The position numbers and the translations under genes were made by a program. Shown piece by piece: positions 1-64,000 of a stretch of 64,000 bases of DNA. The stretch is from Armatimonadota bacterium (GTDB lineage: Bacteria; Armatimonadota; Fimbriimonadia; Fimbriimonadales; Fimbriimonadaceae): positions 1 to 64,000 of the forward strand of contig JAIUNY010000015.1 of NCBI GenBank assembly GCA_020161505.1, given 5' to 3'. Positions within the stretch are counted from its first letter, which is position 1, and every line of letters begins with the position of its first letter. The notes under the pieces are model-generated. The model did no database searches and was not told the DNA's origin. It saw only the letters and a program-made list of their open reading frames with translations.

Positions 1-3000
1 GCCTAACCCCCGGGAGAGGATTGAAACCCATCAAGGGAGGCCGAAAGTTCACGCGGGTGCAGTCGCTCCCGGCCTAACCCCCGGGAGAGGATTGAAACGG
101 GCTCAAGTGGGACGAAAAGGCCAAGCGCCTGGTGTCGCTCCCGGCCTAACCCCCGGGAGAGGATTGAAACTTTAAGGCGACCAAGGGCGGATGTAAATGA
201 CATCAGGGAGTCGCTCCCGGCCTAACCCCCGGGAGAGGATTGAAACAAATCGCGACCACATCCTCCTTCCGCGCGGCCAGCGTCGCTCCCGGCCTAACCC
301 CCGGGAGAGGATTGAAACCTCGGGGTAGAAGGCTGGCTCAAGGGGTGGGGCAAGTCGCTCCCGGCCTAACCCCCGGGAGAGGATTGAAACTTGTTGGCCT
401 CGCCCTCGCCCTCCTGGCCCTCTGGAGTCGCTCCCGGCCTAACCCCCGGGAGAGGATTGAAACATCTGGTGACGGGACATCGGGAAGGCAAAACGGGGGT
501 CGCTCCCGGCCTAACCCCCGGGAGAGGATTGAAACTTTCGGTAGCCGTCCTTGCTCTCCACCGCGCGGTCGTCGCTCCCGGCCTAACCCCCGGGAGAGGA
601 TTGAAACTGACAACCGACTCAAAGGGCTCCTCTTGAAAGCCCGTCGCTCCCGGCCTAACCCCCGGGAGAGGATTGAAACCGGCTGAGGTGCCACTCCCAG
701 CAGTTCGAGCGGTTGTCGCTCCCGGCCTAACCCCCGGGAGAGGATTGAAACGCATCCATGACATTCGGTATATCAACCTTTCCCTGTCGCTCCCGGCCTA
801 ACCCCCGGGAGAGGATTGAAACTCGAAGGCGACCAAGGAACTCGGCGAGAAGTACAACGTCGCTCCCGGCCTAACCCCCGGGAGAGGATTGAAACTTGAC
901 CTGATCGGACGTATTGGCCTCTCGGCCGGAGTCGCTCTCGGCCTAACCCCCGGGAGAGGATTGAAACCTCACGTGCTCAGACATGACGGGCAATCTCCAT
1001 GCGCGTCGCTCCCGGCCTAACCCCCGGGAGAGGATTGAAACTCCCAGGCCCACAGATCGCCGATGGTGGTCGCCTGGCTCGGGTCGCTCCCGGCCTAACC
1101 CCCGGGAGAGGATTGAAACTCGGCGGCGAGGCGAGCAGTGGCACACGCGGGGGAGTCGCTCCCGGCCTAACCCCCGGGAGAGGATTGAAACGTGCCATTG
1201 GCCGTCACGAAAGCGTTGTCGGTGGCGTCGCTCCCGGCCTAACCCCCGGGAGAGGATTGAAACAAGTTGACTGCGAACCAACGTGTCGCGCTGCTCGTGT
1301 CGCTCCCGGCCTAACCCCCGGGAGAGGATTGAAACCGGGTGCGCGGTGAGCTCAGGCTCGCCGACCTTTGTCGCTCCCGGCCTAACCCCCGGGAGAGGAT
1401 TGAAACGCCAAAAAGAGCCATCGAGGGTGCAAACGGCAACAGTCGCTCCCGGCCTAACCCCCGGGAGAGGATTGAAACGGTCCAGTTATTGCACCAGCAA
1501 ACCGCGTGATCCGTCGCTCCCGGCCTAACCCCCGGGAGAGGATTGAAACGCCACATTGCCAGGGCCAGCATCCACGTGGGCCGAGGTCGCTCCCGGCCTA
1601 ACCCCCGGGAGAGGATTGAAACCGCGTGGATCCGTGCGCATCTTGGCGATCATGTGCGTCGCTCCCGGCCTAACCCCCGGGAGAGGATTGAAACCCGTAT
1701 CGAGGAACGGGTGAATATCCTCGTGGAGAGTCGCTCCCGGCCTAACCCCCGGGAGAGGATTGAAACCCGGGATTAGGTTGAGCGTAAGGCTCTGATCCTC
1801 GTCGCTCCCGGCCTAACCCCCGGGAGAGGATTGAAACGTCAAAGTTGACCTGTCAATCAACCCGATTGCCGGTCGCTCCCGGCCTAACCCCCGGGAGAGG
1901 ATTGAAACTCACCAACCTTTTCAACCCGGGTGGCTCGGCAGGGCGTCGCTCCCGGCCTAACCCCCGGGAGAGGATTGAAACTTCAAAACGCGGGAACCTT
2001 TGTCATTAATGTCCGAGTCGCTCCCGGCCTAACCCCCGGGAGAGGATTGAAACGCGAGGGTCAGGTTCACCTTGTCGAACTCGGCATGTCGCTCCCGGCC
2101 TAACCCCCGGGAGAGGATTGAAACCGGGCATCTTGAGCCGCCGCGCGTGGCACAGACACGTCGCTCCCGGCCTAACCCCCGGGAGAGGATTGAAACATTC
2201 CGAAGAAGTGAACACGATCCTTCGCGTGGCGTGTCGCTCCCGGCCTAACCCCCGGGAGAGGATTGAAACCCGTGATGCTTTGTGCGTAAGAATTGCCGCA
2301 GCCACGTCGCTCCCGGCCTAACCCCCGGGAGAGGATTGAAACTGGTCGCCGAACTTGCGGATGAGGTCGATGCCGGGGTCGCTCCCGGCCTAACCCCCGG
2401 GAGAGGATTGAAACGAAGATGCCGACACCTATCCCGGTGACTGGATGCGTCGCTCCCGGCCTAACCCCCGGGAGAGGATTGAAACGGCAACCTGCTCGAT
2501 GACAATCCGAGCTACGTTGAGTCGCTCCCGGCCTAACCCCCGGGAGAGGATTGAAACCCGCAGATCCTTGCCGGGAAGATTGGTGAGGTCATGTCGCTCC
2601 CGGCCTAACCCCCGGGAGAGGATTGAAACCATTGTTTTGGCCCCGCAAAGCCACAGGATCGAGCGTCGCTCCCGGCCTAACCCCCGGGAGAGGATTGAAA
2701 CACAAGGAGGGGCGCAGGGTCAACCAGAATTACGAGGTCGCTCCCGGCCTAACCCCCGGGAGAGGATTGAAACCCCGGGATCGGAGACGCTTGGCTCGGT
2801 GGTACCTACGGTCGCTCCCGGCCTAACCCCCGGGAGAGGATTGAAACGCATGGGGGATATGTGATGGCATCACCAGGCAGCGACGTCGCTCCCGGCCTAA
2901 CCCCCGGGAGAGGATTGAAACAGTCGTCAAGTAATCCTTGACAACTCGATCAGGAAGTCGCTCCCGGCCTAACCCCCGGGAGAGGATTGAAACACATCGT

Positions 3001-3136
3001 CGCAGAGAAATACCCTGGCACTCGTCAGGTCGCTCCCGGCCTAACCCCCGGGAGAGGATTGAAACCGGGTGGAAACGACGGCGGAGAAGTAAGTGCCTAA
3101 GTCTCTCCCGATGTAACCCCGGGCGAGAAGTGACGC
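1..3136 (+). CRISPR. CRISPR array, 43 repeats of 37 bp, decayed last repeat
   Basis: The repeat begins GTCGCTCCCGG and ends GAGGATTGAAAC. The first copy (1-27) is cut by the window edge, 42 full copies follow (62-98 to 3029-3065), and a strongly decayed copy lies at 3101-3136. The 43 spacers are mostly 34-36 nt (range 34-41; longest 1042-1082) and no two are identical. CTCCCGG and CCGGGAG inside the repeat can form a 7-bp stem. Only the copy at 931-967 carries a substitution (C to T at 938). The ATTGAAAC end is the usual crRNA 5' handle, and the decayed copy lies on the right, so transcription should run left to right with the leader and newest spacers left of base 1. No cas gene is in the window. 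The repeat resembles those of type I-C and some type III or I-D systems, but the subtype cannot be set. Confidence 0.99.
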
Positions 3137-3246
3137 ACCCCCCGATCCACAGCTTCGCCGACGTTGCTCCCTGCCCCAGGTCAGCAAGAGCGGGAGTTGT
3201 GTCCAGGGATTCGGCACTGCGAGGTACGCGAGATCTTTAGCTGTAC

Positions 3247-3325
3247 CCACCCTGGCATCTCCTGCCAGTCTTGCACGTGGTGCCACCCTGGCAGGAGATG
3301 CAGGGGTGGCACCGCGTGCCAGGGT
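3247..3325. repeat. Compound palindrome after the CRISPR array
   Basis: Three overlapping inverted repeats share the same bases. Arm 3247-3268 pairs with 3288-3309 (about 20 bp with single-base bulges). Arm 3273-3288 pairs with 3304-3319 (15 of 16). Arm 3285-3293 pairs with 3317-3325 (9 of 9). The motif ACCCTGGCA occurs at 3249 and 3285, and inverted at 3317. The structures exclude each other, as in an attenuator, a REP/BIME-type repeat or a small decayed mobile element. The rest of the gap from 3137 to 3514 shows nothing I can assign. It could also end transcription of the CRISPR array. Confidence 0.75.
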
Positions 3326-3514
3326 CAAATTACTAAGCCCAGCTTGCTGGCGATCTCAAACTCGCGTGCGTGGGCCTTATCGAAGAAAGCTCAGGAACCC
3401 ACACGCCGATTGGGCTTCGCCATCTTTGTCAGCCCGCAGACCCCAGCATCAGCAGATTGTGAGCGGCCGCGGGTTCGGATACGACAAAGCGCGTTGGATT
3501 GTGCCAGAGCTCGT

Positions 3515-3943
3515 CTATGACCCCTTGAGGGCGGTGTCGTAGTGGCGCGAGGCTTGCCGGAATTCGCGGATCATTGATTCCAGGACGAGAAGCGGATCTC
3601 GTGACCGAACCGATACGAGAACTTGCGCGTGCTCGAGGACAGCGTGGTACACAAAGAGCTCCTCTCCGGGTTTATCATCGAGCGGACGCAACTCGCCAAA
3701 TTCAAATCGATCCTGGGCTTTCGAATAGGCTTCCGGAAGCGAGAGAACTCCATCCTCATCAACGGTTTGCAAAGCTTCGCGCTCCAAATAGAGACGGAAA
3801 CAATGAGGAGAAGCCAGTTGCTCCTACCCAATCACCGTCACGAGGTACGGGTTGCCTTCCACCTTGGTCATGTGATGCAAGGCACGGCGCATGTCACGAG
3901 GGGTCGTGAACCGGTTATTCAGGAATGCTTCGAATGGCTTCAT
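3515..3943 (-). pseudogene. Unknown gene interrupted by an in-frame TAG
   Basis: An ATG at 3943, preceded by GAGAGG, opens a frame encoding MKPFEAFLNN... that stops after 39 codons at a TAG (3824-3826). The same frame continues without a break for about 100 codons (...EQLASPHCFRLYLERE...) to a stop at 3515-3517. Both halves have plausible protein composition and no shift is needed to join them, so this looks like one gene of about 142 codons split by a single nonsense codon. A TTG at 3787 could restart the second half. I recognise no family. It may be a dying gene, a strain polymorphism, amber readthrough or a sequencing error. Confidence 0.55.
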
Positions 3944-4026
3944 GGAGGCGCCTCTCTTTTGGAGAGTTTGCAACAGAAGTTTCCCGTCACCAAATTGCGG
4001 AAGTATGCTTTCGATGGGTACGCAAG

Positions 4027-4557
4027 ATGAGATCAGGGCGGTCGAACAAGTGTGTGGGGCAGGCGGGGGAGTTTTTGGTGTGTGCGGAGCTGGGGAAGCG
4101 CGGGTTGATTGCCACACTTTTTGCCGGTAATGTTCCGGGTTTTGATGTGTTGGTGGTGGATGAGAAGCTTCGGTGTCTGCCGGTTCAGGTGAAGACTTCG
4201 AGCGGCACTTCGTTCATCACGGGCGATATTGGGAAGTATGTGGAGATCAAGTATCGCGACAAGCGGCTGGTTCTCGGCGAACCTGTGGCGACCAAGTATC
4301 CAGATCTGATTCGGGTCTATGTGGTGCTTGGCCGAGGCGGGGAGCGTGATCGGTTCTTTGTCCTGACGGAGAAGGAGTTTTGCGATGTTCTGGTGGCAAA
4401 TCTGAGGGAATGGATCGTGCGAATCGATGGAGTGCGGCCACGCAATCCGCGCTCGACTCACTCCGTGATTTCAATGTCGCGGTTGGAGCCGTTTGAGGAT
4501 CGGTGGGAATTGGTTTTCCATCGACTGGCGCAGCAGAGTCCAGAGGGGCGCTTGTGA
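4027..4557 (+). CDS. PD-(D/E)XK nuclease-like protein
   Basis: The product has about 176 residues. Its N-terminal half has the layout of the PD-(D/E)XK nuclease fold: GQAGEFLVCAELGKRG (a helix with a Glu), then GFDVLVVD with the motif Asp, then VQVKTSSG with the Q-x-K triad. Similar small proteins occur as stand-alone DNA-cleaving or DNA-repair proteins and near mobile or defence loci. The frame is open upstream to 3925, but that part overlaps the opposite gene and has poor composition, so I chose the ATG at 4027 just before the conserved helix; no clear ribosome site is visible. It lies alone between the amber-broken gene and a long gap. Function beyond a nuclease-like fold is inference. Confidence 0.7.
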   Translation: MRSGRSNKCVGQAGEFLVCAELGKRGLIATLFAGNVPGFDVLVVDEKLRCLPVQVKTSSGTSFITGDIGKYVEIKYRDKRLVLGEPVATKYPDLIRVYVVLGRGGERDRFFVLTEKEFCDVLVANLREWIVRIDGVRPRNPRSTHSVISMSRLEPFEDRWELVFHRLAQQSPEGRL

Positions 4558-4857
4558 GAATCTTGCGACACAATTGAACGGTCAGCGACGTTCTCAGGGA
4601 ACAAGATCGCGCAACTAAACCGGGTGGTGCAATCGGCAGTTCCACCCCCGCGCGCCGAGGGCCGCCGGTTTACCGACTCCGCTCGTCTAGTCGAAGTAAA
4701 GGGCTCACTCCACGCGCACGGGGAGGGGGCTAAGAATTTCTCACGCGAATTTGAAGCCTGAGAGAACCCAGTCAGAGATCAGCCGGGACAGAGCTCGTGA
4801 TCCTCAGCGGGAAGTCTCTGAGGAACTGCTTCCTGTCCACGTGTCTCAGAGAGGGCG
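4558..4857. other. 300-bp convergent intergenic region, no gene seen
   Basis: This gap separates the plus-strand nuclease-like gene from the convergent DUF4268 gene. I see no reading frame with convincing composition, no tRNA and no strong hairpin with a T-run. Short inverted pieces around 4805-4860 (CTCTGAGG, then CTCAGAGAGG) may be part of a weak terminator. Confidence 0.4.
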
Positions 4858-5820
4858 TTACCCCTCTTCCACGGGAGGCGTCAGGGCAGAGACGCGCGGC
4901 TTAAACGAGTTGAACATTTTTACGCTGTATTCGGCGAACCAGTCTTTGATCACTTCATGATTGGCCTCATTGCGGGGATCAATTTTGGCATCGAGAAGGA
5001 TACGGGCTGTCTTTTTTCCGGGAAGGGGAAGCCATTGCAACGGCAAGCCAATTTCCTGCTCAATCGCCTCCTTCTGCAGTTCAAGGGCTTGCAGAGCTTC
5101 AAGTTTCCACGGCACGGTGATATAGAGATCGATTCCGATGCTTTCATTTCGTGGGGTCAGCAGCATGTTGATATGGAATCCGGCGCGTCCGATACTGATG
5201 CTTGACCAGTGTTCATCACCAGGGCTCTGCAGACGGAACGGCGGTTTTGCCGCGCGGATGGCTTCGTGAATCTGCGTCCACATCCCGCGCCGCCAGGCAT
5301 ACCGCTCTTTCTCCGCCGGAGTCAGGCCACTTTTCGTTTCCTTGAGCGTGAGATTGGGGCGGCAGACAACATCGAGCTGAGGTGCCGCCGGGCTGTTGCC
5401 AATCCGGAACAACTGCACTCTCACGAGGTACAGATTGACATTGGTTGGGGTGTTTTCGTTCAGCCAGTCAATCACCTGGCGATGGTCATCGGAGATCGTT
5501 TCGGAAATCCAGATGCCGGTCATGGCTTTGTGAACGGCGGCATAAGTGAGGAGCTTCCCCAGGTGATCGTGGTTGGTCTTTCCATATTGGTTTTCGATCA
5601 CGATTTTATGATTTTCGTCCCCGAGCAGATTGGCAACAATGTCGCAGGGAAAATCGCCGGGGCGGGACTCCCTGGTCGGATTTTCGATTTCAATACCGAG
5701 CTCCTCGGCCAGAAAAGCCACCCCATCATCGGATACCAGCCAGTCTGAGAAATCTGTTTCTCGTTTCCATACTTTGCGGATGTCGCCCACCCGTTCGCGT
5801 TTTCCAATTTGGATGTTCAT
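4858..5820 (-). CDS. DUF4268-containing nuclease-like protein
   Basis: A 320-residue protein. Residues about 55-105 read GDFPCDIVANLLGD...HKIVIENQYGKTNHDHLGKLLTYAA, the hallmark of the N-terminal nuclease-like part that commonly precedes DUF4268 (an Asp, then an I-E-N-Q core like E-x-Q/K of PD-(D/E)XK folds). The C-terminal half (about 200-310) matches DUF4268 in layout: the WSSISIGRAGFH strand, IGIDLYI, then an ...EIGLPLQWLPLPGKKTARI... region. Such proteins are scattered in bacterial accessory genomes, often near restriction or other defence genes, but their biochemical role is not established. A small unknown gene lies 27 nt upstream on the same strand and may be co-transcribed. The ATG at 5820 gives a normal-length product. 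Confidence 0.8.
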   Translation of the reverse strand: MNIQIGKRERVGDIRKVWKRETDFSDWLVSDDGVAFLAEELGIEIENPTRESRPGDFPCDIVANLLGDENHKIVIENQYGKTNHDHLGKLLTYAAVHKAMTGIWISETISDDHRQVIDWLNENTPTNVNLYLVRVQLFRIGNSPAAPQLDVVCRPNLTLKETKSGLTPAEKERYAWRRGMWTQIHEAIRAAKPPFRLQSPGDEHWSSISIGRAGFHINMLLTPRNESIGIDLYITVPWKLEALQALELQKEAIEQEIGLPLQWLPLPGKKTARILLDAKIDPRNEANHEVIKDWFAEYSVKMFNSFKPRVSALTPPVEEG

Positions 5821-5847
5821 AGTCGTTAGGAGCGTGGCTGCAGCCAG

Positions 5848-6237
5848 TCAGTAGGATCGTCGCATTTGCGGGAATTCTAGTGTAGCGTTCTTTGCCCAAA
5901 GAGAGTTATCCGGTGAGCTGGGCTCGCCAGAGAGATTTTGATGCAACAGGCTCTCGACACCGCGTCCACCCGCCCACAGCTGGTACTCCCGTCGGTGCAG
6001 ATCACTTCGAGAAGTCATGCAGATCTCGCCAAGTAGCCTCCTGGCCTCGATCTGGGCGCTTGGTGGGATATCTTCGAGTTCTTCGGTGATGCCGACAACT
6101 TGGCTGTAGGTGCTCGTCACCGCATCCAGCAGAGCCTGGCGCGCTCCGACCACCTCGGCCAGCGCCCGTTGGAGTCGCCAGCGACGATCAAGGCATGAGA
6201 GGCCGTACGCTCTCCCAAGGGCTTCATCGCTCCGCAT
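5848..6237 (-). CDS. Hypothetical protein upstream of the DUF4268 gene
   Basis: About 129 residues from an ATG at 6237 (a TTG at 6246 is possible). The N-terminal part is rich in Leu, Ala and Arg and probably helical (GRAYGLSCLDRRWRLQRA...), and the rest is soluble with no signal peptide. I do not recognise a family. The frame stays open about 23 codons upstream of the ATG, with protein-like sequence (KWGILGQTIQEQRIFW), to a TGA near 6312, but contains no start codon there. The 5' end may therefore be truncated or frameshifted. It sits 27 nt ahead of the DUF4268 gene and both could form one unit. Confidence 0.5.
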   Translation of the reverse strand: MRSDEALGRAYGLSCLDRRWRLQRALAEVVGARQALLDAVTSTYSQVVGITEELEDIPPSAQIEARRLLGEICMTSRSDLHRREYQLWAGGRGVESLLHQNLSGEPSSPDNSLWAKNATLEFPQMRRSY

Positions 6238-6430
6238 CTGATCCAAATCGGCCGCAGGCTCCCAAAAGATGCGCTGCTCCTGAATTGTTTGACCGAGGAT
6301 CCCCCACTTGTCGCTTCACCTCATTCAGATTGAACCTGGAGACGGACCGCGACCGGGGCGTACGTCATCACGATCCTCGGAGGTCACCAGAGACCCCGCC
6401 AACCCTTCCCAAGTACACATTCGGGCAACA

Positions 6431-6455
6431 AAAAAGCCCCGCACAGGGGCTTTTT
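6431..6455 (-). terminator. Terminator after tRNA-Lys
   Basis: GCCCC and GGGGC flank a 5-nt loop and are bordered by A5 and T5, giving a short stem with a T-run on either strand. On the minus strand it lies just downstream of the tRNA 3' end. Confidence 0.85.
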
Positions 6456-6467
6456 GAACGTAAATCT

Positions 6468-6543
<76 letters not shown>

Positions 6544-6553
6544 AGGGAGCAGG

Positions 6554-6582
6554 ATAGTACCCGATAGATGGGTGCCATGCAA
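6554..6582 (-). promoter_or_regulatory. Promoter of tRNA-Lys
   Basis: On the minus strand TTGCAT (6577-6582), a 17-nt spacer and TACTAT (6554-6559) form a good sigma-70 type promoter whose -10 ends 10 nt before the mature tRNA 5' end. The spacer and -10 contain ATCTATCGGGTA (6558-6569), which recurs as both arms of the palindrome at 19612-19649. Confidence 0.7.
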
Positions 6583-6844
6583 GGGTCCCGGGGATGCAAT
6601 CCACCCCTCGAACTCACCCCAGTGGCGGGGCCGGAAGCAACGGTCATTTGTTCAATCGGCAAAGGCCCGGCGTTTCAACTCGCCCTGCGATCTAGCAGCG
6701 CACGGCAAACCCAAGCACCCCAATCGCGGCTTGGAGAGTTCCCGACCGGTCAGTCCTCGTCGCAGCCTGAACCGCCATCCTCCAGCGAAAATCAAGACTG
6801 GATTGTGTATCCTCAGCCTCGTGGAGACCGCAGAAGGATCGGCC

Positions 6845-9550
6845 GTGTGGAGAGCCTGTCTGTTTGGGCAGTTCCGAATCGATTCAACAATCGGCCACGC
6901 CTCCATCACCCGACTCGAATCAAAGCGCGCCGTTGCCCTGCTGGCTTTTCTCCTGCTCCAGGGGCCGAGAGCGCATTCTCGCGAGGTTCTCGCCGACCGG
7001 ATCTGGCCAGAAGCGGATCCGACGACCGGGCGAAATCGCCTGAAGCAAACGCTTGCCAGTCTGCGACGTCAGCTCGAACCGCCCGGAATCCCGGCGGGCT
7101 CGGTTTTCCAGGCTGATCGCAATTCCATCGGCCTTGCCCCGGGGGCCATCCAGAGCGACTATCACGAGCTCATGCTCGCACTCCAAAGCGGCGATCCGGC
7201 AACAGCCGCGAAAATCGGAAAGCCAGGGCTCCTGCCCGATCTGTACGATGAATGGCTCGATGATCTGCGGCTCTGGGTAGAAGCGCAAGGATTCCACCTG
7301 GCCGAACCAGATCCTCTCACCACAGAGCTGGACTCGCTGACGCAGCCCGCAGCCCGGTTTTCCAGACGCATCCCTGCCTCTCCTACTCCGTTCGTTGGTC
7401 GGGAAAACGAGGTTCAGGATCTCCTCCAACGGCTCCAACATTCTCGGCTGGTGACGGCGACAGGTTTCGGCGGCATCGGCAAAACGCGCCTTACCATGGA
7501 AGTTGGCCGGCGGTGGGAGAGCGGTAGCGTCCTCTTTGTGCCGATGGCCGAAGCCTCGGATGTTTCGCTCGGTCTAGCGAAGTTGGCGGGTGCCCTCGGG
7601 GTGAATCCGAAGAACCCAAACACGGCGATTCAGCAAATCGCCTCCTCCCTCACCGATGAGCCGCTCCTCCTCCTCCTGGACAACTTGGAGCAGCTGGTGA
7701 GCGCACCGTGGGCGGCGGCCGTCTCCGAGTTGCTGGCCATGTGCCCTCAGGTTAGGGTCTTGGCCTCCTCTCGCATCCCTCTGGGACTGGAGGGAGAAGA
7801 TCACTTCCCTGTGTATCCCCTCCCCACGCCGGCATCCACCGCTACTCTCGAGCAACTCGCCGAGCACGCTTCCGCGAAGCTCTTCATCGACCGCGCTCGA
7901 AGGACGCGGGCAGACTTCCAAATCACGCCAAGGAACTTCGAGGCGATGCGCGATCTGCTGCAGACTCTTGCCGGGGTGCCGCTCGCCTTGGAACTCTGCG
8001 CGGCCTGGGCTCATGTCGTGTCGCCTAGCCAGATGCTCGAACGGCTCAGCCTCCGAGGAGAAATGCTCACCTCTCGACGCCGGGACGCACCCGATCGGCA
8101 GAAATCGCTCCGCGATGCATTTGAGACGACGTTGAGTTTGCTCACCCCGTCGCAGCGGAAACTCCTGGCCCAGCTGAGCATCTTCGCCGGAGGATGCACG
8201 CTCGAGTTGGCTCAACTCGTCACCGAGGAGCCCATCTCCCTTGCCGACCTCAGTGACTTGTTGGATGCCGCTCTTCTGCGGCGGGATGAGACCTCGCGTG
8301 GTTCGCGGTACTGGATGCTCGAGAGCCTGCGCGACTTTGTCCACACATCTGAGGAAGCGGAGACGATCCTCCCTACTCTCACAGCCCGGTTCCTCAGCCT
8401 CTGCGGAGATCTGGCCGAGCAAAGCCGGTCCCTCATTCCCCGCCCCGAGCTCGGGCTCCTCTCCGAGCTTGACTGGATCGAATTTCTCGATGCTGAATGG
8501 GCCAACTTCACTTTTGCCGCACAGCTCGGAATCCGCACCGGATCTCTCCGGACGTCTGGGCAGATCATTCAGTACACTGATTGGCATTGGGTGATGCGCG
8601 GCCGCGACGCGATTGTCACCGAGTGGCTGACGGACCTCTTGGCTGCACATGATGAACGTCGCGGCGAGCCCCTCGACGATGACTCTCACCTGGTGTTGAG
8701 CGCAATGGCGGGGTTCCAAGCAAGGCTCGCCACCGATCTCAAAAAGGCGCAGGATCTGCTTCGGTACCTTGGGGAACTAGCCCAAGACCAGTCGAGCACG
8801 TTTGCCCGTGCTGAGGTGCTCTACAACCTGGGTCAAGCTCAGCTTCTGAGGCTTGATTCAGACGGATTTTTCGAGATCATGGAGGAAAGCGTTCGGCTCT
8901 TCGAGGAGTCGGGGCATCCGTGGCGAGCGGCAATGGGTCGCCGAATGATGGCGAATATGTGCATCGAGATCAAAGAACACGATCGCACCGGGCCACTGTT
9001 CGATGCAGCCGAAGCGGTATTCGTTCGCGAGGGACGCTCGTATCTTCGCGCCTTGCTGGTCTACGATCGGTCTCGCGTCACCTATGATCGCGGCGATTAC
9101 GAGGCCACCGTGCACATCCTGAGCGATATCCATACGGTGGCCGAGAGATACGGAGATCCCAAACTGCTGGCCCGCACTGGCAACCTCCGCGGGATCGCCG
9201 AGGAAAAGCTCGGGCGGTTGGATGCCGCACGCATCAGCCTGAGCCATGCCTGGAATGGCTACACCAAAATCCGCGAGATGAAAAGTGCCGCCTATCCCCT
9301 GTGGAACCTCTCGCTGCTCATCTGCCGACAAGAAGATTTCCTCACTGGGATTCCTCTCCTTTCCGCTGCCGCCAAACTCTGGGTCAGCACCACAGGAACC
9401 GAATTGGACGAAGAGGACACGGCGGAGATCGAAGGACACAAGAGTGCGGCTTCTGCCCGGCTCGGCTCGGATCTCGCCGACCACTTGTGGCGGGAAGGGC
9501 AGGCCTTTTCCATCGACCAAGTCACGGCTTTGATCAATAAAAACTCCTAG
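6845..9550 (+). CDS. BTAD / NB-ARC / TPR transcriptional regulator
   Basis: About 901 residues from a GTG at 6845, placed 6 nt after AAGGA; the frame is open further upstream but there has low-quality composition. Order of parts: an OmpR/SARP-type winged helix (about 3-85, FGQFRID... and RLKQTLASLRRQLE), a short BTAD-like helical part (100-155), an NB-ARC/STAND ATPase with Walker A GFGGIGKT (207-214), Walker B PLLLLLDNLE (about 273-282) and a sensor VLASSRIPL, then a winged-helix-like segment and a long TPR-like helical C-terminus. Proteins of this plan (AfsR/SARP and MalT-like STAND regulators) switch on transcription when a ligand triggers oligomerisation. The ligand and target genes are unknown; the exported-protein genes just downstream are possible targets by position only. 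Confidence 0.85.
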   Translation: MWRACLFGQFRIDSTIGHASITRLESKRAVALLAFLLLQGPRAHSREVLADRIWPEADPTTGRNRLKQTLASLRRQLEPPGIPAGSVFQADRNSIGLAPGAIQSDYHELMLALQSGDPATAAKIGKPGLLPDLYDEWLDDLRLWVEAQGFHLAEPDPLTTELDSLTQPAARFSRRIPASPTPFVGRENEVQDLLQRLQHSRLVTATGFGGIGKTRLTMEVGRRWESGSVLFVPMAEASDVSLGLAKLAGALGVNPKNPNTAIQQIASSLTDEPLLLLLDNLEQLVSAPWAAAVSELLAMCPQVRVLASSRIPLGLEGEDHFPVYPLPTPASTATLEQLAEHASAKLFIDRARRTRADFQITPRNFEAMRDLLQTLAGVPLALELCAAWAHVVSPSQMLERLSLRGEMLTSRRRDAPDRQKSLRDAFETTLSLLTPSQRKLLAQLSIFAGGCTLELAQLVTEEPISLADLSDLLDAALLRRDETSRGSRYWMLESLRDFVHTSEEAETILPTLTARFLSLCGDLAEQSRSLIPRPELGLLSELDWIEFLDAEWANFTFAAQLGIRTGSLRTSGQIIQYTDWHWVMRGRDAIVTEWLTDLLAAHDERRGEPLDDDSHLVLSAMAGFQARLATDLKKAQDLLRYLGELAQDQSSTFARAEVLYNLGQAQLLRLDSDGFFEIMEESVRLFEESGHPWRAAMGRRMMANMCIEIKEHDRTGPLFDAAEAVFVREGRSYLRALLVYDRSRVTYDRGDYEATVHILSDIHTVAERYGDPKLLARTGNLRGIAEEKLGRLDAARISLSHAWNGYTKIREMKSAAYPLWNLSLLICRQEDFLTGIPLLSAAAKLWVSTTGTELDEEDTAEIEGHKSAASARLGSDLADHLWREGQAFSIDQVTALINKNS

Positions 9551-9681
9551 TATTTTTACTTGTTCTCGGTCAACCTTTGAACCTGAGCACCCGACCTCAC
9601 GCGGCTCCTTACGCTGGCCTTACGGTGGATTCTCATCATTCCCCCAGTTCTGAAAACAAATGCGCAGAACGAAGGAAAACG

Positions 9682-10995
9682 ATGAAACACACACTTCTGG
9701 CCCTCGCTTGCAGCGCGCTGATCTGGCACGTTGCCACACCGACCTACGCCCTGAATCCAGCCGCGACACTTGCCGCGACGACGCTCCAACAGGCAAATGA
9801 GGATGCAGTGCCCCGTCTGCAGAAGGCACGACTGACCAATGTGGCGTTCGGCAACGTCCCGACGATCGAGGTGAAGATCGGCGAGGACACCAAGACGTTC
9901 CTGGTTTCGAGCGGCACAGGATTCAATCTCTCCGGGCAAAACAAGAACCTCACGGGAGTCGCCCAAACCTGCATCGGTGAAGAAGTCTTCCTGCTCACAA
10001 AGCGCACCGACGCTGGCGTGCAGGTCGAAAGGATCTGGGATTACACCAGTTGGTTGGCTTACACCACGAAACATAAGGGAGCCCAGGTGGGTACGGTCAA
10101 GCACTTCAATGGCCGATTCCTCGCCATCGGCGATCTGACTTACCTTGTCAACGAAGGCACCCAGTTCGTCAAAGGGGGCGAATCGGTGGGTCGCAAGCAG
10201 CTGGAAGGCGTGACGCCGCTCTGGGTCAGCGGCGATGTCAAAGATGGCATGCCGGTGGCGCTCATCATCTCGGATGGCCCTGGCGGCGTGAACGCTCAGA
10301 CCAGCACAGGCGGGGCAGGCAACGATCGGCCCGAATCACGCGGATCCAGCGTGCGACCTCCTTCCACCGGAACCGGCAATCCGGCCGGAGCAGGCAGCAA
10401 CCCCAATGGCTCGCCGACGGAACGCGGCAACAAGGAACGACCGGCTTCTACCGGAAGCGGTTCCAAATCCCCGACCGAGCGCGGAAACGAGCGCCCGCCC
10501 TCACGCGGCGATGGGAAGCAAAGCCCGACGGAGAAAGCCACCACTCTGCAGCGCGGCCTGATGGTTCAGATCTACTTCACGATCCTCGATCCCAGCGATA
10601 TGATCACCAACGCGGGTGCCCCGGGAACGGTGGCCAACGCAGCCGCCGAGAAGGTCGGGGTTGATGATAACCGCGTTGAAGTCTTCGGAGTGCTCCGCCT
10701 CAACGGCGAAAAGCTCTGGGAGATTGACCGCAAGGAGACAGTCAAGAAGGGCAAAAACGAGCGACTCGATGTGATCCCGGGCAAAGTGAACCACTTTGTC
10801 CTCCACACCGAAAAGCTGAAGCTCAAGGGCAATCTCAAGGACGATGACAACTTTAGCAATGCTGACCTTTTGGCGGAAATTGACCTGGAAATCGACATCT
10901 ATGGCCAAATGAGCCAAGGATGGAAGGAGTTCAAACTCCCTGGGAACAAGGTGAAGATGCACGTGGTGGTCGCACCGATGCCGGAGAAGAAGTGA
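9682..10995 (+). CDS. Exported protein with Pro/Ser/Gly/Arg-rich repeat region
   Basis: 437 residues from an ATG at 9682, preceded by GAAGGA. A signal peptide is visible (MKHTLLALACSALIWHV...TYA, cut near 23). A globular N-terminal part includes NLTGVAQTCIGEEVFLLTKR. A low-complexity stretch (about 206-286) follows, with near-repeats of SPTERGN followed by ERP, and many STG, SRG and PPS units. The C-terminal part is globular and mainly beta (YFTILDPSDMI, VEVFGVLRLNGEKLWEI, HFVLHTEKLKLKG). No family is recognised. The downstream gene starts 1 nt after this stop, so the two are probably co-translated. It is likely periplasmic or surface-located. Confidence 0.85.
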   Translation: MKHTLLALACSALIWHVATPTYALNPAATLAATTLQQANEDAVPRLQKARLTNVAFGNVPTIEVKIGEDTKTFLVSSGTGFNLSGQNKNLTGVAQTCIGEEVFLLTKRTDAGVQVERIWDYTSWLAYTTKHKGAQVGTVKHFNGRFLAIGDLTYLVNEGTQFVKGGESVGRKQLEGVTPLWVSGDVKDGMPVALIISDGPGGVNAQTSTGGAGNDRPESRGSSVRPPSTGTGNPAGAGSNPNGSPTERGNKERPASTGSGSKSPTERGNERPPSRGDGKQSPTEKATTLQRGLMVQIYFTILDPSDMITNAGAPGTVANAAAEKVGVDDNRVEVFGVLRLNGEKLWEIDRKETVKKGKNERLDVIPGKVNHFVLHTEKLKLKGNLKDDDNFSNADLLAEIDLEIDIYGQMSQGWKEFKLPGNKVKMHVVVAPMPEKK

Positions 10996-10996
10996 G

Positions 10997-11977
10997 ATGA
11001 ACGCCCGCATCATCTTCAACCCGACCCTGGCCCTGCTTGCCTTGACCATGCTCGCCGCCGCCAGCCCTGCGCAAGAAATCACCGATGCCGAGAAGCAACG
11101 CACGACCGCCGTTTGGCAGGATCTGATGAACGACATCCAGCCCTACCGCGAGAGTCTTGCGAGCTGGTCAGTGGAGTTCGATTCGGAGAAATGGTACGCC
11201 CAAAACCGGGTGATGCCCGATTCCCCGGAGGACTATAAGAAGATCATGGACGACCTCGCCGCAATCGAAAAGTTGATCACGAGCGAGAAATACAAGGGTC
11301 TCAAAGGCTTCTTCGGACCGAGCGACGACATCATCCACCGGCCTCAGAATTGGCTGGAGATCTGCCAGGCTCGGGTGGAGATCACCCAGCGCGTGGTGAA
11401 GCGTGAACTCGCCCGAATCCTGCGTCCGCAGATCATGCCGATTCAGTCGATGACCAAATCGGTTCGCGATTTCGATGGCTGGGGTCTCAACGACCTCGGA
11501 CTCGACATTGTGATGGGCAAGCGGGATACCGCACGCAAAGTGGTCTTCGGAAAGGTCAAGGCTTTGATGGACACGGTTGGCCTGACCGCCGAAACCCGGG
11601 TCGACGAGTTCGAGAAAGCCTGCGATGAGCTGGTCGCGGCATCTGAGGCCATGGCCAAGGTCGCCAAGCCTGCGGCCACCTATTCGATGCCCCCCGTGGC
11701 CGAGGCGCTCAAGAAGCGCTGGGCCGCGGGATTGTGGGCCAACCGGAAGATCGTGAAGATCAGCACCGAATCGGATAAGTGGAAGGTGACGACGAATGCC
11801 GTCGGAACCCCGCTCTACCGAACGGTGGCCGTGGTGGTGCAGTTCAAGCTGGATGGATACGCCAACCTCATTGAGTTCTCGACCCAAGTGCGTGAGGATT
11901 ACAAAGGCGGCGGCAAATACGAATTCGCGCCGTCCAATATTTCCCCTCAGTACCGCATCATCGCCCCCAAGACCTGA
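10997..11977 (+). CDS. Exported hypothetical protein
   Basis: 326 residues. The ATG sits one base after the stop of the preceding exported-protein gene, so translational coupling is likely. The signal peptide is clear (ALLALTMLAAASPAQ, cut near 25). The mature part is mainly helical and charged up to about residue 250, with repeated long helices (KKIMDDLAAIEKLITSEKY, ITQRVVKRELARI). A beta-strand C-terminus follows (KWKVTTNAVGTPLYRTVAVVVQF...NLIEFSTQVREDY). No known domain is recognised. With its neighbour it may form a secreted or periplasmic pair; that is inference from position only. Confidence 0.85.
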   Translation: MNARIIFNPTLALLALTMLAAASPAQEITDAEKQRTTAVWQDLMNDIQPYRESLASWSVEFDSEKWYAQNRVMPDSPEDYKKIMDDLAAIEKLITSEKYKGLKGFFGPSDDIIHRPQNWLEICQARVEITQRVVKRELARILRPQIMPIQSMTKSVRDFDGWGLNDLGLDIVMGKRDTARKVVFGKVKALMDTVGLTAETRVDEFEKACDELVAASEAMAKVAKPAATYSMPPVAEALKKRWAAGLWANRKIVKISTESDKWKVTTNAVGTPLYRTVAVVVQFKLDGYANLIEFSTQVREDYKGGGKYEFAPSNISPQYRIIAPKT

Positions 11978-12060
11978 GATTCGCTGCGTTGCTGTTCCCC
12001 TTCGTCGTGATCGGCGAGGGGATCTTTTCGTGGGTGGAGAAAACCTCGTATACTGTATCG

Positions 12061-13233
12061 ATGCTTTTGATGCTTTGGATGACGTTGGGCACCCCTCCAC
12101 TGCTGACCGCGCGCGAGACGCTCGTGCGGCCAGAAATAAGCTACGCTCCCGTTCCCAGCCGCCAAAACATTGGCATCAACAACCCGGAGCAGATCACGAC
12201 TGCCGACTTTGCCGATGCCAACGGCGCACGCCTCGTGATCTACCATGAAACGCTCCCTGTGGGAGAATACCGGTGCTGGTTTAGCCACGTGAACAAGTCG
12301 GGAGCTACGATCGGCTATGCCCTGCACGTCACCAACAACGGCACCACCGCGGCTCAAGTGCGCACCCGAACCCGAGGGTTCGTCAGCAGTATCTTAGGCG
12401 GACAGGCTTTTCGCGATATGCTGACAAGCACCGCTCAGCCCACCACGACCACTCTTCAGCCTGGCCAGAGTTTTTGGATGTGGCAGATCAACAGCGCCGC
12501 GACCAACAACACATTTTTCAACGGCGCGATTGAATTCGATGTCCTGAGCGGCGCAATTCAGTTCGACACCATGGCCTACCGAAGTGCCACCCAACTCACG
12601 GGAACACGAAACTACATGGGCTACATCACCCGAGTGGAGCCCGATGGCACCCGCGAATCGCGTGTTTACAAGGGCCGCGCCCCGGTAAGCATTGTTCAAA
12701 CTCCTCGGCTCGAATTTGCCGTGCGCGATTCTTCCCCTGTCGGGCCGATGAATGTTCTGGTCAAGCAATTCAGCCTGTCGTCCATGAGCTACGGCCGGCC
12801 ACAAAATCAGAACTTCTGGTTCACCAACATCGGCCCAGCTCAGAATTCCGGCGCAACGACCAGTGATATGGTGAGCTGGAACATGCCCGGATGGGGCTGG
12901 ATCAACCCTTTGGTGCAAAGCGATGCCGACGGTCGGTACCCCAACCTGGGTAACTGGGGCATTGAATACAGCGTGCAGGGCGTCTTCGAGAACCGCGGAA
13001 CGCGACCCCGTACCTTTTCCCTCAACCTGCAGGCTCCTTCGGGCGGTGGATCGCCGATTGCTTATCGTGGAGGCGATGGGGTGTGGCGGAGTTTGAGGAT
13101 CGAGCCAGGTCAGAACGTGCAGTACTACTCGCAAACCGTCCAACCATTTAGTCAGTTTCGCTTTGATGCCCGCTACATCCTCGGCGGCCCTGGAGCCGGG
13201 AGTCTAAGGAACACGATCACGCTGAATAACTAG
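12061..13233 (+). CDS. Exported hypothetical protein, beta-rich
   Basis: 390 residues from the ATG at 12061, the start that gives a short hydrophobic signal (MLLMLWMTLGTPPLLTA); the frame is open 24 codons further upstream. The mature chain is rich in Asn, Gly, Thr and aromatic residues with little charge, as in beta-sandwich exported proteins: SGATIGYALHVTNNGTTAAQVRTRT reads like an immunoglobulin-like fold strand pair, and GNWGIEYSVQGVFENRG lies near the C-terminus. There are no Cys pairs and no membrane anchor beyond the signal. I know no family for it. It follows two other exported proteins on the same strand, 83 nt away. Confidence 0.8.
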   Translation: MLLMLWMTLGTPPLLTARETLVRPEISYAPVPSRQNIGINNPEQITTADFADANGARLVIYHETLPVGEYRCWFSHVNKSGATIGYALHVTNNGTTAAQVRTRTRGFVSSILGGQAFRDMLTSTAQPTTTTLQPGQSFWMWQINSAATNNTFFNGAIEFDVLSGAIQFDTMAYRSATQLTGTRNYMGYITRVEPDGTRESRVYKGRAPVSIVQTPRLEFAVRDSSPVGPMNVLVKQFSLSSMSYGRPQNQNFWFTNIGPAQNSGATTSDMVSWNMPGWGWINPLVQSDADGRYPNLGNWGIEYSVQGVFENRGTRPRTFSLNLQAPSGGGSPIAYRGGDGVWRSLRIEPGQNVQYYSQTVQPFSQFRFDARYILGGPGAGSLRNTITLNN

Positions 13234-13243
13234 ACAACCGAGG

Positions 13244-14023
13244 CTAACCAGAGAGCCTCGCCCTCACCCGATCCCGTGTCCACAAACAGACATCCCATAG
13301 GTCAGCCGCCGGGTCTCCATTGACCGGATTCGTCCACATGTAGTTCGGCGGCCCATATTCCGGATCAAAGGTCAGCACCTTCTCCCCCCGCGTCATGTGG
13401 GCCGCCTTGATACGATCCCACCACCCCTCGAACACCGCGACATGCCCTTCCCACTGCTTCACCCGAGGATCAGGAACTTGGGGGCCTTCCTCATGCCCGA
13501 CGCGGGTGTGGATGTGACGCGTGCGACTGATCGCCAGCTCCAAAGCCGGTCCAAAACCTTGCAGCATCGATTCCGTCACTACTGTCCAGTGGCTGAAATC
13601 CGCACAGAGCCAGAGGTCGGGGATGGCCCGCAGATACCTGGCTGTCGAAAGCGGCTCGTAAAGCAACCGACCACGGTGCGTCTCGAAATTCACCGGGAAC
13701 GGGAGCGTCTTGGCAATCTCAACAAGCTTGACCAAATGGTCAAGTCCTTCCTCATAGTCCATATTCCCCCGGCCCACATGTACTGTGCATCCCACCGCCC
13801 CGGCATCATGGGCTTCGTCGAGATCTTTTCGGAACTGGTCCGGCGCACCGCCATTAACCATCGCCATGTACTCCAACCCATGCCGAGCGGCGAGCGCGCG
13901 AACTTCAAAGTGCGGCTTGATCCAATCTTCCCATCCTTCGTAGTCCGCCCCTTTGATCTTTGCGAGCACGTCATCGGGGCTTCCTGGCATGCCCCAGGTG
14001 GTCTTGTATGCCTTGATTTCCAT
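13244..14023 (-). CDS. Sugar phosphate isomerase/epimerase-like TIM barrel
   Basis: 259 residues. It looks like a member of the xylose isomerase-like TIM barrel (AP endonuclease family 2) superfamily: YEGWEDWIKPHFEVRALAARHG near the N-terminus, VNFETHRGRLLYEP with a possible metal-ligand Glu, DLWLCADFSHWTVV with an Asp/His pair, HIHTRVGHEEGPQ, and TFDPEYGPPNYMW near the end. In this superfamily Glu, Asp and His residues at the barrel mouth bind the catalytic metal. The gene starts 1 nt after the DUF1501 stop, as the last gene of a minus-strand operon. Operons of this type in planctomycete-like bacteria are thought to serve carbohydrate breakdown; the exact substrate is unknown. Confidence 0.8.
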   Translation of the reverse strand: MEIKAYKTTWGMPGSPDDVLAKIKGADYEGWEDWIKPHFEVRALAARHGLEYMAMVNGGAPDQFRKDLDEAHDAGAVGCTVHVGRGNMDYEEGLDHLVKLVEIAKTLPFPVNFETHRGRLLYEPLSTARYLRAIPDLWLCADFSHWTVVTESMLQGFGPALELAISRTRHIHTRVGHEEGPQVPDPRVKQWEGHVAVFEGWWDRIKAAHMTRGEKVLTFDPEYGPPNYMWTNPVNGDPAADLWDVCLWTRDRVRARLSG

Positions 14024-14024
14024 A

Positions 14025-15446
14025 TTACTGCTTCAATCCTTCGATCACTTTGCCATGTACATCGGTCAACCGGAAGTCACGCCCTTGGAATCGATAGGTG
14101 AGATGCGTGTGGTCGATCCCCATCAGATGCAGAATGGTAGCGTGCAGATCGTGCACATGAACCGGATTCTCCACAACGTTGTAGCCAAAGTCGTCCGTCA
14201 TGCCATACGAAGTTCCGGCTTTGATCCCGCCTCCTGCCAACCACATGGTGAAAGCTCTCGGGTGGTGATCTCGTCCCTGGAAGGGTGATCCTCCCCGACC
14301 CTCGTTCATCGGAGTGCGCCCAAACTCGCCTCCCCAGATCACCAACGTCTCATCAAGCAATCCGCGCCGCTTGAGATCCTTCACCAATGCCGCCGCAGGC
14401 TGATCGGTTTGGCGACACATTCTTCCAAGACCATTCTTGAGATCGTTCCCCTCGCTCTCTCCATGATTGTCCCATCCTCGGTGATAAAGCTGAACAAAGC
14501 GCACTCCTCTCTCCACCAAACGGCGGGCGAGAAGGCAGTTGTTGGCAAAGCTCCGCTTCCCTGGCTCCGTACCATAGAGAGCATGAACCTCCGGCGGCTC
14601 CTTTTCGATCGCCGTGAGTTCTGGGACGCTGGTCTGCATCCGAAATGCCAGCTCGTATTGAGCAATCCGCGCCTCAATTTCGGGATCAAGAACGTCACCG
14701 TGACGCAAACGATTAAGGTCACCGAGAGCGTCGAGAGACTCGCGGCGCAGTTCCTCGGTCACCCCATTGGGATTCGTGACAAACAGAATCGGCTCCCCAT
14801 TCGAGCGAAACTCCACTCCCTGGTGCTGGCTCGGAAGAAAGCCACTTCCCCAGCAAGCCTTTCCACCATCTGGATTGTTGTCGCCGCTCATCAGGACAAC
14901 AAATGCAGGAAGATTCTCGTTCTCCGTACCGAGGCCGTAGCTGAGCCATGCCCCGAAACTCGGTCGCCCCGGAATTTGGAATCCCGTGTTCATGAAAAGT
15001 TGTCCGGGAGCATGGTTGAACTGATCCGTCTGCATGGATCGGATCACCGCAACGTCATCGACAATCTCTCGAAAGTGTGGGAGCAGGTGACTAACCCACT
15101 GCCCCGACTCCCCCACTTTGTTGAATTCATGCGGCGACCCCAGCAGTTTCGGCCGACCCTTGATGAAGGCGAATCGCTCACCCGCCGTCAGTTCCTCAGG
15201 ACACTCTTCCCCGTTCCGTTTGTTCAGCTCAGGCTTGAAATCCAGCAGATCGAGCTGCGACGGCGCGCCGGCCATAAACAAGAAGATGACCTGCTTAGCC
15301 TTCGGCGCAATCCGCTTCACGATCGGCGAACCCAGCACGGAGTTGGCGAGAAGGTTGTTGAGTGCCAATGCCCCGATTCCGTAACTCGCATCACGAAGCA
15401 GCGTTCTCCGGGTCAAAGTCCGCAAGGAGTCAAGTCGATCGATCAT
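14025..15446 (-). CDS. DUF1501 family protein, Tat-exported
   Basis: 473 residues, full length for the family. The N-terminus [22 protein letters not shown] is a twin-arginine type signal. Family features follow: [69 protein letters not shown], and [19 protein letters not shown]...[17 protein letters not shown]. This is a sulfatase/alkaline phosphatase-like fold, and the Asp, His and Glu residues resemble metal ligands. Such proteins are nearly always paired with DUF1549/DUF1553 cytochromes, as here; the start overlaps the stop of the upstream gene by 4 bp. The reaction is not established. Confidence 0.95.
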
Positions 15447-18400
15447 TCTTTTGTCAAAGCCTCATCCAAGTTCAGGAGCACGTTCGCGACCATTGTCCAG
15501 GCCGTTTTCTCACCCTTTGTGGCGCGCGTTTGCTCAAAGTAGTCGGTCAATCGCTTCAGTTCCGCCGCCGACGGCACCCTTGAAGTCACGGTGCGGAAAG
15601 CAACGGCAAGACGCGTCTCGGTGGAACCCGCGACGCGCGCAAACCTCTCACCCATCGACTCCGCCGCACTGAAAAGACCAGGATCATTCAAGGTCGCCAG
15701 AGCCTGCAGCGGAGTGTTCGTCCGACTCCGCCGAACCGTGCACTGCTCACGAGATCCAGCATCAAACGCCATGAACGACGGATAAGGAGCCGTACGCTTC
15801 CAGAACGTATAGAGAGATCGTCGGAGCGCATCCGCTCCTGTGCTAGGCATCCATCGTTCACCCGAGTAGGGGCTGTCCCACACACCATCTGGTTGATAAG
15901 GGAACACCGGCGGCCCGCCAACCTGCTCATGCAACAATCCCGAAGCTGCCAAAGCTTGATCGCGGATGAACTCTGCCGTCAACCGGAACCGCGGTCCTCG
16001 CGAGAGGAGCGCATTTGCTGGATCTTTCTCCAGTCTCTCCTTCGTTACCGATGAAGATTGCTGGTAGGTAGCCGAACTCAGAATGAGCTTCAGCATCGCC
16101 TTGGTATCCCATCCTGACTCCATGTAGGTTGCGGCGAGCCAGTCGAGTAGTTCCGGGTGGCTCGGCGGAGTACCCTGCGTGCCGAAGTTTTCACTCGTCT
16201 CCACCAGTCCACGACCGAACACCATCTCCCAAAGGCGATTGACTTGCACCCGTGCGGTCAAAGGATTCGCAGGATCCACGATCCATCGCGCAAGATCCAA
16301 TCGGGAGCCCGCTGACGCACCGCCAAACGCGGTTGGTGTGCCCGATGAAACCACTTCGGTAGGAGACATGAATTCTCCCCGATGGCGAATTGGCGCCTCC
16401 GTCCTGCCGTTTTCCTCCACCATGACGAGGGTTGTCGGGATGCTGGCCTCAAGCGCATTGAGATCTGCCTTGGCCACACGGAGAGTCTCTCTTTCCTCGC
16501 GGCCGACGAGAGCCACGCTCTCGTAGTGCCGAGCAAGCAGCGCAGCATCGGCATCGCTCCGCATCGGTTTTTCGAGCACGCGACGCACGACTTCGGGAAT
16601 GGCAAATCGGGTGGCCCCAGCGGCTGAAGTCGCCGAGATCGTGAATTTCCCGAGCGTATGCCGAACCCATCGAGTGGATTCGCAATGAAGCCCCAGCTCC
16701 AGCTTGCCGCTCACCGGCTTGTCGAACTCGATAACCAGATCATGAGGCCGACCTGCCGCGCCAGAGATCGCCCATCCGGTCTCCGGGTCGCTATCGAGGA
16801 TGCCTGCTGTGGAATATCCGCCCTGGGTGAAGTCTGCCGCGACGAAACGCACCTTCGCGCGATCCGCGGTCACCCGACTGAGGATGAAGTTTCCGCTATC
16901 CGCCCGCCCGGGGCCATCATAGGGGCGACCCTTCTCGGGCAGAACCCGCACCCGAATCGCACTCGTACCATTTGGCAAATCGAGGCTCAGCTCGTAGCTC
17001 ATCGTGTCGGGTCCCGGCCCGGGAGCCGAGACTTCGCTGCCCGCCACCACCAACCGAGCATCTCGCGTCGAAACCCGCACATCTTGCCACAAGTCCGTCG
17101 AGACCGCGAGGCGCTCCCACTCCGCCCTCTCGGCCGTCACATCGCCACGCACCGAGGCTAACCCGCCCTCCGCAGCTTTCACTCGTCCACGATGCTTCTC
17201 CAGAGCTTTCGCCTGTTCCGGCGAGGGAACTTGCATCGTCGGTTCGATGTACTTCTGCTCGCTGATCGAAGCATCCCCAACTTTGTAGAACCGGTTGTTG
17301 GCAAAGAACGCGTAGAACTGGAAGTACTCCTTATGCGAAATCGGGTCGTACTTGTGGTCGTGGCAGCGAGCGCACGCCATGGTCTGCCCAAGCCAGACCG
17401 TCGAAGTCGTGTCGGCCCGGTCGTACCGAACCTGATACATCGCCTCCTCCTGATCAACCCCACCCTCTAAGTTGAGCATCGTGTTGCGATTGAAGCCAGT
17501 GGCCACCAGATCGGCGAGCGTCGGGTTCGGGAGCAGATCGCCCGCAAGTTGCTTCACCGTGAACTCGTTGTAGGGCATATTCGAGTTGAAAGCGTGGATC
17601 ACCCAATCGCGGTACTTCCAAATCGACCGAGTGCCGTCTTTCTCGTATCCGTTGGTGTCGGCATACCGGGCCAGATCGAGCCACGGAACCGTCATGCGCT
17701 CGCCATACCGTGGGCTGGCCAAGAGCCGATCAATCGCTTGCTCGGTGGTCTCTCGTCCGGCGAGGAACCGGTCAAGTTCCTCGAGCGTCGGCGGTAGCCC
17801 GGTCAGATCCTGCGTGATCCGGCGGAGCAGCTTTTCACGAGAAGCAGGAGCCGAAGGCTCCAAACCCTCGCTTTGCAATCGCGCCAGGACGAAAGCATCG
17901 ATCGGATTCTTCACCCACGACGACCCCAACTCAGGCATAGACGGCTTTGCAACCGCCCGGTACGCCCAGTGAACCTCGGGTGGCTTGCCCTTGGTCGCTC
18001 CCTGAGAAACCCAGTCCTCGACCATCTGGATTTCCGCATCCTCCAAGGCTTTGAATCCCTTGGGCATCCGCTCCAAGCCATCGTATCCCTTGATCCTCCT
18101 GACCAAAGTCGAGTTTTCCGGATCACCTGGTTCGATGACCTCCACAACGCTCTCGAGAGCATGGAGATCCAGCCCGGCCGCCGGCGAGTCGCCTTGGTGG
18201 CAAGTTGAGCACTTGCGCACGAACAGCGGCTTGATATCCCGCTCAAACGTGCGAATCTGGAACGCCGCTCCTTGGGCGATCCAATCTCGGAACAACTTCA
18301 CCTGCGGCGCGCGAAGAGGGGCCATCCCTTGCGGCATCAAGAGCGTGCGATCTTTGGTCGTCAACCGCTCGATCAGGAGCGATTCGTCCGGCTTGCCGGG

Positions 18401-18652
18401 GATAAACAGCGGCCCAGAATCCCCGCCTTTCATCCAGGCTTCGGGAGTGCGCAGATCGAGTCCGCCGTAGGTTTCGGTGCCTCCGTGGCAGCTCAGGCAC
18501 TTCGCCTTCACCACCGGCATGATCTCCTCGACAAAATCCACCGGCTTCATCGGTTCCGGCGGAGTCTGAAGGGCAAAAACGAGGTAGGGCAGCAAAGCCA
18601 TCACCATCAAGCCTATCGAGGCCACCGAGCCGATCCCAATCCGTCGCGCCAT
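15443..18652 (-). CDS. DUF1549/DUF1553 protein with N-terminal cytochrome c motifs
   Basis: About 1069 residues from the ATG at 18652 (a TTG lies 2 codons upstream). A single hydrophobic segment (about 10-28) acts as signal or anchor. Two c-type heme motifs follow, CLSCH (about 52-56) and CSTCH (about 148-152), matching the planctomycete cytochrome C domain. Then DUF1549 (about 230-440, [34 protein letters not shown]), a central carbohydrate-binding-like stretch (about 560-680) and DUF1553 (about 780-1040, [41 protein letters not shown]). It is the first gene of the operon with DUF1501 and the isomerase. A periplasmic electron-transfer role is inferred from the hemes. Confidence 0.95.
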
Positions 18653-18817
18653 CTCCAAACCGTCCCTGCCGCTACTTTACCGAGAACCGGCACCGATTCG
18701 GACACGAATCAGAGTTGAGGCACTGAGATCTGTCTCGTGAACTCATCGCAGGAAGGGAGCATGCGCATCTTGAGCTCGGAGCCAACTGTCCGTGATCCGT
18801 ACTCTGGACAACAAGCT

Positions 18818-19573
18818 CTACTTCGGACGCAACGTCAGCTCGGCGAAGGCCGGACGGTGGTCGCTTGCCATTGTCTCGTCGATCACCTGGCACGAGGCGA
18901 CCTCCCATCGATCCGCCGGGGCGCAATAGATGAAGTCGATCTCCTTCTCCGGTTTCGTCGAGCTGAAGGTGAACCGATTGCTCGCCGGCTTCGGCACCTC
19001 TTTCGCGATGCCTTGGAACAACTTCAGGGTTCGCGAGCCCGGCTCGTCGTTGAAGTCGCCGAGCAGGATGAACGGCTCTTTGGCATTCTTCAACTCATCG
19101 GCAAGCTTGGTTGCCTGGGCAAACCGAAAACCATCGTCCTCCACCCAATCGAAGTGGACATTGACAAGTTTCAGAGTTTCGCCGGTCGGCAACTCGACCT
19201 CCACAATCAAGGCAATCCGAGGCTCATTCCCCTCGGGAAGCGCAAACGAGGTCATCCGCCTTATCGGAAATCGCGAGAGCGCGCCCATGCCATATCTCCC
19301 GCCTTGATAATCCATGAACGCCCCAAAAGCCGGATTCATCCTCGGGCTCTCACCCAAAAACCCAGCCTGATCCACCGACCCGCTCCGTTGGACTTTCTCG
19401 TCCACCTCTTGCAGTCCAACGAGATCGGGATTCAGCTTTCGAATCACCTCCGCCGTCCGCTCCAGATTCAACTGATTGTCCATTCCCCGCCCATGCCGAA
19501 TGTTGTACGTCATCACCCGGAGAGAAACTTGAGTGTCTGAGAGCGGAGCAAGAGCGAGGAGGCATCCAAGCAT
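18818..19573 (-). CDS. Endonuclease/exonuclease/phosphatase family protein
   Basis: 251 residues with a short hydrophobic start that may be a signal peptide (MLGCLLALAPLSD). The family motifs stand in order: VMTYNIRHGRG (metal-near Asn), DLVGLQEVD (catalytic Glu), NVHFDW, LLGDFNDEPGS (the D-x-N core), FIYC, and SDHRPAFAELTL (the terminal Asp-His pair). All expected active-site residues are present, so it should be an active metal-dependent phosphoesterase. Members cleave nucleic acids, phosphoinositides or sphingomyelin, and the substrate cannot be told from sequence. It is transcribed away from the winged-helix gene across an 84-nt gap that holds a palindrome. Confidence 0.9.
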   Translation of the reverse strand: MLGCLLALAPLSDTQVSLRVMTYNIRHGRGMDNQLNLERTAEVIRKLNPDLVGLQEVDEKVQRSGSVDQAGFLGESPRMNPAFGAFMDYQGGRYGMGALSRFPIRRMTSFALPEGNEPRIALIVEVELPTGETLKLVNVHFDWVEDDGFRFAQATKLADELKNAKEPFILLGDFNDEPGSRTLKLFQGIAKEVPKPASNRFTFSSTKPEKEIDFIYCAPADRWEVASCQVIDETMASDHRPAFAELTLRPK

Positions 19574-19611
19574 GCCTCATTCTAGACGAACGATACGAAA
19601 TCAACACTAAT

Positions 19612-19649
19612 TACCCGATAGATCATTCATATACACAATCTATCGGGTA
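19612..19649. promoter_or_regulatory. Palindromic operator candidate, arms TACCCGATAGAT
   Basis: Two perfect 12-bp inverted arms (19612-19623 and 19638-19649) are separated by 14 nt, between two divergent genes and 8 nt before the start of the winged-helix gene. The right arm runs into TATATC, a possible -10 that would give a nearly leaderless transcript; the left arm runs into TAATTA on the other strand. It may be an operator bound by the winged-helix product, a pair of promoter elements, or both. Confidence 0.55.
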
Positions 19650-19660
19650 TATCAATCGTG

Positions 19661-19999
19661 ATGGGAAGAACTGAGCAGAACACCGTTTTTGGATCGGAAC
19701 TCCGAACGGCAATCCTCGTGGCGGTGTACGCGCTCGAGGAAACGCACGCATCAGAGCTTGCCCGAGGACTGGAGCGGAGCGTCAGTCGCATTCAAACATC
19801 GTTGGAAGGCCTGGAGGAAGCCGGACTCATCTCTAGCGCCATGGTCGGGCGAACAAGACGCGTCCGACTCAACCCGCGCTTCTTTGCATCGACGCCGCTC
19901 CGCGAGCTCTTGTCTCGACTTCTGGAGGCCGATACAAGTCTGCTCCCGAGACTAGCCAAGCTTCGGAAGCGTCCCCGTCGGAAAGGAAAAGGCCTATGA
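19661..19999 (+). CDS. Winged-helix DNA-binding protein
   Basis: About 112 residues (ATG at 19661; a GTG directly before it is also possible). Residues about 10-75 form an ArsR-like winged helix: ELRTAILVAVYALEETHASELARGLERSVSRIQTSLEGLEEAGLI is helix-turn-helix and SSAMVGRTRRVRLNPRFF is the wing. The C-terminus is very basic (KLRKRPRRKGKG). Its stop overlaps the start of the nucleotidyltransferase-like gene by 4 bp, so the two are translationally coupled. It may repress its own unit through the palindrome at 19612-19649. The arrangement (DNA-binding protein then nucleotidyltransferase) recalls AbiE-type or MNT-type toxin-antitoxin pairs, but that function is unproven. Confidence 0.85.
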   Translation: MGRTEQNTVFGSELRTAILVAVYALEETHASELARGLERSVSRIQTSLEGLEEAGLISSAMVGRTRRVRLNPRFFASTPLRELLSRLLEADTSLLPRLAKLRKRPRRKGKGL

Positions 20000-20538
20000 C
20001 CATTTCCGCTTCGACAACTCTGCCTCAGATGGCCTTCATCGTTGGAACGGCACTCAGGAGCGATCACTGGAGCGCGGTGCTCACGGGCGGTGCGGCAGCC
20101 GCTGTATACGCGCCGATAGAAGTCCAAAGCCATGACCTCGACTTCGTCTTCGAGTTCAAACTGATCGAGGAAGCCATTCCGGAGCAGAGAATCTCGGCAC
20201 TGGGCTTCCGAAGAAAGGGAACTCTTTACGCACATGATCTCGTCCCGTTCACCCTTGAATTTCCTTCCGGCCCCCTGGCGATTGGCGAAGAGTTAGTCAA
20301 CGAGTGGACCACGCTCACCGATGGCGACCTCTCCCTGGACATTTTGAGCCCAACCGACTCTGTCAAGGATCGCCTCTGCTGGTTCCTCCACTATGGCGAT
20401 GTCGCAGGCATGGCTCAAGCTCTTGCCGTAGCCAGAGCTCAACAGATTGATCTGGCCAATGTCGAAAGGTGGGCGGCCCGGGAAGGGAGACCGGACCGCT
20501 TCGCGATTTTTCTCAAAGAACTCGAGCGGGGCAGCTAG
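19996..20538 (+). CDS. Nucleotidyltransferase-like protein
   Basis: 180 residues. It carries the start of the polymerase-beta type nucleotidyltransferase core: VLTGGAAAAVYAP (GG at 31-32) followed by SHDLDFVF with the D-x-D pair at 47 and 49. It goes on with LEFPSGPLAIGEEL, LDILSPTDSVKDRLCWFLHYGD, and a helical end. This pattern is common in small proteins coupled to a winged-helix gene. I cannot see a clear third catalytic Asp, so activity is uncertain. Its last 246 bp lie antisense to the reading frame of the pullulanase-type gene. Possible roles are a toxin, a modifying enzyme or a regulator. Confidence 0.8.
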   Translation: MTISASTTLPQMAFIVGTALRSDHWSAVLTGGAAAAVYAPIEVQSHDLDFVFEFKLIEEAIPEQRISALGFRRKGTLYAHDLVPFTLEFPSGPLAIGEELVNEWTTLTDGDLSLDILSPTDSVKDRLCWFLHYGDVAGMAQALAVARAQQIDLANVERWAAREGRPDRFAIFLKELERGS

Positions 20539-23232
20539 GCTCCCCTGCCTCCACAAAACCATCGCGGAGAGCGGCGAGAGCTTCACCTTCCCCGAGACCT
20601 TGCGCAGAGAGCCGTTGATGGCCGACTCGCCATCCACCGCCACATTCCAAGTGCCTGCGGGCAAGGACATCTCCGCCGATTTCCGTCCTCCATGCAGCAC
20701 AACGACGATCTCCTTCCAGGAATCCCCAACCAGAGACCCATTGAGCCGGTACGCCACGGTGTTCGCCGGCAACGATGCATCCGGCAGGAAGCTGAGCACC
20801 TTACGCACATCCTCCGCCTTTGCCAATCGGAACGCAGGATGGCCCTGCCGAACCGCAATCAGACCCTTGGTGTAAGCGCTCAGCGGCTGGAACTTCGCCG
20901 CGCGAGCCCAGTCGTACTGATTTGCCTCATCACCCGCGTTGTAGCTGTTGTGATTTCCGCCCTTCGTCCGGCCGATCTGCACCCCGCCCTCAAGGAACGG
21001 AATCCCCTGCGAGAACAAAACACCCGCCGTCGCCAACCGCACGGCGCTTTCGTTCAGAATCCTCGCATCCCCCGGCATCGCGAGATTCACCTTGTCCCAA
21101 AGGGTCAAGTTGTCGTGGGCGGACACGTAGTTGATCGTCTCGGTGGGGTGGTCGGTGAAATCGCGGATCGTTGAATCAAAACTGATCGACCCGACGACCG
21201 CACGCTTCACCGCATCGGTCACCCCGGTCGCCCCCATCGCGAAACCAGGCCCCGCGCCGTCAGTATCGCCCCGGAAAGCTGACCGAATCCGGTCGTTGAA
21301 CACGGCCATTCCCGTGCCCCGCTGGGCTTCTTTGCCGAACCGAATCGGCCCGCCTCCCGTCCACGGCTCGCCATAGAGGACAATTTCCGGACGCTCCTTG
21401 CGCATCGCCTTTGTCCAATCGACAATCGAATCGCGGGTGAACATTCCGATCAAATCGAACCGAAAACCGTCCAGGCGATACTCGCGCATCCAGAAGAGCA
21501 AGCTATCGCGGATGAACTTACGAACCATCGGGCGCTCGTCGTGGAGGGCATTCCCAACACCGCTTTCGTTGAGCACATCCCCCCGGTCATTGGTGCGGAA
21601 GTAGTAGTAAGGCACGGTCTGCCAGAACGCCGACCGCTCACCTTGGCTCGGCACCGAGTGGTTGTAGACCACATCTTGAATCACCCCGATTCCGGCAAGT
21701 TGCAGTGCAGCAACCATCTGTTTGGTCTCTCGAATCGTGCCAATCGGATCGTGCCGATTCGTGGCGTACTGCTCCTCCGGAACATTGAACTGGGTGGTTT
21801 CATAGCCCCAGTTGTACTGCTCGCTGTGATCGGGATTGAAATCATGGAAAGGCAGCAGATGCACGTGAGTCACGCCGAGAGCCTTCATGTGATCGAGCCC
21901 CGTCGGAATGTTGGTGCCGGCAAGCTTGGTTCCGGTCTGAGTGAGCCCCAGATACTTCCCTCGCCAATCCGGCCGAACTCCACTCGCCGGATCGACCGTG
22001 AAATCACGAACGTGGATTTCATAGATCACCGCATCGGTTGGCCTCTTCCCTTTGAACGGATTCTTTCCTGGCCAGTTTTTGGGGTTCGTTCGAGCCAAGT
22101 CGACCACCATCGAGCGCATGGAATCCGCGCTTCCCGCGACGCCGTAGATGTCGGTGGCGGTTCGAGTCTTGCCGTAGCTTTGGAAGCGGTACTGGTAGTA
22201 CATGCCGTGCAGGTCGCCCTTCAGGTTGACGAACCAGACCCCGTTCGCGCCCTTCGTCATTGAAATCTCAGCGACCGGGCCGCTCTTGGCATCTTCGAAG
22301 AGCAAAATCTCTGTTTTCGTGCTGACCGGGCTCCAGACCTTGAAAGTGGTGCCGGATTTCCTGTAGGTTGCCCCGAGATCATTCTTCGTGTAGTTCCAAA
22401 CCGGATCGCTCAAAACTTCGCGCGCGAAGACCTTGCGCTCCGGCCCGTTCGCAATGGTCACCGACATCGGCAGGGCGATCTGCCCCGGTGCAATCGGCTG
22501 GGCCAGAACGGCGCGGAAAACGTTGAACTGGGAGGTCTTCGGATCGGGCGGCTGAACCTTCAGCGGCGGCGCGGTCGTCGGTGCCACAACTTCCCCGGGA
22601 TTGTTCAAGGAATCCTTGACGAACTTCTCTTTGAAGCTCACCACGAACTTGACAATCGTGCCGTCCTTGGGCACCTCCAAGCGGATGTTCCCGCCTCCCG
22701 CCACAAACCCGGTTCCGTAATTCTCCGCCCACGAGCCTCCTCGCGCGACTTTGTATTCAAAGATTCCCTTCGGAAACGCGGCAACAAACTCGTAGACCCC
22801 GTCGCTCACTCGATCCATGCGTGTGATATCGCCGTTCGGATCCCATTCGTTCTGCCCCAAAGCGCGTTGGATTGAACCAGGCAGGACAACCTTATCGGCA
22901 CTCGGCGCGGTCTGCCCAATCGGAGTGGCCTCACCGACCGGAACGAGTTCACGAATGGGGATGACCTGCCCGTCGAGCCGGAAAACGAGATCGCGCTTCA
23001 CGTCATCCGCTTTTCGAGCCACGGGGATCCAGACCGTCACCGCATCGCGGGCATCCAGAAAAGCGGGCACCTCGACCGTCTCGACCGGCTGCTGATTCAG
23101 GATCAGCCGAGCGATCGTCACGACCTGAGCAGAGGCTGCACCGGCCCAAGTTGCAAGGAACCCCAGGCTGATCATCCGGAACAAACGACGTTTCACGCCG
23201 GAAGTATAGCGAGACACCTGCGTGACCTCCAA
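20293..23232 (-). CDS. Pullulanase-type glycoside hydrolase (GH13) with antisense tail
   Basis: Up to 979 residues. A signal peptide lies near the start (MISLGFLATWAGAASAQ); a GTG at 23196 is an alternative start. The order is an N-terminal beta region, a CBM48-like domain (about 285-380, GATYRKSGTTFKVWSP) and a GH13 barrel with the four conserved regions: DVVYNH (520-525), GFRFDL with nucleophile D593, YGEPW with acid/base E622, and SAHDN with D707. It should cut alpha-1,6 bonds in pullulan or glycogen-type glucans outside the cytoplasm. A typical end would be just after SAMVLW (about 894), but the frame runs on about 85 residues antisense through the nucleotidyltransferase gene. The original stop was probably lost when that unit arrived. 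Confidence 0.93.
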   Translation of the reverse strand: MEVTQVSRYTSGVKRRLFRMISLGFLATWAGAASAQVVTIARLILNQQPVETVEVPAFLDARDAVTVWIPVARKADDVKRDLVFRLDGQVIPIRELVPVGEATPIGQTAPSADKVVLPGSIQRALGQNEWDPNGDITRMDRVSDGVYEFVAAFPKGIFEYKVARGGSWAENYGTGFVAGGGNIRLEVPKDGTIVKFVVSFKEKFVKDSLNNPGEVVAPTTAPPLKVQPPDPKTSQFNVFRAVLAQPIAPGQIALPMSVTIANGPERKVFAREVLSDPVWNYTKNDLGATYRKSGTTFKVWSPVSTKTEILLFEDAKSGPVAEISMTKGANGVWFVNLKGDLHGMYYQYRFQSYGKTRTATDIYGVAGSADSMRSMVVDLARTNPKNWPGKNPFKGKRPTDAVIYEIHVRDFTVDPASGVRPDWRGKYLGLTQTGTKLAGTNIPTGLDHMKALGVTHVHLLPFHDFNPDHSEQYNWGYETTQFNVPEEQYATNRHDPIGTIRETKQMVAALQLAGIGVIQDVVYNHSVPSQGERSAFWQTVPYYYFRTNDRGDVLNESGVGNALHDERPMVRKFIRDSLLFWMREYRLDGFRFDLIGMFTRDSIVDWTKAMRKERPEIVLYGEPWTGGGPIRFGKEAQRGTGMAVFNDRIRSAFRGDTDGAGPGFAMGATGVTDAVKRAVVGSISFDSTIRDFTDHPTETINYVSAHDNLTLWDKVNLAMPGDARILNESAVRLATAGVLFSQGIPFLEGGVQIGRTKGGNHNSYNAGDEANQYDWARAAKFQPLSAYTKGLIAVRQGHPAFRLAKAEDVRKVLSFLPDASLPANTVAYRLNGSLVGDSWKEIVVVLHGGRKSAEMSLPAGTWNVAVDGESAINGSLRKVSGKVKLSPLSAMVLWRQGSLAAPLEFFEKNREAVRSPFPGRPPFDIGQINLLSSGYGKSLSHACDIAIVEEPAEAILDRVGWAQNVQGEVAIGERGPLVD

Positions 23233-23332
23233 ATCCGCTCTAGGACATCAGAAAGATTACAAAGTCGCGAATATTCAGGACATCCAGGGCATTGAGGGGA
23301 TAAGATCACCGACATTCGTTGGAAACTGACCG

Positions 23333-26300
23333 ATGACAAGTCTCATTCTTTCCGCTCTTTTGGTTCCGGTCGCCGGACAAATCTCCGCATTCGCGCCCCA
23401 TCAGCTCACTGGCATGCGCAGCATCGCCCTCAGCGCAGATGGACAACAACTCGCCTTCACCTACCGCGGTGACATCTGGCTCGCCCCTAGCAGCGGTGGA
23501 CGCGCGATCCCTCTCACGAGCAACGTCGAAATGGACGACAACCCGGTTTTCTCGCCGGATGGCAAGTGGATCGCCTTCACCTCGGATCGCGCCGGAGACA
23601 ACGAAATCTACGCCGTCTCCACCGAGGGCGGACAACCGGTTCGCCTGACGTTCAACAGCACCTCGGAAGCACCGGTGTCCTGGTCTCCCGACGGCAAAGA
23701 GCTGATCTACGACACCAGCTACGACAAAGGCTACAGCGGCATCTACGCTCTTGATGTCAAATCGCTCCGGCTGAGAGAAATCTTCGTCAACTACCACCGC
23801 ATGGACTTCCCCTACGTTTCTCCGGACGGAAAGACCATTGCCTTTACCCACAAGCAGGTCTTCGCATGGACTCGTCCACGGTACGAGGGCTCCGGTGCCG
23901 CCCAAATCTGGACAATCGGAATCGACGGATCGGCTCGCAAGATGGTGAGATCCACTGGGCTCCAACACCTGTGGCCTCAGTTCGCGCCGAACAACAAAGA
24001 TATCTATGCCGTCACCGTGACAGACAAGACTCCTAGCTCGCGACGCATTGACGAGAGGCCAGCGCGTTTCACCGATTCGCCCGAACGCACCCCGAACGTC
24101 CATCGAATCGCCGCGAACGGCAAGGCCACGCGTCTGACGACCTTCGTCGGGGGCTCGGGTGCGCGATTCCTGAGCGTTGCCAGCAAGGCCGACATGCTCG
24201 CATTCGAACGCGATGGGGCGGTCTACACGATGGTTCCGGGTAAGGAGCCGCAAAGAGTCACCTTCACCGCGAGCGTGGACGACAAGGGTGTGATGGAAGA
24301 GCGGCTCGTCCTCACGAACGGCGTTGAAGGCGCGAGCATGACCCCCGATGGCAAAACGGCGATCATCCAGATCCGCCGCGAGCTTTGGAGCGTTCCCACC
24401 ACCAAGGGCAAGGGCCCGAATGGTGCCGACGCGACGCAGCTCACCAACTACGCGGGCACCGATTCGCAACCTATCGCCTCACCGGATGGCAAGCACATCT
24501 TCTTCACGAGCGACCGCAACGGCTCTCTCAAGCTATTCAAGATGAACTTGGAGACCAAGCAGATCACGGTCGCCCATGACACTGCCGAAGACGTCAGCAA
24601 CATCACGGTGACCCCAGACAAGAAGCATCTTGCCTACCAAGTCACCGGCAAGGAGCGAGGCCTCTACACCCTTGCCATCGAGGGCGGCACCGCGAAGTTG
24701 GTGATCCCGAAATCGGACGGTGCCTACGCCTTCTCACCCGACATGAAGTATGTGGCCTACGTGAAGTCGCTGGTCAACAGCGGATTCAAGCCGTGGGAGA
24801 ACACATCGAACGTCTGGGTGCGCGAAGTCGCGACCGGTAAGGAAGTCAACGTCAGCCGCCTGAACGTGGTGGACAGCAACCCTTCCTGGTCGGCTGATGG
24901 TAAGTTCCTTTACTTCACTTCAGCCCGCGGGGGTGGCGGAATCTTCATGGTTCCGGCACAAGACGAAGAAGCCAACACCACCGAGCTCGAACTCAAGTAC
25001 GCCAAGCCAGAAGGCGCGGTGACGACGGACTTCAAGTTTGATGGGGCCGCCGACCGATTCCGAGCGTTCTACAGAGGCGCTGCGTTCGGGCAAAGCCTGA
25101 GCGATCCGGAGAAGGGCGACCTCTACTTCCTGGTCGCGGGAGACATTTGGCGCGCTGGATACGACGGAGAGGGCGCACGCGCGATCACCGCTGGCGGCGG
25201 AATCTTCGGCATGGAGTTCAGCGGCGACGGAAACTCGATCAACTTCGTGCGACGAGGCACGGTCGAGAGTGTCGACATCCGTAAGCCGAACTTCCCGACA
25301 AAGGCTCTGGAGTTCCGCGCCGATTGGGTGCGGAATGTCACTGCCGAACGCAAGGCTGCGTTCCAGGAGTTCTATCGTGTCTACAACCAGACGTTCTACG
25401 ATGAATTCTTCCACCGCCGCGACTGGAAGGAGATCCGTGACCGCCACGAGCCCCTGCTCGATGGCGTCGCTCACCGCCGCGAAATGGCGACCGTCCTCAA
25501 CATGATGGTCGGCGAGCTTGAAGCATCTCACGCCGAAGTCGGCCCCGCCGGTGGCGGAGTCGCCGGCCAGAGCACGGCTCACCTCGGATTCACCATCGAC
25601 TTTAGCTACACCGGAGCGGGGCTCCGGATCAAGGAGGTACCGAAGCGCACTCCTGGTTCCTTCCCCAAAACCCAGCTAAAGGCGGGTGAATACGTGATGG
25701 AGATCAACGGCACGGCGGTCTCCGCCGACCAGCATCTCTTCAAGCTGCTGAACAACCAGGCGGGTCGAGACATCACCCTCACCGTCAATTCGACTCCAAG
25801 CACGACCGGCGCCCGCAAGGTCACCTATCGCGCACTCTCCGGCGGCCAATTCCGAGGGATTCAAACCGAAAACCTCGAGCAATGGCGCCGCGAATACGTG
25901 GAGAAGAAGTCGAACGGGCGCATCACCTACGTTCATATCGCGGGGATGGGCGGTGGAAACCTCACCCAATTCAACCAAGAGATGTGGGAGTACGTGCAGG
26001 GTAAGGATGCCGTGATCATCGACGTGCGTGAGAATGGCGGCGGCAACATCGCCGATATCCTCCTCGATGCGCTGGAGCGACGCCTCCACATGCGCTATCA
26101 GTGGCGCAACGACGATGAAATCCCTGGCCCTGGTCAGGTGTGGGGCAAGCCGACGGTCGTGATGCACGCGGAATCGAGCTTCTCCAACGCCGAAATGTTC
26201 CCGGCCGCAATGAAGGCCTTGGGCTTGGCAACGCTGGTCGGAATGCCAACTCCCGGATACGTCATCTATACCGGTGGATCTCAGCTGGTGGACGGTACGA

Positions 26301-26473
26301 GCATCCGCATCCCCGGAGGCGGTGTTTACCGAGTGGACGGCACACCTCTGGAGAACATGGGCGAGAAGCCGGACATCCAAATCGACCTCGATCCGGAAGA
26401 CTTCTTCAATGGCCGCGATCCTCAAATGGACAAAGCGGTCGAGCACTTGATGAAGCAACTGCCTCGGGGCTGA
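23333..26473 (+). CDS. Tricorn-like S41 protease with beta-propeller
   Basis: 1046 residues with an N-terminal signal (MTSLILSALLVPVAGQISA). Residues about 30-660 are WD40-like/TolB-type propeller repeats (SPDGKWIAFTSDRAGDNEIY, SWSPDGKELIYD, SADGKFLYFTSARGGGG). A tricorn C1-like helical domain (about 670-740), a PDZ domain (about 750-840, KAGEYVMEINGTAVS) and an S41 tail-specific protease domain follow. By comparison with tricorn the likely catalytic residues are H868 (YVHIAGMG) and S951 (SFSNAEMFP), with a Glu in the GEKPDIQIDL end. A secreted or periplasmic peptidase that degrades oligopeptides is the probable role. The gene stands alone and ends in a bidirectional hairpin. Confidence 0.95.
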   Translation: MTSLILSALLVPVAGQISAFAPHQLTGMRSIALSADGQQLAFTYRGDIWLAPSSGGRAIPLTSNVEMDDNPVFSPDGKWIAFTSDRAGDNEIYAVSTEGGQPVRLTFNSTSEAPVSWSPDGKELIYDTSYDKGYSGIYALDVKSLRLREIFVNYHRMDFPYVSPDGKTIAFTHKQVFAWTRPRYEGSGAAQIWTIGIDGSARKMVRSTGLQHLWPQFAPNNKDIYAVTVTDKTPSSRRIDERPARFTDSPERTPNVHRIAANGKATRLTTFVGGSGARFLSVASKADMLAFERDGAVYTMVPGKEPQRVTFTASVDDKGVMEERLVLTNGVEGASMTPDGKTAIIQIRRELWSVPTTKGKGPNGADATQLTNYAGTDSQPIASPDGKHIFFTSDRNGSLKLFKMNLETKQITVAHDTAEDVSNITVTPDKKHLAYQVTGKERGLYTLAIEGGTAKLVIPKSDGAYAFSPDMKYVAYVKSLVNSGFKPWENTSNVWVREVATGKEVNVSRLNVVDSNPSWSADGKFLYFTSARGGGGIFMVPAQDEEANTTELELKYAKPEGAVTTDFKFDGAADRFRAFYRGAAFGQSLSDPEKGDLYFLVAGDIWRAGYDGEGARAITAGGGIFGMEFSGDGNSINFVRRGTVESVDIRKPNFPTKALEFRADWVRNVTAERKAAFQEFYRVYNQTFYDEFFHRRDWKEIRDRHEPLLDGVAHRREMATVLNMMVGELEASHAEVGPAGGGVAGQSTAHLGFTIDFSYTGAGLRIKEVPKRTPGSFPKTQLKAGEYVMEINGTAVSADQHLFKLLNNQAGRDITLTVNSTPSTTGARKVTYRALSGGQFRGIQTENLEQWRREYVEKKSNGRITYVHIAGMGGGNLTQFNQEMWEYVQGKDAVIIDVRENGGGNIADILLDALERRLHMRYQWRNDDEIPGPGQVWGKPTVVMHAESSFSNAEMFPAAMKALGLATLVGMPTPGYVIYTGGSQLVDGTSIRIPGGGVYRVDGTPLENMGEKPDIQIDLDPEDFFNGRDPQMDKAVEHLMKQLPRG

Positions 26474-26492
26474 TTGTTGCACCCGGAGGGGA

Positions 26493-26530
26493 AAATTCGC
26501 CTTGGAACATCAACGTTCCAAGGCGAATTT
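26493..26530. terminator. Bidirectional hairpin between convergent genes
   Basis: A perfect 16-bp inverted repeat (26493-26508 and 26515-26530) with a 6-nt loop, AT-rich at the base. It lies 20 nt after the tricorn stop and touches the stop of the convergent SANT-like gene, so it can serve both transcripts. Confidence 0.85.
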
Positions 26531-26732
26531 ATTCGGGCCGTGCCCGCTTTCGGACATCCGCCAAGTGAAGGAGGCGCGACCTAATCGCGCCGAGTGAACG
26601 CTGGTGGATGCTGCTGAGTTGCTCAACCGTTTTTCCTTCCCGATAAGCTTCGACAAGTCGCTGATCTTCCTCTGCCGTCCACGGCAGATATACCCTCTGC
26701 GGTCGTTCCTTCACTCGCATTCGCTCCTTCAC
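26529..26732 (-). CDS. Small SANT/Myb-like DNA-binding protein
   Basis: 67 residues from a GTG at 26732 (an internal ATG at 26720 is possible). The core WTAEEDQRLVEAYREGKTVEQLSSIHQRSLGAIRSRLLHL is a three-helix SANT/Myb-like module: a Trp in helix 1 and a GAIRSRL recognition helix. Such modules occur alone or at the end of helicases and are thought to bind DNA. The codons for its first residues (VKERMRVKERP) lie inside a 35-bp repeat that recurs near 59562, so the natural start may be a little downstream. Function is unknown. Confidence 0.65.
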   Translation of the reverse strand: MKERMRVKERPQRVYLPWTAEEDQRLVEAYREGKTVEQLSSIHQRSLGAIRSRLLHLADVRKRARPE

Positions 26733-26738
26733 TCACTG
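26704..26738 (-). repeat. 35-bp dispersed repeat, copy 1
   Basis: Read on the minus strand this matches 59562-59596 at 34 of 35 positions (C against T at one). It contains an internal near-duplication of GAGTGAAGGA with a 15-bp period. This copy overlaps the start of the SANT-like gene; the other lies in an intergenic region. Confidence 0.8.
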
Positions 26739-26872
26739 TATCACACCATCAGCGAGAATGAGCCTGGATTTCCTGCCTCCCAAGCGCCTCTGGGAAGAAG
26801 CGAGAAGCGGAGCACGTCACCAAGTCCCATGATCCCCTTCCGCGACCCCCAAGCCGAGTCAAACTCTCCTTC

Positions 26873-27700
26873 GTGACCCACCACGAGCTGCAATCCTTGA
26901 TCGATGCCGGCTGGGAGAATCGCGCCGACTTCTCCCCCACTTCCCACCCCAGCGACCTGAAAGCCGCGATCGACGAGACGCTTGCCCACCTCAATGCAGG
27001 AACTCTGAGGGTTGCCGAGAAAGTCAGCGGCACCTGGACGACCCACCAGTGGATCAAAAAAGCCGTCCTCCTGAGCTTCCGCCTCAGCGCGAACTCGGTT
27101 TCCGAAGCCGGAGCCATGCGGTTCTACGACAAGGTGGCTCTCAAGCACGCGAGCCTCACCGAAGCCCAGTTCGAAGCAGATGGCGTCCGCGTGGTGCCCC
27201 CGGCGGTGGCCCGATACGGCTCCTACCTCGCACGAAATGTCGTGCTGATGCCGAGCTACGTGAACATCGGAGCCTACGTCGATGAAGGCACCATGGTCGA
27301 TACCTGGGCGACCGTGGGATCGTGCGCGCAGCTCGGAAAGAATGTTCACCTCAGTGGCGGCGCGGGGATCGGCGGAGTCCTGGAGCCGATCCAGGCCAAC
27401 CCCACGATCATTGAAGACAACGTCTTCATCGGAGCTCGGAGTGAAGTCGTCGAAGGCGTGATTGTCGAGGAGAACTCGGTGCTTGCGATGGGCGTCTTCC
27501 TCAGCCAGAGCACGAAGATCGTAGATCGCGCCACGGGCGAAGTTTTCCAGGGTCGAGTTCCTGCCGGATCGGTGGTTGTGCCAGGGAGCATGCCCAGCGG
27601 AGATTCGGGGATCCACCTCGCCTGCGCGGTGATCGTCAAGCGGGTCGATGCCCAAACCCGGTCGAAGACCAGCTTGAACGAACTCCTCCGAGCCGACTAA
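26873..27700 (+). CDS. dapD: Tetrahydrodipicolinate N-succinyltransferase
   Basis: 275 residues, normal for DapD, starting at a GTG. An N-terminal helical part (1-100, ending [36 protein letters not shown]) is followed by a left-handed beta-helix of hexapeptide repeats (about 120-235): [51 protein letters not shown] is diagnostic. The enzyme moves succinyl from succinyl-CoA to tetrahydrodipicolinate in the succinylase branch of diaminopimelate and lysine synthesis, in the cytoplasm. dapE follows 2 nt after the stop, so both steps are made from one transcript. Confidence 0.97.
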
Positions 27701-27702
27701 TC

Positions 27703-28842
27703 ATGCACCCCAGCGTTGCCCTCGCCCTTGATCTCTTGGCTCGCCCTTCCGTGACGCCAGATGATGCTGGGTGCCACCATGCCCTCGCCGAAGTTCTGGC
27801 ACCTGCCGGCTTCAAGTTGGAGGAGATGCCTGTCGGTGACGTCAGCAACCTGTGGGCAACCCATGGCAGCGGGGGGCCGCTGATCGTGTTCGCCGGACAC
27901 TGCGACGTGGTGCCCCCGGGGCCGCGCGAGGCATGGCATGACGATCCCTTCTTTCCGAGCGTCAAGAATGGGGTGATCACGGCCCGTGGTGCCGCCGATA
28001 TGAAGAGCGGCCTGGCCGCAATGACGACTGCGCTCGCCGAGTTTGCGAAAGCCCACCCCGATCATGCGGGAACCATCGCGCTCCTCAGCACCAGCGATGA
28101 AGAAGGGGCCGGGCTCGATGGCACCAAAGCGGTGCTGGAAGCCCTCGTCGCACGGGGCGAGAAGCCCGACTTCGCCTTCGTCGGCGAACCCACCTCGGAG
28201 ACCCATTTCGGAGACACGATCAAGGTGGGACGCCGTGGCTCGATCAGCGGATATCTCACGGTCCGCGGCATTCAGGGGCACGTCGCCTACCCCCATCTCG
28301 CCCGAAATCCGATCCACGAGCTTGCCCCGTTCCTGGTGGAACTCACCCAACACCAATGGGATCAAGGCGATGAGGTGTTCCCGCCGACCTCTCTCCAAAT
28401 CGCAAATCTGAATGCGGGAACCGGGGCAATCAACGTGATCCCAGGCGTCGCGCACGTGGAGTTCAACGTTCGATTCGGCCCGGCTACTACGGGAGACGAC
28501 GTTCGCCGCGTGGTTTCGCAGATGATCGAGGAGCTCGGACTAGACGCCGAAATTCGCTGGCTCGAGTCGGCGCAAGCGTTCAAAACCGAAAGCACAATCT
28601 TGATCGACTCGTTGGTTCGAAGCATCGAGAGAGTAACTGGGCAAACTCCGACGCCAGGTACGGGCGGAGGAACATCGGATGCCCGGTTCTTTGCCGCTCA
28701 CGGGATTCCTGTCGTCGAATTCGGCCCGATCAACGCGACGATCCACGCCGCCAACGAGTGCGTCACGATTCGCGAAATCGAAGACCTGCATGCGGTTTTG
28801 GTGGCGTTTCTGGGCCAGCTGACGGGCCAACACCTGTCATAA
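27703..28842 (+). CDS. dapE: Succinyl-diaminopimelate desuccinylase
   Basis: 379 residues, an M20 metallopeptidase-family enzyme. Metal and catalytic residues are visible: FAGHCDVV (H66, D68), GAADMKSG (D99, bridging), SDEEGAG (E133/E134), a Glu of the VGEPTSE segment, and His in the C-terminal part. The central dimerisation domain (RRGSISGYLTVRGIQGHVAYPHLARNPIH) is typical of DapE. It removes succinate from N-succinyl-LL-diaminopimelate using two zinc ions. It lies directly behind dapD as an operon. Length and motif order fit DapE better than the related ArgE or CPG2 enzymes, and the dapD neighbour supports this. Confidence 0.96.
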   Translation: MHPSVALALDLLARPSVTPDDAGCHHALAEVLAPAGFKLEEMPVGDVSNLWATHGSGGPLIVFAGHCDVVPPGPREAWHDDPFFPSVKNGVITARGAADMKSGLAAMTTALAEFAKAHPDHAGTIALLSTSDEEGAGLDGTKAVLEALVARGEKPDFAFVGEPTSETHFGDTIKVGRRGSISGYLTVRGIQGHVAYPHLARNPIHELAPFLVELTQHQWDQGDEVFPPTSLQIANLNAGTGAINVIPGVAHVEFNVRFGPATTGDDVRRVVSQMIEELGLDAEIRWLESAQAFKTESTILIDSLVRSIERVTGQTPTPGTGGGTSDARFFAAHGIPVVEFGPINATIHAANECVTIREIEDLHAVLVAFLGQLTGQHLS

Positions 28843-28868
28843 CGGTCGCCCCATCCATTGGCCTACGC

Positions 28869-28917
28869 AGCATTAAGATCGCTTTAAGGATCAGAGTTCT
28901 TAAAACATTCTTAACTG
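28869..28917 (+). promoter_or_regulatory. Promoter-region repeats upstream of the prepilin gene
   Basis: The 85-bp leader of the prepilin gene holds TTAAGATC and TTAAGGATC in tandem, then TTCTTAA twice 10 nt apart. The spacing suggests a protein-binding region or promoter elements. No clear -35/-10 pair can be chosen. Confidence 0.3.
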
Positions 28918-28940
28918 CCCATTCTCACAGTGGAGGTGCC

Positions 28941-29981
28941 ATGAAAAAGGCCTTCACTCTCATTGAGCTTCTGGTCGTGATTGCGATTATCGCGATTCTT
29001 GCCGCCATCCTGTTCCCCGTTTTCGCCCAAGCGAAGCAAGCAGCCAAGCAAACCCAAGATCTCAGCAACGTTAAGCAAACGAGCCTTGGATTCATCCTCT
29101 ACTCGTCCGACTACGACGACATCCTGCCTCCTGCTTACTTCCACCGCGCCTGGGAAGCCCCGCTCGGCGGAACCCGCGCCGGATACGAGCACTGGTCTGG
29201 TCTGACCTATCCGTACGTAAAGAATTTCCAGATGTATGTCAGCCCGGGGGACCAACTCCGGGGTCACGCTCCGACCTGCTTTGCAAGCTCGGATAACAAC
29301 GCCGGCCAAGGATTCCCTGGTGGTCAGCAAGCCGACCGCTGCCCGGCAGGCGACCCGCGCGTCCCGGCTCAGTGGATTCGAGGTGGTGCCATCGTGGACA
29401 ACCAAGCCCCGCGACTCAGCTACACTGTGAACAGCGCAGTTCTGCCGCGCATGCGCAACAGCGCTGATGCTGCTGCTGGCATCCGCGTGATCAGCCAAAC
29501 CGTGCTCCCGGCTCCGGCAAGCACGATCATGATTGCTGGCCTCGTTGACAACCTGCAGTGTCTGAACGGAGCCTCCCTCGGCACAGGCATCCGCAACTCC
29601 AGCCACCGATCGACCAACGCCTACACCTTCTCCGGTATGGGCCAATATCTGGGCGAGAACACCGACGGCTTTGCCGTGAACAACGGACAGCTGTTCGCGC
29701 TGAACTTCGGTCAAATCACCGGAACGTCCAACCCGTTCGGCGGCAACATCTTCAACCTCTGCCGCACGAATCCGGCGGGCAACTTCCCGCTGATCACCTA
29801 CCACAGCCCGCGACGCTGGAAGGAAGGCGACAACTACGGCATGGGCGATGGCTCGGCCAAGTTCCGCAACTTCAGCAGCACACTGAACCCGAATAACTAC
29901 CTCTGGGGCGCGCAGGTCTACACCGACGCAGGCCGCTCGGTTCTGGACCCTGTCACCGGAAACCCGGTTCAGCTGAACTAG
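28941..29981 (+). CDS. DUF1559-type prepilin-like protein
   Basis: 346 residues from the ATG at 28941, 6 nt after GGAGG. The prepilin-type N-terminus is complete: a short basic leader MKKA, then F-TLIELLVVIAIIAILAAILFPVFAQAK, with Glu at position +5 of the mature chain, so a PilD-type peptidase should process it. The large exported C-terminal domain carries SNVKQTSLGFILYSSDYDDILPPA, and GDGSAKFRNFSS at the end, as in the DUF1559 / H-X9-DG families that are greatly expanded in Planctomycetota and Armatimonadota. It may be a pseudopilin or surface protein rather than a pilus subunit. It is a single gene with its own terminator, about 2.6 kb from the pilus operon. Confidence 0.93.
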   Translation: MKKAFTLIELLVVIAIIAILAAILFPVFAQAKQAAKQTQDLSNVKQTSLGFILYSSDYDDILPPAYFHRAWEAPLGGTRAGYEHWSGLTYPYVKNFQMYVSPGDQLRGHAPTCFASSDNNAGQGFPGGQQADRCPAGDPRVPAQWIRGGAIVDNQAPRLSYTVNSAVLPRMRNSADAAAGIRVISQTVLPAPASTIMIAGLVDNLQCLNGASLGTGIRNSSHRSTNAYTFSGMGQYLGENTDGFAVNNGQLFALNFGQITGTSNPFGGNIFNLCRTNPAGNFPLITYHSPRRWKEGDNYGMGDGSAKFRNFSSTLNPNNYLWGAQVYTDAGRSVLDPVTGNPVQLN

Positions 29982-30007
29982 TTATCCTTCCACAAAACAA
30001 GTGGTTC

Positions 30008-30043
30008 GCCCCCGAGAAAGGAGTTCCTCGGGGGCACTTTTTT
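30008..30043 (+). terminator. Rho-independent terminator after the prepilin gene
   Basis: GCCCCCGAG (30008-30016) pairs with CTCGGGGGC (30027-30035), followed by AC and six T. Confidence 0.93.
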
Positions 30044-30141
30044 GTCCGAAATTCGTGCACCTGCATCCACTTCGACAGGTTCAAGGGACCGAGTGCTAAA
30101 ATGGAGTCCACGCGGGCCACATCCCGCCGGATAAGGAACCT

Positions 30142-30546
30142 ATGGCAAACATCGAAGATATTGAAGGCATTGGCCCTGCTTACGCCGAAAAGCTCCGCGA
30201 AGCGGGAGTGAAGACCGAAGAAGCTCTGCTGGAGCAGGGTGCCTCCAAGAAGGGCCGCGAAGGTCTCGCCGAAGCAACCGGGATCTCGGAGAAGCTCATT
30301 CTGGGCTGGGTAAACCGCGCGGATCTGAGCCGCATCAAGGGTATCGGATCCGAGTACGCCGACCTTCTGGAAGCGGCTGGCGTGGACACGGTTCCCGAGC
30401 TTGCGACGCGCAACGCTGCAAATCTCACGGCAAAGATGGCGGAAGTGAACGAGGCGAAGAACCTTGTGCGCACCCTTCCGACCGAAGCCAAGGTCGCCGA
30501 TTGGGTTGAGCAAGCCAAGGGCCTCGACCGAGTCGTCACTCACTAA
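30142..30546 (+). CDS. DUF4332 helix-hairpin-helix protein
   Basis: 134 residues, start ATG at 30142 after AAGGAA. Two helix-hairpin-helix units are easy to see: DIEGIGPAYAEKLREAG near residue 6 and IKGIGSEYADLLEAAG near residue 66, each followed by helices. This is the DUF4332 arrangement, related to the small HhH modules that bind DNA without base specificity. There is no signal peptide. A strong terminator follows directly, so it is a one-gene unit. A DNA-related or scaffold role is possible, and the true function is not known. Confidence 0.9.
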   Translation: MANIEDIEGIGPAYAEKLREAGVKTEEALLEQGASKKGREGLAEATGISEKLILGWVNRADLSRIKGIGSEYADLLEAAGVDTVPELATRNAANLTAKMAEVNEAKNLVRTLPTEAKVADWVEQAKGLDRVVTH

Positions 30547-30567
30547 GCCTGCGATCGCACGCTTTTC

Positions 30568-30605
30568 AGCAGCCAAGTTCCTTGGAACTTGGCTGCTTTC
30601 TTGTT
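30568..30605 (+). terminator. Terminator after the DUF4332 gene
   Basis: GCAGCCAAGTT (30569-30579) pairs with AACTTGGCTGC (30586-30596) across a 6-nt loop, with TTTCTTGTT behind it. Confidence 0.93.
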
Positions 30606-30701
30606 CAAACATTGCCCTTGCAGGCAAACGAGCAATTTTTCGCCAAGCCCTGTACACTGAGGATTCCGAAGCGTTCAGCGCGGCGGTAACCGGAGACGAC
30701 A

Positions 30702-30914
30702 ATGGATCAGCTTTTGAACTTGCTCAAGGAGAAAACGGGAATCGACGATGCCACTGCCGAAAAGGTTGTGGGGTTCATCAAGGAACACATGGATGACCTT
30801 CCGAAGTTTCTCGGCGGAGACCTGGCGGACAAGGCCAAGGATCTCCTGGGGGGCAACGCAGACGGTCTGCTCGATGCCGCGAAGGGCTTCTTCGGTGGAG
30901 ACAAGCAAGAGTAG
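30702..30914 (+). CDS. Small acidic helical protein
   Basis: 70 residues (MDQLLNLLKEKTGIDDATAE...), acidic and probably all-helical, with a Gly-rich second half in which FLGG, LLGG and FFGG recur. It resembles small proteins near DUF937/DUF2267-type helical families, but I cannot assign a family with certainty. There is no signal peptide or membrane segment. It lies 82 nt before mscL on the same strand with no terminator between, so the two may share a transcript. Composition and start context are convincing for a real gene. Confidence 0.65.
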   Translation: MDQLLNLLKEKTGIDDATAEKVVGFIKEHMDDLPKFLGGDLADKAKDLLGGNADGLLDAAKGFFGGDKQE

Positions 30915-30996
30915 CGGCACACTTTTTGCGTCGCTTCTCTTCAGACATCCGTCTTAACCGGCGAGCCAAGCTCGCTCTCGAGGATTCGTAAACATC

Positions 30997-31407
30997 ATGT
31001 CAATGATCTCAGAATTTAAGGACTTCATCAACAAGGGCAACGTCATGGATCTCGCTGTGGGCGTGATCATCGGTACCGCCTTCGGCAAGATTGTGACCGC
31101 GTTGGTCGAGAACTTGATCAACCCCGTGATCGGGCTCGCGACTGGCGGCGTGAAATTTGATGCTTGGGGGGTAGAAATCGGCAAGAACGCGGAAGGCGCT
31201 CCGCTCCTTCTTGGCATCGGTGCCTTCGTCTCCGCTGTGATGAACTTTCTCATCATCGCCTTCGTGGTGTTCTTGATGGTGAAAGCCATGAACCGCGCCC
31301 GCGCTGCGATGGAAAAGCCCAAGCCCGCAGAAGAAGCCGCACCCGCTGGCCCGACGCAAGAAGAGCTCCTTGCCGAAATCCGAGACCTCCTCAAAGCCCG
31401 AGGCTAA
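30997..31407 (+). CDS. mscL: Large-conductance mechanosensitive channel MscL
   Basis: 136 residues, the usual size. The N-terminus FKDFINKGNVMDLAVGVIIGTAFGKIVTALVENLINPVIG is the MscL signature and first membrane helix (about 15-45). A short periplasmic loop with KFDAWGVEI follows, then helix two (about 72-100, GAFVSAVMNFLIIAFVVFLMVKAMN). A charged C-terminal helix ends EELLAEIRDLLKAR. The pentameric channel sits in the inner membrane and opens as an emergency valve when the membrane is stretched by osmotic downshock. A strong terminator follows. Confidence 0.98.
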   Translation: MSMISEFKDFINKGNVMDLAVGVIIGTAFGKIVTALVENLINPVIGLATGGVKFDAWGVEIGKNAEGAPLLLGIGAFVSAVMNFLIIAFVVFLMVKAMNRARAAMEKPKPAEEAAPAGPTQEELLAEIRDLLKARG

Positions 31408-31427
31408 TCACCCCAGCCCAACACCAG

Positions 31428-31467
31428 AACGGAGCGAAGGATCCCCTCGCTCCGTTCTCTTTTTTTA
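31428..31467 (+). terminator. Terminator after mscL
   Basis: AACGGAGCGA (31428-31437) pairs with TCGCTCCGTT (31447-31456), then CTC and a run of seven T. It separates mscL from the pilus operon. Confidence 0.93.
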
Positions 31468-31593
31468 CAGAACTCCGATACAGTTTCACCCCAAAAACCT
31501 CATGTGATTGCAGAAAGTTGCACAGGAAGCCGATATTTCTGCTAGGCCGTGACGGTCGATGGGCACTGACCCGTCCGGCGAAGGATAAGAGGT

Positions 31594-32790
31594 ATGGGTC
31601 AACAACGCGCGGGGACGCGCAAGTGGTTCGGCAGCGCGCCGAAAAGTCGACGAGCGAAGGCCGTCGTGACGCGCACGCCCGTCAATGCTCTCGAAACGTC
31701 GCTCCAAGCAGCAGTTCGCACGGGAGACCACGTCGAAGGGCTTGCCGAAATTCTCCGGCTTGCCGTCGATGATCTGGGGCTTTCCGGCGGCTTTGCCCTC
31801 ATTCCAGATGAATTCGATTCGGGAACTCTCCTCGCCCAGTGCGCCTATTCTCCGGATGGAGAATTCCCCTTCCCGGAAGCGATTGCCGCCCATCATTCGG
31901 TCAGCGGTCAGGTGATCTCCACCCGGCAGCCCGTGATGGTCCGTGGAGGTGAATTCACCGAGGCCCAGCTCCAAGAGTTCGGTCACGGCGTTCTCGCTGT
32001 TTTAGGCGTGCCCTTGCTCGGACGATCTCCTCTGGCCTCATTTGATGAAGTTGCAGAGGTTGTTCATGGCACCCTCACCTTCATCAGTACAGATTCCGCA
32101 AATGCATTCGATCTGGAGTGCATCCGGCGCGCCGAGAGCTTTGCCCACATTTACAGCCTCACCTATGCTTCCCTGCGGTCGGAGCGATACCGACGCACCA
32201 CGCTGGTGGACTGCCTCGAGCAGATCTGCATCTATATCGAATCGAAGGATCGCTTCCGAGCCGGACACTCCAGCCGAACCGGACGGATTGCCACGGAGCT
32301 AGCCCAGGAGCTGGGCCTCGGTGCCAAAGCCATCGAAGAGCTCCGAATCGCCTGTACGGTCATGGATCTGGGATACATTTCGATCCCCGACACGATCTTG
32401 CAGAAGCCAGATCAACTCTCCGACTATGAGTTCCTGATGATGCGGATGCACCCGGTCGTCAGCTACGAACTCTGCCAGAAGCTGCAAATTCCGGACAACA
32501 TTCTCGCCCTCGTGCGTGGACACCACGAGCGACTGGATGGCTCGGGATATCCCGATCAACTCAGCAACAACGAGATCAGCCTTCAGTGTCGAATCCTCAC
32601 CGTGGCAGACGCCTACGACAGCATGCGCTGCCCGCGAGCCCACCGCGCCGGCCTGACGGAAGAAGAAGCGATGCGGCAACTTCTGCTCGATGCAGGCAGC
32701 CGATTTGATCCCGTGGTGGTGCAAACCCTTCGAACCTTGATTGAGAAGAAGCACTTCAGTCACCTCTACGACGACCTGTTGGCGGCATGA
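31594..32790 (+). CDS. HD-GYP domain protein with degenerate HD motif
   Basis: 398 residues. The N-terminal half (about 30-195) looks like a GAF-type sensory domain. The C-terminal half is an HD-GYP domain: H225 (AGHSSRTGRIA), H286 (RMHPVVSYEL), HHERLDGSGYP at 310-320 and VADAYDSM. At the central motif, where active proteins have H-D-I-G-K, this one has M257-D258-L-G-Y, so a metal-ligand His and the Lys are lost. HD-GYP enzymes hydrolyse cyclic-di-GMP; this one may only bind it or another partner. It ends 3 nt before pilM, as first gene of the pilus operon, suggesting control of pilus function. The start ATG follows AGGATAAGAGG. Confidence 0.9.
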   Translation: MGQQRAGTRKWFGSAPKSRRAKAVVTRTPVNALETSLQAAVRTGDHVEGLAEILRLAVDDLGLSGGFALIPDEFDSGTLLAQCAYSPDGEFPFPEAIAAHHSVSGQVISTRQPVMVRGGEFTEAQLQEFGHGVLAVLGVPLLGRSPLASFDEVAEVVHGTLTFISTDSANAFDLECIRRAESFAHIYSLTYASLRSERYRRTTLVDCLEQICIYIESKDRFRAGHSSRTGRIATELAQELGLGAKAIEELRIACTVMDLGYISIPDTILQKPDQLSDYEFLMMRMHPVVSYELCQKLQIPDNILALVRGHHERLDGSGYPDQLSNNEISLQCRILTVADAYDSMRCPRAHRAGLTEEEAMRQLLLDAGSRFDPVVVQTLRTLIEKKHFSHLYDDLLAA

Positions 32791-32793
32791 ATC

Positions 32794-33948
32794 ATGGGGA
32801 TGGCAAAGCAAGTTGGACTTGAATTTGGCAGTGGCCTGATTCGCCTTGTGGTGGTGGAGCACCAGCGATCGGGCGAACGCACGCTCGTGTCGGTAGACAC
32901 TTACTCTCTGCCCGAAGCCATCGACCGAGATGGTCGGATTGTGGACGAGAAAGTGGTGGTGCAGACGCTCAAGCAATGGGCTACTCAACGCAAAATGGTC
33001 GGCGCTTCGCTCGTTTTCGCGATTCCCAACGAGAACTGCCAAATCGCCTGGCTGAAGCTGCCGGATGTCAGCGGTTCGGAGCTGATCAGCGTCGCTCGGT
33101 ACAAGCTCAAGAAGCAATTTCCCCGGATGTCGGATCGTGCCGTCGTCGCGGTCGCCCAGCCGAACGGGCCCGAGCACGAATCGATTCTCATCGGTGCCGA
33201 ACGGAGCCTGGTGGACGAGCGCGCCAATCTGATTCTCAAGGCCGGGCTGCATCCCGTCGGAGCAGAATCGGAGGCTCAATCCATTCTGCGCGTCATCGAC
33301 GGACACCTCAAAGGCTCAGGATCGATCCCCGAGCAGGCCTCCGTGACCCTGGTCCATATTGGTCAGGAACGCACTCAGTTCATGGTGGTCAAGGAAGGCC
33401 GCCTCAACTTCATGCGCACCGTCAAGGTGGGGCATGAGCGGTTTGAGACTCTGGTTTCCAAGACGCTCGAGTGCTCGCGCGAAGAAGCCCAGGCGCACCT
33501 TTTCTCGCCCAACAGTTGGCTGCTCAACCGAAGGATGATCGCCTCAATGAACGAATCATTCGAGCCGATTGACGCCGAGGAGCCGATGGAGTCCCTCACG
33601 AAGGAATTTCGGCGACTCATTCACTATTTCCGCTCGATTCACCCGGACCGAAGCTACGCGGGAATCCTCGACCGCATGATCTTGCTTGGTCGAATCACCA
33701 CGCTGCGCGGCTTTGCACCGTCTTTGGCTGATTTGATCGGGGTGCGACTCGAGCTTTTGAATCCACTCGTGGGGCTTCAGATTGCGCTGGAATCCGATGG
33801 ATTCCTCTCGCTCCAACAGCAGTCATCGATGTACACCGTGGCTCTCGGCCTGGCTCAGAGCCCTTATGGACTTGTCCCGACCCAAGCCACCACCGAACCA
33901 CAGGAAGAAGAAACCAATGAGTATCTATGGACACGCCAAAGCGCATAA
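32794..33948 (+). CDS. pilM: Type IV pilus assembly protein PilM
   Basis: 384 residues. The start VGLEFGSGLIRLVVVEH is the phosphate-1 type loop of actin-like ATPases of the PilM/FtsA family. SLVFAIPNENCQIAWLKLPD, VTLVHIGQERTQFMVVKEGRLNFMRTVKVG (the phosphate-2 loop region) and EFRRLIHYFRSIHPDRSYAGILDRMILLGRITTLRG follow in the family order. PilM is a cytoplasmic ring protein that binds the N-terminal tail of PilN and links the inner-membrane alignment complex to the assembly motor. The C-terminus overlaps pilN by 32 bp and the HD-GYP gene lies 3 nt upstream, so translation is coupled. Confidence 0.92.
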   Translation: MGMAKQVGLEFGSGLIRLVVVEHQRSGERTLVSVDTYSLPEAIDRDGRIVDEKVVVQTLKQWATQRKMVGASLVFAIPNENCQIAWLKLPDVSGSELISVARYKLKKQFPRMSDRAVVAVAQPNGPEHESILIGAERSLVDERANLILKAGLHPVGAESEAQSILRVIDGHLKGSGSIPEQASVTLVHIGQERTQFMVVKEGRLNFMRTVKVGHERFETLVSKTLECSREEAQAHLFSPNSWLLNRRMIASMNESFEPIDAEEPMESLTKEFRRLIHYFRSIHPDRSYAGILDRMILLGRITTLRGFAPSLADLIGVRLELLNPLVGLQIALESDGFLSLQQQSSMYTVALGLAQSPYGLVPTQATTEPQEEETNEYLWTRQSA

Positions 33949-34513
33949 GCAGCACCTGGAAATTGCCGCCAATCTGCTGACCAGTTGGCACGATGAGCGC
34001 GAAAAAACGCGCGCCGCTGCCCGTAAGGAAATGGGCCAGGTGATCGGTGCCCTCGTGGTGGCTCTGGTCGCGTTTATCTTGCTCAGCATGATCGAAGGCG
34101 GGATGGATACCAAGCTCACCGCCGTGAAATCGGATCTGACGGAGAAGCAGAAGATCTTGAAGGGAGAAGTCGATACCGGCACACTTTCGGCGGACGACAA
34201 GGAAGCCAACCGGCTGCTCAGCAAGGCAACTGCCCAAAATTTCTCGATGCTCCAACAGTTAGGGGTCGCCTTGTCTCGATCAAATCGAGGCATGGCTCTG
34301 GATTCGATCCAGGTCGAAAAGGATGATGTCGGCGTGATTGTTCGAGGCGTAGCCGCAGCCGCAGATCTCACCACCGCCTACGAATACACCGCCGATCTCA
34401 CGGAAGATCAAGAGAACGCGCGGGCTTATTTGACCAATGTCGAACGTCAGCAACAGTGGGGGCCGGACGCGGTGAAGATGTCGTTTGAGCTCGTGCAGAG
34501 GAGCATGCTGTGA
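33917..34513 (+). CDS. pilN: PilN-like pilus alignment protein
   Basis: 198 residues from the ATG at 33917, preceded by AGGAAG inside the end of pilM. It has a cytoplasmic N-terminal tail (1-45), one transmembrane helix (about 46-62, VIGALVVALVAFILLSMI), a coiled-coil stretch (about 70-125) and a small ferredoxin-like periplasmic end. This is the PilN layout. The N-terminal tail is longer than the usual short PilM-binding motif and holds no clear INLLP sequence, so identity rests mainly on layout and position between pilM and the PilO-like gene. It overlaps the next gene by 4 bp. Confidence 0.8.
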   Translation: MSIYGHAKAHKQHLEIAANLLTSWHDEREKTRAAARKEMGQVIGALVVALVAFILLSMIEGGMDTKLTAVKSDLTEKQKILKGEVDTGTLSADDKEANRLLSKATAQNFSMLQQLGVALSRSNRGMALDSIQVEKDDVGVIVRGVAAAADLTTAYEYTADLTEDQENARAYLTNVERQQQWGPDAVKMSFELVQRSML

Positions 34514-35058
34514 AGCTCAGCCTCGCGGGTGCGCTCACCCCGAGCAAGCTGCTGATGATCGTCGCGGCCTTGTTCGCCTTTCTGGCTGCCGTTTCCGTAC
34601 CACGGGTGATCGGCAAGAACTCCGAGCTCGGCGGAACGAGTGCCCAGGCCAAGCAGCTTCAAGTCGAGATCGACGAGAAGTCCAAGATTGAACGTACAGC
34701 GGCATTCGAGCGCGGGGCCGAGCAGCCGCTTACCAAGACTGTGCGCGAACTCACACAGTCGGTCGCTGATATCGGAGCCGAGCGGAGCGTCTCGCTCGTC
34801 CAGCTCACTAACCAAGGAGGATCGACTCCCCTTGCGATGAAGAAAGGTGCCACCAGCCAAGATTGGGCGACCACACAGGTGGAGTTTGTCCTTGTTGGCA
34901 CCACCCCGGCGATTTACGCGACGCTCGATGCGATCAATGCCCGAGATTTCCCCCTTGAAATCGTGGGAATCGAGATGCGGGCGGCGACGAACGAGCGCGC
35001 GTCGCGCGGTCCCAGCGAAGCGACGATCCGCACAAAAGTGTATGCTCAAGCGGACTAA
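34510..35058 (+). CDS. pilO: PilO-like pilus alignment protein
   Basis: 182 residues from a GTG that overlaps the previous stop. One membrane helix lies near the N-terminus (about 13-32, KLLMIVAALFAFLAAVSV). A coiled-coil follows (about 45-95), then a ferredoxin-like fold (TTQVEFVLVGTTPAIYATLDAINARDFPLEIVGIEMRAA), the typical PilO/GspM periplasmic domain. PilO pairs with PilN to form the inner-membrane alignment complex that joins the secretin to the motor. The start ATG of the following gene is 3 nt downstream. Confidence 0.82.
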   Translation: MKLSLAGALTPSKLLMIVAALFAFLAAVSVPRVIGKNSELGGTSAQAKQLQVEIDEKSKIERTAAFERGAEQPLTKTVRELTQSVADIGAERSVSLVQLTNQGGSTPLAMKKGATSQDWATTQVEFVLVGTTPAIYATLDAINARDFPLEIVGIEMRAATNERASRGPSEATIRTKVYAQAD

Positions 35059-35061
35059 GTT

Positions 35062-36048
35062 ATGGAGACTAGACGACAGAAGTTTGTACTCGCTGGCCTC
35101 AGCGTAGGCGTCGTGGCACTCGCCGCGATCGCGTTTCTCGTCTCGCGACAGCTCGGCCCCGGTGCCGGAGCCGCTCCTGGCGATGAAAAGACCATCGTCG
35201 CCGACAACGCCGCTGGTCGCAAGCTCCCCGAACTGAATGGTGATCCTTTCGCGAACAGCCCGGGAGGCGCGAATCGGGCAGGTGGATCGGGCGGTCAGAC
35301 CGGTATGCCCGGCGGAATGCCAGGCATGGGCAGCGAAACGCCGCAGGGATTCAATCCTTCCAACTCAGGCAATCCCTCTGGTCAGAGTTTCAACCCTTCC
35401 AATCCTGGAGGGCTCCAGAGCAATCCGTTGCCGGGGAATCCCCAGGTAAACCAACCAGGAAGACGCCCGGGTAGGACTAATGACCCATCGCATCCGTCAC
35501 CTTTTGCAGGCAATTTTCCTGGGGGAAATCAAGACTCTCCCGTCCCTCCCTTCAACCCCGCAGGCACCGGAAATGCCGGATCAAGCGGAAGCGGCAATCA
35601 GGTGATCAGCCCACCGGCTCCGGAGCGCCCCACTTCTATGCTGCCACCAGATCCCAACGCTTTGAACAACCTTCCTCCGGTGAACTCGCCCGGATCAAAT
35701 TCCGGTTCAGGCACTGTATCTGGTGGAACCGCAACAGGTTCAGGGGCTACCGGTGGACCAGGCCAGAATTCTGGCTCAACTCCCCCGACATCCTACGACC
35801 CGAGTATTGCTCTCATCAACAATCCTCAAGCCGTTAAATCCAACACAATTTCTCTGAAAGCAATCGTGATTTCGGGTGAAGCCGTGGCCTACATGGACAT
35901 CGCGCGGCAGGGCGTTCGCACCTATCGAGTGGGCAGTGAAGTTGCCCCGAAAACCAAGATCGTTTCCATTACTGCAGATGAAGTGGTGATTAAGAAGGGT
36001 CAGAAATCGGTTACAATCTCCGTCGGCAAAGACGGAGCTTTACCGTGA
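35062..36048 (+). CDS. PilP/GspC-like pilus protein with long Pro/Gly/Asn linker
   Basis: 328 residues. A single membrane helix (about 10-30, LAGLSVGVVALAAIAFLV) is followed by a very long low-complexity segment (about 60-255) rich in Gly, Asn, Pro and Ser, with repeats of FNPSN and NPGG-type units. The C-terminal 65 residues form a compact beta domain (ISLKAIVISGEAVAYMDIARQGVRTYRVGSEVAPKTKIVSITADEVVIKKG), the arrangement of the PilP/GspC homology region that touches the secretin. Ordinary PilP is a lipoprotein of about 170 residues, so this is an enlarged form. Position between pilO and pilQ supports the role. It overlaps pilQ by 4 bp. Confidence 0.75.
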   Translation: METRRQKFVLAGLSVGVVALAAIAFLVSRQLGPGAGAAPGDEKTIVADNAAGRKLPELNGDPFANSPGGANRAGGSGGQTGMPGGMPGMGSETPQGFNPSNSGNPSGQSFNPSNPGGLQSNPLPGNPQVNQPGRRPGRTNDPSHPSPFAGNFPGGNQDSPVPPFNPAGTGNAGSSGSGNQVISPPAPERPTSMLPPDPNALNNLPPVNSPGSNSGSGTVSGGTATGSGATGGPGQNSGSTPPTSYDPSIALINNPQAVKSNTISLKAIVISGEAVAYMDIARQGVRTYRVGSEVAPKTKIVSITADEVVIKKGQKSVTISVGKDGALP

Positions 36049-37610
36049 CTCTTCTAGGATATGTGATTGCACAAATCCTAGTCCCTGAGGTCACCTCTCC
36101 GCCCGCAGTAGACCTGTTGGCACGGAGGCCGCTGGTTCAGGAAACTAGGACAAGGATTGTCGACCCGCGTGACGCCTTTCTCACCAAATCGGTGAACAAG
36201 GTAGCTGACGAACAGCGCGTTACGCCACGACCCATACCGATTGGGCAAAGACGTGCGTCGCTCAATGCATCAGATTGGGAACTCTCCCAAGCGCTGAGTG
36301 CTTTGAGCAAGCAGACCAACGTCAATATTGTTCTTGCCAGCAAGGACAACCCCAAAATCACCGTGCAACTGCGCGAGATGCCCCTCTTGGATATTTTGCG
36401 CGTCCTTGCCGCTGTCACAGGACTACGTTTTGTGCAAGCTGGGGAGTCGTACGTCGTCGCAACTGAGGAAGTCCTCAAGACCTCCTTCCCTCTCGAATAC
36501 GCCCTTCAATACCCGGCAGAGGATGCGAAAGCAATCGAGCCGAGTGTGGTCAAGCGATTCATCTGCTCGCATGTTTCGGCAAGCGAAGCCAGCCAAACTT
36601 TGGCCGCTTTGCTCCCGAAAGATTCGAGACTTCAGATCGCGGTCGCCCCTGCTCCTGGGATCCCAGGGATGGGTGGCGGAGGCGCAACCGGCGCAATTTC
36701 CGGCGGCTCTTCATCCGGCGGATCAAGTGCCGGGGGAACCGGCGGAGGCGGAGCAGGCCCGGAAACGGGCGGCAGCGCAACCGGTGGTGCCTCATCCAGT
36801 GGAGGAGGCGGAGTCCAAGTGGGCGGCGCATCCGGCGAAGGTCGAATGCTCGTCCTGCGCGGCCCCGAAGATGAGGTGAAAGAAGCCCTCACGCTCCTCA
36901 AAGAGATCGACGCAAAGCGGCCCCAGGTCGTGATTTCCGTCGAGATCGTGGACGTCAGCAAGGAACTCCTCAAAGAGTTGGGCCTCAGCTGGAGCTTCGC
37001 GAACACAACGCTGACGGAGCGCGCACCAAGCGGGATCGGGTTCGAAACCATCGACCGTTCTGCCTTCTCGGGAACCGGGATCATCAAGGCAGTTCAAACC
37101 GACGAAAAATCGCGCATCCTGGCTCGCCCGAGCCTTAGCGTGCTCGATGGACAGTCGGCTTACATTCTCATTGGCGACCGGATCAACTACCCGGTGGTCA
37201 TCGGTCTGAGCGATAACAACACCCCGGTGTTCGATATCAAGGAAGAGCGCGTGGGCGTTTACTTCCAGGTCGGAGCGAATGTGACCGAAGAGGGAGAAAT
37301 CGTGATGAATCTGTACCCACAAGTCAGTGCCATCACAGGATTCCTTCAGGTGAATGGTGCGAGCTATCCGCAAGTTTCGACGCGGGAAGCCAAGACGGTT
37401 CTTCGGGTGAAATCAGGGCAAACCATCGCAGTCGGCGGTCTGATTCGTGAAGAAGATATTGATCTTTGGGAGAAGGTTCCCTTGCTCGGAGACCTTCCGA
37501 TTCTGGGTGAACTGTTCAAGCGAAAGCGAACGACCAGAAATGGCTCTGAAGTAATGATCTTCATCACGCCGATAATCCTGGTAGATGAACCAGGATCGGG
37601 CGCTCAATGA
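36045..37610 (+). CDS. pilQ: Secretin PilQ / GspD family
   Basis: 521 residues from a GTG. A STN/N0-like domain (about 80-145, NIVLASKDNPKITVQLREMPLLDILRVLAAVTGLRFV) and an N1-type KH domain follow the start. The N1 domain is split by an unusual Gly/Ser-rich insert (about 205-262). The secretin core begins at RPQVVISVEIVDVSKELLKELGLSW and ends with GQTIAVGGLIREEDIDLWEKVPLLGDLPILGELFK and EVMIFITPIIL. It should form the outer-membrane pore through which pili pass. No strong signal peptide is visible at the N-terminus, and the true start may differ. The 3' end overlaps pilB by 26 bp. Confidence 0.93.
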   Translation: MTLLGYVIAQILVPEVTSPPAVDLLARRPLVQETRTRIVDPRDAFLTKSVNKVADEQRVTPRPIPIGQRRASLNASDWELSQALSALSKQTNVNIVLASKDNPKITVQLREMPLLDILRVLAAVTGLRFVQAGESYVVATEEVLKTSFPLEYALQYPAEDAKAIEPSVVKRFICSHVSASEASQTLAALLPKDSRLQIAVAPAPGIPGMGGGGATGAISGGSSSGGSSAGGTGGGGAGPETGGSATGGASSSGGGGVQVGGASGEGRMLVLRGPEDEVKEALTLLKEIDAKRPQVVISVEIVDVSKELLKELGLSWSFANTTLTERAPSGIGFETIDRSAFSGTGIIKAVQTDEKSRILARPSLSVLDGQSAYILIGDRINYPVVIGLSDNNTPVFDIKEERVGVYFQVGANVTEEGEIVMNLYPQVSAITGFLQVNGASYPQVSTREAKTVLRVKSGQTIAVGGLIREEDIDLWEKVPLLGDLPILGELFKRKRTTRNGSEVMIFITPIILVDEPGSGAQ

Positions 37611-39291
37611 TATCTTGGTAGACGAGGGGTACGTCACTCGTGACGTACTCCATACCGTTCTTGCCGGTCGAGCCGACACTCGCGAATCTGTCGTGGATGT
37701 GTTGGTGCGGCAAGGGGCAATTACGCCCCAACAAAAGCTGAAATGTATCGGCCTTCAAACTGGCATTCCCTTTGTGGATGTGCGCAGTATGGAGGTCGAT
37801 TCTCGTTCAGCCCGTCTCCTTCCGCAAAAAACGTGCGCCCGACTGAAGCTCCTGATCATCGAAGCCAGCGACACCTGCGCCACTGTCGCAATGTCCAACG
37901 CGCTTGATCTGGAGGCTATTGACGAAATCTCCCAAGACCTCAATCGAGATGTCGATCCGGTCTGGGCGCTGGAGCAAGACATCAGCGAGAAGATGGTCGA
38001 AGTTTTCGGGGCATTCAACGACCTCGAAGATTTGCTCGGCAACAACTCGGGTCTTGACGAAGACATCGAAGTCACGTCTGGAGAAGTCGAGGACAACGAC
38101 CATGTCATTGCCCTCGGCGAGGGCGGAGAAGGCAGCCCCGTTGTCCAGTTTGTCAACGGACTCTTCATCCGCGCCATTCGGATGCGCACCAGTGATATCC
38201 ACATCCAACCCGACTCGAAGGGCGTCAAGGTCAAATTCCGCATTGATGGTGTGCTCCGCGACATCATGGAGATCCCTAAGGATGTCCACCGCGCCGTCGT
38301 CAGCCGGATCAAAGTTCTCAGCGGGCTCGACATCGCTGAGCGGCGGGTACCGCAAGACGGACGATGCAGCCTGGTGAGCACCGAGGGTGAGTACGACTTC
38401 CGTGTCGCCACCTACCCGAGTGTCAATGGCGAGAAGGTCACGATCCGGGTGCTAGATAAATCGCGCGGCATTGTCCCCGTCGAGAAACTGGGTATTGAAT
38501 CAGACAGTGAAAAGCGGCTTCTCTGGGCGGCCGAGCAGTCTCAAGGACTTGTCCTGGTCACCGGCCCCACGGGTTCTGGAAAGACCACGACCCTCTACGC
38601 GCTTCTGCGCCATCTCAACGAAGGCGACCGCCAAATCATCACGATTGAGGATCCGGCGGAATACCAAATGGACGGCATCGTTCAGGCCAACGTGAATAAG
38701 GCAGCCGGAATGACCTTTGCTGCAGGCCTCCGTGCCATTCTCCGGGCTGACCCTGATGTGATTCTCGTTGGCGAATCCCGCGACCCTGAGACCGCAAAGA
38801 CTTCGATCGAAGCGGCACTCACCGGACACTTGGTTCTCACCAGTCTTCACAGCAACGACAGCGCCGCAGCGATCACCCGTTTGGTCGAAATGGGGGTCGA
38901 AGAGTTTCTGGTTGCCGCCAGCGTGACTTGCTCCGTTGCCCAGCGGCTGGTTCGATGCAACTGCCCGAACTGCAGCGAGCCCTATAAGCCGGATCCGGAA
39001 ATCCTAGAGCGTCTCCAACTCCCCAAAGACGGCCAGTACAAGAAGGGTGTCGGATGCGACACCTGCGGTGGAACGGGCTACAAGGGTCGGATGGGTGTCT
39101 ACGAAGTCCTCAGCGTCACCGGCACGATTCAGAAGATGATCCTCGCCGGCGAATCGAACGTCGCGATCCGCGACAAGGCCCGCGAACTTGGCATGAAGAC
39201 GCTGATCGATGACGCCGCCGCCAAGGCGGCTGCGGGTCTCACGACTGTGGAAGAGGTCGCGCGGGTCGTCGCGGCGGAGGATAGGAGCTAA
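37585..39291 (+). CDS. pilB: Type IV pilus assembly ATPase PilB
   Basis: 568 residues. An N-terminal MshEN-like half (about 5-65, ILVDEGYVTRDVLHTVL...ITPQQKLKCIGLQTGIPFV) is followed by the secretion ATPase core. VVQFVNGLFIRAIRMRTSDIHIQPD and FRIDGVLRDIMEIPK lie ahead of Walker A GPTGSGKT (327-334), then the Asp box ITIEDPAEYQ, Walker B ILRADPDVILVGESRD and the His box HLVLTSLHSND. A zinc-binding tetracysteine is present (C460, C463, C491, C494), which marks PilB/GspE assembly ATPases rather than PilT. It drives pilus extension from the cytoplasm. It is coupled to pilC by a one-base stop/start overlap. No pilT is in the window. Confidence 0.96.
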   Translation: MNQDRALNDILVDEGYVTRDVLHTVLAGRADTRESVVDVLVRQGAITPQQKLKCIGLQTGIPFVDVRSMEVDSRSARLLPQKTCARLKLLIIEASDTCATVAMSNALDLEAIDEISQDLNRDVDPVWALEQDISEKMVEVFGAFNDLEDLLGNNSGLDEDIEVTSGEVEDNDHVIALGEGGEGSPVVQFVNGLFIRAIRMRTSDIHIQPDSKGVKVKFRIDGVLRDIMEIPKDVHRAVVSRIKVLSGLDIAERRVPQDGRCSLVSTEGEYDFRVATYPSVNGEKVTIRVLDKSRGIVPVEKLGIESDSEKRLLWAAEQSQGLVLVTGPTGSGKTTTLYALLRHLNEGDRQIITIEDPAEYQMDGIVQANVNKAAGMTFAAGLRAILRADPDVILVGESRDPETAKTSIEAALTGHLVLTSLHSNDSAAAITRLVEMGVEEFLVAASVTCSVAQRLVRCNCPNCSEPYKPDPEILERLQLPKDGQYKKGVGCDTCGGTGYKGRMGVYEVLSVTGTIQKMILAGESNVAIRDKARELGMKTLIDDAAAKAAAGLTTVEEVARVVAAEDRS

Positions 39292-40520
39292 TGGTCAGCT
39301 TTCGCTACGAAGCACTCGATTCCAACGGCGCGAAAGTCTCAGGCGAGCTCAAAGCCAGCGATCTCCACACTGCTGAGTCTCGCCTCGAGGAACGCCACCT
39401 TGTCCCCCTTTACGTGGTGGAAGCGAGCGCAGCCAGCGCGAAAGGGATCAAGCCTCTCCCCGCTCCTCGCAGCAATCGCAAGCTCAAAGCAAGCATCGAC
39501 GAAATCAACGACCTCCTCCGCTCGATGCAGGTCATGGTCAAGGCGGGGGTTCCCATCGTCGAGGCCTTGAACACCATCACCGAGCACGCGAGCTCGCCCA
39601 CGATGAAGATCATCGCGAACAACCTCAAAACGGACATGCTTGAGGGTCTTTCGTTCGATCAAGCCATGCGCAAGCACCCACTCGTCTTCCCGGACATTGT
39701 GTGCGAAATGCTCGCCGCTGCCGACGAAGGCGGACAGTTGGCAAAGGCTCTCGGCGGGGCGATCAACTACATGGAGCAACGAGCCCAGACCAAGAAGGCG
39801 GTCACGGGGGCGCTGGTTTATCCCGTGATGCTCTTGAGCATCTGTATCGGCACGTTTCTGATGTTCCTCGTCTTCATATTGCCGACCTTCGGCAAGACCT
39901 TTGAAGGTCTCCAGGTGAAACTCCCCGCGACGACAACCTTTCTGCTCGCCCTGGGCGGATTTCTGCAGAAGAACTTCGGCATGGTTTTCCTCGGAACCAT
40001 CGCCGGGATCGTTGGCCTGAAATTCCTGCTGAAGGTGCCGAGTGTGGCAACCAAGGTGAACGCGGGCCTCTACAGCGCCCCGATTTTCGGCAAGGTGATG
40101 CAACAAATGGCCATGGCGCGAACCATGCAAACCATGGGTTCCTTGACCGCAACGAACATCCCGATCATCCGCGCCATCCAGTTCTCCGGCAAGGTTTCGG
40201 GCTACCCCAAACTTCGTACCGCAATGGAGGTCGTGGAAGACCGAGTTCAAAACGGTGATTCCGTGGCCGAAGCCATGCAGAAAAGCAAGATCTTCAACCC
40301 GATGACCATCCAACTGGTGAGCGTCGGCGAAAAGAGCGGTCAGCTCGCAGATCTGCTCACCACGAGCGCCGAGCAGCTGCACGGCGTCGCCGAGCGCAAG
40401 CTCAAAGCGGCTCTGTCCCTGCTCGAGCCGCTTCTCATCTTGTTCATGGGTCTGGTGGTGGGCTTGCTCACGCTCTCGATCCTCCTGCCTCTGTTCACGC
40501 TCAACCAGAGCATCAAGTAA
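39291..40520 (+). CDS. pilC: Type IV pilus inner-membrane platform protein PilC
   Basis: 409 residues. After an N-terminal FRYEALDSNGAKVSGEL segment typical of PilC/GspF come two copies of the T2SSF helical domain (about 75-195 and 275-400: LLRSMQVMVKAGVPIVEALNTI, and MARTMQTMGSLTATNIPIIRAIQ). Membrane helices lie at about 172-195, 222-245 and 378-402. PilC is the inner-membrane platform turned by PilB to feed pilins into the growing fibre. It is full length and lies in the operon between pilB and a pseudopilin gene that starts 2 nt later. Confidence 0.96.
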   Translation: MVSFRYEALDSNGAKVSGELKASDLHTAESRLEERHLVPLYVVEASAASAKGIKPLPAPRSNRKLKASIDEINDLLRSMQVMVKAGVPIVEALNTITEHASSPTMKIIANNLKTDMLEGLSFDQAMRKHPLVFPDIVCEMLAAADEGGQLAKALGGAINYMEQRAQTKKAVTGALVYPVMLLSICIGTFLMFLVFILPTFGKTFEGLQVKLPATTTFLLALGGFLQKNFGMVFLGTIAGIVGLKFLLKVPSVATKVNAGLYSAPIFGKVMQQMAMARTMQTMGSLTATNIPIIRAIQFSGKVSGYPKLRTAMEVVEDRVQNGDSVAEAMQKSKIFNPMTIQLVSVGEKSGQLADLLTTSAEQLHGVAERKLKAALSLLEPLLILFMGLVVGLLTLSILLPLFTLNQSIK

Positions 40521-40522
40521 TC

Positions 40523-40969
40523 ATGCGAACTTCTCGAACTCGAAACAAGGGCTTCACGCTCGCGGAGATGATGACGGCGGTCGGAATCATGGCCGTGCTG
40601 ACCGCCATGGCCACTCCCTCATTCGTGAATTCGTTCCAGCGCAGCCGCGAAAATGCCTTGAAAAGCGATTTGGCCGTGGTGCGTAGCTCCGTTCAGATGT
40701 TCTTCACGGATACGGGAGCGTTTCCGAACTCTCTTGCCGATCTCACCGTGACCACCGCACCGGGCACGGGGCGATCTCGGTCGGGAGCGAGCGTGAACAT
40801 CGACTTCCGAGACTGGCGAGGCCCGTACCTGGCGACTTTGCCCAGCGATCCGATCTCTGGAAATGCCTTCACCTACTACCCCAGCCCCTCAGGGGCATTC
40901 CGTGCGGGAGCCGTGACGTCGTCGATGAGTGGTAATGATTCATCGGGAGTTGCATTTTCCACGTATTAA
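40523..40969 (+). CDS. Prepilin-type pseudopilin (GspG/PilE-like)
   Basis: 148 residues. A basic leader ending KG is followed by FTLAEMMTAVGIMAVLTAMATPSFV, a classical prepilin cleavage site and hydrophobic helix with Glu at +5. The soluble part continues with SRENALKSDLAVVRSSVQMFFTDTGAFPNSLADL and DWRGPYLATLPSDPISGNAFTYYPSPSG, a GspG-like pattern of a helix, a small beta sheet and a loop region. It may be a minor pilin or a type II secretion-like pseudopilin. It is the only pilin-type gene in the operon, and the major pilin of this system is probably encoded elsewhere. Confidence 0.92.
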   Translation: MRTSRTRNKGFTLAEMMTAVGIMAVLTAMATPSFVNSFQRSRENALKSDLAVVRSSVQMFFTDTGAFPNSLADLTVTTAPGTGRSRSGASVNIDFRDWRGPYLATLPSDPISGNAFTYYPSPSGAFRAGAVTSSMSGNDSSGVAFSTY

Positions 40970-41015
40970 CGCGGTTTCGTTTCGGACACAACTAACCGTT
41001 TGAGTAAGGAGAACT

Positions 41016-41894
41016 ATGTCGGGATCCATGGAATTCGATGAACTGCTGCATTTGTTTGGCTCGGCGAGCTCGCTGCCCCAGTTACCGAAGTCGCCGCTGC
41101 GGCTCTCCGAGCTCCTCGACAAACCCGACGCGAGCCAAAACGAAATCGAGCAGTTGATCCACTCCGATCCTGCCCTCACGGCTGGGATTCTGCGTGCCGC
41201 CTCGTCCGCTCTGTTTGGGCGAGCAAAGCCCGTCACGACCGTACGAGAAGCCGTCATGCTGCTCGGGTTTCGTTCGATGCGTTCGCTTGCCGTCGCCCTG
41301 TGGACAAGTGCTCTGGTGAGCGAATCCACTCACCGATCTCAGCTGGATACCGATCGCTTTGCTCGGAACGGCAACTTTGTCGGGGCTCTTGCAAGCCAGC
41401 TCTACCGCCGACGATTCTCCGGAGGATCGGGAGGGCGGTGGAGTCACGAGGAGATCTTTGCGGCTGGGGTCTTGCACAATGTGCTCTTCGGCCTGCTTTC
41501 CTACGTTGCCCCCAAAGAGTTCGATCGACTTTACGCCATGGGCAAGGACAAGGAGATTGGCCTGACCCAAGCCTTTCTGATGGTGCATGGCCGAGACATT
41601 AGCGACCTTGCTCCTCGGGCTTCGGAAGCCCTTGGACTCCCCGATGTCTTCATCGAAACCGTGATGGGAATCGACGACCCAACCGGCACCCTTGAGCTTC
41701 GAATCCCGCTCATCCACCTCAACTTTGCTCGGGGCATCGCCGAGGAGCGAGGAATGGGGCTCGTGCCTTGGGCGTTGCCTTGGGCGCCAAGCGAAGAAGT
41801 CGCGGATGTCATGGCCCTGGAAGATGAGATCCTTGAGGAGTGCATTGGCGAAGCACGCAAGCTTCTGATTCTCAGCGGAATCCGGTCAGCCTAG
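41016..41894 (+). CDS. HDOD domain protein
   Basis: 292 residues, start ATG preceded by TAAGGAG. Residues about 15-215 form an HDOD domain (a relative of HD domains usually lacking full metal sites): LPQLPKSPLRLSELLDKPDASQNEIEQLIHSDPALTAGILRAASSALFGRAKPVTTVREAVMLLGFRSMRSLAVALW is diagnostic. The domain is common in bacterial signalling proteins tied to motility, biofilm and cyclic-di-GMP control. No other domain is seen. It closes the pilus operon 46 nt behind the pseudopilin gene and ends in a strong terminator, so it is probably co-transcribed with it. Confidence 0.93.
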   Translation: MSGSMEFDELLHLFGSASSLPQLPKSPLRLSELLDKPDASQNEIEQLIHSDPALTAGILRAASSALFGRAKPVTTVREAVMLLGFRSMRSLAVALWTSALVSESTHRSQLDTDRFARNGNFVGALASQLYRRRFSGGSGGRWSHEEIFAAGVLHNVLFGLLSYVAPKEFDRLYAMGKDKEIGLTQAFLMVHGRDISDLAPRASEALGLPDVFIETVMGIDDPTGTLELRIPLIHLNFARGIAEERGMGLVPWALPWAPSEEVADVMALEDEILEECIGEARKLLILSGIRSA

Positions 41895-41917
41895 TCAGAC
41901 CGAACTCTCAAATGCAC

Positions 41918-41947
41918 AAAACCCCCGACCACGGAGTCGGGGGTTTT
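41918..41947. terminator. Terminator between the HDOD gene and the convergent protease gene
   Basis: AAAACCCCCGAC (41918-41929) pairs with GTCGGGGGTTTT (41936-41947) with a 6-nt loop. A and T ends let it work on both strands. Confidence 0.93.
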
Positions 41948-41970
41948 GCTTTGTCCGGCGATTGTGCTGA

Positions 41971-44900
41971 TCAGTTACCCTGCAGCCCAACGTTGAGTCG
42001 TGTCCAGCGCAGATCCAGGTTGTTCACCTGACCATCACCGTTCACGTCAGCGTTCGGGTTGAACCGGGGGTCGCTCGGAGCGAGACCGAAGGACGTCTTG
42101 ATCAGATCCAGATCCGAACCATCGACCTTGTTGTCTCCGTTCACGTCGCCGATTTTCAGCACCACATTCAGACCACTCAGTCCGTTCACGAGGTTGACGC
42201 CCGTGATTCGATTGCTGAGGTAGCCCTTCACCTTGATTCGGAGATTCACCGTGCCATCGAGGAAGGTGCCGAACGAGAACGTTCCTTGGGTGGAAATTCC
42301 CGTGTTCGTGAGAGGCAACGGGTGCGACTCAAGCACGGCGTTGGTTGTCGGATGCAGGATTTCAAGCGTGCCAGGAAGACTCGCCGGGGTTCCGACAAAT
42401 CGCTCCAGGCCGACGGTGCCGGTCGCCACCTTCTTGTCCTCCCACGGCTCGCCAACGATTCGCACATCATCCATCGTCACGCCGTCTCGTTGCGCCGTGC
42501 CGTCAGAGGTCAGGCGGAACCGCACCCGGGTGAACTCCTGGTTCAGGAGGTTCAGCGACACGGAACCCCACGCCGTTTGCGTGCCGTTGAGCGCGGATGC
42601 TCGGGTCCAAGTGGAGCCACCATCCGCCGATTGCTCGATGTTCAGGTAGTCGTAGTTGGTTTCCAGGTCGTACTTGGCTTGCATCAGCAACGCCGGGTCG
42701 GCGATGCCACGCAGGTCGATCGTGTTCGTCCCGGTCAGAGCGGTGTTCGCATTGGCCGCGTAGCTCCCAGTTGGGCTATCCGCCCAAGCAGTGACGGGGC
42801 TGAACGCATCCGCAACCTTCGCCCAGGGAGTCTGCGCCGAGAAGTTATTGGTTCCCTCGAAGGAATCCGAGAAGACCGGGGTCACGGGCACCATGACGAA
42901 GTCGTCGAGATAGACGCCATCGCGCACCACCGAGCCATCAGAAGTCATGCGGAACCGCACGCGCATCGAATCACCATTCACCGCATCCAGAGTGGCCCCA
43001 TATTGGGTCCAGTCTCGGGCTCCGGTCAGGCGGGTCAGCGTTTGCCAGGCACCACCATTCTTCTGCACTTCGATGTACAAGAAGTCATAGTTCGATTCAA
43101 GATCAACCTTGGCTTGGAACTTGAACGCAACCGGGCCGTTGACGACAACGGGAGTGTTCATCACCAAAGAGGTGGAGGCGTTGTTGCCGTAGTTCCCGGC
43201 GGGCGAATCGGTCCAGCTTCGGCTACCCGAATACTGCTGGGCGGTCGTGGTTGCCCACGTCACGTCTCCCGTGAACTGGTTGGTCGACTCCACTCGATCG
43301 CCCCAAGCTCCGCCTCGCGTGGCGAGCGGGCCAAAGAACGCGGTCGGCGAGACGTTGCCTACGTTGTCTTTCGCACGGACGGCGACATAGCTCGCATCGC
43401 CTGGCCAGATACCATTTACCCGGAAGCGGACCCTGGTGCCCGGAGCCGCACTCGGAACGCTCGCGAGAACGGGTCGAGCCGCAGCAAAGTTGGCATCAGT
43501 GATCGGCGTTGGACTGACCCGAACGTCGAATCCGTCCACCGGCCCGACCATTCCGTCGTCACCAGGAATCGTCATCGAGAGCTCGAGGACAGTGAAGGCA
43601 CGGCGTTCCGCAGTCAAGCCTGTGATCGCGCCTGGTGCGACGGTATCGTTGTCCATCGCGTTCAGCAAGTTCGCTCGCTTTCCGTTCGCGACGTAGCTCG
43701 AAAGGGCAGGAACCGAATCGCCAAGTGCGATCAGGCGATCAAGAGCCTGGCGAGCGGTCGCCGTGGGATACATCGCCCGGATGACCCCGAGCATGCCCGA
43801 GGCATGAGGAGTCGCCATCGACGTCCCACTGTTCAAACCGTAGGTATTCCCTGGCAGGGTGCTGAGGATATCTTCACCCGGCAGGAAAACCTCAACCAGC
43901 GTGCCGTAGTTGCTGAAGCTGGACTTTTGATCGTTGTGGTCAGAAGCGGCAATGAACACCACGTTGTCTGCCACGCTGCGGATCGCTTGCCGCGGCGGGT
44001 TGGCTTGGTTATTGTTCCCCGCCGAGTTGCAGTAGATGACATCGTCAGCCTTTGCGCGCTGAATGGCATCAACAAGCGCCGTTGTGTAGCCGTCGATGTT
44101 GTAGCTCACGCTGATGACGCTGGCACCGTTTTGTCGAGCATAGTCCACCGCGTTCGCGAGAGCGCTCATCCACGGGTTGGCTCCGCCGTAGATGCGCAGA
44201 GGCATGATTCGGAGATTCCGTCCAACGCCGGCGACGCCGATTCCATTGTTGATCTCCGCCCCGATTGTCCCGGCCACGTGCGTTCCATGGGAATCCGTTC
44301 CTGCCGGGCTTGGGTTGTTGTCGCCATCGGCGAAATCCCAACCGCGGAAGTCGTCCACGAAGCCATTCCCATCGTCGTCGATGCCATTGCCCGCGATTTC
44401 GTCCGAGTTGTTCCAGATGTTGCCATCCAGGTCCGGGTGAGCAAGATCGACACCGTCATCGCACACGGCGACGACCTCTTGGGCATGAACCCCCGTGACA
44501 TCCCAGGCTTGCACGGCATCAATATCCGCATCAGCGGTGCCGCCCGTTTGCCCGGTGTTGTTGAGGGCCCACATCTCCGAGAACCGAGCATCGTTCGGAA
44601 CATAGTCCGGCTCGAGCAGGGTGTCAAATTCGGCGTATCGAACGGCTGGGTTCGAGTTGAGTTGACGAACCACCTGCTCGACGGTCTGCCCCATCTTGAT
44701 CGCATCCGGCGACAAGTGCAGAACGGAGAAGTAGCGGCTCGACATCTTGGTGTCCTCGCTGAGGGCGAGGCGACCCATCACCGACTTCTTCACCGACTCG
44801 CGAGCCGTAGGATGAAAAGCCACGACGACGTGGGTCTTGGAGTAAATCGTCTTCGGCGGAAGCTTAAATGGATCCGTGCGAAGGGTTGTAAAGTCGAGAT

Positions 44901-44991
44901 CTCTTGGCTGTGCCACGCTTGCAAGCGAGGCCCCCAGCAAGGAAAAGGCAATCAAGGAACGCCAGCTTAGGCGCACATTCAACTTGGGCAT
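41971..44991 (-). CDS. Secreted subtilisin-like (S8) protease with dockerin
   Basis: 1006 residues. A signal peptide (SLIAFSLLGASLASVAQ) and an inhibitor-like propeptide (about 45-115) precede the S8 domain. The catalytic triad is D178 in VAVCDDGVD, H235 in SHGTHVAG and S391 in SGTSMATPHASG. A fibronectin-like region (about 450-560), two related beta-sandwich domains each with WTDSPAGNY or WADSPTGSY and YDFLYIE or YDYLNIE motifs (about 565-840), and a C-terminal dockerin with two calcium loops (DVNGDNKVDGSDLD, DVNGDGQVNNLDLR) follow. An extracellular peptidase is likely. The Asp motif is DDG, as in kexins, instead of the usual D-T/S-G. Its paralog lies directly upstream. Confidence 0.95.
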   Translation of the reverse strand: MPKLNVRLSWRSLIAFSLLGASLASVAQPRDLDFTTLRTDPFKLPPKTIYSKTHVVVAFHPTARESVKKSVMGRLALSEDTKMSSRYFSVLHLSPDAIKMGQTVEQVVRQLNSNPAVRYAEFDTLLEPDYVPNDARFSEMWALNNTGQTGGTADADIDAVQAWDVTGVHAQEVVAVCDDGVDLAHPDLDGNIWNNSDEIAGNGIDDDGNGFVDDFRGWDFADGDNNPSPAGTDSHGTHVAGTIGAEINNGIGVAGVGRNLRIMPLRIYGGANPWMSALANAVDYARQNGASVISVSYNIDGYTTALVDAIQRAKADDVIYCNSAGNNNQANPPRQAIRSVADNVVFIAASDHNDQKSSFSNYGTLVEVFLPGEDILSTLPGNTYGLNSGTSMATPHASGMLGVIRAMYPTATARQALDRLIALGDSVPALSSYVANGKRANLLNAMDNDTVAPGAITGLTAERRAFTVLELSMTIPGDDGMVGPVDGFDVRVSPTPITDANFAAARPVLASVPSAAPGTRVRFRVNGIWPGDASYVAVRAKDNVGNVSPTAFFGPLATRGGAWGDRVESTNQFTGDVTWATTTAQQYSGSRSWTDSPAGNYGNNASTSLVMNTPVVVNGPVAFKFQAKVDLESNYDFLYIEVQKNGGAWQTLTRLTGARDWTQYGATLDAVNGDSMRVRFRMTSDGSVVRDGVYLDDFVMVPVTPVFSDSFEGTNNFSAQTPWAKVADAFSPVTAWADSPTGSYAANANTALTGTNTIDLRGIADPALLMQAKYDLETNYDYLNIEQSADGGSTWTRASALNGTQTAWGSVSLNLLNQEFTRVRFRLTSDGTAQRDGVTMDDVRIVGEPWEDKKVATGTVGLERFVGTPASLPGTLEILHPTTNAVLESHPLPLTNTGISTQGTFSFGTFLDGTVNLRIKVKGYLSNRITGVNLVNGLSGLNVVLKIGDVNGDNKVDGSDLDLIKTSFGLAPSDPRFNPNADVNGDGQVNNLDLRWTRLNVGLQGN

Positions 44992-45096
44992 AGTCTCTCC
45001 AAGGCTCCCAATAGAGCCGAGTGGTTAACCTTTCCATGATAGACGGAAATCCGTCAAATCGGGGTGAGTTGATGCCGGTGATTTCCCCATCCTGGC

Positions 45097-45132
45097 AAAA
45101 AAACGAGGAGCCAGGAAGTGATTCCTGGCTCC
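45097..45132 (-). terminator. Terminator of the second subtilase gene
   Basis: On the minus strand GGAGCCAGGAA pairs with TTCCTGGCTCC across a 4-nt loop (45107-45132), followed by a 7-T run (A run at 45097-45103). It separates the two subtilase genes into different transcripts. Confidence 0.92.
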
Positions 45133-45156
45133 TTGCCCCGTACCTGCTCGGCGTGC

Positions 45157-46971
45157 TTAGTAGGTGATGCTCAGCTTGATGTGGTCGGTCAGAACATCGA
45201 ACGTCGTGCTGACGCCTCGTCGCTCCGCACCGAGAACCATCACACGAGCTCGGATGGATCCATTCGATCCAACATAGTTCGGAGCGGTCTGTCGACCCAC
45301 AAGGCCGCCAAACTGGATGTCTTCCGTGCTTGCTCGGGTCGATCCGAGCAGATCCCAGTTGCCGGTGACCACGTTGTACAGATAGATGTACTGAGTCAGC
45401 TGGCGACGGGTGACCTTCATCTCGGTATCGAGCTTGATCCGCTTGACCATGGAGGCCGCCACCGGAGAAGCCACTGCGACTTCGTAAGTCACATAGTTTC
45501 CTCGGCGAGCGAGAGAGGACGCGCGCATTCCCATGTGCGTATCATCGCTACTCATGATCTGAGCCAGTCCTCCGCCGAGCACCGTACCCATCACCGGGGT
45601 GACGGACAGGAGATCCGGGGACACCGTGATCGAGGTGGCGTTAGCGAAGTTCATGCGGCGATTGCCCGGAATGAATCCACTCAGGTTATCAACCGAGTCG
45701 GCGTTATCGATCAACCGATCGAGGACTTCGCGTGCGGATTCGGAAGGATTTGATCCCCGAAGCGTTGCAACGACGCCCGCCACCATGGGGGTGGACATCG
45801 AAGTGCCGCTCGAGAGCTGGTAGTCGTTTTGCGTGTACGTCGAGAGAATGTCTTCACCCGGCGCAGCGATCTCGATGCGGCTACCAAAGTTCGAGAACCA
45901 AGAGAGGTTATCGTTTCGATCCGTTGCGGCGACAAAGATCAGGTTGTCGTGTGCATCGCGCAGGGCGGAGCGCGGCGGTTCGCCTTCTCCGTTGTTTCCG
46001 GCCGAGCCGCAGTAGACGACGTCAGCGGCTCCTGCTCGTCCGATTGCATCGCTCAAGGACTGCGTGAACCCATCGAGGTTATAGCTGACGCTGATGACGT
46101 CGGCACCATTTTGCCAAGCGTAGTCGACCGCATTGGTGAGAGCCGACATAAAGGGCGCTGGGCCACCGTACATTCGGAGGGCCATGATCTTCACATTCGG
46201 ACCAGCTCCGGCCACGCCAATTCCGTTGTCAAAGGTAGCGGCGACAGAGCCCGCCACGTGCGTTCCGTGAGAGTCACTGGGAAAATCGGGCATTGGATCG
46301 TTGTCGCTGCTCGAGAAATCCCATCCGTGCTTGTCGTCGATGAAGCCATTCCCGTCATCGTCGATGCCGTTCGTCGGGTTCTCGTTGGGATTCACCCACA
46401 TGCTGTCAGCGAGGTCTTCGTGGGTGTATTCCACGCCATCGTCGCAGACGGCAACGACCGTCTCGTCGGCCGTCAGCACGTTGTCCCAGGCTTCCACGGC
46501 GTCAACGTCGGCATCATCGACGCCTCCGCCTTGGCCGGTGTTGTGAAGGCCCCATTGCTCGCCGAAACGAGGATCGTTCGGTGTGAATTCAGGAACCAGG
46601 ACGGGATCCAGCTCAGCGTACATCACAGCCGGGTGGCTCGCAAGGGAGCGATTCAGTGAGTGAACCGTCATCCCCATCGCCCGACTTCGTGGCGAAATCG
46701 TGAGTACCGAGTGGTACTTGCCCGAGAGAATCGGATTGACCGAAAGGCCATACCGCTTCAAAACATCGAGTTTGGTCGCGTTCGTAGTGTTCGGACGGAA
46801 AGTGACGACCACGTGATCAAGGGCATACTCCCCCTTCACCACCGGCGGCCGCGTCAGTTGCGAGCCCATCGGGCTCGGCTGGGACGGAACCTGCGCGAGA
46901 GCCAGAGAAGTGACAGCAACAAAAGCTGTGACCCCCATCGCTCGGCAGAGGCGATTCATTCGGTACTTCAT
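45157..46971 (-). CDS. Secreted subtilisin-like (S8) protease
   Basis: 604 residues from the ATG at 46971, preceded by GGAGAT; the frame is open 16 codons upstream. A signal peptide (VTAFVAVTSLALA), a propeptide (about 45-110) and an S8 domain with D177 (VAVCDDGVE), H235 (SHGTHVAG) and S391 (SGTSMSTPMVAG) are present. The triad has the same spacing as in the 41971-44991 protein, and both share GNGIDDDGNGFIDD-like calcium-loop sequence, so they are paralogs. The C-terminal 170 residues are a beta domain without dockerin. The two genes are tandem, with a terminator between. Confidence 0.95.
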   Translation of the reverse strand: MKYRMNRLCRAMGVTAFVAVTSLALAQVPSQPSPMGSQLTRPPVVKGEYALDHVVVTFRPNTTNATKLDVLKRYGLSVNPILSGKYHSVLTISPRSRAMGMTVHSLNRSLASHPAVMYAELDPVLVPEFTPNDPRFGEQWGLHNTGQGGGVDDADVDAVEAWDNVLTADETVVAVCDDGVEYTHEDLADSMWVNPNENPTNGIDDDGNGFIDDKHGWDFSSSDNDPMPDFPSDSHGTHVAGSVAATFDNGIGVAGAGPNVKIMALRMYGGPAPFMSALTNAVDYAWQNGADVISVSYNLDGFTQSLSDAIGRAGAADVVYCGSAGNNGEGEPPRSALRDAHDNLIFVAATDRNDNLSWFSNFGSRIEIAAPGEDILSTYTQNDYQLSSGTSMSTPMVAGVVATLRGSNPSESAREVLDRLIDNADSVDNLSGFIPGNRRMNFANATSITVSPDLLSVTPVMGTVLGGGLAQIMSSDDTHMGMRASSLARRGNYVTYEVAVASPVAASMVKRIKLDTEMKVTRRQLTQYIYLYNVVTGNWDLLGSTRASTEDIQFGGLVGRQTAPNYVGSNGSIRARVMVLGAERRGVSTTFDVLTDHIKLSITY

Positions 46972-47171
46972 GAAGGTATCTCCACGCCTGAAACTGGCAA
47001 GGTAAGTAAAGTATAGCAAAAGGATTGCCAGAAGGTTCGCAATTATTCCAAAGTGTAATAAAAACAGCCGCTAAACACCGGTTTTCCGTCGCATTTCTGT
47101 AAGGATCAATCTCTCAGCCGCCGACAATTGCAGCAGGAACCCTCGTGAAATTGCGAGGCACAGAGATTTTT

Positions 47172-47780
47172 ATGAGTCGATACCAACGTGTCGGAGACTG
47201 GCTGATCGAGCGCGGCATCATCTCCGCCGAGCAGTGCTCCCATGCTCTCGAGGTTCACCGAACAACCGGGGGACGATTTGGCGAAGTCCTGATCTCTTTG
47301 GGCTATTGTTCCGAGCAGCAAGTGGTCGAGTGCTTGGCTCAGCAGTACGATATTCCCGTCTGCGACCTGGCCAACGTGAAGCCAAGTGAGGCAGCACTCA
47401 AGCTGGTTTCGCCCACGTTCGCTCTTTCCCGGCTCATCCTGCCGATTTCGGTCACGCAAACCGAGTTCCACTGTGCTCTGTGCGATCCCCTCGATATCCA
47501 AGGGACCGACTACCTGACCAGAGCCTTGAACAAGCGGCTCGTGATCTCGCTCGCCGGGCATCAACAGATTTTCGAGGCGATTGCCAAGCATTACGCCCTC
47601 CCGACCGCCAAGAAACAGTCTCCGATCCTTGTGGAAACCGCGACTGAGAAGAAAAAGACTAAGCGATCTACAAAGCCGAGGGCGGCGGGCAAGGTCGATG
47701 AGCAGCCCGATCGACGCGAACTCCTCCTCGCCATCGCAGGCGGCGGACAAGACTCTTTGTGGGATGCCTACCAGGACTAA
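47172..47780 (+). CDS. Stand-alone MshEN-type domain protein
   Basis: About 202 residues from the ATG at 47172 (a GTG at 47145 with AGGA upstream is an alternative). Residues about 4-70 form the two-part MshEN motif: RVGDWLIERGIISAEQCSHALEVHRTTGGRFGEVLISLGYCSEQQVVECLAQQYDIPV. A GspE N-terminal-like domain follows (to about 140), then a basic Lys/Thr/Arg stretch and an acidic tail. MshEN domains bind cyclic-di-GMP in many pilus and secretion ATPases; here the domain has no ATPase core. The gene lies 4 nt before a MinD-like ATPase gene, so the two products likely work together, perhaps on pilus placement or motor control. That is inference. Confidence 0.8.
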   Translation: MSRYQRVGDWLIERGIISAEQCSHALEVHRTTGGRFGEVLISLGYCSEQQVVECLAQQYDIPVCDLANVKPSEAALKLVSPTFALSRLILPISVTQTEFHCALCDPLDIQGTDYLTRALNKRLVISLAGHQQIFEAIAKHYALPTAKKQSPILVETATEKKKTKRSTKPRAAGKVDEQPDRRELLLAIAGGGQDSLWDAYQD

Positions 47781-47784
47781 ATCT

Positions 47785-48543
47785 ATGTTGACGATTGCGA
47801 TTACGAGCGGAAAAGGCGGGGTTGGCAAGACCACCTTCGCCGCAAATCTGGCGGCAGCCCTCCAAGAAACCGGCGAACAGACGACGGTTTTTGATGCGGA
47901 CTTGCAGCTCGCCAACCTCGACATCGTGCTCGGCATCGCGCCGACTCATAACCTCCAGCACGTTGTCTCGGGAGAAAAGACTCTGCGTGAAATCGCGACA
48001 ACTGGCCCCGGCGGCCTAACCGCGATCACAGGCGCCTCCGCTGTGCCGATGCTGATGCGGGCCGGCCCGAAGAAGCTCGGCCTCTTCATGGAGCAAATCG
48101 CCCAGCTGGACGCCGAAACCGACATTTTAGTCTTCGATACTGCGGCGGGACTGGATCAGCGCGTGATGACCTTCATGAAGCTCGCCCAAGAGGTGATCGT
48201 GGTCGTCTCGCCCGATCCGACGAGCATCACCGATGCCTACGCGACGGTCAAGACTCTGTTCCGGAAAGATCCCGGAGCCCGCGTCAAGGTCGTGTTCAAC
48301 ATGGCGAATCCGGTGGAGGCGCGACGACTGTTCGAGAGCTTCGAGAAGATCGTTTGGTCTTATTTGAAGAAGCATGTCGACTTTCTCGGTTCGGTTCGGC
48401 ACGATATGGAAGCAGCCAGAGCAACGCGAAAGCGTCAGCTCTTCGTGGTTGAGAACCCGACGTGCGGTGCCGCGCAAGATATCCGAGCGATCGCCCAAGA
48501 AGTCCGCAACTGGAAAGACATCACAATGCTCCGCGCCGGCTAA
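47785..48543 (+). CDS. MinD/FlhG-like ParA-family ATPase
   Basis: 252 residues. The deviant Walker A GKGGVGKTT lies at 9-17, followed by FDADLQLANLDIVLGI (A' region), LVFDTAAGLDQRVMTFMKLAQEVIVVVSPDP (B motif and switch) and KVVFNMANP. This layout fits FlhG/FleN/MinD-type proteins, which place flagella, pili or the division ring. No obvious amphipathic membrane-targeting helix is visible at the C-terminus (VRNWKDITMLRAG). It is coupled to the upstream MshEN gene (4-nt gap) and followed by a terminator. No flagellar genes are seen in the window, so a link to the pilus system about 7 kb away is possible. Confidence 0.92.
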   Translation: MLTIAITSGKGGVGKTTFAANLAAALQETGEQTTVFDADLQLANLDIVLGIAPTHNLQHVVSGEKTLREIATTGPGGLTAITGASAVPMLMRAGPKKLGLFMEQIAQLDAETDILVFDTAAGLDQRVMTFMKLAQEVIVVVSPDPTSITDAYATVKTLFRKDPGARVKVVFNMANPVEARRLFESFEKIVWSYLKKHVDFLGSVRHDMEAARATRKRQLFVVENPTCGAAQDIRAIAQEVRNWKDITMLRAG

Positions 48544-48565
48544 GGGGACGGAGGAGCCTCCAATC

Positions 48566-48595
48566 GCCCAGGAGTTCACTCTCCTGGGCTTTTTT
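48566..48595 (+). terminator. Terminator after the MinD-like gene
   Basis: GCCCAGGAG (48566-48574) pairs with CTCCTGGGC (48581-48589) across a 6-nt loop, followed by six T. Confidence 0.95.
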
Positions 48596-48608
48596 GTGAC
48601 CGAACGGT

Positions 48609-49406
48609 CTACTTGACCGAACTGGCGTTGTTTCGGGTCATGTGAGGGTTGAATCCGGCGAGAACCGTTCGTTCGTAGGGGTGCCCGGCCGGATTTTCCA
48701 GCTCATCGGCTCCGGCATGAAGTTGCACCAGAACCGTCTTGCGCACCTTGTTTGATCGGTTCGGCTTCGATCCGTGCCAGGTCAGGTAGTGGAAGAAAAC
48801 AACATCCCCAGGCTCCGCCCCGAGCGGAGTCGCGCCTTCCAGTGGATAGGTCTCCTCGATCCAACCCGAGTGCCCCTTGCTGTCATCAATCCGGCCCGCC
48901 TTGTGCGATCCTGGATAGACCCGAAGGCACCCCATCTCATCGTTAGCCGAACTCACGTGGATGATCCCCGCGAGCATCGTGTCGAGCTTCGAGGGGAAGT
49001 AATCCCAGTCCTGGTGCATCGGGAACGGCGCACCGTTCTCAGCTGGCTTTTGAAAGAGTTTCGAGTGATGAAGAACGACGTCTGGGCCCAGGAGATCAGT
49101 GGCCGCCTTCAGGAACTTCTCTTGGAGGAAAGCCTTCGTCCACACGGAAGAATAGTGCTGAACGTTGTGGGTATGAATCACGACGGATCCTGGATCAGCC
49201 ATTTTCTCCATCACTTCCCCTCCCCACTTGGCGTTGATGTCCTCCCCGCTCGCGACCAACTGCGCCACGATCCGGTCAAAATCGGCCTCCAGCGTGGCAA
49301 CTTCGTCCGGGGAAAACACACCTTTCACCACCACATACCCTTGCTCGGCAAACTGGCGACCCAGTTCGGAGTCGGGGATCGGAACCGCAAAAGTTGAGAG
49401 AGACAT
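48609..49406 (-). CDS. Phytanoyl-CoA dioxygenase family protein
   Basis: 265 residues. The double-stranded beta-helix of Fe(II)/2-oxoglutarate dioxygenases is visible through the iron ligands: H and D in FPMHQDWDYFP and the distal H in FHYLTWHGSKPN, followed by RKTVLVQL with a possible 2-oxoglutarate-binding Arg/Lys. YVVVKGVFSPDEVATLEADFD at the start and GCLRVYPGSHKAGRI are typical of PhyH-like proteins. Members hydroxylate diverse small molecules and the substrate here is unknown. Single gene convergent with the MinD-like gene, sharing its terminator region. Confidence 0.9.
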   Translation of the reverse strand: MSLSTFAVPIPDSELGRQFAEQGYVVVKGVFSPDEVATLEADFDRIVAQLVASGEDINAKWGGEVMEKMADPGSVVIHTHNVQHYSSVWTKAFLQEKFLKAATDLLGPDVVLHHSKLFQKPAENGAPFPMHQDWDYFPSKLDTMLAGIIHVSSANDEMGCLRVYPGSHKAGRIDDSKGHSGWIEETYPLEGATPLGAEPGDVVFFHYLTWHGSKPNRSNKVRKTVLVQLHAGADELENPAGHPYERTVLAGFNPHMTRNNASSVK

Positions 49407-49472
49407 GGATCAAGTTTAACCGTTATCACGCTTGAACAGATACCGTCACGGAAATCCGGCTACACTCTTCTC

Positions 49473-50183
49473 ATGCAGATTCAAGGCTACACCGACACCC
49501 CGGTCATTCCGGGATCAACGTGGACGGTACACGACCCACGCCGTCCTCAGCCGACGATTGTCCGCCCCGGGCTTCCGGGAGGAGTGCCGAGCGATGCCAT
49601 TGTGCTGTTTGACGGCAAGAGCCTCGACAACTGGGAGGGCAACGACGGGAGGGCGAATTGGAAGGTTGAGAATGGGTATGCCGAAGTCGCCCCCGGGTCC
49701 GGGAACATTCGGTCAAAAATGCAGCACGGCGATGGTCAAATCCACCTTGAGTTCGCAAGCCCAAGTCTCGTTCGCGGCTCCGGGCAGGGCCGGGGCAACA
49801 GCGGCGTTTTTCTGCAAGGAATCTACGAGATTCAGATCCTGGATGGTTTTGAAAACCCGGTTTATGCCGATGGCATCACCGGCGCGATTTACGGCCAGTT
49901 TCCCCCATTGGTGAATGCGTGCCGCGAGCCCGGCGAGTGGCAGAGTTACGACATTGTCTGGCGCGGCCCAGTCTTCGAGGGCAACCGCGTCCTGCGCCCC
50001 GCGATGGTGACGGTGCTCCACAACGGCATCGTGATCCATCACGCCCAAGAATTGCAGGGCGAAACCAGGCATAAGGAACTCGCAAGCTACACCCCTCACG
50101 GTCCAACCGGGCCGCTGGTTTTGCAAGATCACGGCGATTTGGTGCGATTCCGAAACATTTGGTACCGACCGATCCAGTTTTAA
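49473..50183 (+). CDS. DUF1080 (3-keto-disaccharide hydrolase-like) protein
   Basis: 236 residues. The concanavalin-like DUF1080 fold is indicated by IVLFDGKSLDNWEGNDGRANWKVENGYAEV, DGQIHLEFASPS, NSGVFLQGIYEIQILDGFENP, EWQSYDIVWRGPVFEGN and LVLQDHGDLVRFRNIWYRPI at the end. In the family's studied members the domain hydrolyses 3-keto-glycosides, and it is abundant in Planctomycetota and related phyla. No signal peptide is evident, which is less usual. Here it is a single plus-strand gene, facing the gluQ cluster. Confidence 0.9.
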   Translation: MQIQGYTDTPVIPGSTWTVHDPRRPQPTIVRPGLPGGVPSDAIVLFDGKSLDNWEGNDGRANWKVENGYAEVAPGSGNIRSKMQHGDGQIHLEFASPSLVRGSGQGRGNSGVFLQGIYEIQILDGFENPVYADGITGAIYGQFPPLVNACREPGEWQSYDIVWRGPVFEGNRVLRPAMVTVLHNGIVIHHAQELQGETRHKELASYTPHGPTGPLVLQDHGDLVRFRNIWYRPIQF

Positions 50184-50204
50184 TCTTCGAGCAATAGAGC
50201 CTGA

Positions 50205-51083
50205 TTAGTCCACAGAGCTTTCGAGCTGGCTGATTGCTTTTTGGATCACTTGGTCTGGAGTAAGTGCTTCACGCCGGTACTCCCGGATTGATCTCGCCCC
50301 GGTTCGCTTGGAGAGTCGCTCGCCACTTTCGGAAAGCACCAACGGATGGTGAAGATATCGGGGCTCGGCGAGGCCAAGAATCTGCTGAATCAGGCGATGG
50401 ATTCCCACGGCAGGCAGCAGGTCGCGGCCCCGAATCACAAGCTCAATTCCCTGATCCGCATCGTCGACCACGCAACAAAGATGATAGCTAAACGGCGTGT
50501 CGCGACGACCCAAGATGGGATCGCTGGCCTGATCCAAGGCAGCAGGCGTCCGGACCCCATCGGCGGACAAAAAGCTGGGCGCGCCATATCGAGCAACTGC
50601 CGCAGCTAGATCAAGCCGCCACACATGCGGCTCGCCGATATTCACGCGGTTTCGCGCACTCTTGGCGACAATCTTCTTGCACGTTCCGGGATACGGACTT
50701 CCGAGCGACATCACGCCATCGCTCTGAGGGGCCGAGCCAAGGCGCTCTAGCTCCTCTTTGATCTGCTTGCGCGAGCAAAAGCAGGGATACATCAAGCCGG
50801 ACTGCTTGAGTTGATCCAGAGCTTTGCCGTAGAGCGCGCCCCTCGATGACTGCCGCACCACATCCTCACTCGGCTCAAACCCCAACCAGGCAAGATCCTC
50901 TAGCAGATCCACCTCGAATTCCGGCTTGCTCCGGGCGTCGATATCCTCTATCCGGAGCAAAAACGAACCGTCTCCCTTCTCCTGCCAGTTTCGCCAAGCC
51001 GAGTACGCATGACCCAGGTGGAGATGTCCGGTGGGGCTAGGGGCAAAACGAACACGCGGCACGATCCACAGAGTGAACCCCAC
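50205..51083 (-). CDS. gluQ: Glutamyl-Q tRNA(Asp) synthetase
   Basis: Up to 292 residues (GTG at 51083; the GTG at 51062 just before PRVRFAPSPTG is an alternative). The class I synthetase signatures are TGHLHLGHAYSA (HIGH-type) and ERLSKRTGA (KMSKS-type). A zinc site (CFCS...YPGTC) lies between them. The protein lacks the anticodon-binding domain of GltX, which is diagnostic for GluQ (about 290 residues). It attaches glutamate to queuosine in tRNA-Asp. It is the last gene of a four-gene minus-strand cluster, 26 nt behind the META-domain gene. Confidence 0.95.
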   Translation of the reverse strand: MGFTLWIVPRVRFAPSPTGHLHLGHAYSAWRNWQEKGDGSFLLRIEDIDARSKPEFEVDLLEDLAWLGFEPSEDVVRQSSRGALYGKALDQLKQSGLMYPCFCSRKQIKEELERLGSAPQSDGVMSLGSPYPGTCKKIVAKSARNRVNIGEPHVWRLDLAAAVARYGAPSFLSADGVRTPAALDQASDPILGRRDTPFSYHLCCVVDDADQGIELVIRGRDLLPAVGIHRLIQQILGLAEPRYLHHPLVLSESGERLSKRTGARSIREYRREALTPDQVIQKAISQLESSVD

Positions 51084-51109
51084 CGCGCGTGTTCCCGACC
51101 GCCAGAGCC

Positions 51110-51880
51110 TTATCGACCGCGTCGAAACTTCGCGAGAATCTGATTCCCGCGCGAGAGTTGGAGCTGGTCTTTGTTCACCTCGGCCCGGTTTGCCCGACCA
51201 AGCATCGAGATGAAATCAGTCTCCAGGCGCATGCGTTCCTGATCCGCCCCGATCATCGTCATCGCTCCGACATCGACCTGCAAAGTCTCGCCCGAGACCT
51301 TCCAGCTTCCCCCGAACTGATTCACTCCACCGTGACCGAGAAGCTCATTTCCCTGCGACCGAAAAGTCACATGAGGGCGCCCTTGGTTGTTCCGCACCGA
51401 CCGACCATTCAGTTCGGTCAGCTCCCACTTTTGGTCGGCATAGTTCACCTGAGTTTGCGTCTGGCCCGGATTGCCGTTTCGAACCAGGGTGAGCTCCGTA
51501 CGATTTCGCCCATTGGTGATGACGGCAACTCCTTCCGAAGTCCGGAAGAGCACCTCACCCCGATCGCGGATTTCGGCGCGGAGGATGTAGTCTTGCCCCT
51601 TTTCGATGCTGCTCAGTTGATACGGCATCATAAAGTGGATGGGAACTTGCTTCCGTCCCAGCGACATGGTGAGGCTGGTCACCGGCTGCACCACACCTCG
51701 CGAGGAGCGGCTGATCGTGAGAGCAAGCTCAGCGGTTTCAGGGAGTGCGATGCGCTCGCGGTACGTCACGGTGCCACTGATCGAACCCATTTCCGCATCG
51801 GCGGTTTGGGCGAGGGCCACGGCCAAAATCGGAATCATCATGCTTCTGAGATGGACGGCCCAGAAGCTCGCGAGCTTCAT
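51110..51880 (-). CDS. Exported protein with YbaY-like and META domains
   Basis: 256 residues. A signal peptide (MMIPILAVALAQTADA) leads to a YbaY-like lipoprotein domain (about 32-130: GTVTYRERIALPETAELALTISR, ending LFRTSEGVAVITNG). A META/HslJ-like domain follows (about 150-225: WELTELNGRSVRNNQGRPHVTFRSQGNELLGHGGVNQFGGSW, and MTMIGADQERMRLETDFISML). The same two-domain arrangement occurs in periplasmic or outer-membrane stress-related proteins. No lipobox Cys is seen. It stands between ridA and gluQ with short gaps, likely one transcript. Confidence 0.88.
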   Translation of the reverse strand: MKLASFWAVHLRSMMIPILAVALAQTADAEMGSISGTVTYRERIALPETAELALTISRSSRGVVQPVTSLTMSLGRKQVPIHFMMPYQLSSIEKGQDYILRAEIRDRGEVLFRTSEGVAVITNGRNRTELTLVRNGNPGQTQTQVNYADQKWELTELNGRSVRNNQGRPHVTFRSQGNELLGHGGVNQFGGSWKVSGETLQVDVGAMTMIGADQERMRLETDFISMLGRANRAEVNKDQLQLSRGNQILAKFRRGR

Positions 51881-51892
51881 CAGGCCCAGGAT

Positions 51893-52276
51893 TCAGGGAG
51901 CGAGAGCGAGGGCCGCAATCTCAAGATGCGCCCCATAGTTAAGTTCAGGCACAGGTACCACAGCGCGCGCTGGCTTGTGATCTCCCACCCACTCTGCGTA
52001 AAGCCGGTTGAACTCGGGCCACAGGGAGAGACTTGTCACGTAGACCGTCACCTGAAACAGAGAATCTCGGGTGCAACCCACGGTCGCGAGGATGAGATCA
52101 ATGTTTGCAAAGACGGCCCGCACTTCCGACTCAAAAGAATCGAGCACGGGTTGACCCTGGGCATCGAGAGGCAGTTGTCCGGAAATCGCCACCAATCCTG
52201 CCCCCATCGTGGCAGGAGAGTAGTGCCCTTTCGGTGTCGCAAGCCCTGGCACTTCGGAAATCAGAACCGGTTTCAT
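51893..52276 (-). CDS. RidA/YjgF family protein
   Basis: 127 residues from the ATG at 52276 (the frame is open 28 codons upstream but with poor composition). The family pattern is clear: YSPATMGAGLVAISGQLPLDAQGQPV, then FANIDLILATVGCTRDSLFQVTVYVTSLSLWPEFNRLYAEWVGDHKPARAVVPVPELNYGAHLEIAALA. The conserved Arg of the active site lies in KPARAVV, and the Glu in HLEIAA. RidA proteins hydrolyse reactive enamine or imine intermediates from pyridoxal phosphate enzymes, while other subfamilies have unknown roles. Confidence 0.93.
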   Translation of the reverse strand: MKPVLISEVPGLATPKGHYSPATMGAGLVAISGQLPLDAQGQPVLDSFESEVRAVFANIDLILATVGCTRDSLFQVTVYVTSLSLWPEFNRLYAEWVGDHKPARAVVPVPELNYGAHLEIAALALAP

Positions 52277-52366
52277 GCGGCGCAGGATACACCGTCCTGA
52301 CGAAAAACAAGGGCTGGCCCGACGGGCAGCGAGCACGACCCCTGTTTTCGAGAAGCTCATCGCGAG

Positions 52367-52885
52367 CTAGCACGTTGCGCGATTTTTGTTCCACGGCATG
52401 AGACCAAGGATCGCACGCATCGGGCAGAGTCCGGTGAGCGCATCCAGCATCAATCCGAACGCGGGCAAGGCGGCGAGCCAGATCCAGCCAGGATTCACAT
52501 TCATCGCAAGAGCCAGCGAGGCGATGAGCATCAAACCGGCCGCGAGATGAGTTTGCCGGTCGATCGACATCGGCTTTCGCTCCGGCTTTTCCAAAGGAAG
52601 CCCAGCCGCGCGCCAAGCGGCGGTGCCACCCGTCACGTTCACCGCCGGGATTCCCTTTTGTTCAAGAACCTGGGTCGCCATGGCGCTCCGATGCCCGCTC
52701 TCGCAGACGACCGCAACCATCGGAGCCTCGATGCTCAGCGGTGCTCGGCCCACAGATCCAAGGCTGACGTGTTGGGCACCCGGGATGTGTCCCGCCCGAA
52801 ATTCCACGCCGGTGCGCACATCGAGCACGGCAACTTTTCCTTGCGCGAGTTTCTTCTCCAGATCCTGAACGGACATTTGCTTCAT
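52367..52885 (-). CDS. Rhodanese with C-terminal DUF2892 membrane domain
   Basis: 172 residues. The rhodanese domain (about 3-100) carries VAVLDVRTGVEFRAGHIPGAQHVSLG and the active-site loop VVCESGHRSAMAT with catalytic Cys, then AVNVTGGTAAWRAAGLPL. The C-terminal 60 residues have two hydrophobic helices (about 112-150) and match the inner-membrane DUF2892 tail of YgaP-type sulfurtransferases (LTGLCPMRAILGLMPWN). It probably transfers sulfane sulfur at the membrane. It is divergent from the efflux pair, with about 100 nt between. Confidence 0.93.
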   Translation of the reverse strand: MKQMSVQDLEKKLAQGKVAVLDVRTGVEFRAGHIPGAQHVSLGSVGRAPLSIEAPMVAVVCESGHRSAMATQVLEQKGIPAVNVTGGTAAWRAAGLPLEKPERKPMSIDRQTHLAAGLMLIASLALAMNVNPGWIWLAALPAFGLMLDALTGLCPMRAILGLMPWNKNRATC

Positions 52886-52984
52886 GGTCTTGTCGTTTGA
52901 GAGTCTGCGCGAGTGGCTCAGGATTCAACTTTCGGGACCCGGAATCCTTTTCTCGCTTCAAGTGCCTCTCCCGTTCAGAAAACC

Positions 52985-54463
52985 ATGAAGTGCGTACGTA
53001 CCGTGTCCCCCAGAGCGATGATTGTCGCAAGCCTCGCCGCGCTTGCGCTGGCGGGCTGTCAGCCCAAGGCCGAACACCACGCCGGGGCCAAGCACGAAGG
53101 GAAAAACGTGCAGGCGGCGACGATGGTCGTCGAGGAAGAGACCCTTGCTGGAGTCTTCGAAGCCACAGGCACGGTGCGCCCTCTGTATGAGGCCGAGATC
53201 TCCGCGAAGATTCTTGCGAAGGTGCTCAAAGTCAACGTACGACCAGGCGAAGTTGTGCAGAAGGGCCAGACGCTGGTCAGCTTGGATGCTCGCGACATGG
53301 CCTCCGCCCTACGCATGGCGGAGGCTCATCGTCAGAGTGCCGGAGTCGCGGTTGGCGCCGCTCAGACCGCTGCGGCCATGGAGCGAGAAACGAGCAAATC
53401 TCGAATCGCCCAAGCGGAAGCCGCCGCGACTCAGGCACGGGCGGGTCTTGCCGCCGCCGAAGCGCGACTGGATCTTGCCCTTGCTGGACCTCGGAACCAG
53501 GAACGCGAGCAGGCCCGACTTGCGGTCGCCCAAGCCAAAGCGCAGCTTGACCAGGCCGAACGCGATCTGGAACGCAGCAAGCGACTCTACGAAAGCGGAG
53601 CCATTTCTGGTCGTCAGCGTGAACTCGATCAGACCACGTATGACATTGCCAAGGCCCAGTACGATCTTGCCGTTCAGGCCGAGAAGATCGCCGCTGAAGG
53701 CAACCGTGAGCAAGATATCCGTGCCGCCAGAGAAGGCGTGGCCCAAGCCAAGGCCGCTGTCAAGCAAGCCGACGCCGCCGTGCAATCAGCGAAAGCCGCG
53801 GCAATGCAAACCAAGCTCCGCGAGGATGAAATCCGCGCCGCTCGGGCCCAGGCCAATCAGAGTTCAGCTGCGGTGGATGCGGCGCGAACAAACCTGAGCT
53901 TCTCTGTTTTGTCGGCTCCCTTCGATGGGCGTGTGGTCACGCGAATGGCGGATCCTGGCGCGATGGCCTCGCCCGGGTTGCCGTTGCTGAAAATCGAAGG
54001 CGGAGGATTCCGACTCGAAGCCTCGATTCCTGAGAAGCTCCTAGCCTACGCCTCGGTCGGATCGAAAGGTCAGGTCAAGCTCGACGCTTTGCCCGGGGAA
54101 ACCCTCGGAGCTCGAGTCGTTGAGGTGATCCCACAAGGCCAAGGACAAAGCCGGACCTTCATTGTCAAATATGCCCTTCCCGAGGTTCCGGGTCTGAAAA
54201 GCGGCCTCTTCGGTCGGGTGGAAATCGCGCGGTCGGGATCGACGGGGATTCGCGTTCCCGAATCCGCGACCTGGACGAACGAGGGTCTGGACTACGTTTG
54301 GGTGATCCAGGATCGCAAGGCGCATCTTCGGATCATCACGGTGGGTCGCCGAGAAAACGGGCTTGTCGAAGTTCTGAGTGGGCTCAAGACAAAAGAAGTG
54401 ATTGTCACGACGGATCGAAATTCTATCGCCGAAGGCGACACCGTGGAGCCGAAGAACCGATGA
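52985..54463 (+). CDS. RND efflux membrane fusion lipoprotein
   Basis: 492 residues from the ATG at 52985. The lipobox LALAGC places the lipidated Cys at residue 25. A lipoyl-like half ([34 protein letters not shown]) leads to a very long Ala/Gln/Arg-rich helical hairpin (about 110-320). The second lipoyl half ([27 protein letters not shown]) and a beta-barrel domain follow. It is a periplasmic adaptor of the HlyD/AcrA class, and the hairpin is longer than in many relatives. It overlaps the pump gene by 4 bp, forming a two-gene efflux operon; no outer-membrane TolC-type gene is adjacent. Confidence 0.94.
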
Positions 54464-57400
54464 AACTGGGCATTGCCGGACGCATGGCGGCAGCATTCGC
54501 CAACAGCAAACTCACCCCGCTTGTCATCATCGCTTCCATTCTGCTGGGACTCTTCGCCGTTTCCCGCACGCCGCGCGAAGAAGAGCCGCAGATCATCGTG
54601 CCGATGGCGGATGTCATCGCGACGCTCCCAGGAGCTTCCGCCGCTGACGTCGAGCAGCGTCTCAGCGTGCCCATGGAGAAGCTGATCTGGGAGATCCCCG
54701 GCGTGGAGTACGTTTACACCACGTCGAGTCCGGGCCGAGCGATGTCCGTGGTGCGATTCATGGTCGGCCAGGACGAAGAGCGAGCGATGGTGCGTCTGCG
54801 CGAAAAGCTCTTCTCCCACATCGACAGGATGCCTGCCGGAGCTTCAGCCCCGATCATCAAGCCCAGATCGATTGACGACGTTCCCGTGTTTGCCCTCACG
54901 CTTCACAGCGACAAGGTGGATGCGGCCACGCTCCGTCAGATCGCCTCTCGGGTCGAGCGGACGATCAAATCGGTGCCGAATGTCAGCGAGACGATGGTCA
55001 TTGGCGGCCCGCGACGAGAGCTGAGAGTTCAAGTCGATCGTGCCGCCCTCTCGGCCCGCGGGCTCGGATTGCACGATCTTCTTGGTGCGCTCCAAGTCAG
55101 CAACCAGAGATCCGATGCCGGGCTTCTTTCGAGCGGAAACCAGGAGGAATCAATTCGCGTCGGCGACTTCTTCCGAGACGCCAACCAAGTGCGCGAAACC
55201 GTTGTCGGAGTCGTCGAGGGTCAACCAGTCACCGTTCAAGAAGTCGCCACCGTCATCGACGGCGGCGGCGAGCCCGTGGACTACGTGTTCCACGGCTACG
55301 GCACGGCTCACGCAAACGGGGCACGTCCAGAAGTCGAGCCAGCGGTCACGATCAGCGTCGCGAAGCGCAAAGGCACCAATGCAATCGACGTCGTGAGCGC
55401 GGTTCGTGCGAAAGTCGAAACTCTGAAAGGTTCGGTCATCCCGAGCGACGTAGAGACTAGCATCACCCGAGACTACGGGGCGACTTCGGCCGAAAAGTCG
55501 AACGAACTTCTCTTCCACATGCAGATCGCGATTGTCTCGGTGACGGCTTTGATCGCGTTAGCCTTGGGCAAAAAAGAAGCGGTCGTTGTTCTCATCGCCA
55601 TCCCAGTGACACTCGCCTTGACCCTGCTGGTCTTCTACCTCGTTGGCTACACGCTGAACCGGATCACTCTCTTTGCCCTCATCTTCAGCATTGGGATTTT
55701 GGTGGATGACGCGATTGTCGTGGTCGAGAACATCGTCCGGCATCTGAGGATGCCGAGTGCGGCGGAACGAGGGGTTCTGCGCACCGCCATCGAAGCCGTC
55801 GATGAGGTCGGCAACCCGACGATTCTCGCGACCTTCACCGTCATTGCGGCGATTCTGCCCATGGCCTTCGTCGGCGGCCTGATGGGCCCGTACATGCGAC
55901 CGATCCCCGTCGGGGCTTCGGCGGCGATGATCTTCTCGCTTCTGGTCGCATTCATCGTGACCCCGTGGGCAGCGATTCGCTTGCTGAAGTCTGCCGGGAA
56001 ACACAGCGGTCAGGGCCACGATGAGGAGAATCCCGACGATGTGCTGACCCGGCTCTATCGCAAAGTGATGACCCCACTTCTGCGAAAACCCGGCACCCGA
56101 TTCGTCTTCTTCGGGGTTGTCGGCGCACTGCTTCTCGGATCAATGGCCCTGATTGGCATCAAAGCCGTGACGGTGAAGATGCTCCCGTTCGACAACAAGA
56201 ACGAGTTCCAGATCATCGTAGATATGCCGACAGGAACGACGCTGGAGGAGACCCTCTCGGCCACTCGTCAACTCGCCGATGTCGCAGCAAGCTCCGATCA
56301 GGTCGTGGACTACCAGGTCTACGCCGGAACCGCCAGCCCGTACAACTTCAATGGATTGGTGCGCCACTATTTCCTTCGCGATGCCAGCTATCAGGCGGAC
56401 ATCCAAGTCAACCTCCTGGAGAAGCACCATCGATCAGTGCAGAGCCATGACGTGGTGAAGAAGCTCCGCCCGGCCCTTGAGGTGAAGGCACGCGAACTCG
56501 GGGCGCGGATCAAGCTCGCGGAGGTGCCCCCTGGACCGCCCGTGCTTCAGACCCTCGTCGCAGAAGTTTACGGCCCGGATCACGCCACGCGCATCGAAGT
56601 GGCCGCGAAGGTGAAACAGGTTTTCCAATCCACCGAAGGCGTCACTGATGTTGATTGGTACGTGGAGGATGACCAGCGCACGTTCCAATATGTGGTTGAT
56701 CAGGAGAAGGCGGCTCTGGTCGGCGTCAGCGTCGAGCAGGTGAACCAGAGCCTGTCCACTGCCCTCTCGGGGGCTCCCGTGGGACTCCTTCACGACCCGA
56801 ACAGCCGCGAGGATGTCCCAGTCAAGGTGCAGCTCGACCGTGCCTCGCGAAGTGGCCTCGATCGCCTCGATCAGGTCGATGTTCGCTCCATGAGCGGCGC
56901 GCTGGTTCCTCTCTCCGAGCTTGTGCGCTGGGAGGAAATCCCGACGGACAAGAGCCTCTACCGCAAGAATCTCCTGCCTGTCGCCTACGTGACGGGAGAT
57001 GTCACCGGGCGGCAAGAAAGCCCGGTCTATGCGATTCTCGCCATGAACAAGGCGATTGAAAAGCTCGATCTACCCGGCGGCGCGAAGCTCCAGGTGCTCT
57101 CGACTCACCTCCCTGAAGACACCCGCAAGCCCGCGATGAAGTGGGATGGCGAGTGGCACATTTCCTACGAGGTGTTCCGCGACCTGGGGATCGCCTTCGG
57201 TGCCGTGCTGATCTTGATCTACATCCTCGTGGTGGCGTGGTTCCAGGATTTCAAGACCCCGCTCGTCATCATGGCCCCGATCCCATTGACTCTCGTCGGA
57301 ATCTTGCCGGGGCATGCGCTGATGGGGGCGTTCTTCACCGCAACGTCGATGATCGGCTTCATCGCTGGCGCGGGGATCATTGTGCGAAACTCGATCATCT

Positions 57401-57705
57401 TGGTCGACTTTGTCGAGCTGCGCCGCTCTCAAGGATCGAGTCTCGAGGACGCGGTGATTGACGCGGGAGCCATTCGGTTCCGTCCCATGCTGTTGACGGC
57501 CGCTGCGGTGATCGTCGGATCATTTGTGATCCTGTTCGACCCGATCTTCCAGGGGCTCGCGATCTCCTTGATGGCAGGTGAGATCGCCTCGACCTTGCTC
57601 TCCCGACTCGCCGTTCCTGTTCTCTACTACATGAGCGAAAAGAAAGGAGATGCCAAGAAAATGGCGGCGTACGCGGCGATGAGAGAGACGTCGACCCCAA
57701 ACTAG
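54460..57705 (+). CDS. RND family efflux transporter
   Basis: 1081 residues from the ATG at 54460, overlapping the adaptor stop. Features of HAE/HME-type RND pumps are visible: membrane helix 1 (about 18-36), porter-domain sequence [46 protein letters not shown], the TM4 proton-relay pair in [22 protein letters not shown], a second porter repeat, and TM10-12 ([15 protein letters not shown]). There are no metal-specific motifs that I can assign, so the drug or metal substrate is open. It is the inner-membrane pump of a tripartite exporter. Confidence 0.95.
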
Positions 57706-57810
57706 CGCCTTGCCTTCGCGGGGACTTGCCACTGGCCGAGTCCCCGCAGACTATCCGCCCCCCTCAAGAAGAAGTACCGAAAACACCCACCCGCGTTTAT
57801 ACTGGGAGAT

Positions 57811-59445
57811 ATGAGACGAGCCGCCGTACTTCTTGCTGTCCTCTCACTTGCCGGAGCCTCTATGGCTCAGATCTATCGACCAGGCTGGACTTCGGTGATG
57901 AACGGCAAAACCGAAGGCGGAGAATACGGCGCGTCCATTGCCCTGGATCCGATGGGAAATGTTGTCGCTCTCGGCTCGACGGCGCCTCGCGAATCCGGCG
58001 CACTTCGGCGCGATCTCTTCATGCGCAAGTTTTCGCCGCTCGGCCAAGTGCTGTGGGAAGTCCGGCTGGATCCGACGAAGAAGAAAGTCGACGACTGGGC
58101 TCACTCGGTGGTCTCGGCTCCGAATGGGGATCTGTTTGTCTCCTCGGCCGCTCCGCTCCCGAACCAGGATCGCTTCGTGATGTCTCGGGTCAGCGGAGCA
58201 AGCGGCCAGATCATGTGGTCGCAAATCTTGGACACCGGTCAGGATCGCGCGACTCCCCGGCACCTGATGGTCGATCCCACGGGCGGCGTGATCCAGGCCG
58301 GAGGCGTCGGGTCGAACGCGCGCGGCGGACTCCTTGCCGTGAAGTGGTCGGAGTCCGGAACTCCCGTCTGGACGACCCGGTTCGCGGGACCTCAAGGCGA
58401 CTCGGAGTGCCTGGGGGCAGCCGTGTCCTCCACCGGCGAAGTTGCCCTCACCGGCTACATCACCACCGCTACGTCTGGTCAAGACTTGGTAGTTGGCCTG
58501 ATTTCGCCCGGCGGGACTCTCTCGTGGCAGAAGTCATTCTCCGGGAGCGAAGGGTTTGGTCGCGATAAAGGCACGGCCGTCACGTTTAGCCCGAACGGCG
58601 AGGTCTGGGTCGCCGGGGAGTTCTATGTTGAAGGATCGGTCAGCTACCTAACCCTGCTTCGCCTGAACAAAGCCGATGGTCGTGAGCTTGGCCGGACGAT
58701 CATCAGCACTCCGCGCGGCATTGCTGGAGCGGCTGCTGGCATCCATCCGACCGCTGGTGGCGTTCTCGTTGCGGGGCAGCTTTACGAGATCACCGCCAAT
58801 GGCACCGATCTCGCCCTCGCGAAATTCTCATCCACCGGCGAAAAGATGTGGCACACCCTGGTGAATGCAGGCGAGAAAACGGAAGAACTCGGCCGTGCCT
58901 TCGCGGTGGACTCCTACGGAAACGCTTACATTGCCGGAGAATCAACCGTTCGGAATCAGATGGGGCTCACTCTCCTCGGGCGCGTGAACCGTGACGGCAA
59001 GCTGGCCTGGCAACACAAGAACGATCAGACCGATTTCCGCAGCCATCCAGGGCAGATCTTGGTGGATTCGATCACGGGAAATGTCTATGTGATCGGATCG
59101 CCGGATGGTGGCGTGACATCGCGATTCTCCCTCCAAGCTTTCTTCCAATCTCCTACCGCAAGTGGCGATAGCTTCACCACGCCTTCGGACAAACCTCTTG
59201 CCATCGAGGCCGGGAGCGGCGTGAAATCGAACGATATCTTCGGCAAGCTCGCCACGGTGGAGTTGGTGACTCCTCCCAAGGAAGGCACCCTCGCGCTGAC
59301 CCCTGAGGGCGGTCTGACCTACTCGCCAGCGAAGGACTTTGTCGGGAAGTCCACTTTCCGATATCGACTGACTCGCGAGGGGCTCGCGCCAAGCGAAGCC
59401 GACGTGGTCATCACGGTGACGAAACCTGTGCCTCCGCCTAAGTGA
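57811..59445 (+). CDS. Exported beta-propeller protein with cadherin-like end
   Basis: 544 residues after a signal peptide (MRRAAVLLAVLSLAGASMA). Residues about 25-440 contain seven or so SBBP-type propeller repeats with the ...GNVVALGST, GDLFVSSA, GEVWVAGEFYVEG, GNAYIAGEST and GNVYVIGSP signatures, each followed by a W- or F-containing strand. The C-terminal 90 residues (DSFTTPSDKPLAIEAGSGVKSND and GTLALTPEGGLTYSPAKDFVGKSTFRYRLT) match a cadherin-like/Big-type domain. It probably is an extracellular or periplasmic binding or adhesion protein. The start is preceded by GGGAG. Confidence 0.9.
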   Translation: MRRAAVLLAVLSLAGASMAQIYRPGWTSVMNGKTEGGEYGASIALDPMGNVVALGSTAPRESGALRRDLFMRKFSPLGQVLWEVRLDPTKKKVDDWAHSVVSAPNGDLFVSSAAPLPNQDRFVMSRVSGASGQIMWSQILDTGQDRATPRHLMVDPTGGVIQAGGVGSNARGGLLAVKWSESGTPVWTTRFAGPQGDSECLGAAVSSTGEVALTGYITTATSGQDLVVGLISPGGTLSWQKSFSGSEGFGRDKGTAVTFSPNGEVWVAGEFYVEGSVSYLTLLRLNKADGRELGRTIISTPRGIAGAAAGIHPTAGGVLVAGQLYEITANGTDLALAKFSSTGEKMWHTLVNAGEKTEELGRAFAVDSYGNAYIAGESTVRNQMGLTLLGRVNRDGKLAWQHKNDQTDFRSHPGQILVDSITGNVYVIGSPDGGVTSRFSLQAFFQSPTASGDSFTTPSDKPLAIEAGSGVKSNDIFGKLATVELVTPPKEGTLALTPEGGLTYSPAKDFVGKSTFRYRLTREGLAPSEADVVITVTKPVPPPK

Positions 59446-59561
59446 GGCTGGGATACACCGGCCCTCGGCGCGGCTGGAGCTTCGAGCCGTGCAAAAGGAC
59501 ACCCTGCAGCGCATACCAGACGGTTCAACGCACCGGTTCTCAGGGTTCGAGGCGCCTTGCT

Positions 59562-59596
59562 CAGTGAGTGAAGGAGCGAACGCGAGTGAAGGAACG
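59562..59596 (+). repeat. 35-bp dispersed repeat, copy 2
   Basis: Matches 26704-26738 (opposite strand) at 34 of 35 positions and contains the same internal near-duplication of GAGTGAAGGA. Here it is intergenic; translated from its GTG it would give VKERTRVKERR, like the first residues of the SANT-like protein, before a stop. Confidence 0.8.
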
Positions 59597-59620
59597 GCGC
59601 ATTCGCGGGAACTCGGGGAC

Positions 59621-59637
59621 TATTACATAATGTAATA
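59621..59637. promoter_or_regulatory. Palindrome 8 nt before the YVTN-repeat gene
   Basis: TATTACAT, one central A, then ATGTAATA form a perfect 8+1+8 palindrome that ends 7 nt before the start codon. It is AT-rich within GC-rich surroundings and would cover the ribosome site, so it may be an operator (MarR/TetR-type size) or include a -10 element. Confidence 0.5.
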
Positions 59638-59644
59638 TCTTTTC

Positions 59645-60643
59645 ATGAGCCTCGCTACCTGCGCCCTTCTGCTGGCTACCCTCACGACGCCTGCCTCTCC
59701 CTCGGGGACACTGTTCGTTCTCAACAAAGCCGAAGACTCGGTGACCCTGATCGACTTGAAGACCGGCCAGAACCGAGCGACGCTGAAAACAGGCCCCGAT
59801 CCGAACGAGGCCATTGTCTCGCCGAACCAGAAGCTGGTAGCGATAACCGACATGGGCCGGGGGCCGTCAAGGCCAGGCAACACGATGACGCTGGTCGATG
59901 TCGCGCAAGGCAAAGTGAGCAAGACCATCGACTTGAGCCCCCATGGCACGGCGCATGGCATCGTCTGGCTCAGCGATACCCGGCTGATTTTCACGAGCCA
60001 CAACACGGATACGTTGAACGAGCTCGACATCGAGAGCGGCAAGATCATCCGCACGATTCCGACCGAACAGAAAGGCACGCACCTCGCTGTCATCACCAAG
60101 GATCAGAAGCGGGCATTTGCCGTGAACGCCTTTTCCGGCTCCGTGACGGCGATTGATCTGGACGCCGGCAAGGTCATCAAGCAGATTCCTACCGGAAACC
60201 GCGCCGAAGGAATTTCGCTGTCGCCAGATGGCAAATGGGTGGCCTGCGGAAATGTGGGAGCAAACTCCGTCTCCATCATTGATACGACGAACCTTGAGGT
60301 CGTCCATACGATGACCGAAGTTCAGGGCCCGATCCGCACCCTTTTCACGGCGGACGGGAAGCATCTCTTGGCTTCGAGCATCCAGGTCGGCCTTCGCGTC
60401 TTCGAAGTCGGGTCGTGGGCCTCCAAAGCAACAATCAACATGACCGCGCCGGAATCTGGCGTGAAGGTCGGCGAGAGTGCCCCGATCGCCCCGATGAATC
60501 TCTGGCAGGCACAGAACGGATTGATCTACAACGTTTTGGTCGCTCACAATCGTGTCGTCGAGATCGACCCGACGACGTGGAAGGTCACACGCGGCTTCGC
60601 CACCGGGCAGGTCCCGGACGGGATCTGCGTCGCGGAAGGATAG
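59645..60643 (+). CDS. Exported YVTN-type beta-propeller protein
   Basis: 332 residues. A short hydrophobic signal (LATCALLLATLTTPASP) is followed by seven-bladed propeller repeats of the YVTN type: GTLFVLNKAEDSVTLIDLKTGQNRATLKTGPDPNEAIVSPNQKLVAITD, GSVTAIDLDAGKVIKQIPTGNRAEGISLSPDGKWVACGN and NSVSIIDTTNLEVVHTM. No catalytic motif is visible. Such proteins often bind ligands or partners in the periplasm or at the surface. An unusual palindrome lies just before the start codon, in place of a clear ribosome site, suggesting control of this gene. Confidence 0.9.
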   Translation: MSLATCALLLATLTTPASPSGTLFVLNKAEDSVTLIDLKTGQNRATLKTGPDPNEAIVSPNQKLVAITDMGRGPSRPGNTMTLVDVAQGKVSKTIDLSPHGTAHGIVWLSDTRLIFTSHNTDTLNELDIESGKIIRTIPTEQKGTHLAVITKDQKRAFAVNAFSGSVTAIDLDAGKVIKQIPTGNRAEGISLSPDGKWVACGNVGANSVSIIDTTNLEVVHTMTEVQGPIRTLFTADGKHLLASSIQVGLRVFEVGSWASKATINMTAPESGVKVGESAPIAPMNLWQAQNGLIYNVLVAHNRVVEIDPTTWKVTRGFATGQVPDGICVAEG

Positions 60644-60698
60644 ATACCAGAGTCTCCGGACTGGCCCAGAGTGCTACAGACGGCTCCGGAGAAATGCC

Positions 60699-61163
60699 TT
60701 AGGATTCAATCACAGGATTCGCCAGTTCGTATTGAATTTTGCCCTCGCTTGCGTACTTGCCGAGCAGAATTTGCACCGCATTTGCTCGATCGGCGTTCTC
60801 ACAATCGAGGGCAATCAAGTACTCTGAGGATCTCTCGATCAGGCACCCGCACTCTTGGCACTGCTTCACGAGGTTCGCCTTCTCCAGGGGAGTGGCGTCA
60901 GCCATCCACACCCGAATCGTGATCCGCCCAGATGACGAAAGGATCCGAAACGAGCCGCTGGGCAGCTTTTCAAACTGATCCCCGAGCGAAAGGCCGTAGA
61001 GGAAAAAGGGGATGCAACACAATACGTGAGAGCCATCCTCTTGCCGAGCCGTCCAAACCTGTTCGAACTCGCCTGGACAAGCTTCGGCATCGACCCATAA
61101 CTGAAGTAAATAGTTCGATCGATCTCGCCATACCGAGGATGGGTGAACCAGGAATTTACTCAT
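60699..61163 (-). CDS. DUF4265 domain protein
   Basis: 154 residues, no signal peptide. The core EEFEQVWTARQEDGSHVLCCIPFFLYGLSLGDQFEKLPSG-like segment (residues about 33-70) with IPFF, YG and SLGD matches DUF4265, a family of small proteins often found in genomic islands with toxin-immunity type genes. SGRITIRVWMADAT continues the fold, then a helical end with CQECGCL. The role is unknown; an immunity-type function is only a guess from the family's typical neighbourhoods. Confidence 0.8.
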   Translation of the reverse strand: MSKFLVHPSSVWRDRSNYLLQLWVDAEACPGEFEQVWTARQEDGSHVLCCIPFFLYGLSLGDQFEKLPSGSFRILSSSGRITIRVWMADATPLEKANLVKQCQECGCLIERSSEYLIALDCENADRANAVQILLGKYASEGKIQYELANPVIES

Positions 61164-61241
61164 AGTCTCTCTAGCGTTCTGTGCCGGCGAAGATCAGGAA
61201 CCATCAAGTTGTTGAGTGCGCTGACTCAGCCCTCAGACGTC

Positions 61242-61487
61242 TTAGCCAACGGGCGAGACCACAATCTTGAAGTCAACAAATTCTGACATATCATTGCACC
61301 AGACGTTGCACCTCAATCGAACGCTCTCAAAAGGGTCGCTTCCTTCGAGAATCTGAACTTCCATACCAGGCAGCCACCAATTCTGCCCACCTTCTAGTCT
61401 CACCAGATACATCCAGAATCTTGATTCCGCGCCATGGAGCGAGACCCTGAAGCGCCCACGTCTCCCCCGCGCTGAGCATTCGATCAT
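61242..61487 (-). CDS. Small hypothetical protein
   Basis: 81 residues from the ATG at 61487 (a GTG lies one codon upstream). The composition is protein-like, with beta-strand pattern (RFRVSLHGAESRFWMYLVRLEG, GMEVQILEGSDPFESVRLRCNVWC), so it is probably a real compact beta protein. I recognise no family. Neighbours are the DUF4265 gene and a gene remnant on the opposite strand that overlaps its start region. Confidence 0.5.
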   Translation of the reverse strand: MIECSARGRRGRFRVSLHGAESRFWMYLVRLEGGQNWWLPGMEVQILEGSDPFESVRLRCNVWCNDMSEFVDFKIVVSPVG

Positions 61488-61611
61488 CACAACCCAACAT
61501 CAGAGTCGAGACACTTCACGTCGACGGTGACTCCTATCGCAAACTTGGCTCGGGTGCGGACTTCTTCCACGAGAACGTCGATGTACGCATCCGAATTGAG
61601 CCTAAACTCTA
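61452..61611 (+). pseudogene. Possible 3' remnant of a lost gene
   Basis: An open frame without a start codon runs from a TGA near 61450 to the TAG at 61609-61611. Its last 37 codons read RVETLHVDGDSYRKLGSGADFFH... and end VDVRIRIEPKL, with convincing protein composition. No gene body lies upstream, so it looks like the end of a gene whose front was removed. It overlaps the start region of the opposite small gene. Family unknown. Confidence 0.3.
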
Positions 61612-61864
61612 GTGACTGCATTGCGGTTTACCCATCTGCAAAATCGAATCCTATCTCGCTTGGCGGCCTTGGCCACCTCCGCCTAACCTTACCGCCTCAC
61701 TGAGCAAAACAGATCGCCTGCTCCTAGTACTAAGGTTGAACTCGAAGGGCTCTTCCAAACTGAACTCATGATTTCGGCTGTCACCATCAGGTTTAGTACG
61801 CAATTTGATCAATTCGGTATGCGGATACCCTGTATCATGCTTACTACAGATGTCAGCAGACTGT
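61612..61864. other. Intergenic stretch without a recognised gene
   Basis: No frame has good composition on either strand. A short minus-strand frame (61651-61938) overlaps the end of the membrane-protein gene in another frame and is not convincing. Confidence 0.3.
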
Positions 61865-62179
61865 TCACCCCTCTTCCGCCATGAGCCGGGGATAGTAAAC
61901 CCACCAGAAGAGGAGCGAGACAAACACCAGCGGGGCATGAATCACTAGGACTGTCAGCTTCTCAAAGGGTTCAAAGGGCCCACGCGACACTCCACTCATC
62001 GCCTGGAAGATCGCGAGGCTCATGCCAGCCGGGCTAAAGAGCAATCGTACGGGAGGAATCGGAGAGGCAGAACAAGGCTTCCCGTTCCTCCTAGATCTTC
62101 CACAGAGATACACGTAGAGCATGAAACGAAGATCTATGCAAACCCATCCAAGTAGGCCAAACAATATCCTTTCGATCAT
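61865..62179 (-). CDS. Small membrane protein
   Basis: 104 residues from the ATG at 62179; the frame is open to 62323 but the extra part is poor in composition. Three hydrophobic segments (about 1-24, 46-62 and 73-93: GLLGWVCIDLRFMLYVYLC, PAGMSLAIFQAMSG, VLVIHAPLVFVSLLFWWVYY) suggest an integral inner-membrane protein. No family is recognised. Confidence 0.5.
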   Translation of the reverse strand: MIERILFGLLGWVCIDLRFMLYVYLCGRSRRNGKPCSASPIPPVRLLFSPAGMSLAIFQAMSGVSRGPFEPFEKLTVLVIHAPLVFVSLLFWWVYYPRLMAEEG

Positions 62180-63060
62180 TCTTGATGTGATCTCTAGTAT
62201 AACCGCTGGCCCGTGAAGCGCTTTCCTAGCTCGGTCACGCCGAGCAGGACCAAGGCAACCGTATCGACAATCGCCCTTGTCAATGCGCCCTTCAACCGGC
62301 CCTCCAGAATGTGGCGCCAACAAGTAGTAAGCCCCGTTTCAACCAAACGAGAGTCGCTCCACCAATGGGAGATCTTCACCCTTTCTCTCCTTTGAGGGAT
62401 GGTAGGGTGCCGCTCCGAGCCAGCCACCGATAGCGTCATCGAGTCCGACATATCACCACTCGATCTCCACTGGCCAGCCGATCTCTATGCGAAATGCCTC
62501 TCCGGCGACCAATCTTCATGCACTCCAAACCTCGCCAGATGTCACGTCCCGAGCCAAACCATCACCAAGAACCGGCTAAATCCCGCCAAGTGCGATGCTC
62601 GTGATGCGGGACTCAAAGTCGTAGCCAAACGATGTCAAGCGTGTAGCGCGAGCGGTCGGCATGGTGCGACCCGCCTCGCCAAAGGTAGTTTTCCGAAGAT
62701 CCACATGGGACTGGAATTCGCGGCACGTTGCCACCATTCAGCCTATCTCAGAACCATATCAAACTGTGTTATGGGATTGATAGTTCTTACCACTGAAGTG
62801 CACACTTAAAGCCGACGGGCGCCGCAGAGACTCGAGTTGCGACAGTACTTGCATCATTGCTAGCAGCAGATTGTGCAACCTGTAAGGTTCTTTCATGCAC
62901 AGCCGTTCCTGGTAGCACAGACAGTAACGACTGCAGCTTCTCTGCGCACGCGTGAAGTCTTCTCACGAAAAGTGAGCTGATCGCGGAAACGCAAGTCTTC
63001 CATTTTAACCTAGCACTTATCAAGCGAGCTGATGGCCGCGAAGGAGTATTCAAACGCAAC
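62180..63060. other. Long region with no convincing gene
   Basis: About 880 bp. A minus-strand frame at 62194-62451 includes VETGLTTCWRHILEGRLKGALTRAIVDTVALVLLGVTELGKRFTG, with some protein-like hydrophobic character, and could be a decayed gene, but it has no good start. No tRNA, strong terminator or inverted repeat is seen. The sequence looks more AT-rich than the left part of the window. Confidence 0.35.
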
Positions 63061-64000
63061 CTACTTTTCAAAGTGGTGAGAAAGCGCCTTTGGGAAATCT
63101 TCAATTGCAAGCCGGTTGAAATAGGCAGGGCACTCGCGAGTACCCAGAAGAAGTTCTTGCAGTTGGCTATAGCTAAGCCCTGAATCACCACTTGCCCTGA
63201 TCCAATCGGGAGACAGTGGAAGATCACGCCAAGATGCAGGACTTACCCTGGGCCCCTTTGGCGGATACACAAAGCTTCGATAGCGTGGAGTAAGATCTGC
63301 CAGATACTCAAAGTCTGTATCCCCGATACTTCTAGCATCATTGATCTGAATAACCTCTAGTTCAGCCAGTTCGAGCAGAACTCTGAGGCTGGGGAGATGG
63401 CCCACCGCAAACAATCTCAGCTCGCGGAGTTTAGGCATCATCCGCAGGAAATCGAGTGAATTCAGGCCACGCATGTGCGAGATATCCAGAACCTCAAGAG
63501 AGCTCATTTCCGAAAGAAATGTCTTAGGATCGCCTCCTAGCACACATAACTTCAGGGCTTTCGTTTTGCTTAAGTCAATAGACCCCACTCCGCTAAATCC
63601 ATGCGTTCTCGAGAATCCCCTGAGCTTATTTAGATGAAGGGTATCAATGGTTCTACAACTGGAGAGAGCCTGCAGGCTCTTCATACTACTCCTGTAAATC
63701 ACCAGGGACTCCCAGTGATCGCGTCGCTGGATCATATCAGCAACTGAATGCTCATGATCTTCTATCCAGGCGGACTGTACCAGGGGGAGATCCGGGATAC
63801 ATTGGCTCTCGGAGCCTGCATTTCTCCAACCAAGCCGCATGAGATTTCGATGTGACTTCGATGAAAGATACCGTAGGCCACGGCTCGGGATATGTATACA
63901 CTCCAGAGACCTCAAGTCCTGCAAAACTTCACATTCGCAAATTTCTTCTGGGTCTATGTAGTCCAGATATGTAAGCCACGGGAAGTTCCGGAGAATCGAT
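63061..64000 (-). CDS. Leucine-rich repeat protein, partial (5' end outside window)
   Basis: The frame is open to the right edge (before the first TTG at 63924 it reads ...LDYIDPEEICECEVLQDLRSLE), so the gene begins beyond base 64000. At least 313 residues are visible. Repeats of about 20-25 residues carry L-x-x-L-x-L patterns (SLEVLDISHMRGLNSLDFLRMMPKLRELRLFAVGHLPSLRVLLELAELEVIQINDAR), a leucine-rich repeat solenoid. The last 90 residues are a different, mixed fold. Function is unknown; LRR proteins bind other proteins. Base composition is more AT-rich than the window average, suggesting an accessory region. Confidence 0.75.
   Translation of the reverse strand, partial: SILRNFPWLTYLDYIDPEEICECEVLQDLRSLECIHIPSRGLRYLSSKSHRNLMRLGWRNAGSESQCIPDLPLVQSAWIEDHEHSVADMIQRRDHWESLVIYRSSMKSLQALSSCRTIDTLHLNKLRGFSRTHGFSGVGSIDLSKTKALKLCVLGGDPKTFLSEMSSLEVLDISHMRGLNSLDFLRMMPKLRELRLFAVGHLPSLRVLLELAELEVIQINDARSIGDTDFEYLADLTPRYRSFVYPPKGPRVSPASWRDLPLSPDWIRASGDSGLSYSQLQELLLGTRECPAYFNRLAIEDFPKALSHHFEK

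Follow-up and report, generated by a model that had tools for sequence, protein, structure and literature searches.

A conserved gene pair joining a predicted c-di-GMP receptor to a MinD/FlhG-type ATPase in a bacterial order of the Armatimonadota

Within the window, the 64,000-nt stretch of an Armatimonadota contig that was analyzed here, two adjacent genes encode a protein with an MshEN domain (P0001) and a MinD/FlhG-type ATPase (P0002), on the same strand as an operon of the type IV pilus/type II secretion kind. The features referred to below are the following:

31594..41894, + strand: type IV pilus/type II secretion-like operon, from family matches and synteny with the pair in some relatives
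47172..47780, + strand: MshEN protein P0001, 202 aa, from PF05157 and NF053729; predicted c-di-GMP sensor and ATPase partner
47187..47258, + strand: c-di-GMP motif I, residues 6-29, RVGDWLIERGIISAEQCSHALEVH, departing from MshE at positions L25 (C) and Q32 (H)
47274..47345, + strand: c-di-GMP motif II, residues 35-58, RFGEVLISLGYCSEQQVVECLAQQ, exactly 5 residues past motif I
47346..47603, + strand: MshEN C-terminal subdomain, residues 59-144, from the PF05157 match
47604..47708, + strand: basic linker, residues 145-179, probably flexible, from its sequence and a model without secondary structure at 141-180 (pLDDT under 50)
47709..47726, + strand: DRRELL motif, residues 180-185, proposed ATPase contact, with a low-confidence helix at 181-190
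47785..48543, + strand: MinD/FlhG-type ATPase P0002, 252 aa, from family models and FleN similarity
47809..47832, + strand: deviant Walker A motif GKGGVGKT, residues 9-16, of which GKGGVGK is invariant in 19 aligned ATPases
48566..48589, + strand: terminator-like hairpin 3´ of the ATPase gene

An initial annotation of this DNA had proposed, from the letters alone, an MshEN gene 4 nt ahead of a MinD-like ATPase gene at 47145-48543. Both genes were confirmed, with the P0001 stop at 47780 separated by 4 nt from the P0002 ATG at 47785. The pair itself stands, but its left boundary moves: the ATG at 47172 is preferred over the GTG at 47145 as the P0001 start, since the orthologues in two relatives (L039 and L042) likewise begin five residues ahead of the first motif. 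A subtilase gene is divergent from the pair. The hairpin beyond P0002 counts for little, as 2.2 such sites were expected in shuffled sequence and one was found in the region. The operon encodes an HD-GYP-like protein, PilM, two ORFs, a GspC-like protein, a secretin, a GspE/PilB-like ATPase, GspF, a pseudopilin and an HDOD protein; the two ORFs occupy the place of PilN/PilO and matched no family over the cut-off. The operon had been noted before as lying about 7 kb away, and the distance can now be given as 5.3 kb from its last gene, or 6.2 kb from the pseudopilin, to the start of the pair.

We examined the pair in a sample of 101 genomes from the order, the window's own genome being G000. Matches to P0002 at E <= 1e-20 were present in 49/101 genomes, and the 44 genomes scoring at least 188 bits were taken to carry orthologues. 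A P0001-like ORF was found upstream in 29 of the first 30 P0002 loci (L009-L038), in L028 only as a partial match; the exception is L035, where the contig extends just 231 bases ahead of the ATPase match. A wider-context set comprised 41 loci, the window and L039-L078. In 33 of these an MshEN gene lies directly upstream of the ATPase gene, with gaps of -10 to +36 nt (raw gaps at five loci, where trimming of the starts had distorted the values), and the encoded proteins are hereafter called partners. Restricted to orthologous loci, the count is 33/36, those without an MshEN partner being L069, L070 and L071; the other five loci lacking an MshEN gene (L073-L077) are of a paralogue type. Identity to P0002 was 40 to 70% across 18 aligned relatives. 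The MshEN and ATPase genes are thus a conserved module, paired beyond chance, and the pair passed the conservation check suggested for it at the outset.

The partners come in two lengths: 21/33 are short, at 177-214 aa when counted from the likely start, and 12/33 are long (411-448 aa), the latter carrying a Ser/Thr-kinase-like region. PF00069 matched this region in L064 above the cut-off (53.5 bits) and in L060 below it (20.3 bits), and gave no match in L053; a PASTA-kinase model was matched by 11/33 partners, and a profile of all 33 matched the PknE/PknB structures. Because the canonical HRD-K catalytic motif, scored with our own pattern, was found in 0/12 long partners, we call the region degenerate. 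A hydrophobic-basic tail, similar to a membrane-targeting helix, is present in 12/12 long and 0/21 short partners, by a pattern that was set after the tails had been inspected. The earlier description of an MshEN domain standing alone therefore applies to the 21 short partners, P0001 included, but not to the 12 with a degenerate kinase region and hydrophobic-basic tail. In a tree of 142 ATPases, built by a quick method, the orthologues form two groups, neither containing an FlhF-linked row. One holds 21 rows with short partners (support 93), apart from L070, which lacks a partner, and the other holds 15 rows (support 87), of which 12 have long partners, L068 has a short one, and L069 and L071 have no MshEN protein; the deeper grouping is weakly supported (61).

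As first proposed, the MshEN protein is built like a c-di-GMP receptor. Residues 59-144 of P0001 matched PF05157 with 57.1 bits (cut-off 23.1), residues 6-58 matched NF053729, a model of the MshE-related c-di-GMP motif, with 64.3 bits (cut-off 38), and NF053729 was matched by 33/33 partners (E <= 1e-3). The nearest solved structures are PilF (6f8l) and MshE (5htl). The MshE motif has two 24-residue halves joined by a 5-residue spacer (PMC5013675), and this exact 24-5-24 spacing was found in all 33 partners. In MshE numbering, Gly11, Arg38, Gly40 and Gln61 are present in 33/33 partners, Leu58 in 32/33 and Leu29 in 30/33; Arg or Lys occupies position 9 in 30/33, and Gln occupies position 32 in 23/33. 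Motif II of P0001 retains the equivalents of Arg38, Gly40, Leu58 and Gln61 and has C at position 49. A core set of seven motif positions of our own choosing is intact in 30/33 partners, P0001 included. The relaxed pattern given in PMC5013675 was passed in both halves by only 11/33 partners, and P0001 fails it in both halves, at Cys 25, His 32 and Cys 49. The positions described there as broken in the non-binder XpsE are, in a by-eye comparison, intact in P0001 (G11, I19, L29, R38, G40, V54, L58 and Q61). The window's genome has eight MshEN matches above the cut-off; six of these were scored by a tandem-motif rule that we devised, which was passed by two, P0001 and a PilB-like protein on contig C11. 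Ten GGDEF domains above the cut-off were also found in this genome, and c-di-GMP is therefore probably made in the organism. The architecture of P0001 supports its assignment as a putative MshE-type c-di-GMP receptor, and the protein likely binds c-di-GMP.

The basic tail reported for the MshEN protein was recognized as a lysine/arginine-rich stretch in the P0001 sequence. The pattern [DE][RKT]xxL[LI], which was picked after inspecting the sequences, occurs within the last 60 residues of 32/33 partners, compared with 0.54 expected from shuffles; the exception is L047. R181 of the motif is nearly invariant, and the motif is common to the short and long forms. The upstream protein of L071 has no MshEN match, yet carries the motif at its end. 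When P0001 was modelled with AlphaFold2 from its single sequence (mean pLDDT 48.8), four N-terminal helices were usable; only about the first 50 residues can be used (ten-residue block means of 77-92), and nearly everything past residue 60, the helix at 181-190 included, lies below 50. We infer that the tail motif provides a contact to the ATPase.

P0002 matched ParA/CbiA-type models in Pfam. Among solved structures its closest relatives are those of FleN (168-172 bits, 5j1j among them), in agreement with the MinD/FlhG-like identity originally suggested. The 'site-determining protein' 4rz2, which we take to be FlhG, scored 118 bits and the septum MinD 3q9l scored 54.6 bits. In NCBIfam the model for archaeal-type MinD scored best, with 137.3 bits against a cut-off of 201.75 that it did not reach. 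Two other identities were rejected on their scores, canonical cell-division MinD (85.1 bits against a TIGR01968 cut-off of 212.9, a model with no match above cut-off in the window's genome) and a split EpsG-type tyrosine kinase (TIGR03029, 22.4 and 33.1 bits against a cut-off of 313.8). The model for a CpaE/TadZ-type pilus-placing ATPase also stayed below its cut-off (37.3 bits against 154.45 for TIGR03815, the CpaE homologue model). Membrane helices were looked for by hydrophobic moment, but the groups of ATPases could not be told apart in this way, as the final helix within the ATPase domain passes too. A post-domain tail seen in most ATPases of the long-form clade is by eye absent from P0002. 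The similarity to FleN supports the placement of P0002 in the MinD/FlhG positioning group.

FlhG stimulates FlhF through a DQAxxLR helix (PMC12826062). Scored with the pattern [DN][QKR][AL]xxLR, such a helix was found in none of 36 orthologous ATPases (three of them without an MshEN partner), P0002 included, nor in any of five other MshEN-linked ATPases; it was found in 48/81 FlhF-linked and 5/20 unlinked ATPases, so that 33/81 FlhF-linked ATPases likewise lack it by the same pattern. The window's genome has no FlhF above the cut-off of 174.15 bits, its best match reaching 75.6 bits, and other SRP-type GTPases are expected to give such low-scoring matches. Across the sample, FlhF above the cut-off was present in 18/101 genomes, 1/44 with the ATPase and 17/57 without (Fisher p 0.0002, uncorrected for kinship), an anticorrelation that is confounded because all 17 FlhF genomes without the ATPase belong to family f2. 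The initial annotation had noted the lack of flagellar genes around the pair. None were seen near the pair in the window, but the statement does not extend to the whole genome, which has FlhA (G000:C29:74833-76803) and four flagellin matches. The absence of flagellar neighbors says little here, since in a scan of 10 ORFs surrounding FlhA no flagellar family was found either.

Associations between MshEN domains and such ATPases were also seen elsewhere. The window's genome encodes three MinD/FlhG-type ATPases at E <= 1e-20, each with an MshEN-type stretch: besides P0002, an ATPase on C17 is preceded by a protein of 722 aa in which MshEN is represented by its C-terminal half alone, and on C14 this half is fused to the ATPase. 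A contig search that used just P0002 yielded no relative among its 23 pattern matches, and a search with an alignment (A1) gave 584 relatives, of which the best 80, with 32-41% identity, were kept. The fetched locus contained an FlhF-type gene for 73 of these best 80 of 584, as judged with a profile built on four FlhF sequences, which is not fully specific and also matches a 293-aa protein in L067, and an MshEN protein for two. In one of the two, a Desulfobacteraceae contig (L156), the MshEN protein lies directly before the ATPase; in the other (L123) it is a PilB about 2 kb away. Pairings beyond the order include L088 and L156. Elsewhere in the phylum, G208 encodes an MshEN-kinase protein 240 nt past an FlhG-type ATPase, which groups with the FlhF-linked FlhG of the same genome (support 98); G208 accounts for the only MshEN match among 20 context loci from the rest of the phylum. 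It is thus probable that the association arose on more than one occasion, but outside the order it is rare.

The neighborhood of the pair points to a link with the pilus/secretion operon in the genus. The order gspDEFG-HDOD-S8-MshEN-MinD is found in G047 and G051 and HDOD-S8-MshEN-MinD in G044, while HDOD directly precedes the pair in G034, G056 and G013. A genome of another genus, G053, has gspEFGGG-HDOD-MshEN-MinD, and in G038 the ATPase lies ahead of GspE and HDOD. In the operon GspE of the window the first motif half is degenerate and lacks the Arg/Gly residues (NF053729 gave 24.2 bits, below the cut-off), and none of the GspE proteins from the window, G047, G051 and G038 shows a c-di-GMP motif. 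Only G000, G047, G051 and G053 among the 101 genomes have a secretin of the window's type (at least 498 bits), and 5/8 members of the genus keep the pair without it, one of them (G098) a fragmented draft; the secretin was the one operon gene searched genome-wide. Outside the genus, a Gsp-type match was present in the fetched stretch of 6/29 orthologous context loci (L052, L053, L054, L070, L072 and L078), and no constant neighbor of the pair was found. In a tally of 148 of 154 neighboring ORFs, made with a crude gene caller and excluding ORFs >900 aa, 180 families were matched, the commonest in 5/148 proteins, with DivIVA and RuvB in three each; neither flagellar nor pilus families were among the 25 commonest. 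A DivIVA-like gene is convergent to long-form pairs in five loci from three families, as defined by a BLAST cluster (L056, L059, L060, L061 and L066). The DivIVA Pfam model was matched in L059, L060 and L061, and the calls in L056 and L066 come from the BLAST cluster. Synteny thus supports a link of the pair to the pilus/secretion operon, not an exclusive one. Of the messenger-controlled pilus positioning module initially envisaged, the conserved pair, the receptor architecture, the MinD/FlhG group and the operon synteny (G047, G051, G053 and G038) are borne out, but exclusivity for the pilus is not, given the five genus members without the secretin, the 6/29 outside loci with Gsp-type matches and the five DivIVA loci.

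We propose, with a probability of about 0.5, that the pair is a c-di-GMP-gated positioning switch of the FlhG type, in which the MshEN protein stands where FlhF usually does. P0002 would be an FlhG-family ATPase with a MinD fold, expected to form an ATP-dependent dimer and no longer working with FlhF. P0001 would be an MshE-type receptor whose four-helix MshEN_N bundle binds c-di-GMP, and binding may alter the grip of the flexible basic tail, which carries the DR-x-x-LL element, on the ATPase dimer. Binding by the tail would in turn set the place or time at which the dimer acts, so that a surface machine is placed or assembled in response to c-di-GMP. The nearest candidate target in the genus is the adjoining pilus/secretion-like system, whose own ATPase lacks a c-di-GMP motif. 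The putative contact between P0001 and P0002 is the step of which we are most confident, since the pairing is conserved and the tail motif is present; binding of c-di-GMP by P0001 is likely though less certain, and the choice of target among pilus, flagellum and pole is the one of which we are least sure. More tentatively, a c-di-GMP receptor may have taken the place of the SRP-GTPase FlhF as the partner of an FlhG-family ATPase, giving a directly messenger-gated positioning switch with two forms, one a membrane-anchored pseudokinase near DivIVA and the other a soluble module of two genes linked to a pilus/secretion machine. On this view the pairing would have arisen repeatedly in bacteria.

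Two of the alternatives overlap with this explanation and differ from it in the target. P0002 could be the FlhG of its lineage, with the MshEN protein replacing FlhF, or FleQ as the c-di-GMP input, and the pilus operon a mere neighbor. FleN as the closest solved relative of P0002, a window genome with FlhA and flagellins and no FlhF above the cut-off, and the FlhF-type gene at 73 of the best 80 of 584 relatives would all fit this reading, as would the distribution of FlhA, which at E <= 1e-3 was present in 42/44 genomes with the ATPase and 44/57 without (Fisher p 0.011, uncorrected for kinship). However, those 44 genomes have FlhA without the ATPase, and two drafts that are about 96% complete (G078 and G084) have the ATPase and no FlhA match. 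The missing FlhF-stimulating helix, the lack of flagellar families among the 25 commonest of the 180 neighboring families (148 proteins), and an operon link that in the genus is to pilus/secretion genes also argue against a flagellar role, which we consider unlikely, if worth keeping in view. A further reading, in which the pair and DivIVA form a module of the cell pole or growth zone, with pili and flagella as indirect outputs and the long MshEN-pseudokinase with its membrane-type tail perhaps as the older form, strikes us as rather improbable. It draws on the convergent DivIVA-like gene in five loci from three families, on the hydrophobic-basic tail of 12/12 long and 0/21 short partners (a post hoc pattern), and on the binding of B. 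subtilis FlhG, as dimers, to GpsB (PMC12327844 and PMC12826062); a kinship between DivIVA and GpsB is no more than a lead, suggested by the title of a reference cited in PMC12327844. The DivIVA cluster, though, covers 5/41 context loci and no short-form locus, L056 and L066 are called from the BLAST cluster only, and the adjacency may reflect shared descent.

It is also conceivable, though unlikely, that the MshEN protein is a remnant of a PilB-type N-terminus that has lost c-di-GMP binding and only serves as a scaffold for the ATPase. The departures at C25, H32 and C49 in P0001, and the 11/33 partners passing the relaxed pattern in both halves, are what such a history might leave behind. It would not readily account for the exact 24-5-24 spacing, the core positions kept in 30/33 partners including P0001, the NF053729 matches of 33/33, or the integrity, by eye, of G11, I19, L29, R38, G40, V54, L58 and Q61, the sites broken in XpsE according to PMC5013675.

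Among the literature matches listed, no paper described an MshEN and MinD/FlhG pair, those for MshEN with MinD being non-bacterial by title, and none dealt with MshEN together with FlhG or FleN; no literature was found on a MinD-like ATPase together with type IV pili, c-di-GMP and positioning. The terms 'MinD', 'ParA' and 'FleN' are absent from the main text of PMC5013675. To our knowledge, c-di-GMP influences where surface machines are placed mainly at the level of transcription, as with FleQ-FleN, or via messenger-binding motors such as MshE, PilB and PilF. If the c-di-GMP-gated switch proposed here is correct, a conserved pair of c-di-GMP receptor and MinD/FlhG-type ATPase would add a third route, a direct one, and would illustrate a way for FlhG-type ATPases to switch partners.

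Several known systems resemble parts of the pair. MshE (PF05157/NF053729, structure 5htl) shares with P0001 the tandem 24-residue motifs, the 5-residue spacer and the MshEN_C subdomain; in contrast to MshE, P0001 is a free protein that is not fused to a secretion ATPase, has a basic tail with DR-x-x-LL, departs from the motif, and has a MinD/FlhG-type ATPase as its conserved neighbor. The MshEN-Ser/Thr kinase proteins mentioned in PMC5013675 resemble the long-form partners in combining MshEN with a kinase-like region, whereas 12/12 long partners lack the canonical catalytic motif and their gene is paired with that of the ATPase. The EpsG model TIGR03029 matches P0001 with its first part (4-63) and P0002 with its second (106-260), but both matches are far below the cut-off and the window has two separate genes. 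FlhG and FleN (4rz2 and 5j1j) are, like P0002, MinD-type ATPases with a deviant Walker A motif; P0002 differs in lacking the DQAxxLR-like helix, in a genome without FlhF above the cut-off, and in having MshEN as its conserved neighbor. FleQ-FleN of Pseudomonas, like the proposed switch, joins an FlhG-family ATPase to a c-di-GMP-responsive partner. FleQ is a transcription regulator, and the MshEN domain is of another kind than FleQ.

MshEN sequences and MinD/FlhG-type ATPases were found together in further arrangements, two of them on other contigs of the window's genome, as listed here with a related ATPase tandem (locus coordinates).

L074, 9238-11877: tandem of two ATPases of the same group as the MinD-type ATPase of L075
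L075, 13792-15033 (G000:C14): in-frame fusion of a C-terminal MshEN half with a MinD-type ATPase
L076, 7705-10717 (G000:C17): acidic protein with an MshEN half, and a second FlhG-type ATPase
L088, 8876-12165 (G208, elsewhere in the phylum): FlhG-type ATPase and MshEN-protein kinase protein

At L076, the ATPase gene is preceded by that for a 722-aa low-complexity acidic protein carrying its MshEN half at the C-terminus, with a MoxR-DUF58-VWA gene group upstream of these genes and a chemotaxis receptor downstream. At L088, the MshEN-protein kinase protein (714 aa) is encoded downstream of the ATPase, and G208 additionally has an FlhF-linked FlhG. Elsewhere in the phylum, a gene resembling glycogen synthase, as judged on visual inspection of the first 150 residues, directly follows the FlhG-type ATPase at L085, L086, and L091.

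Further observations concern the pilus/secretion operon and the genes separating it from the MshEN/ATPase pair.

31594-32790, +: HD-GYP-type protein, first gene of the operon
37585-39291, +: GspE/PilB-like ATPase of the operon
41971-44991, -: subtilase, between operon and pair
45157-47019, -: subtilase, between operon and pair

A related subtilase occupies the equivalent place at L042-L044. An MshEN domain with a degenerate c-di-GMP motif half is present in the GspE/PilB-like ATPase of the operon. Separately, a PilB-like ATPase at L005 (G000:C11) is considerably extended at its N-terminus and contains a tandem c-di-GMP motif with the exact spacing. The motif of HD-GYP-type proteins comprises a catalytic HD pair plus GYP; in the operon's protein, GYP is retained (LDGSGYP) and the HD pair is replaced by MD, a substitution suggesting that the protein may be a degenerate phosphodiesterase.
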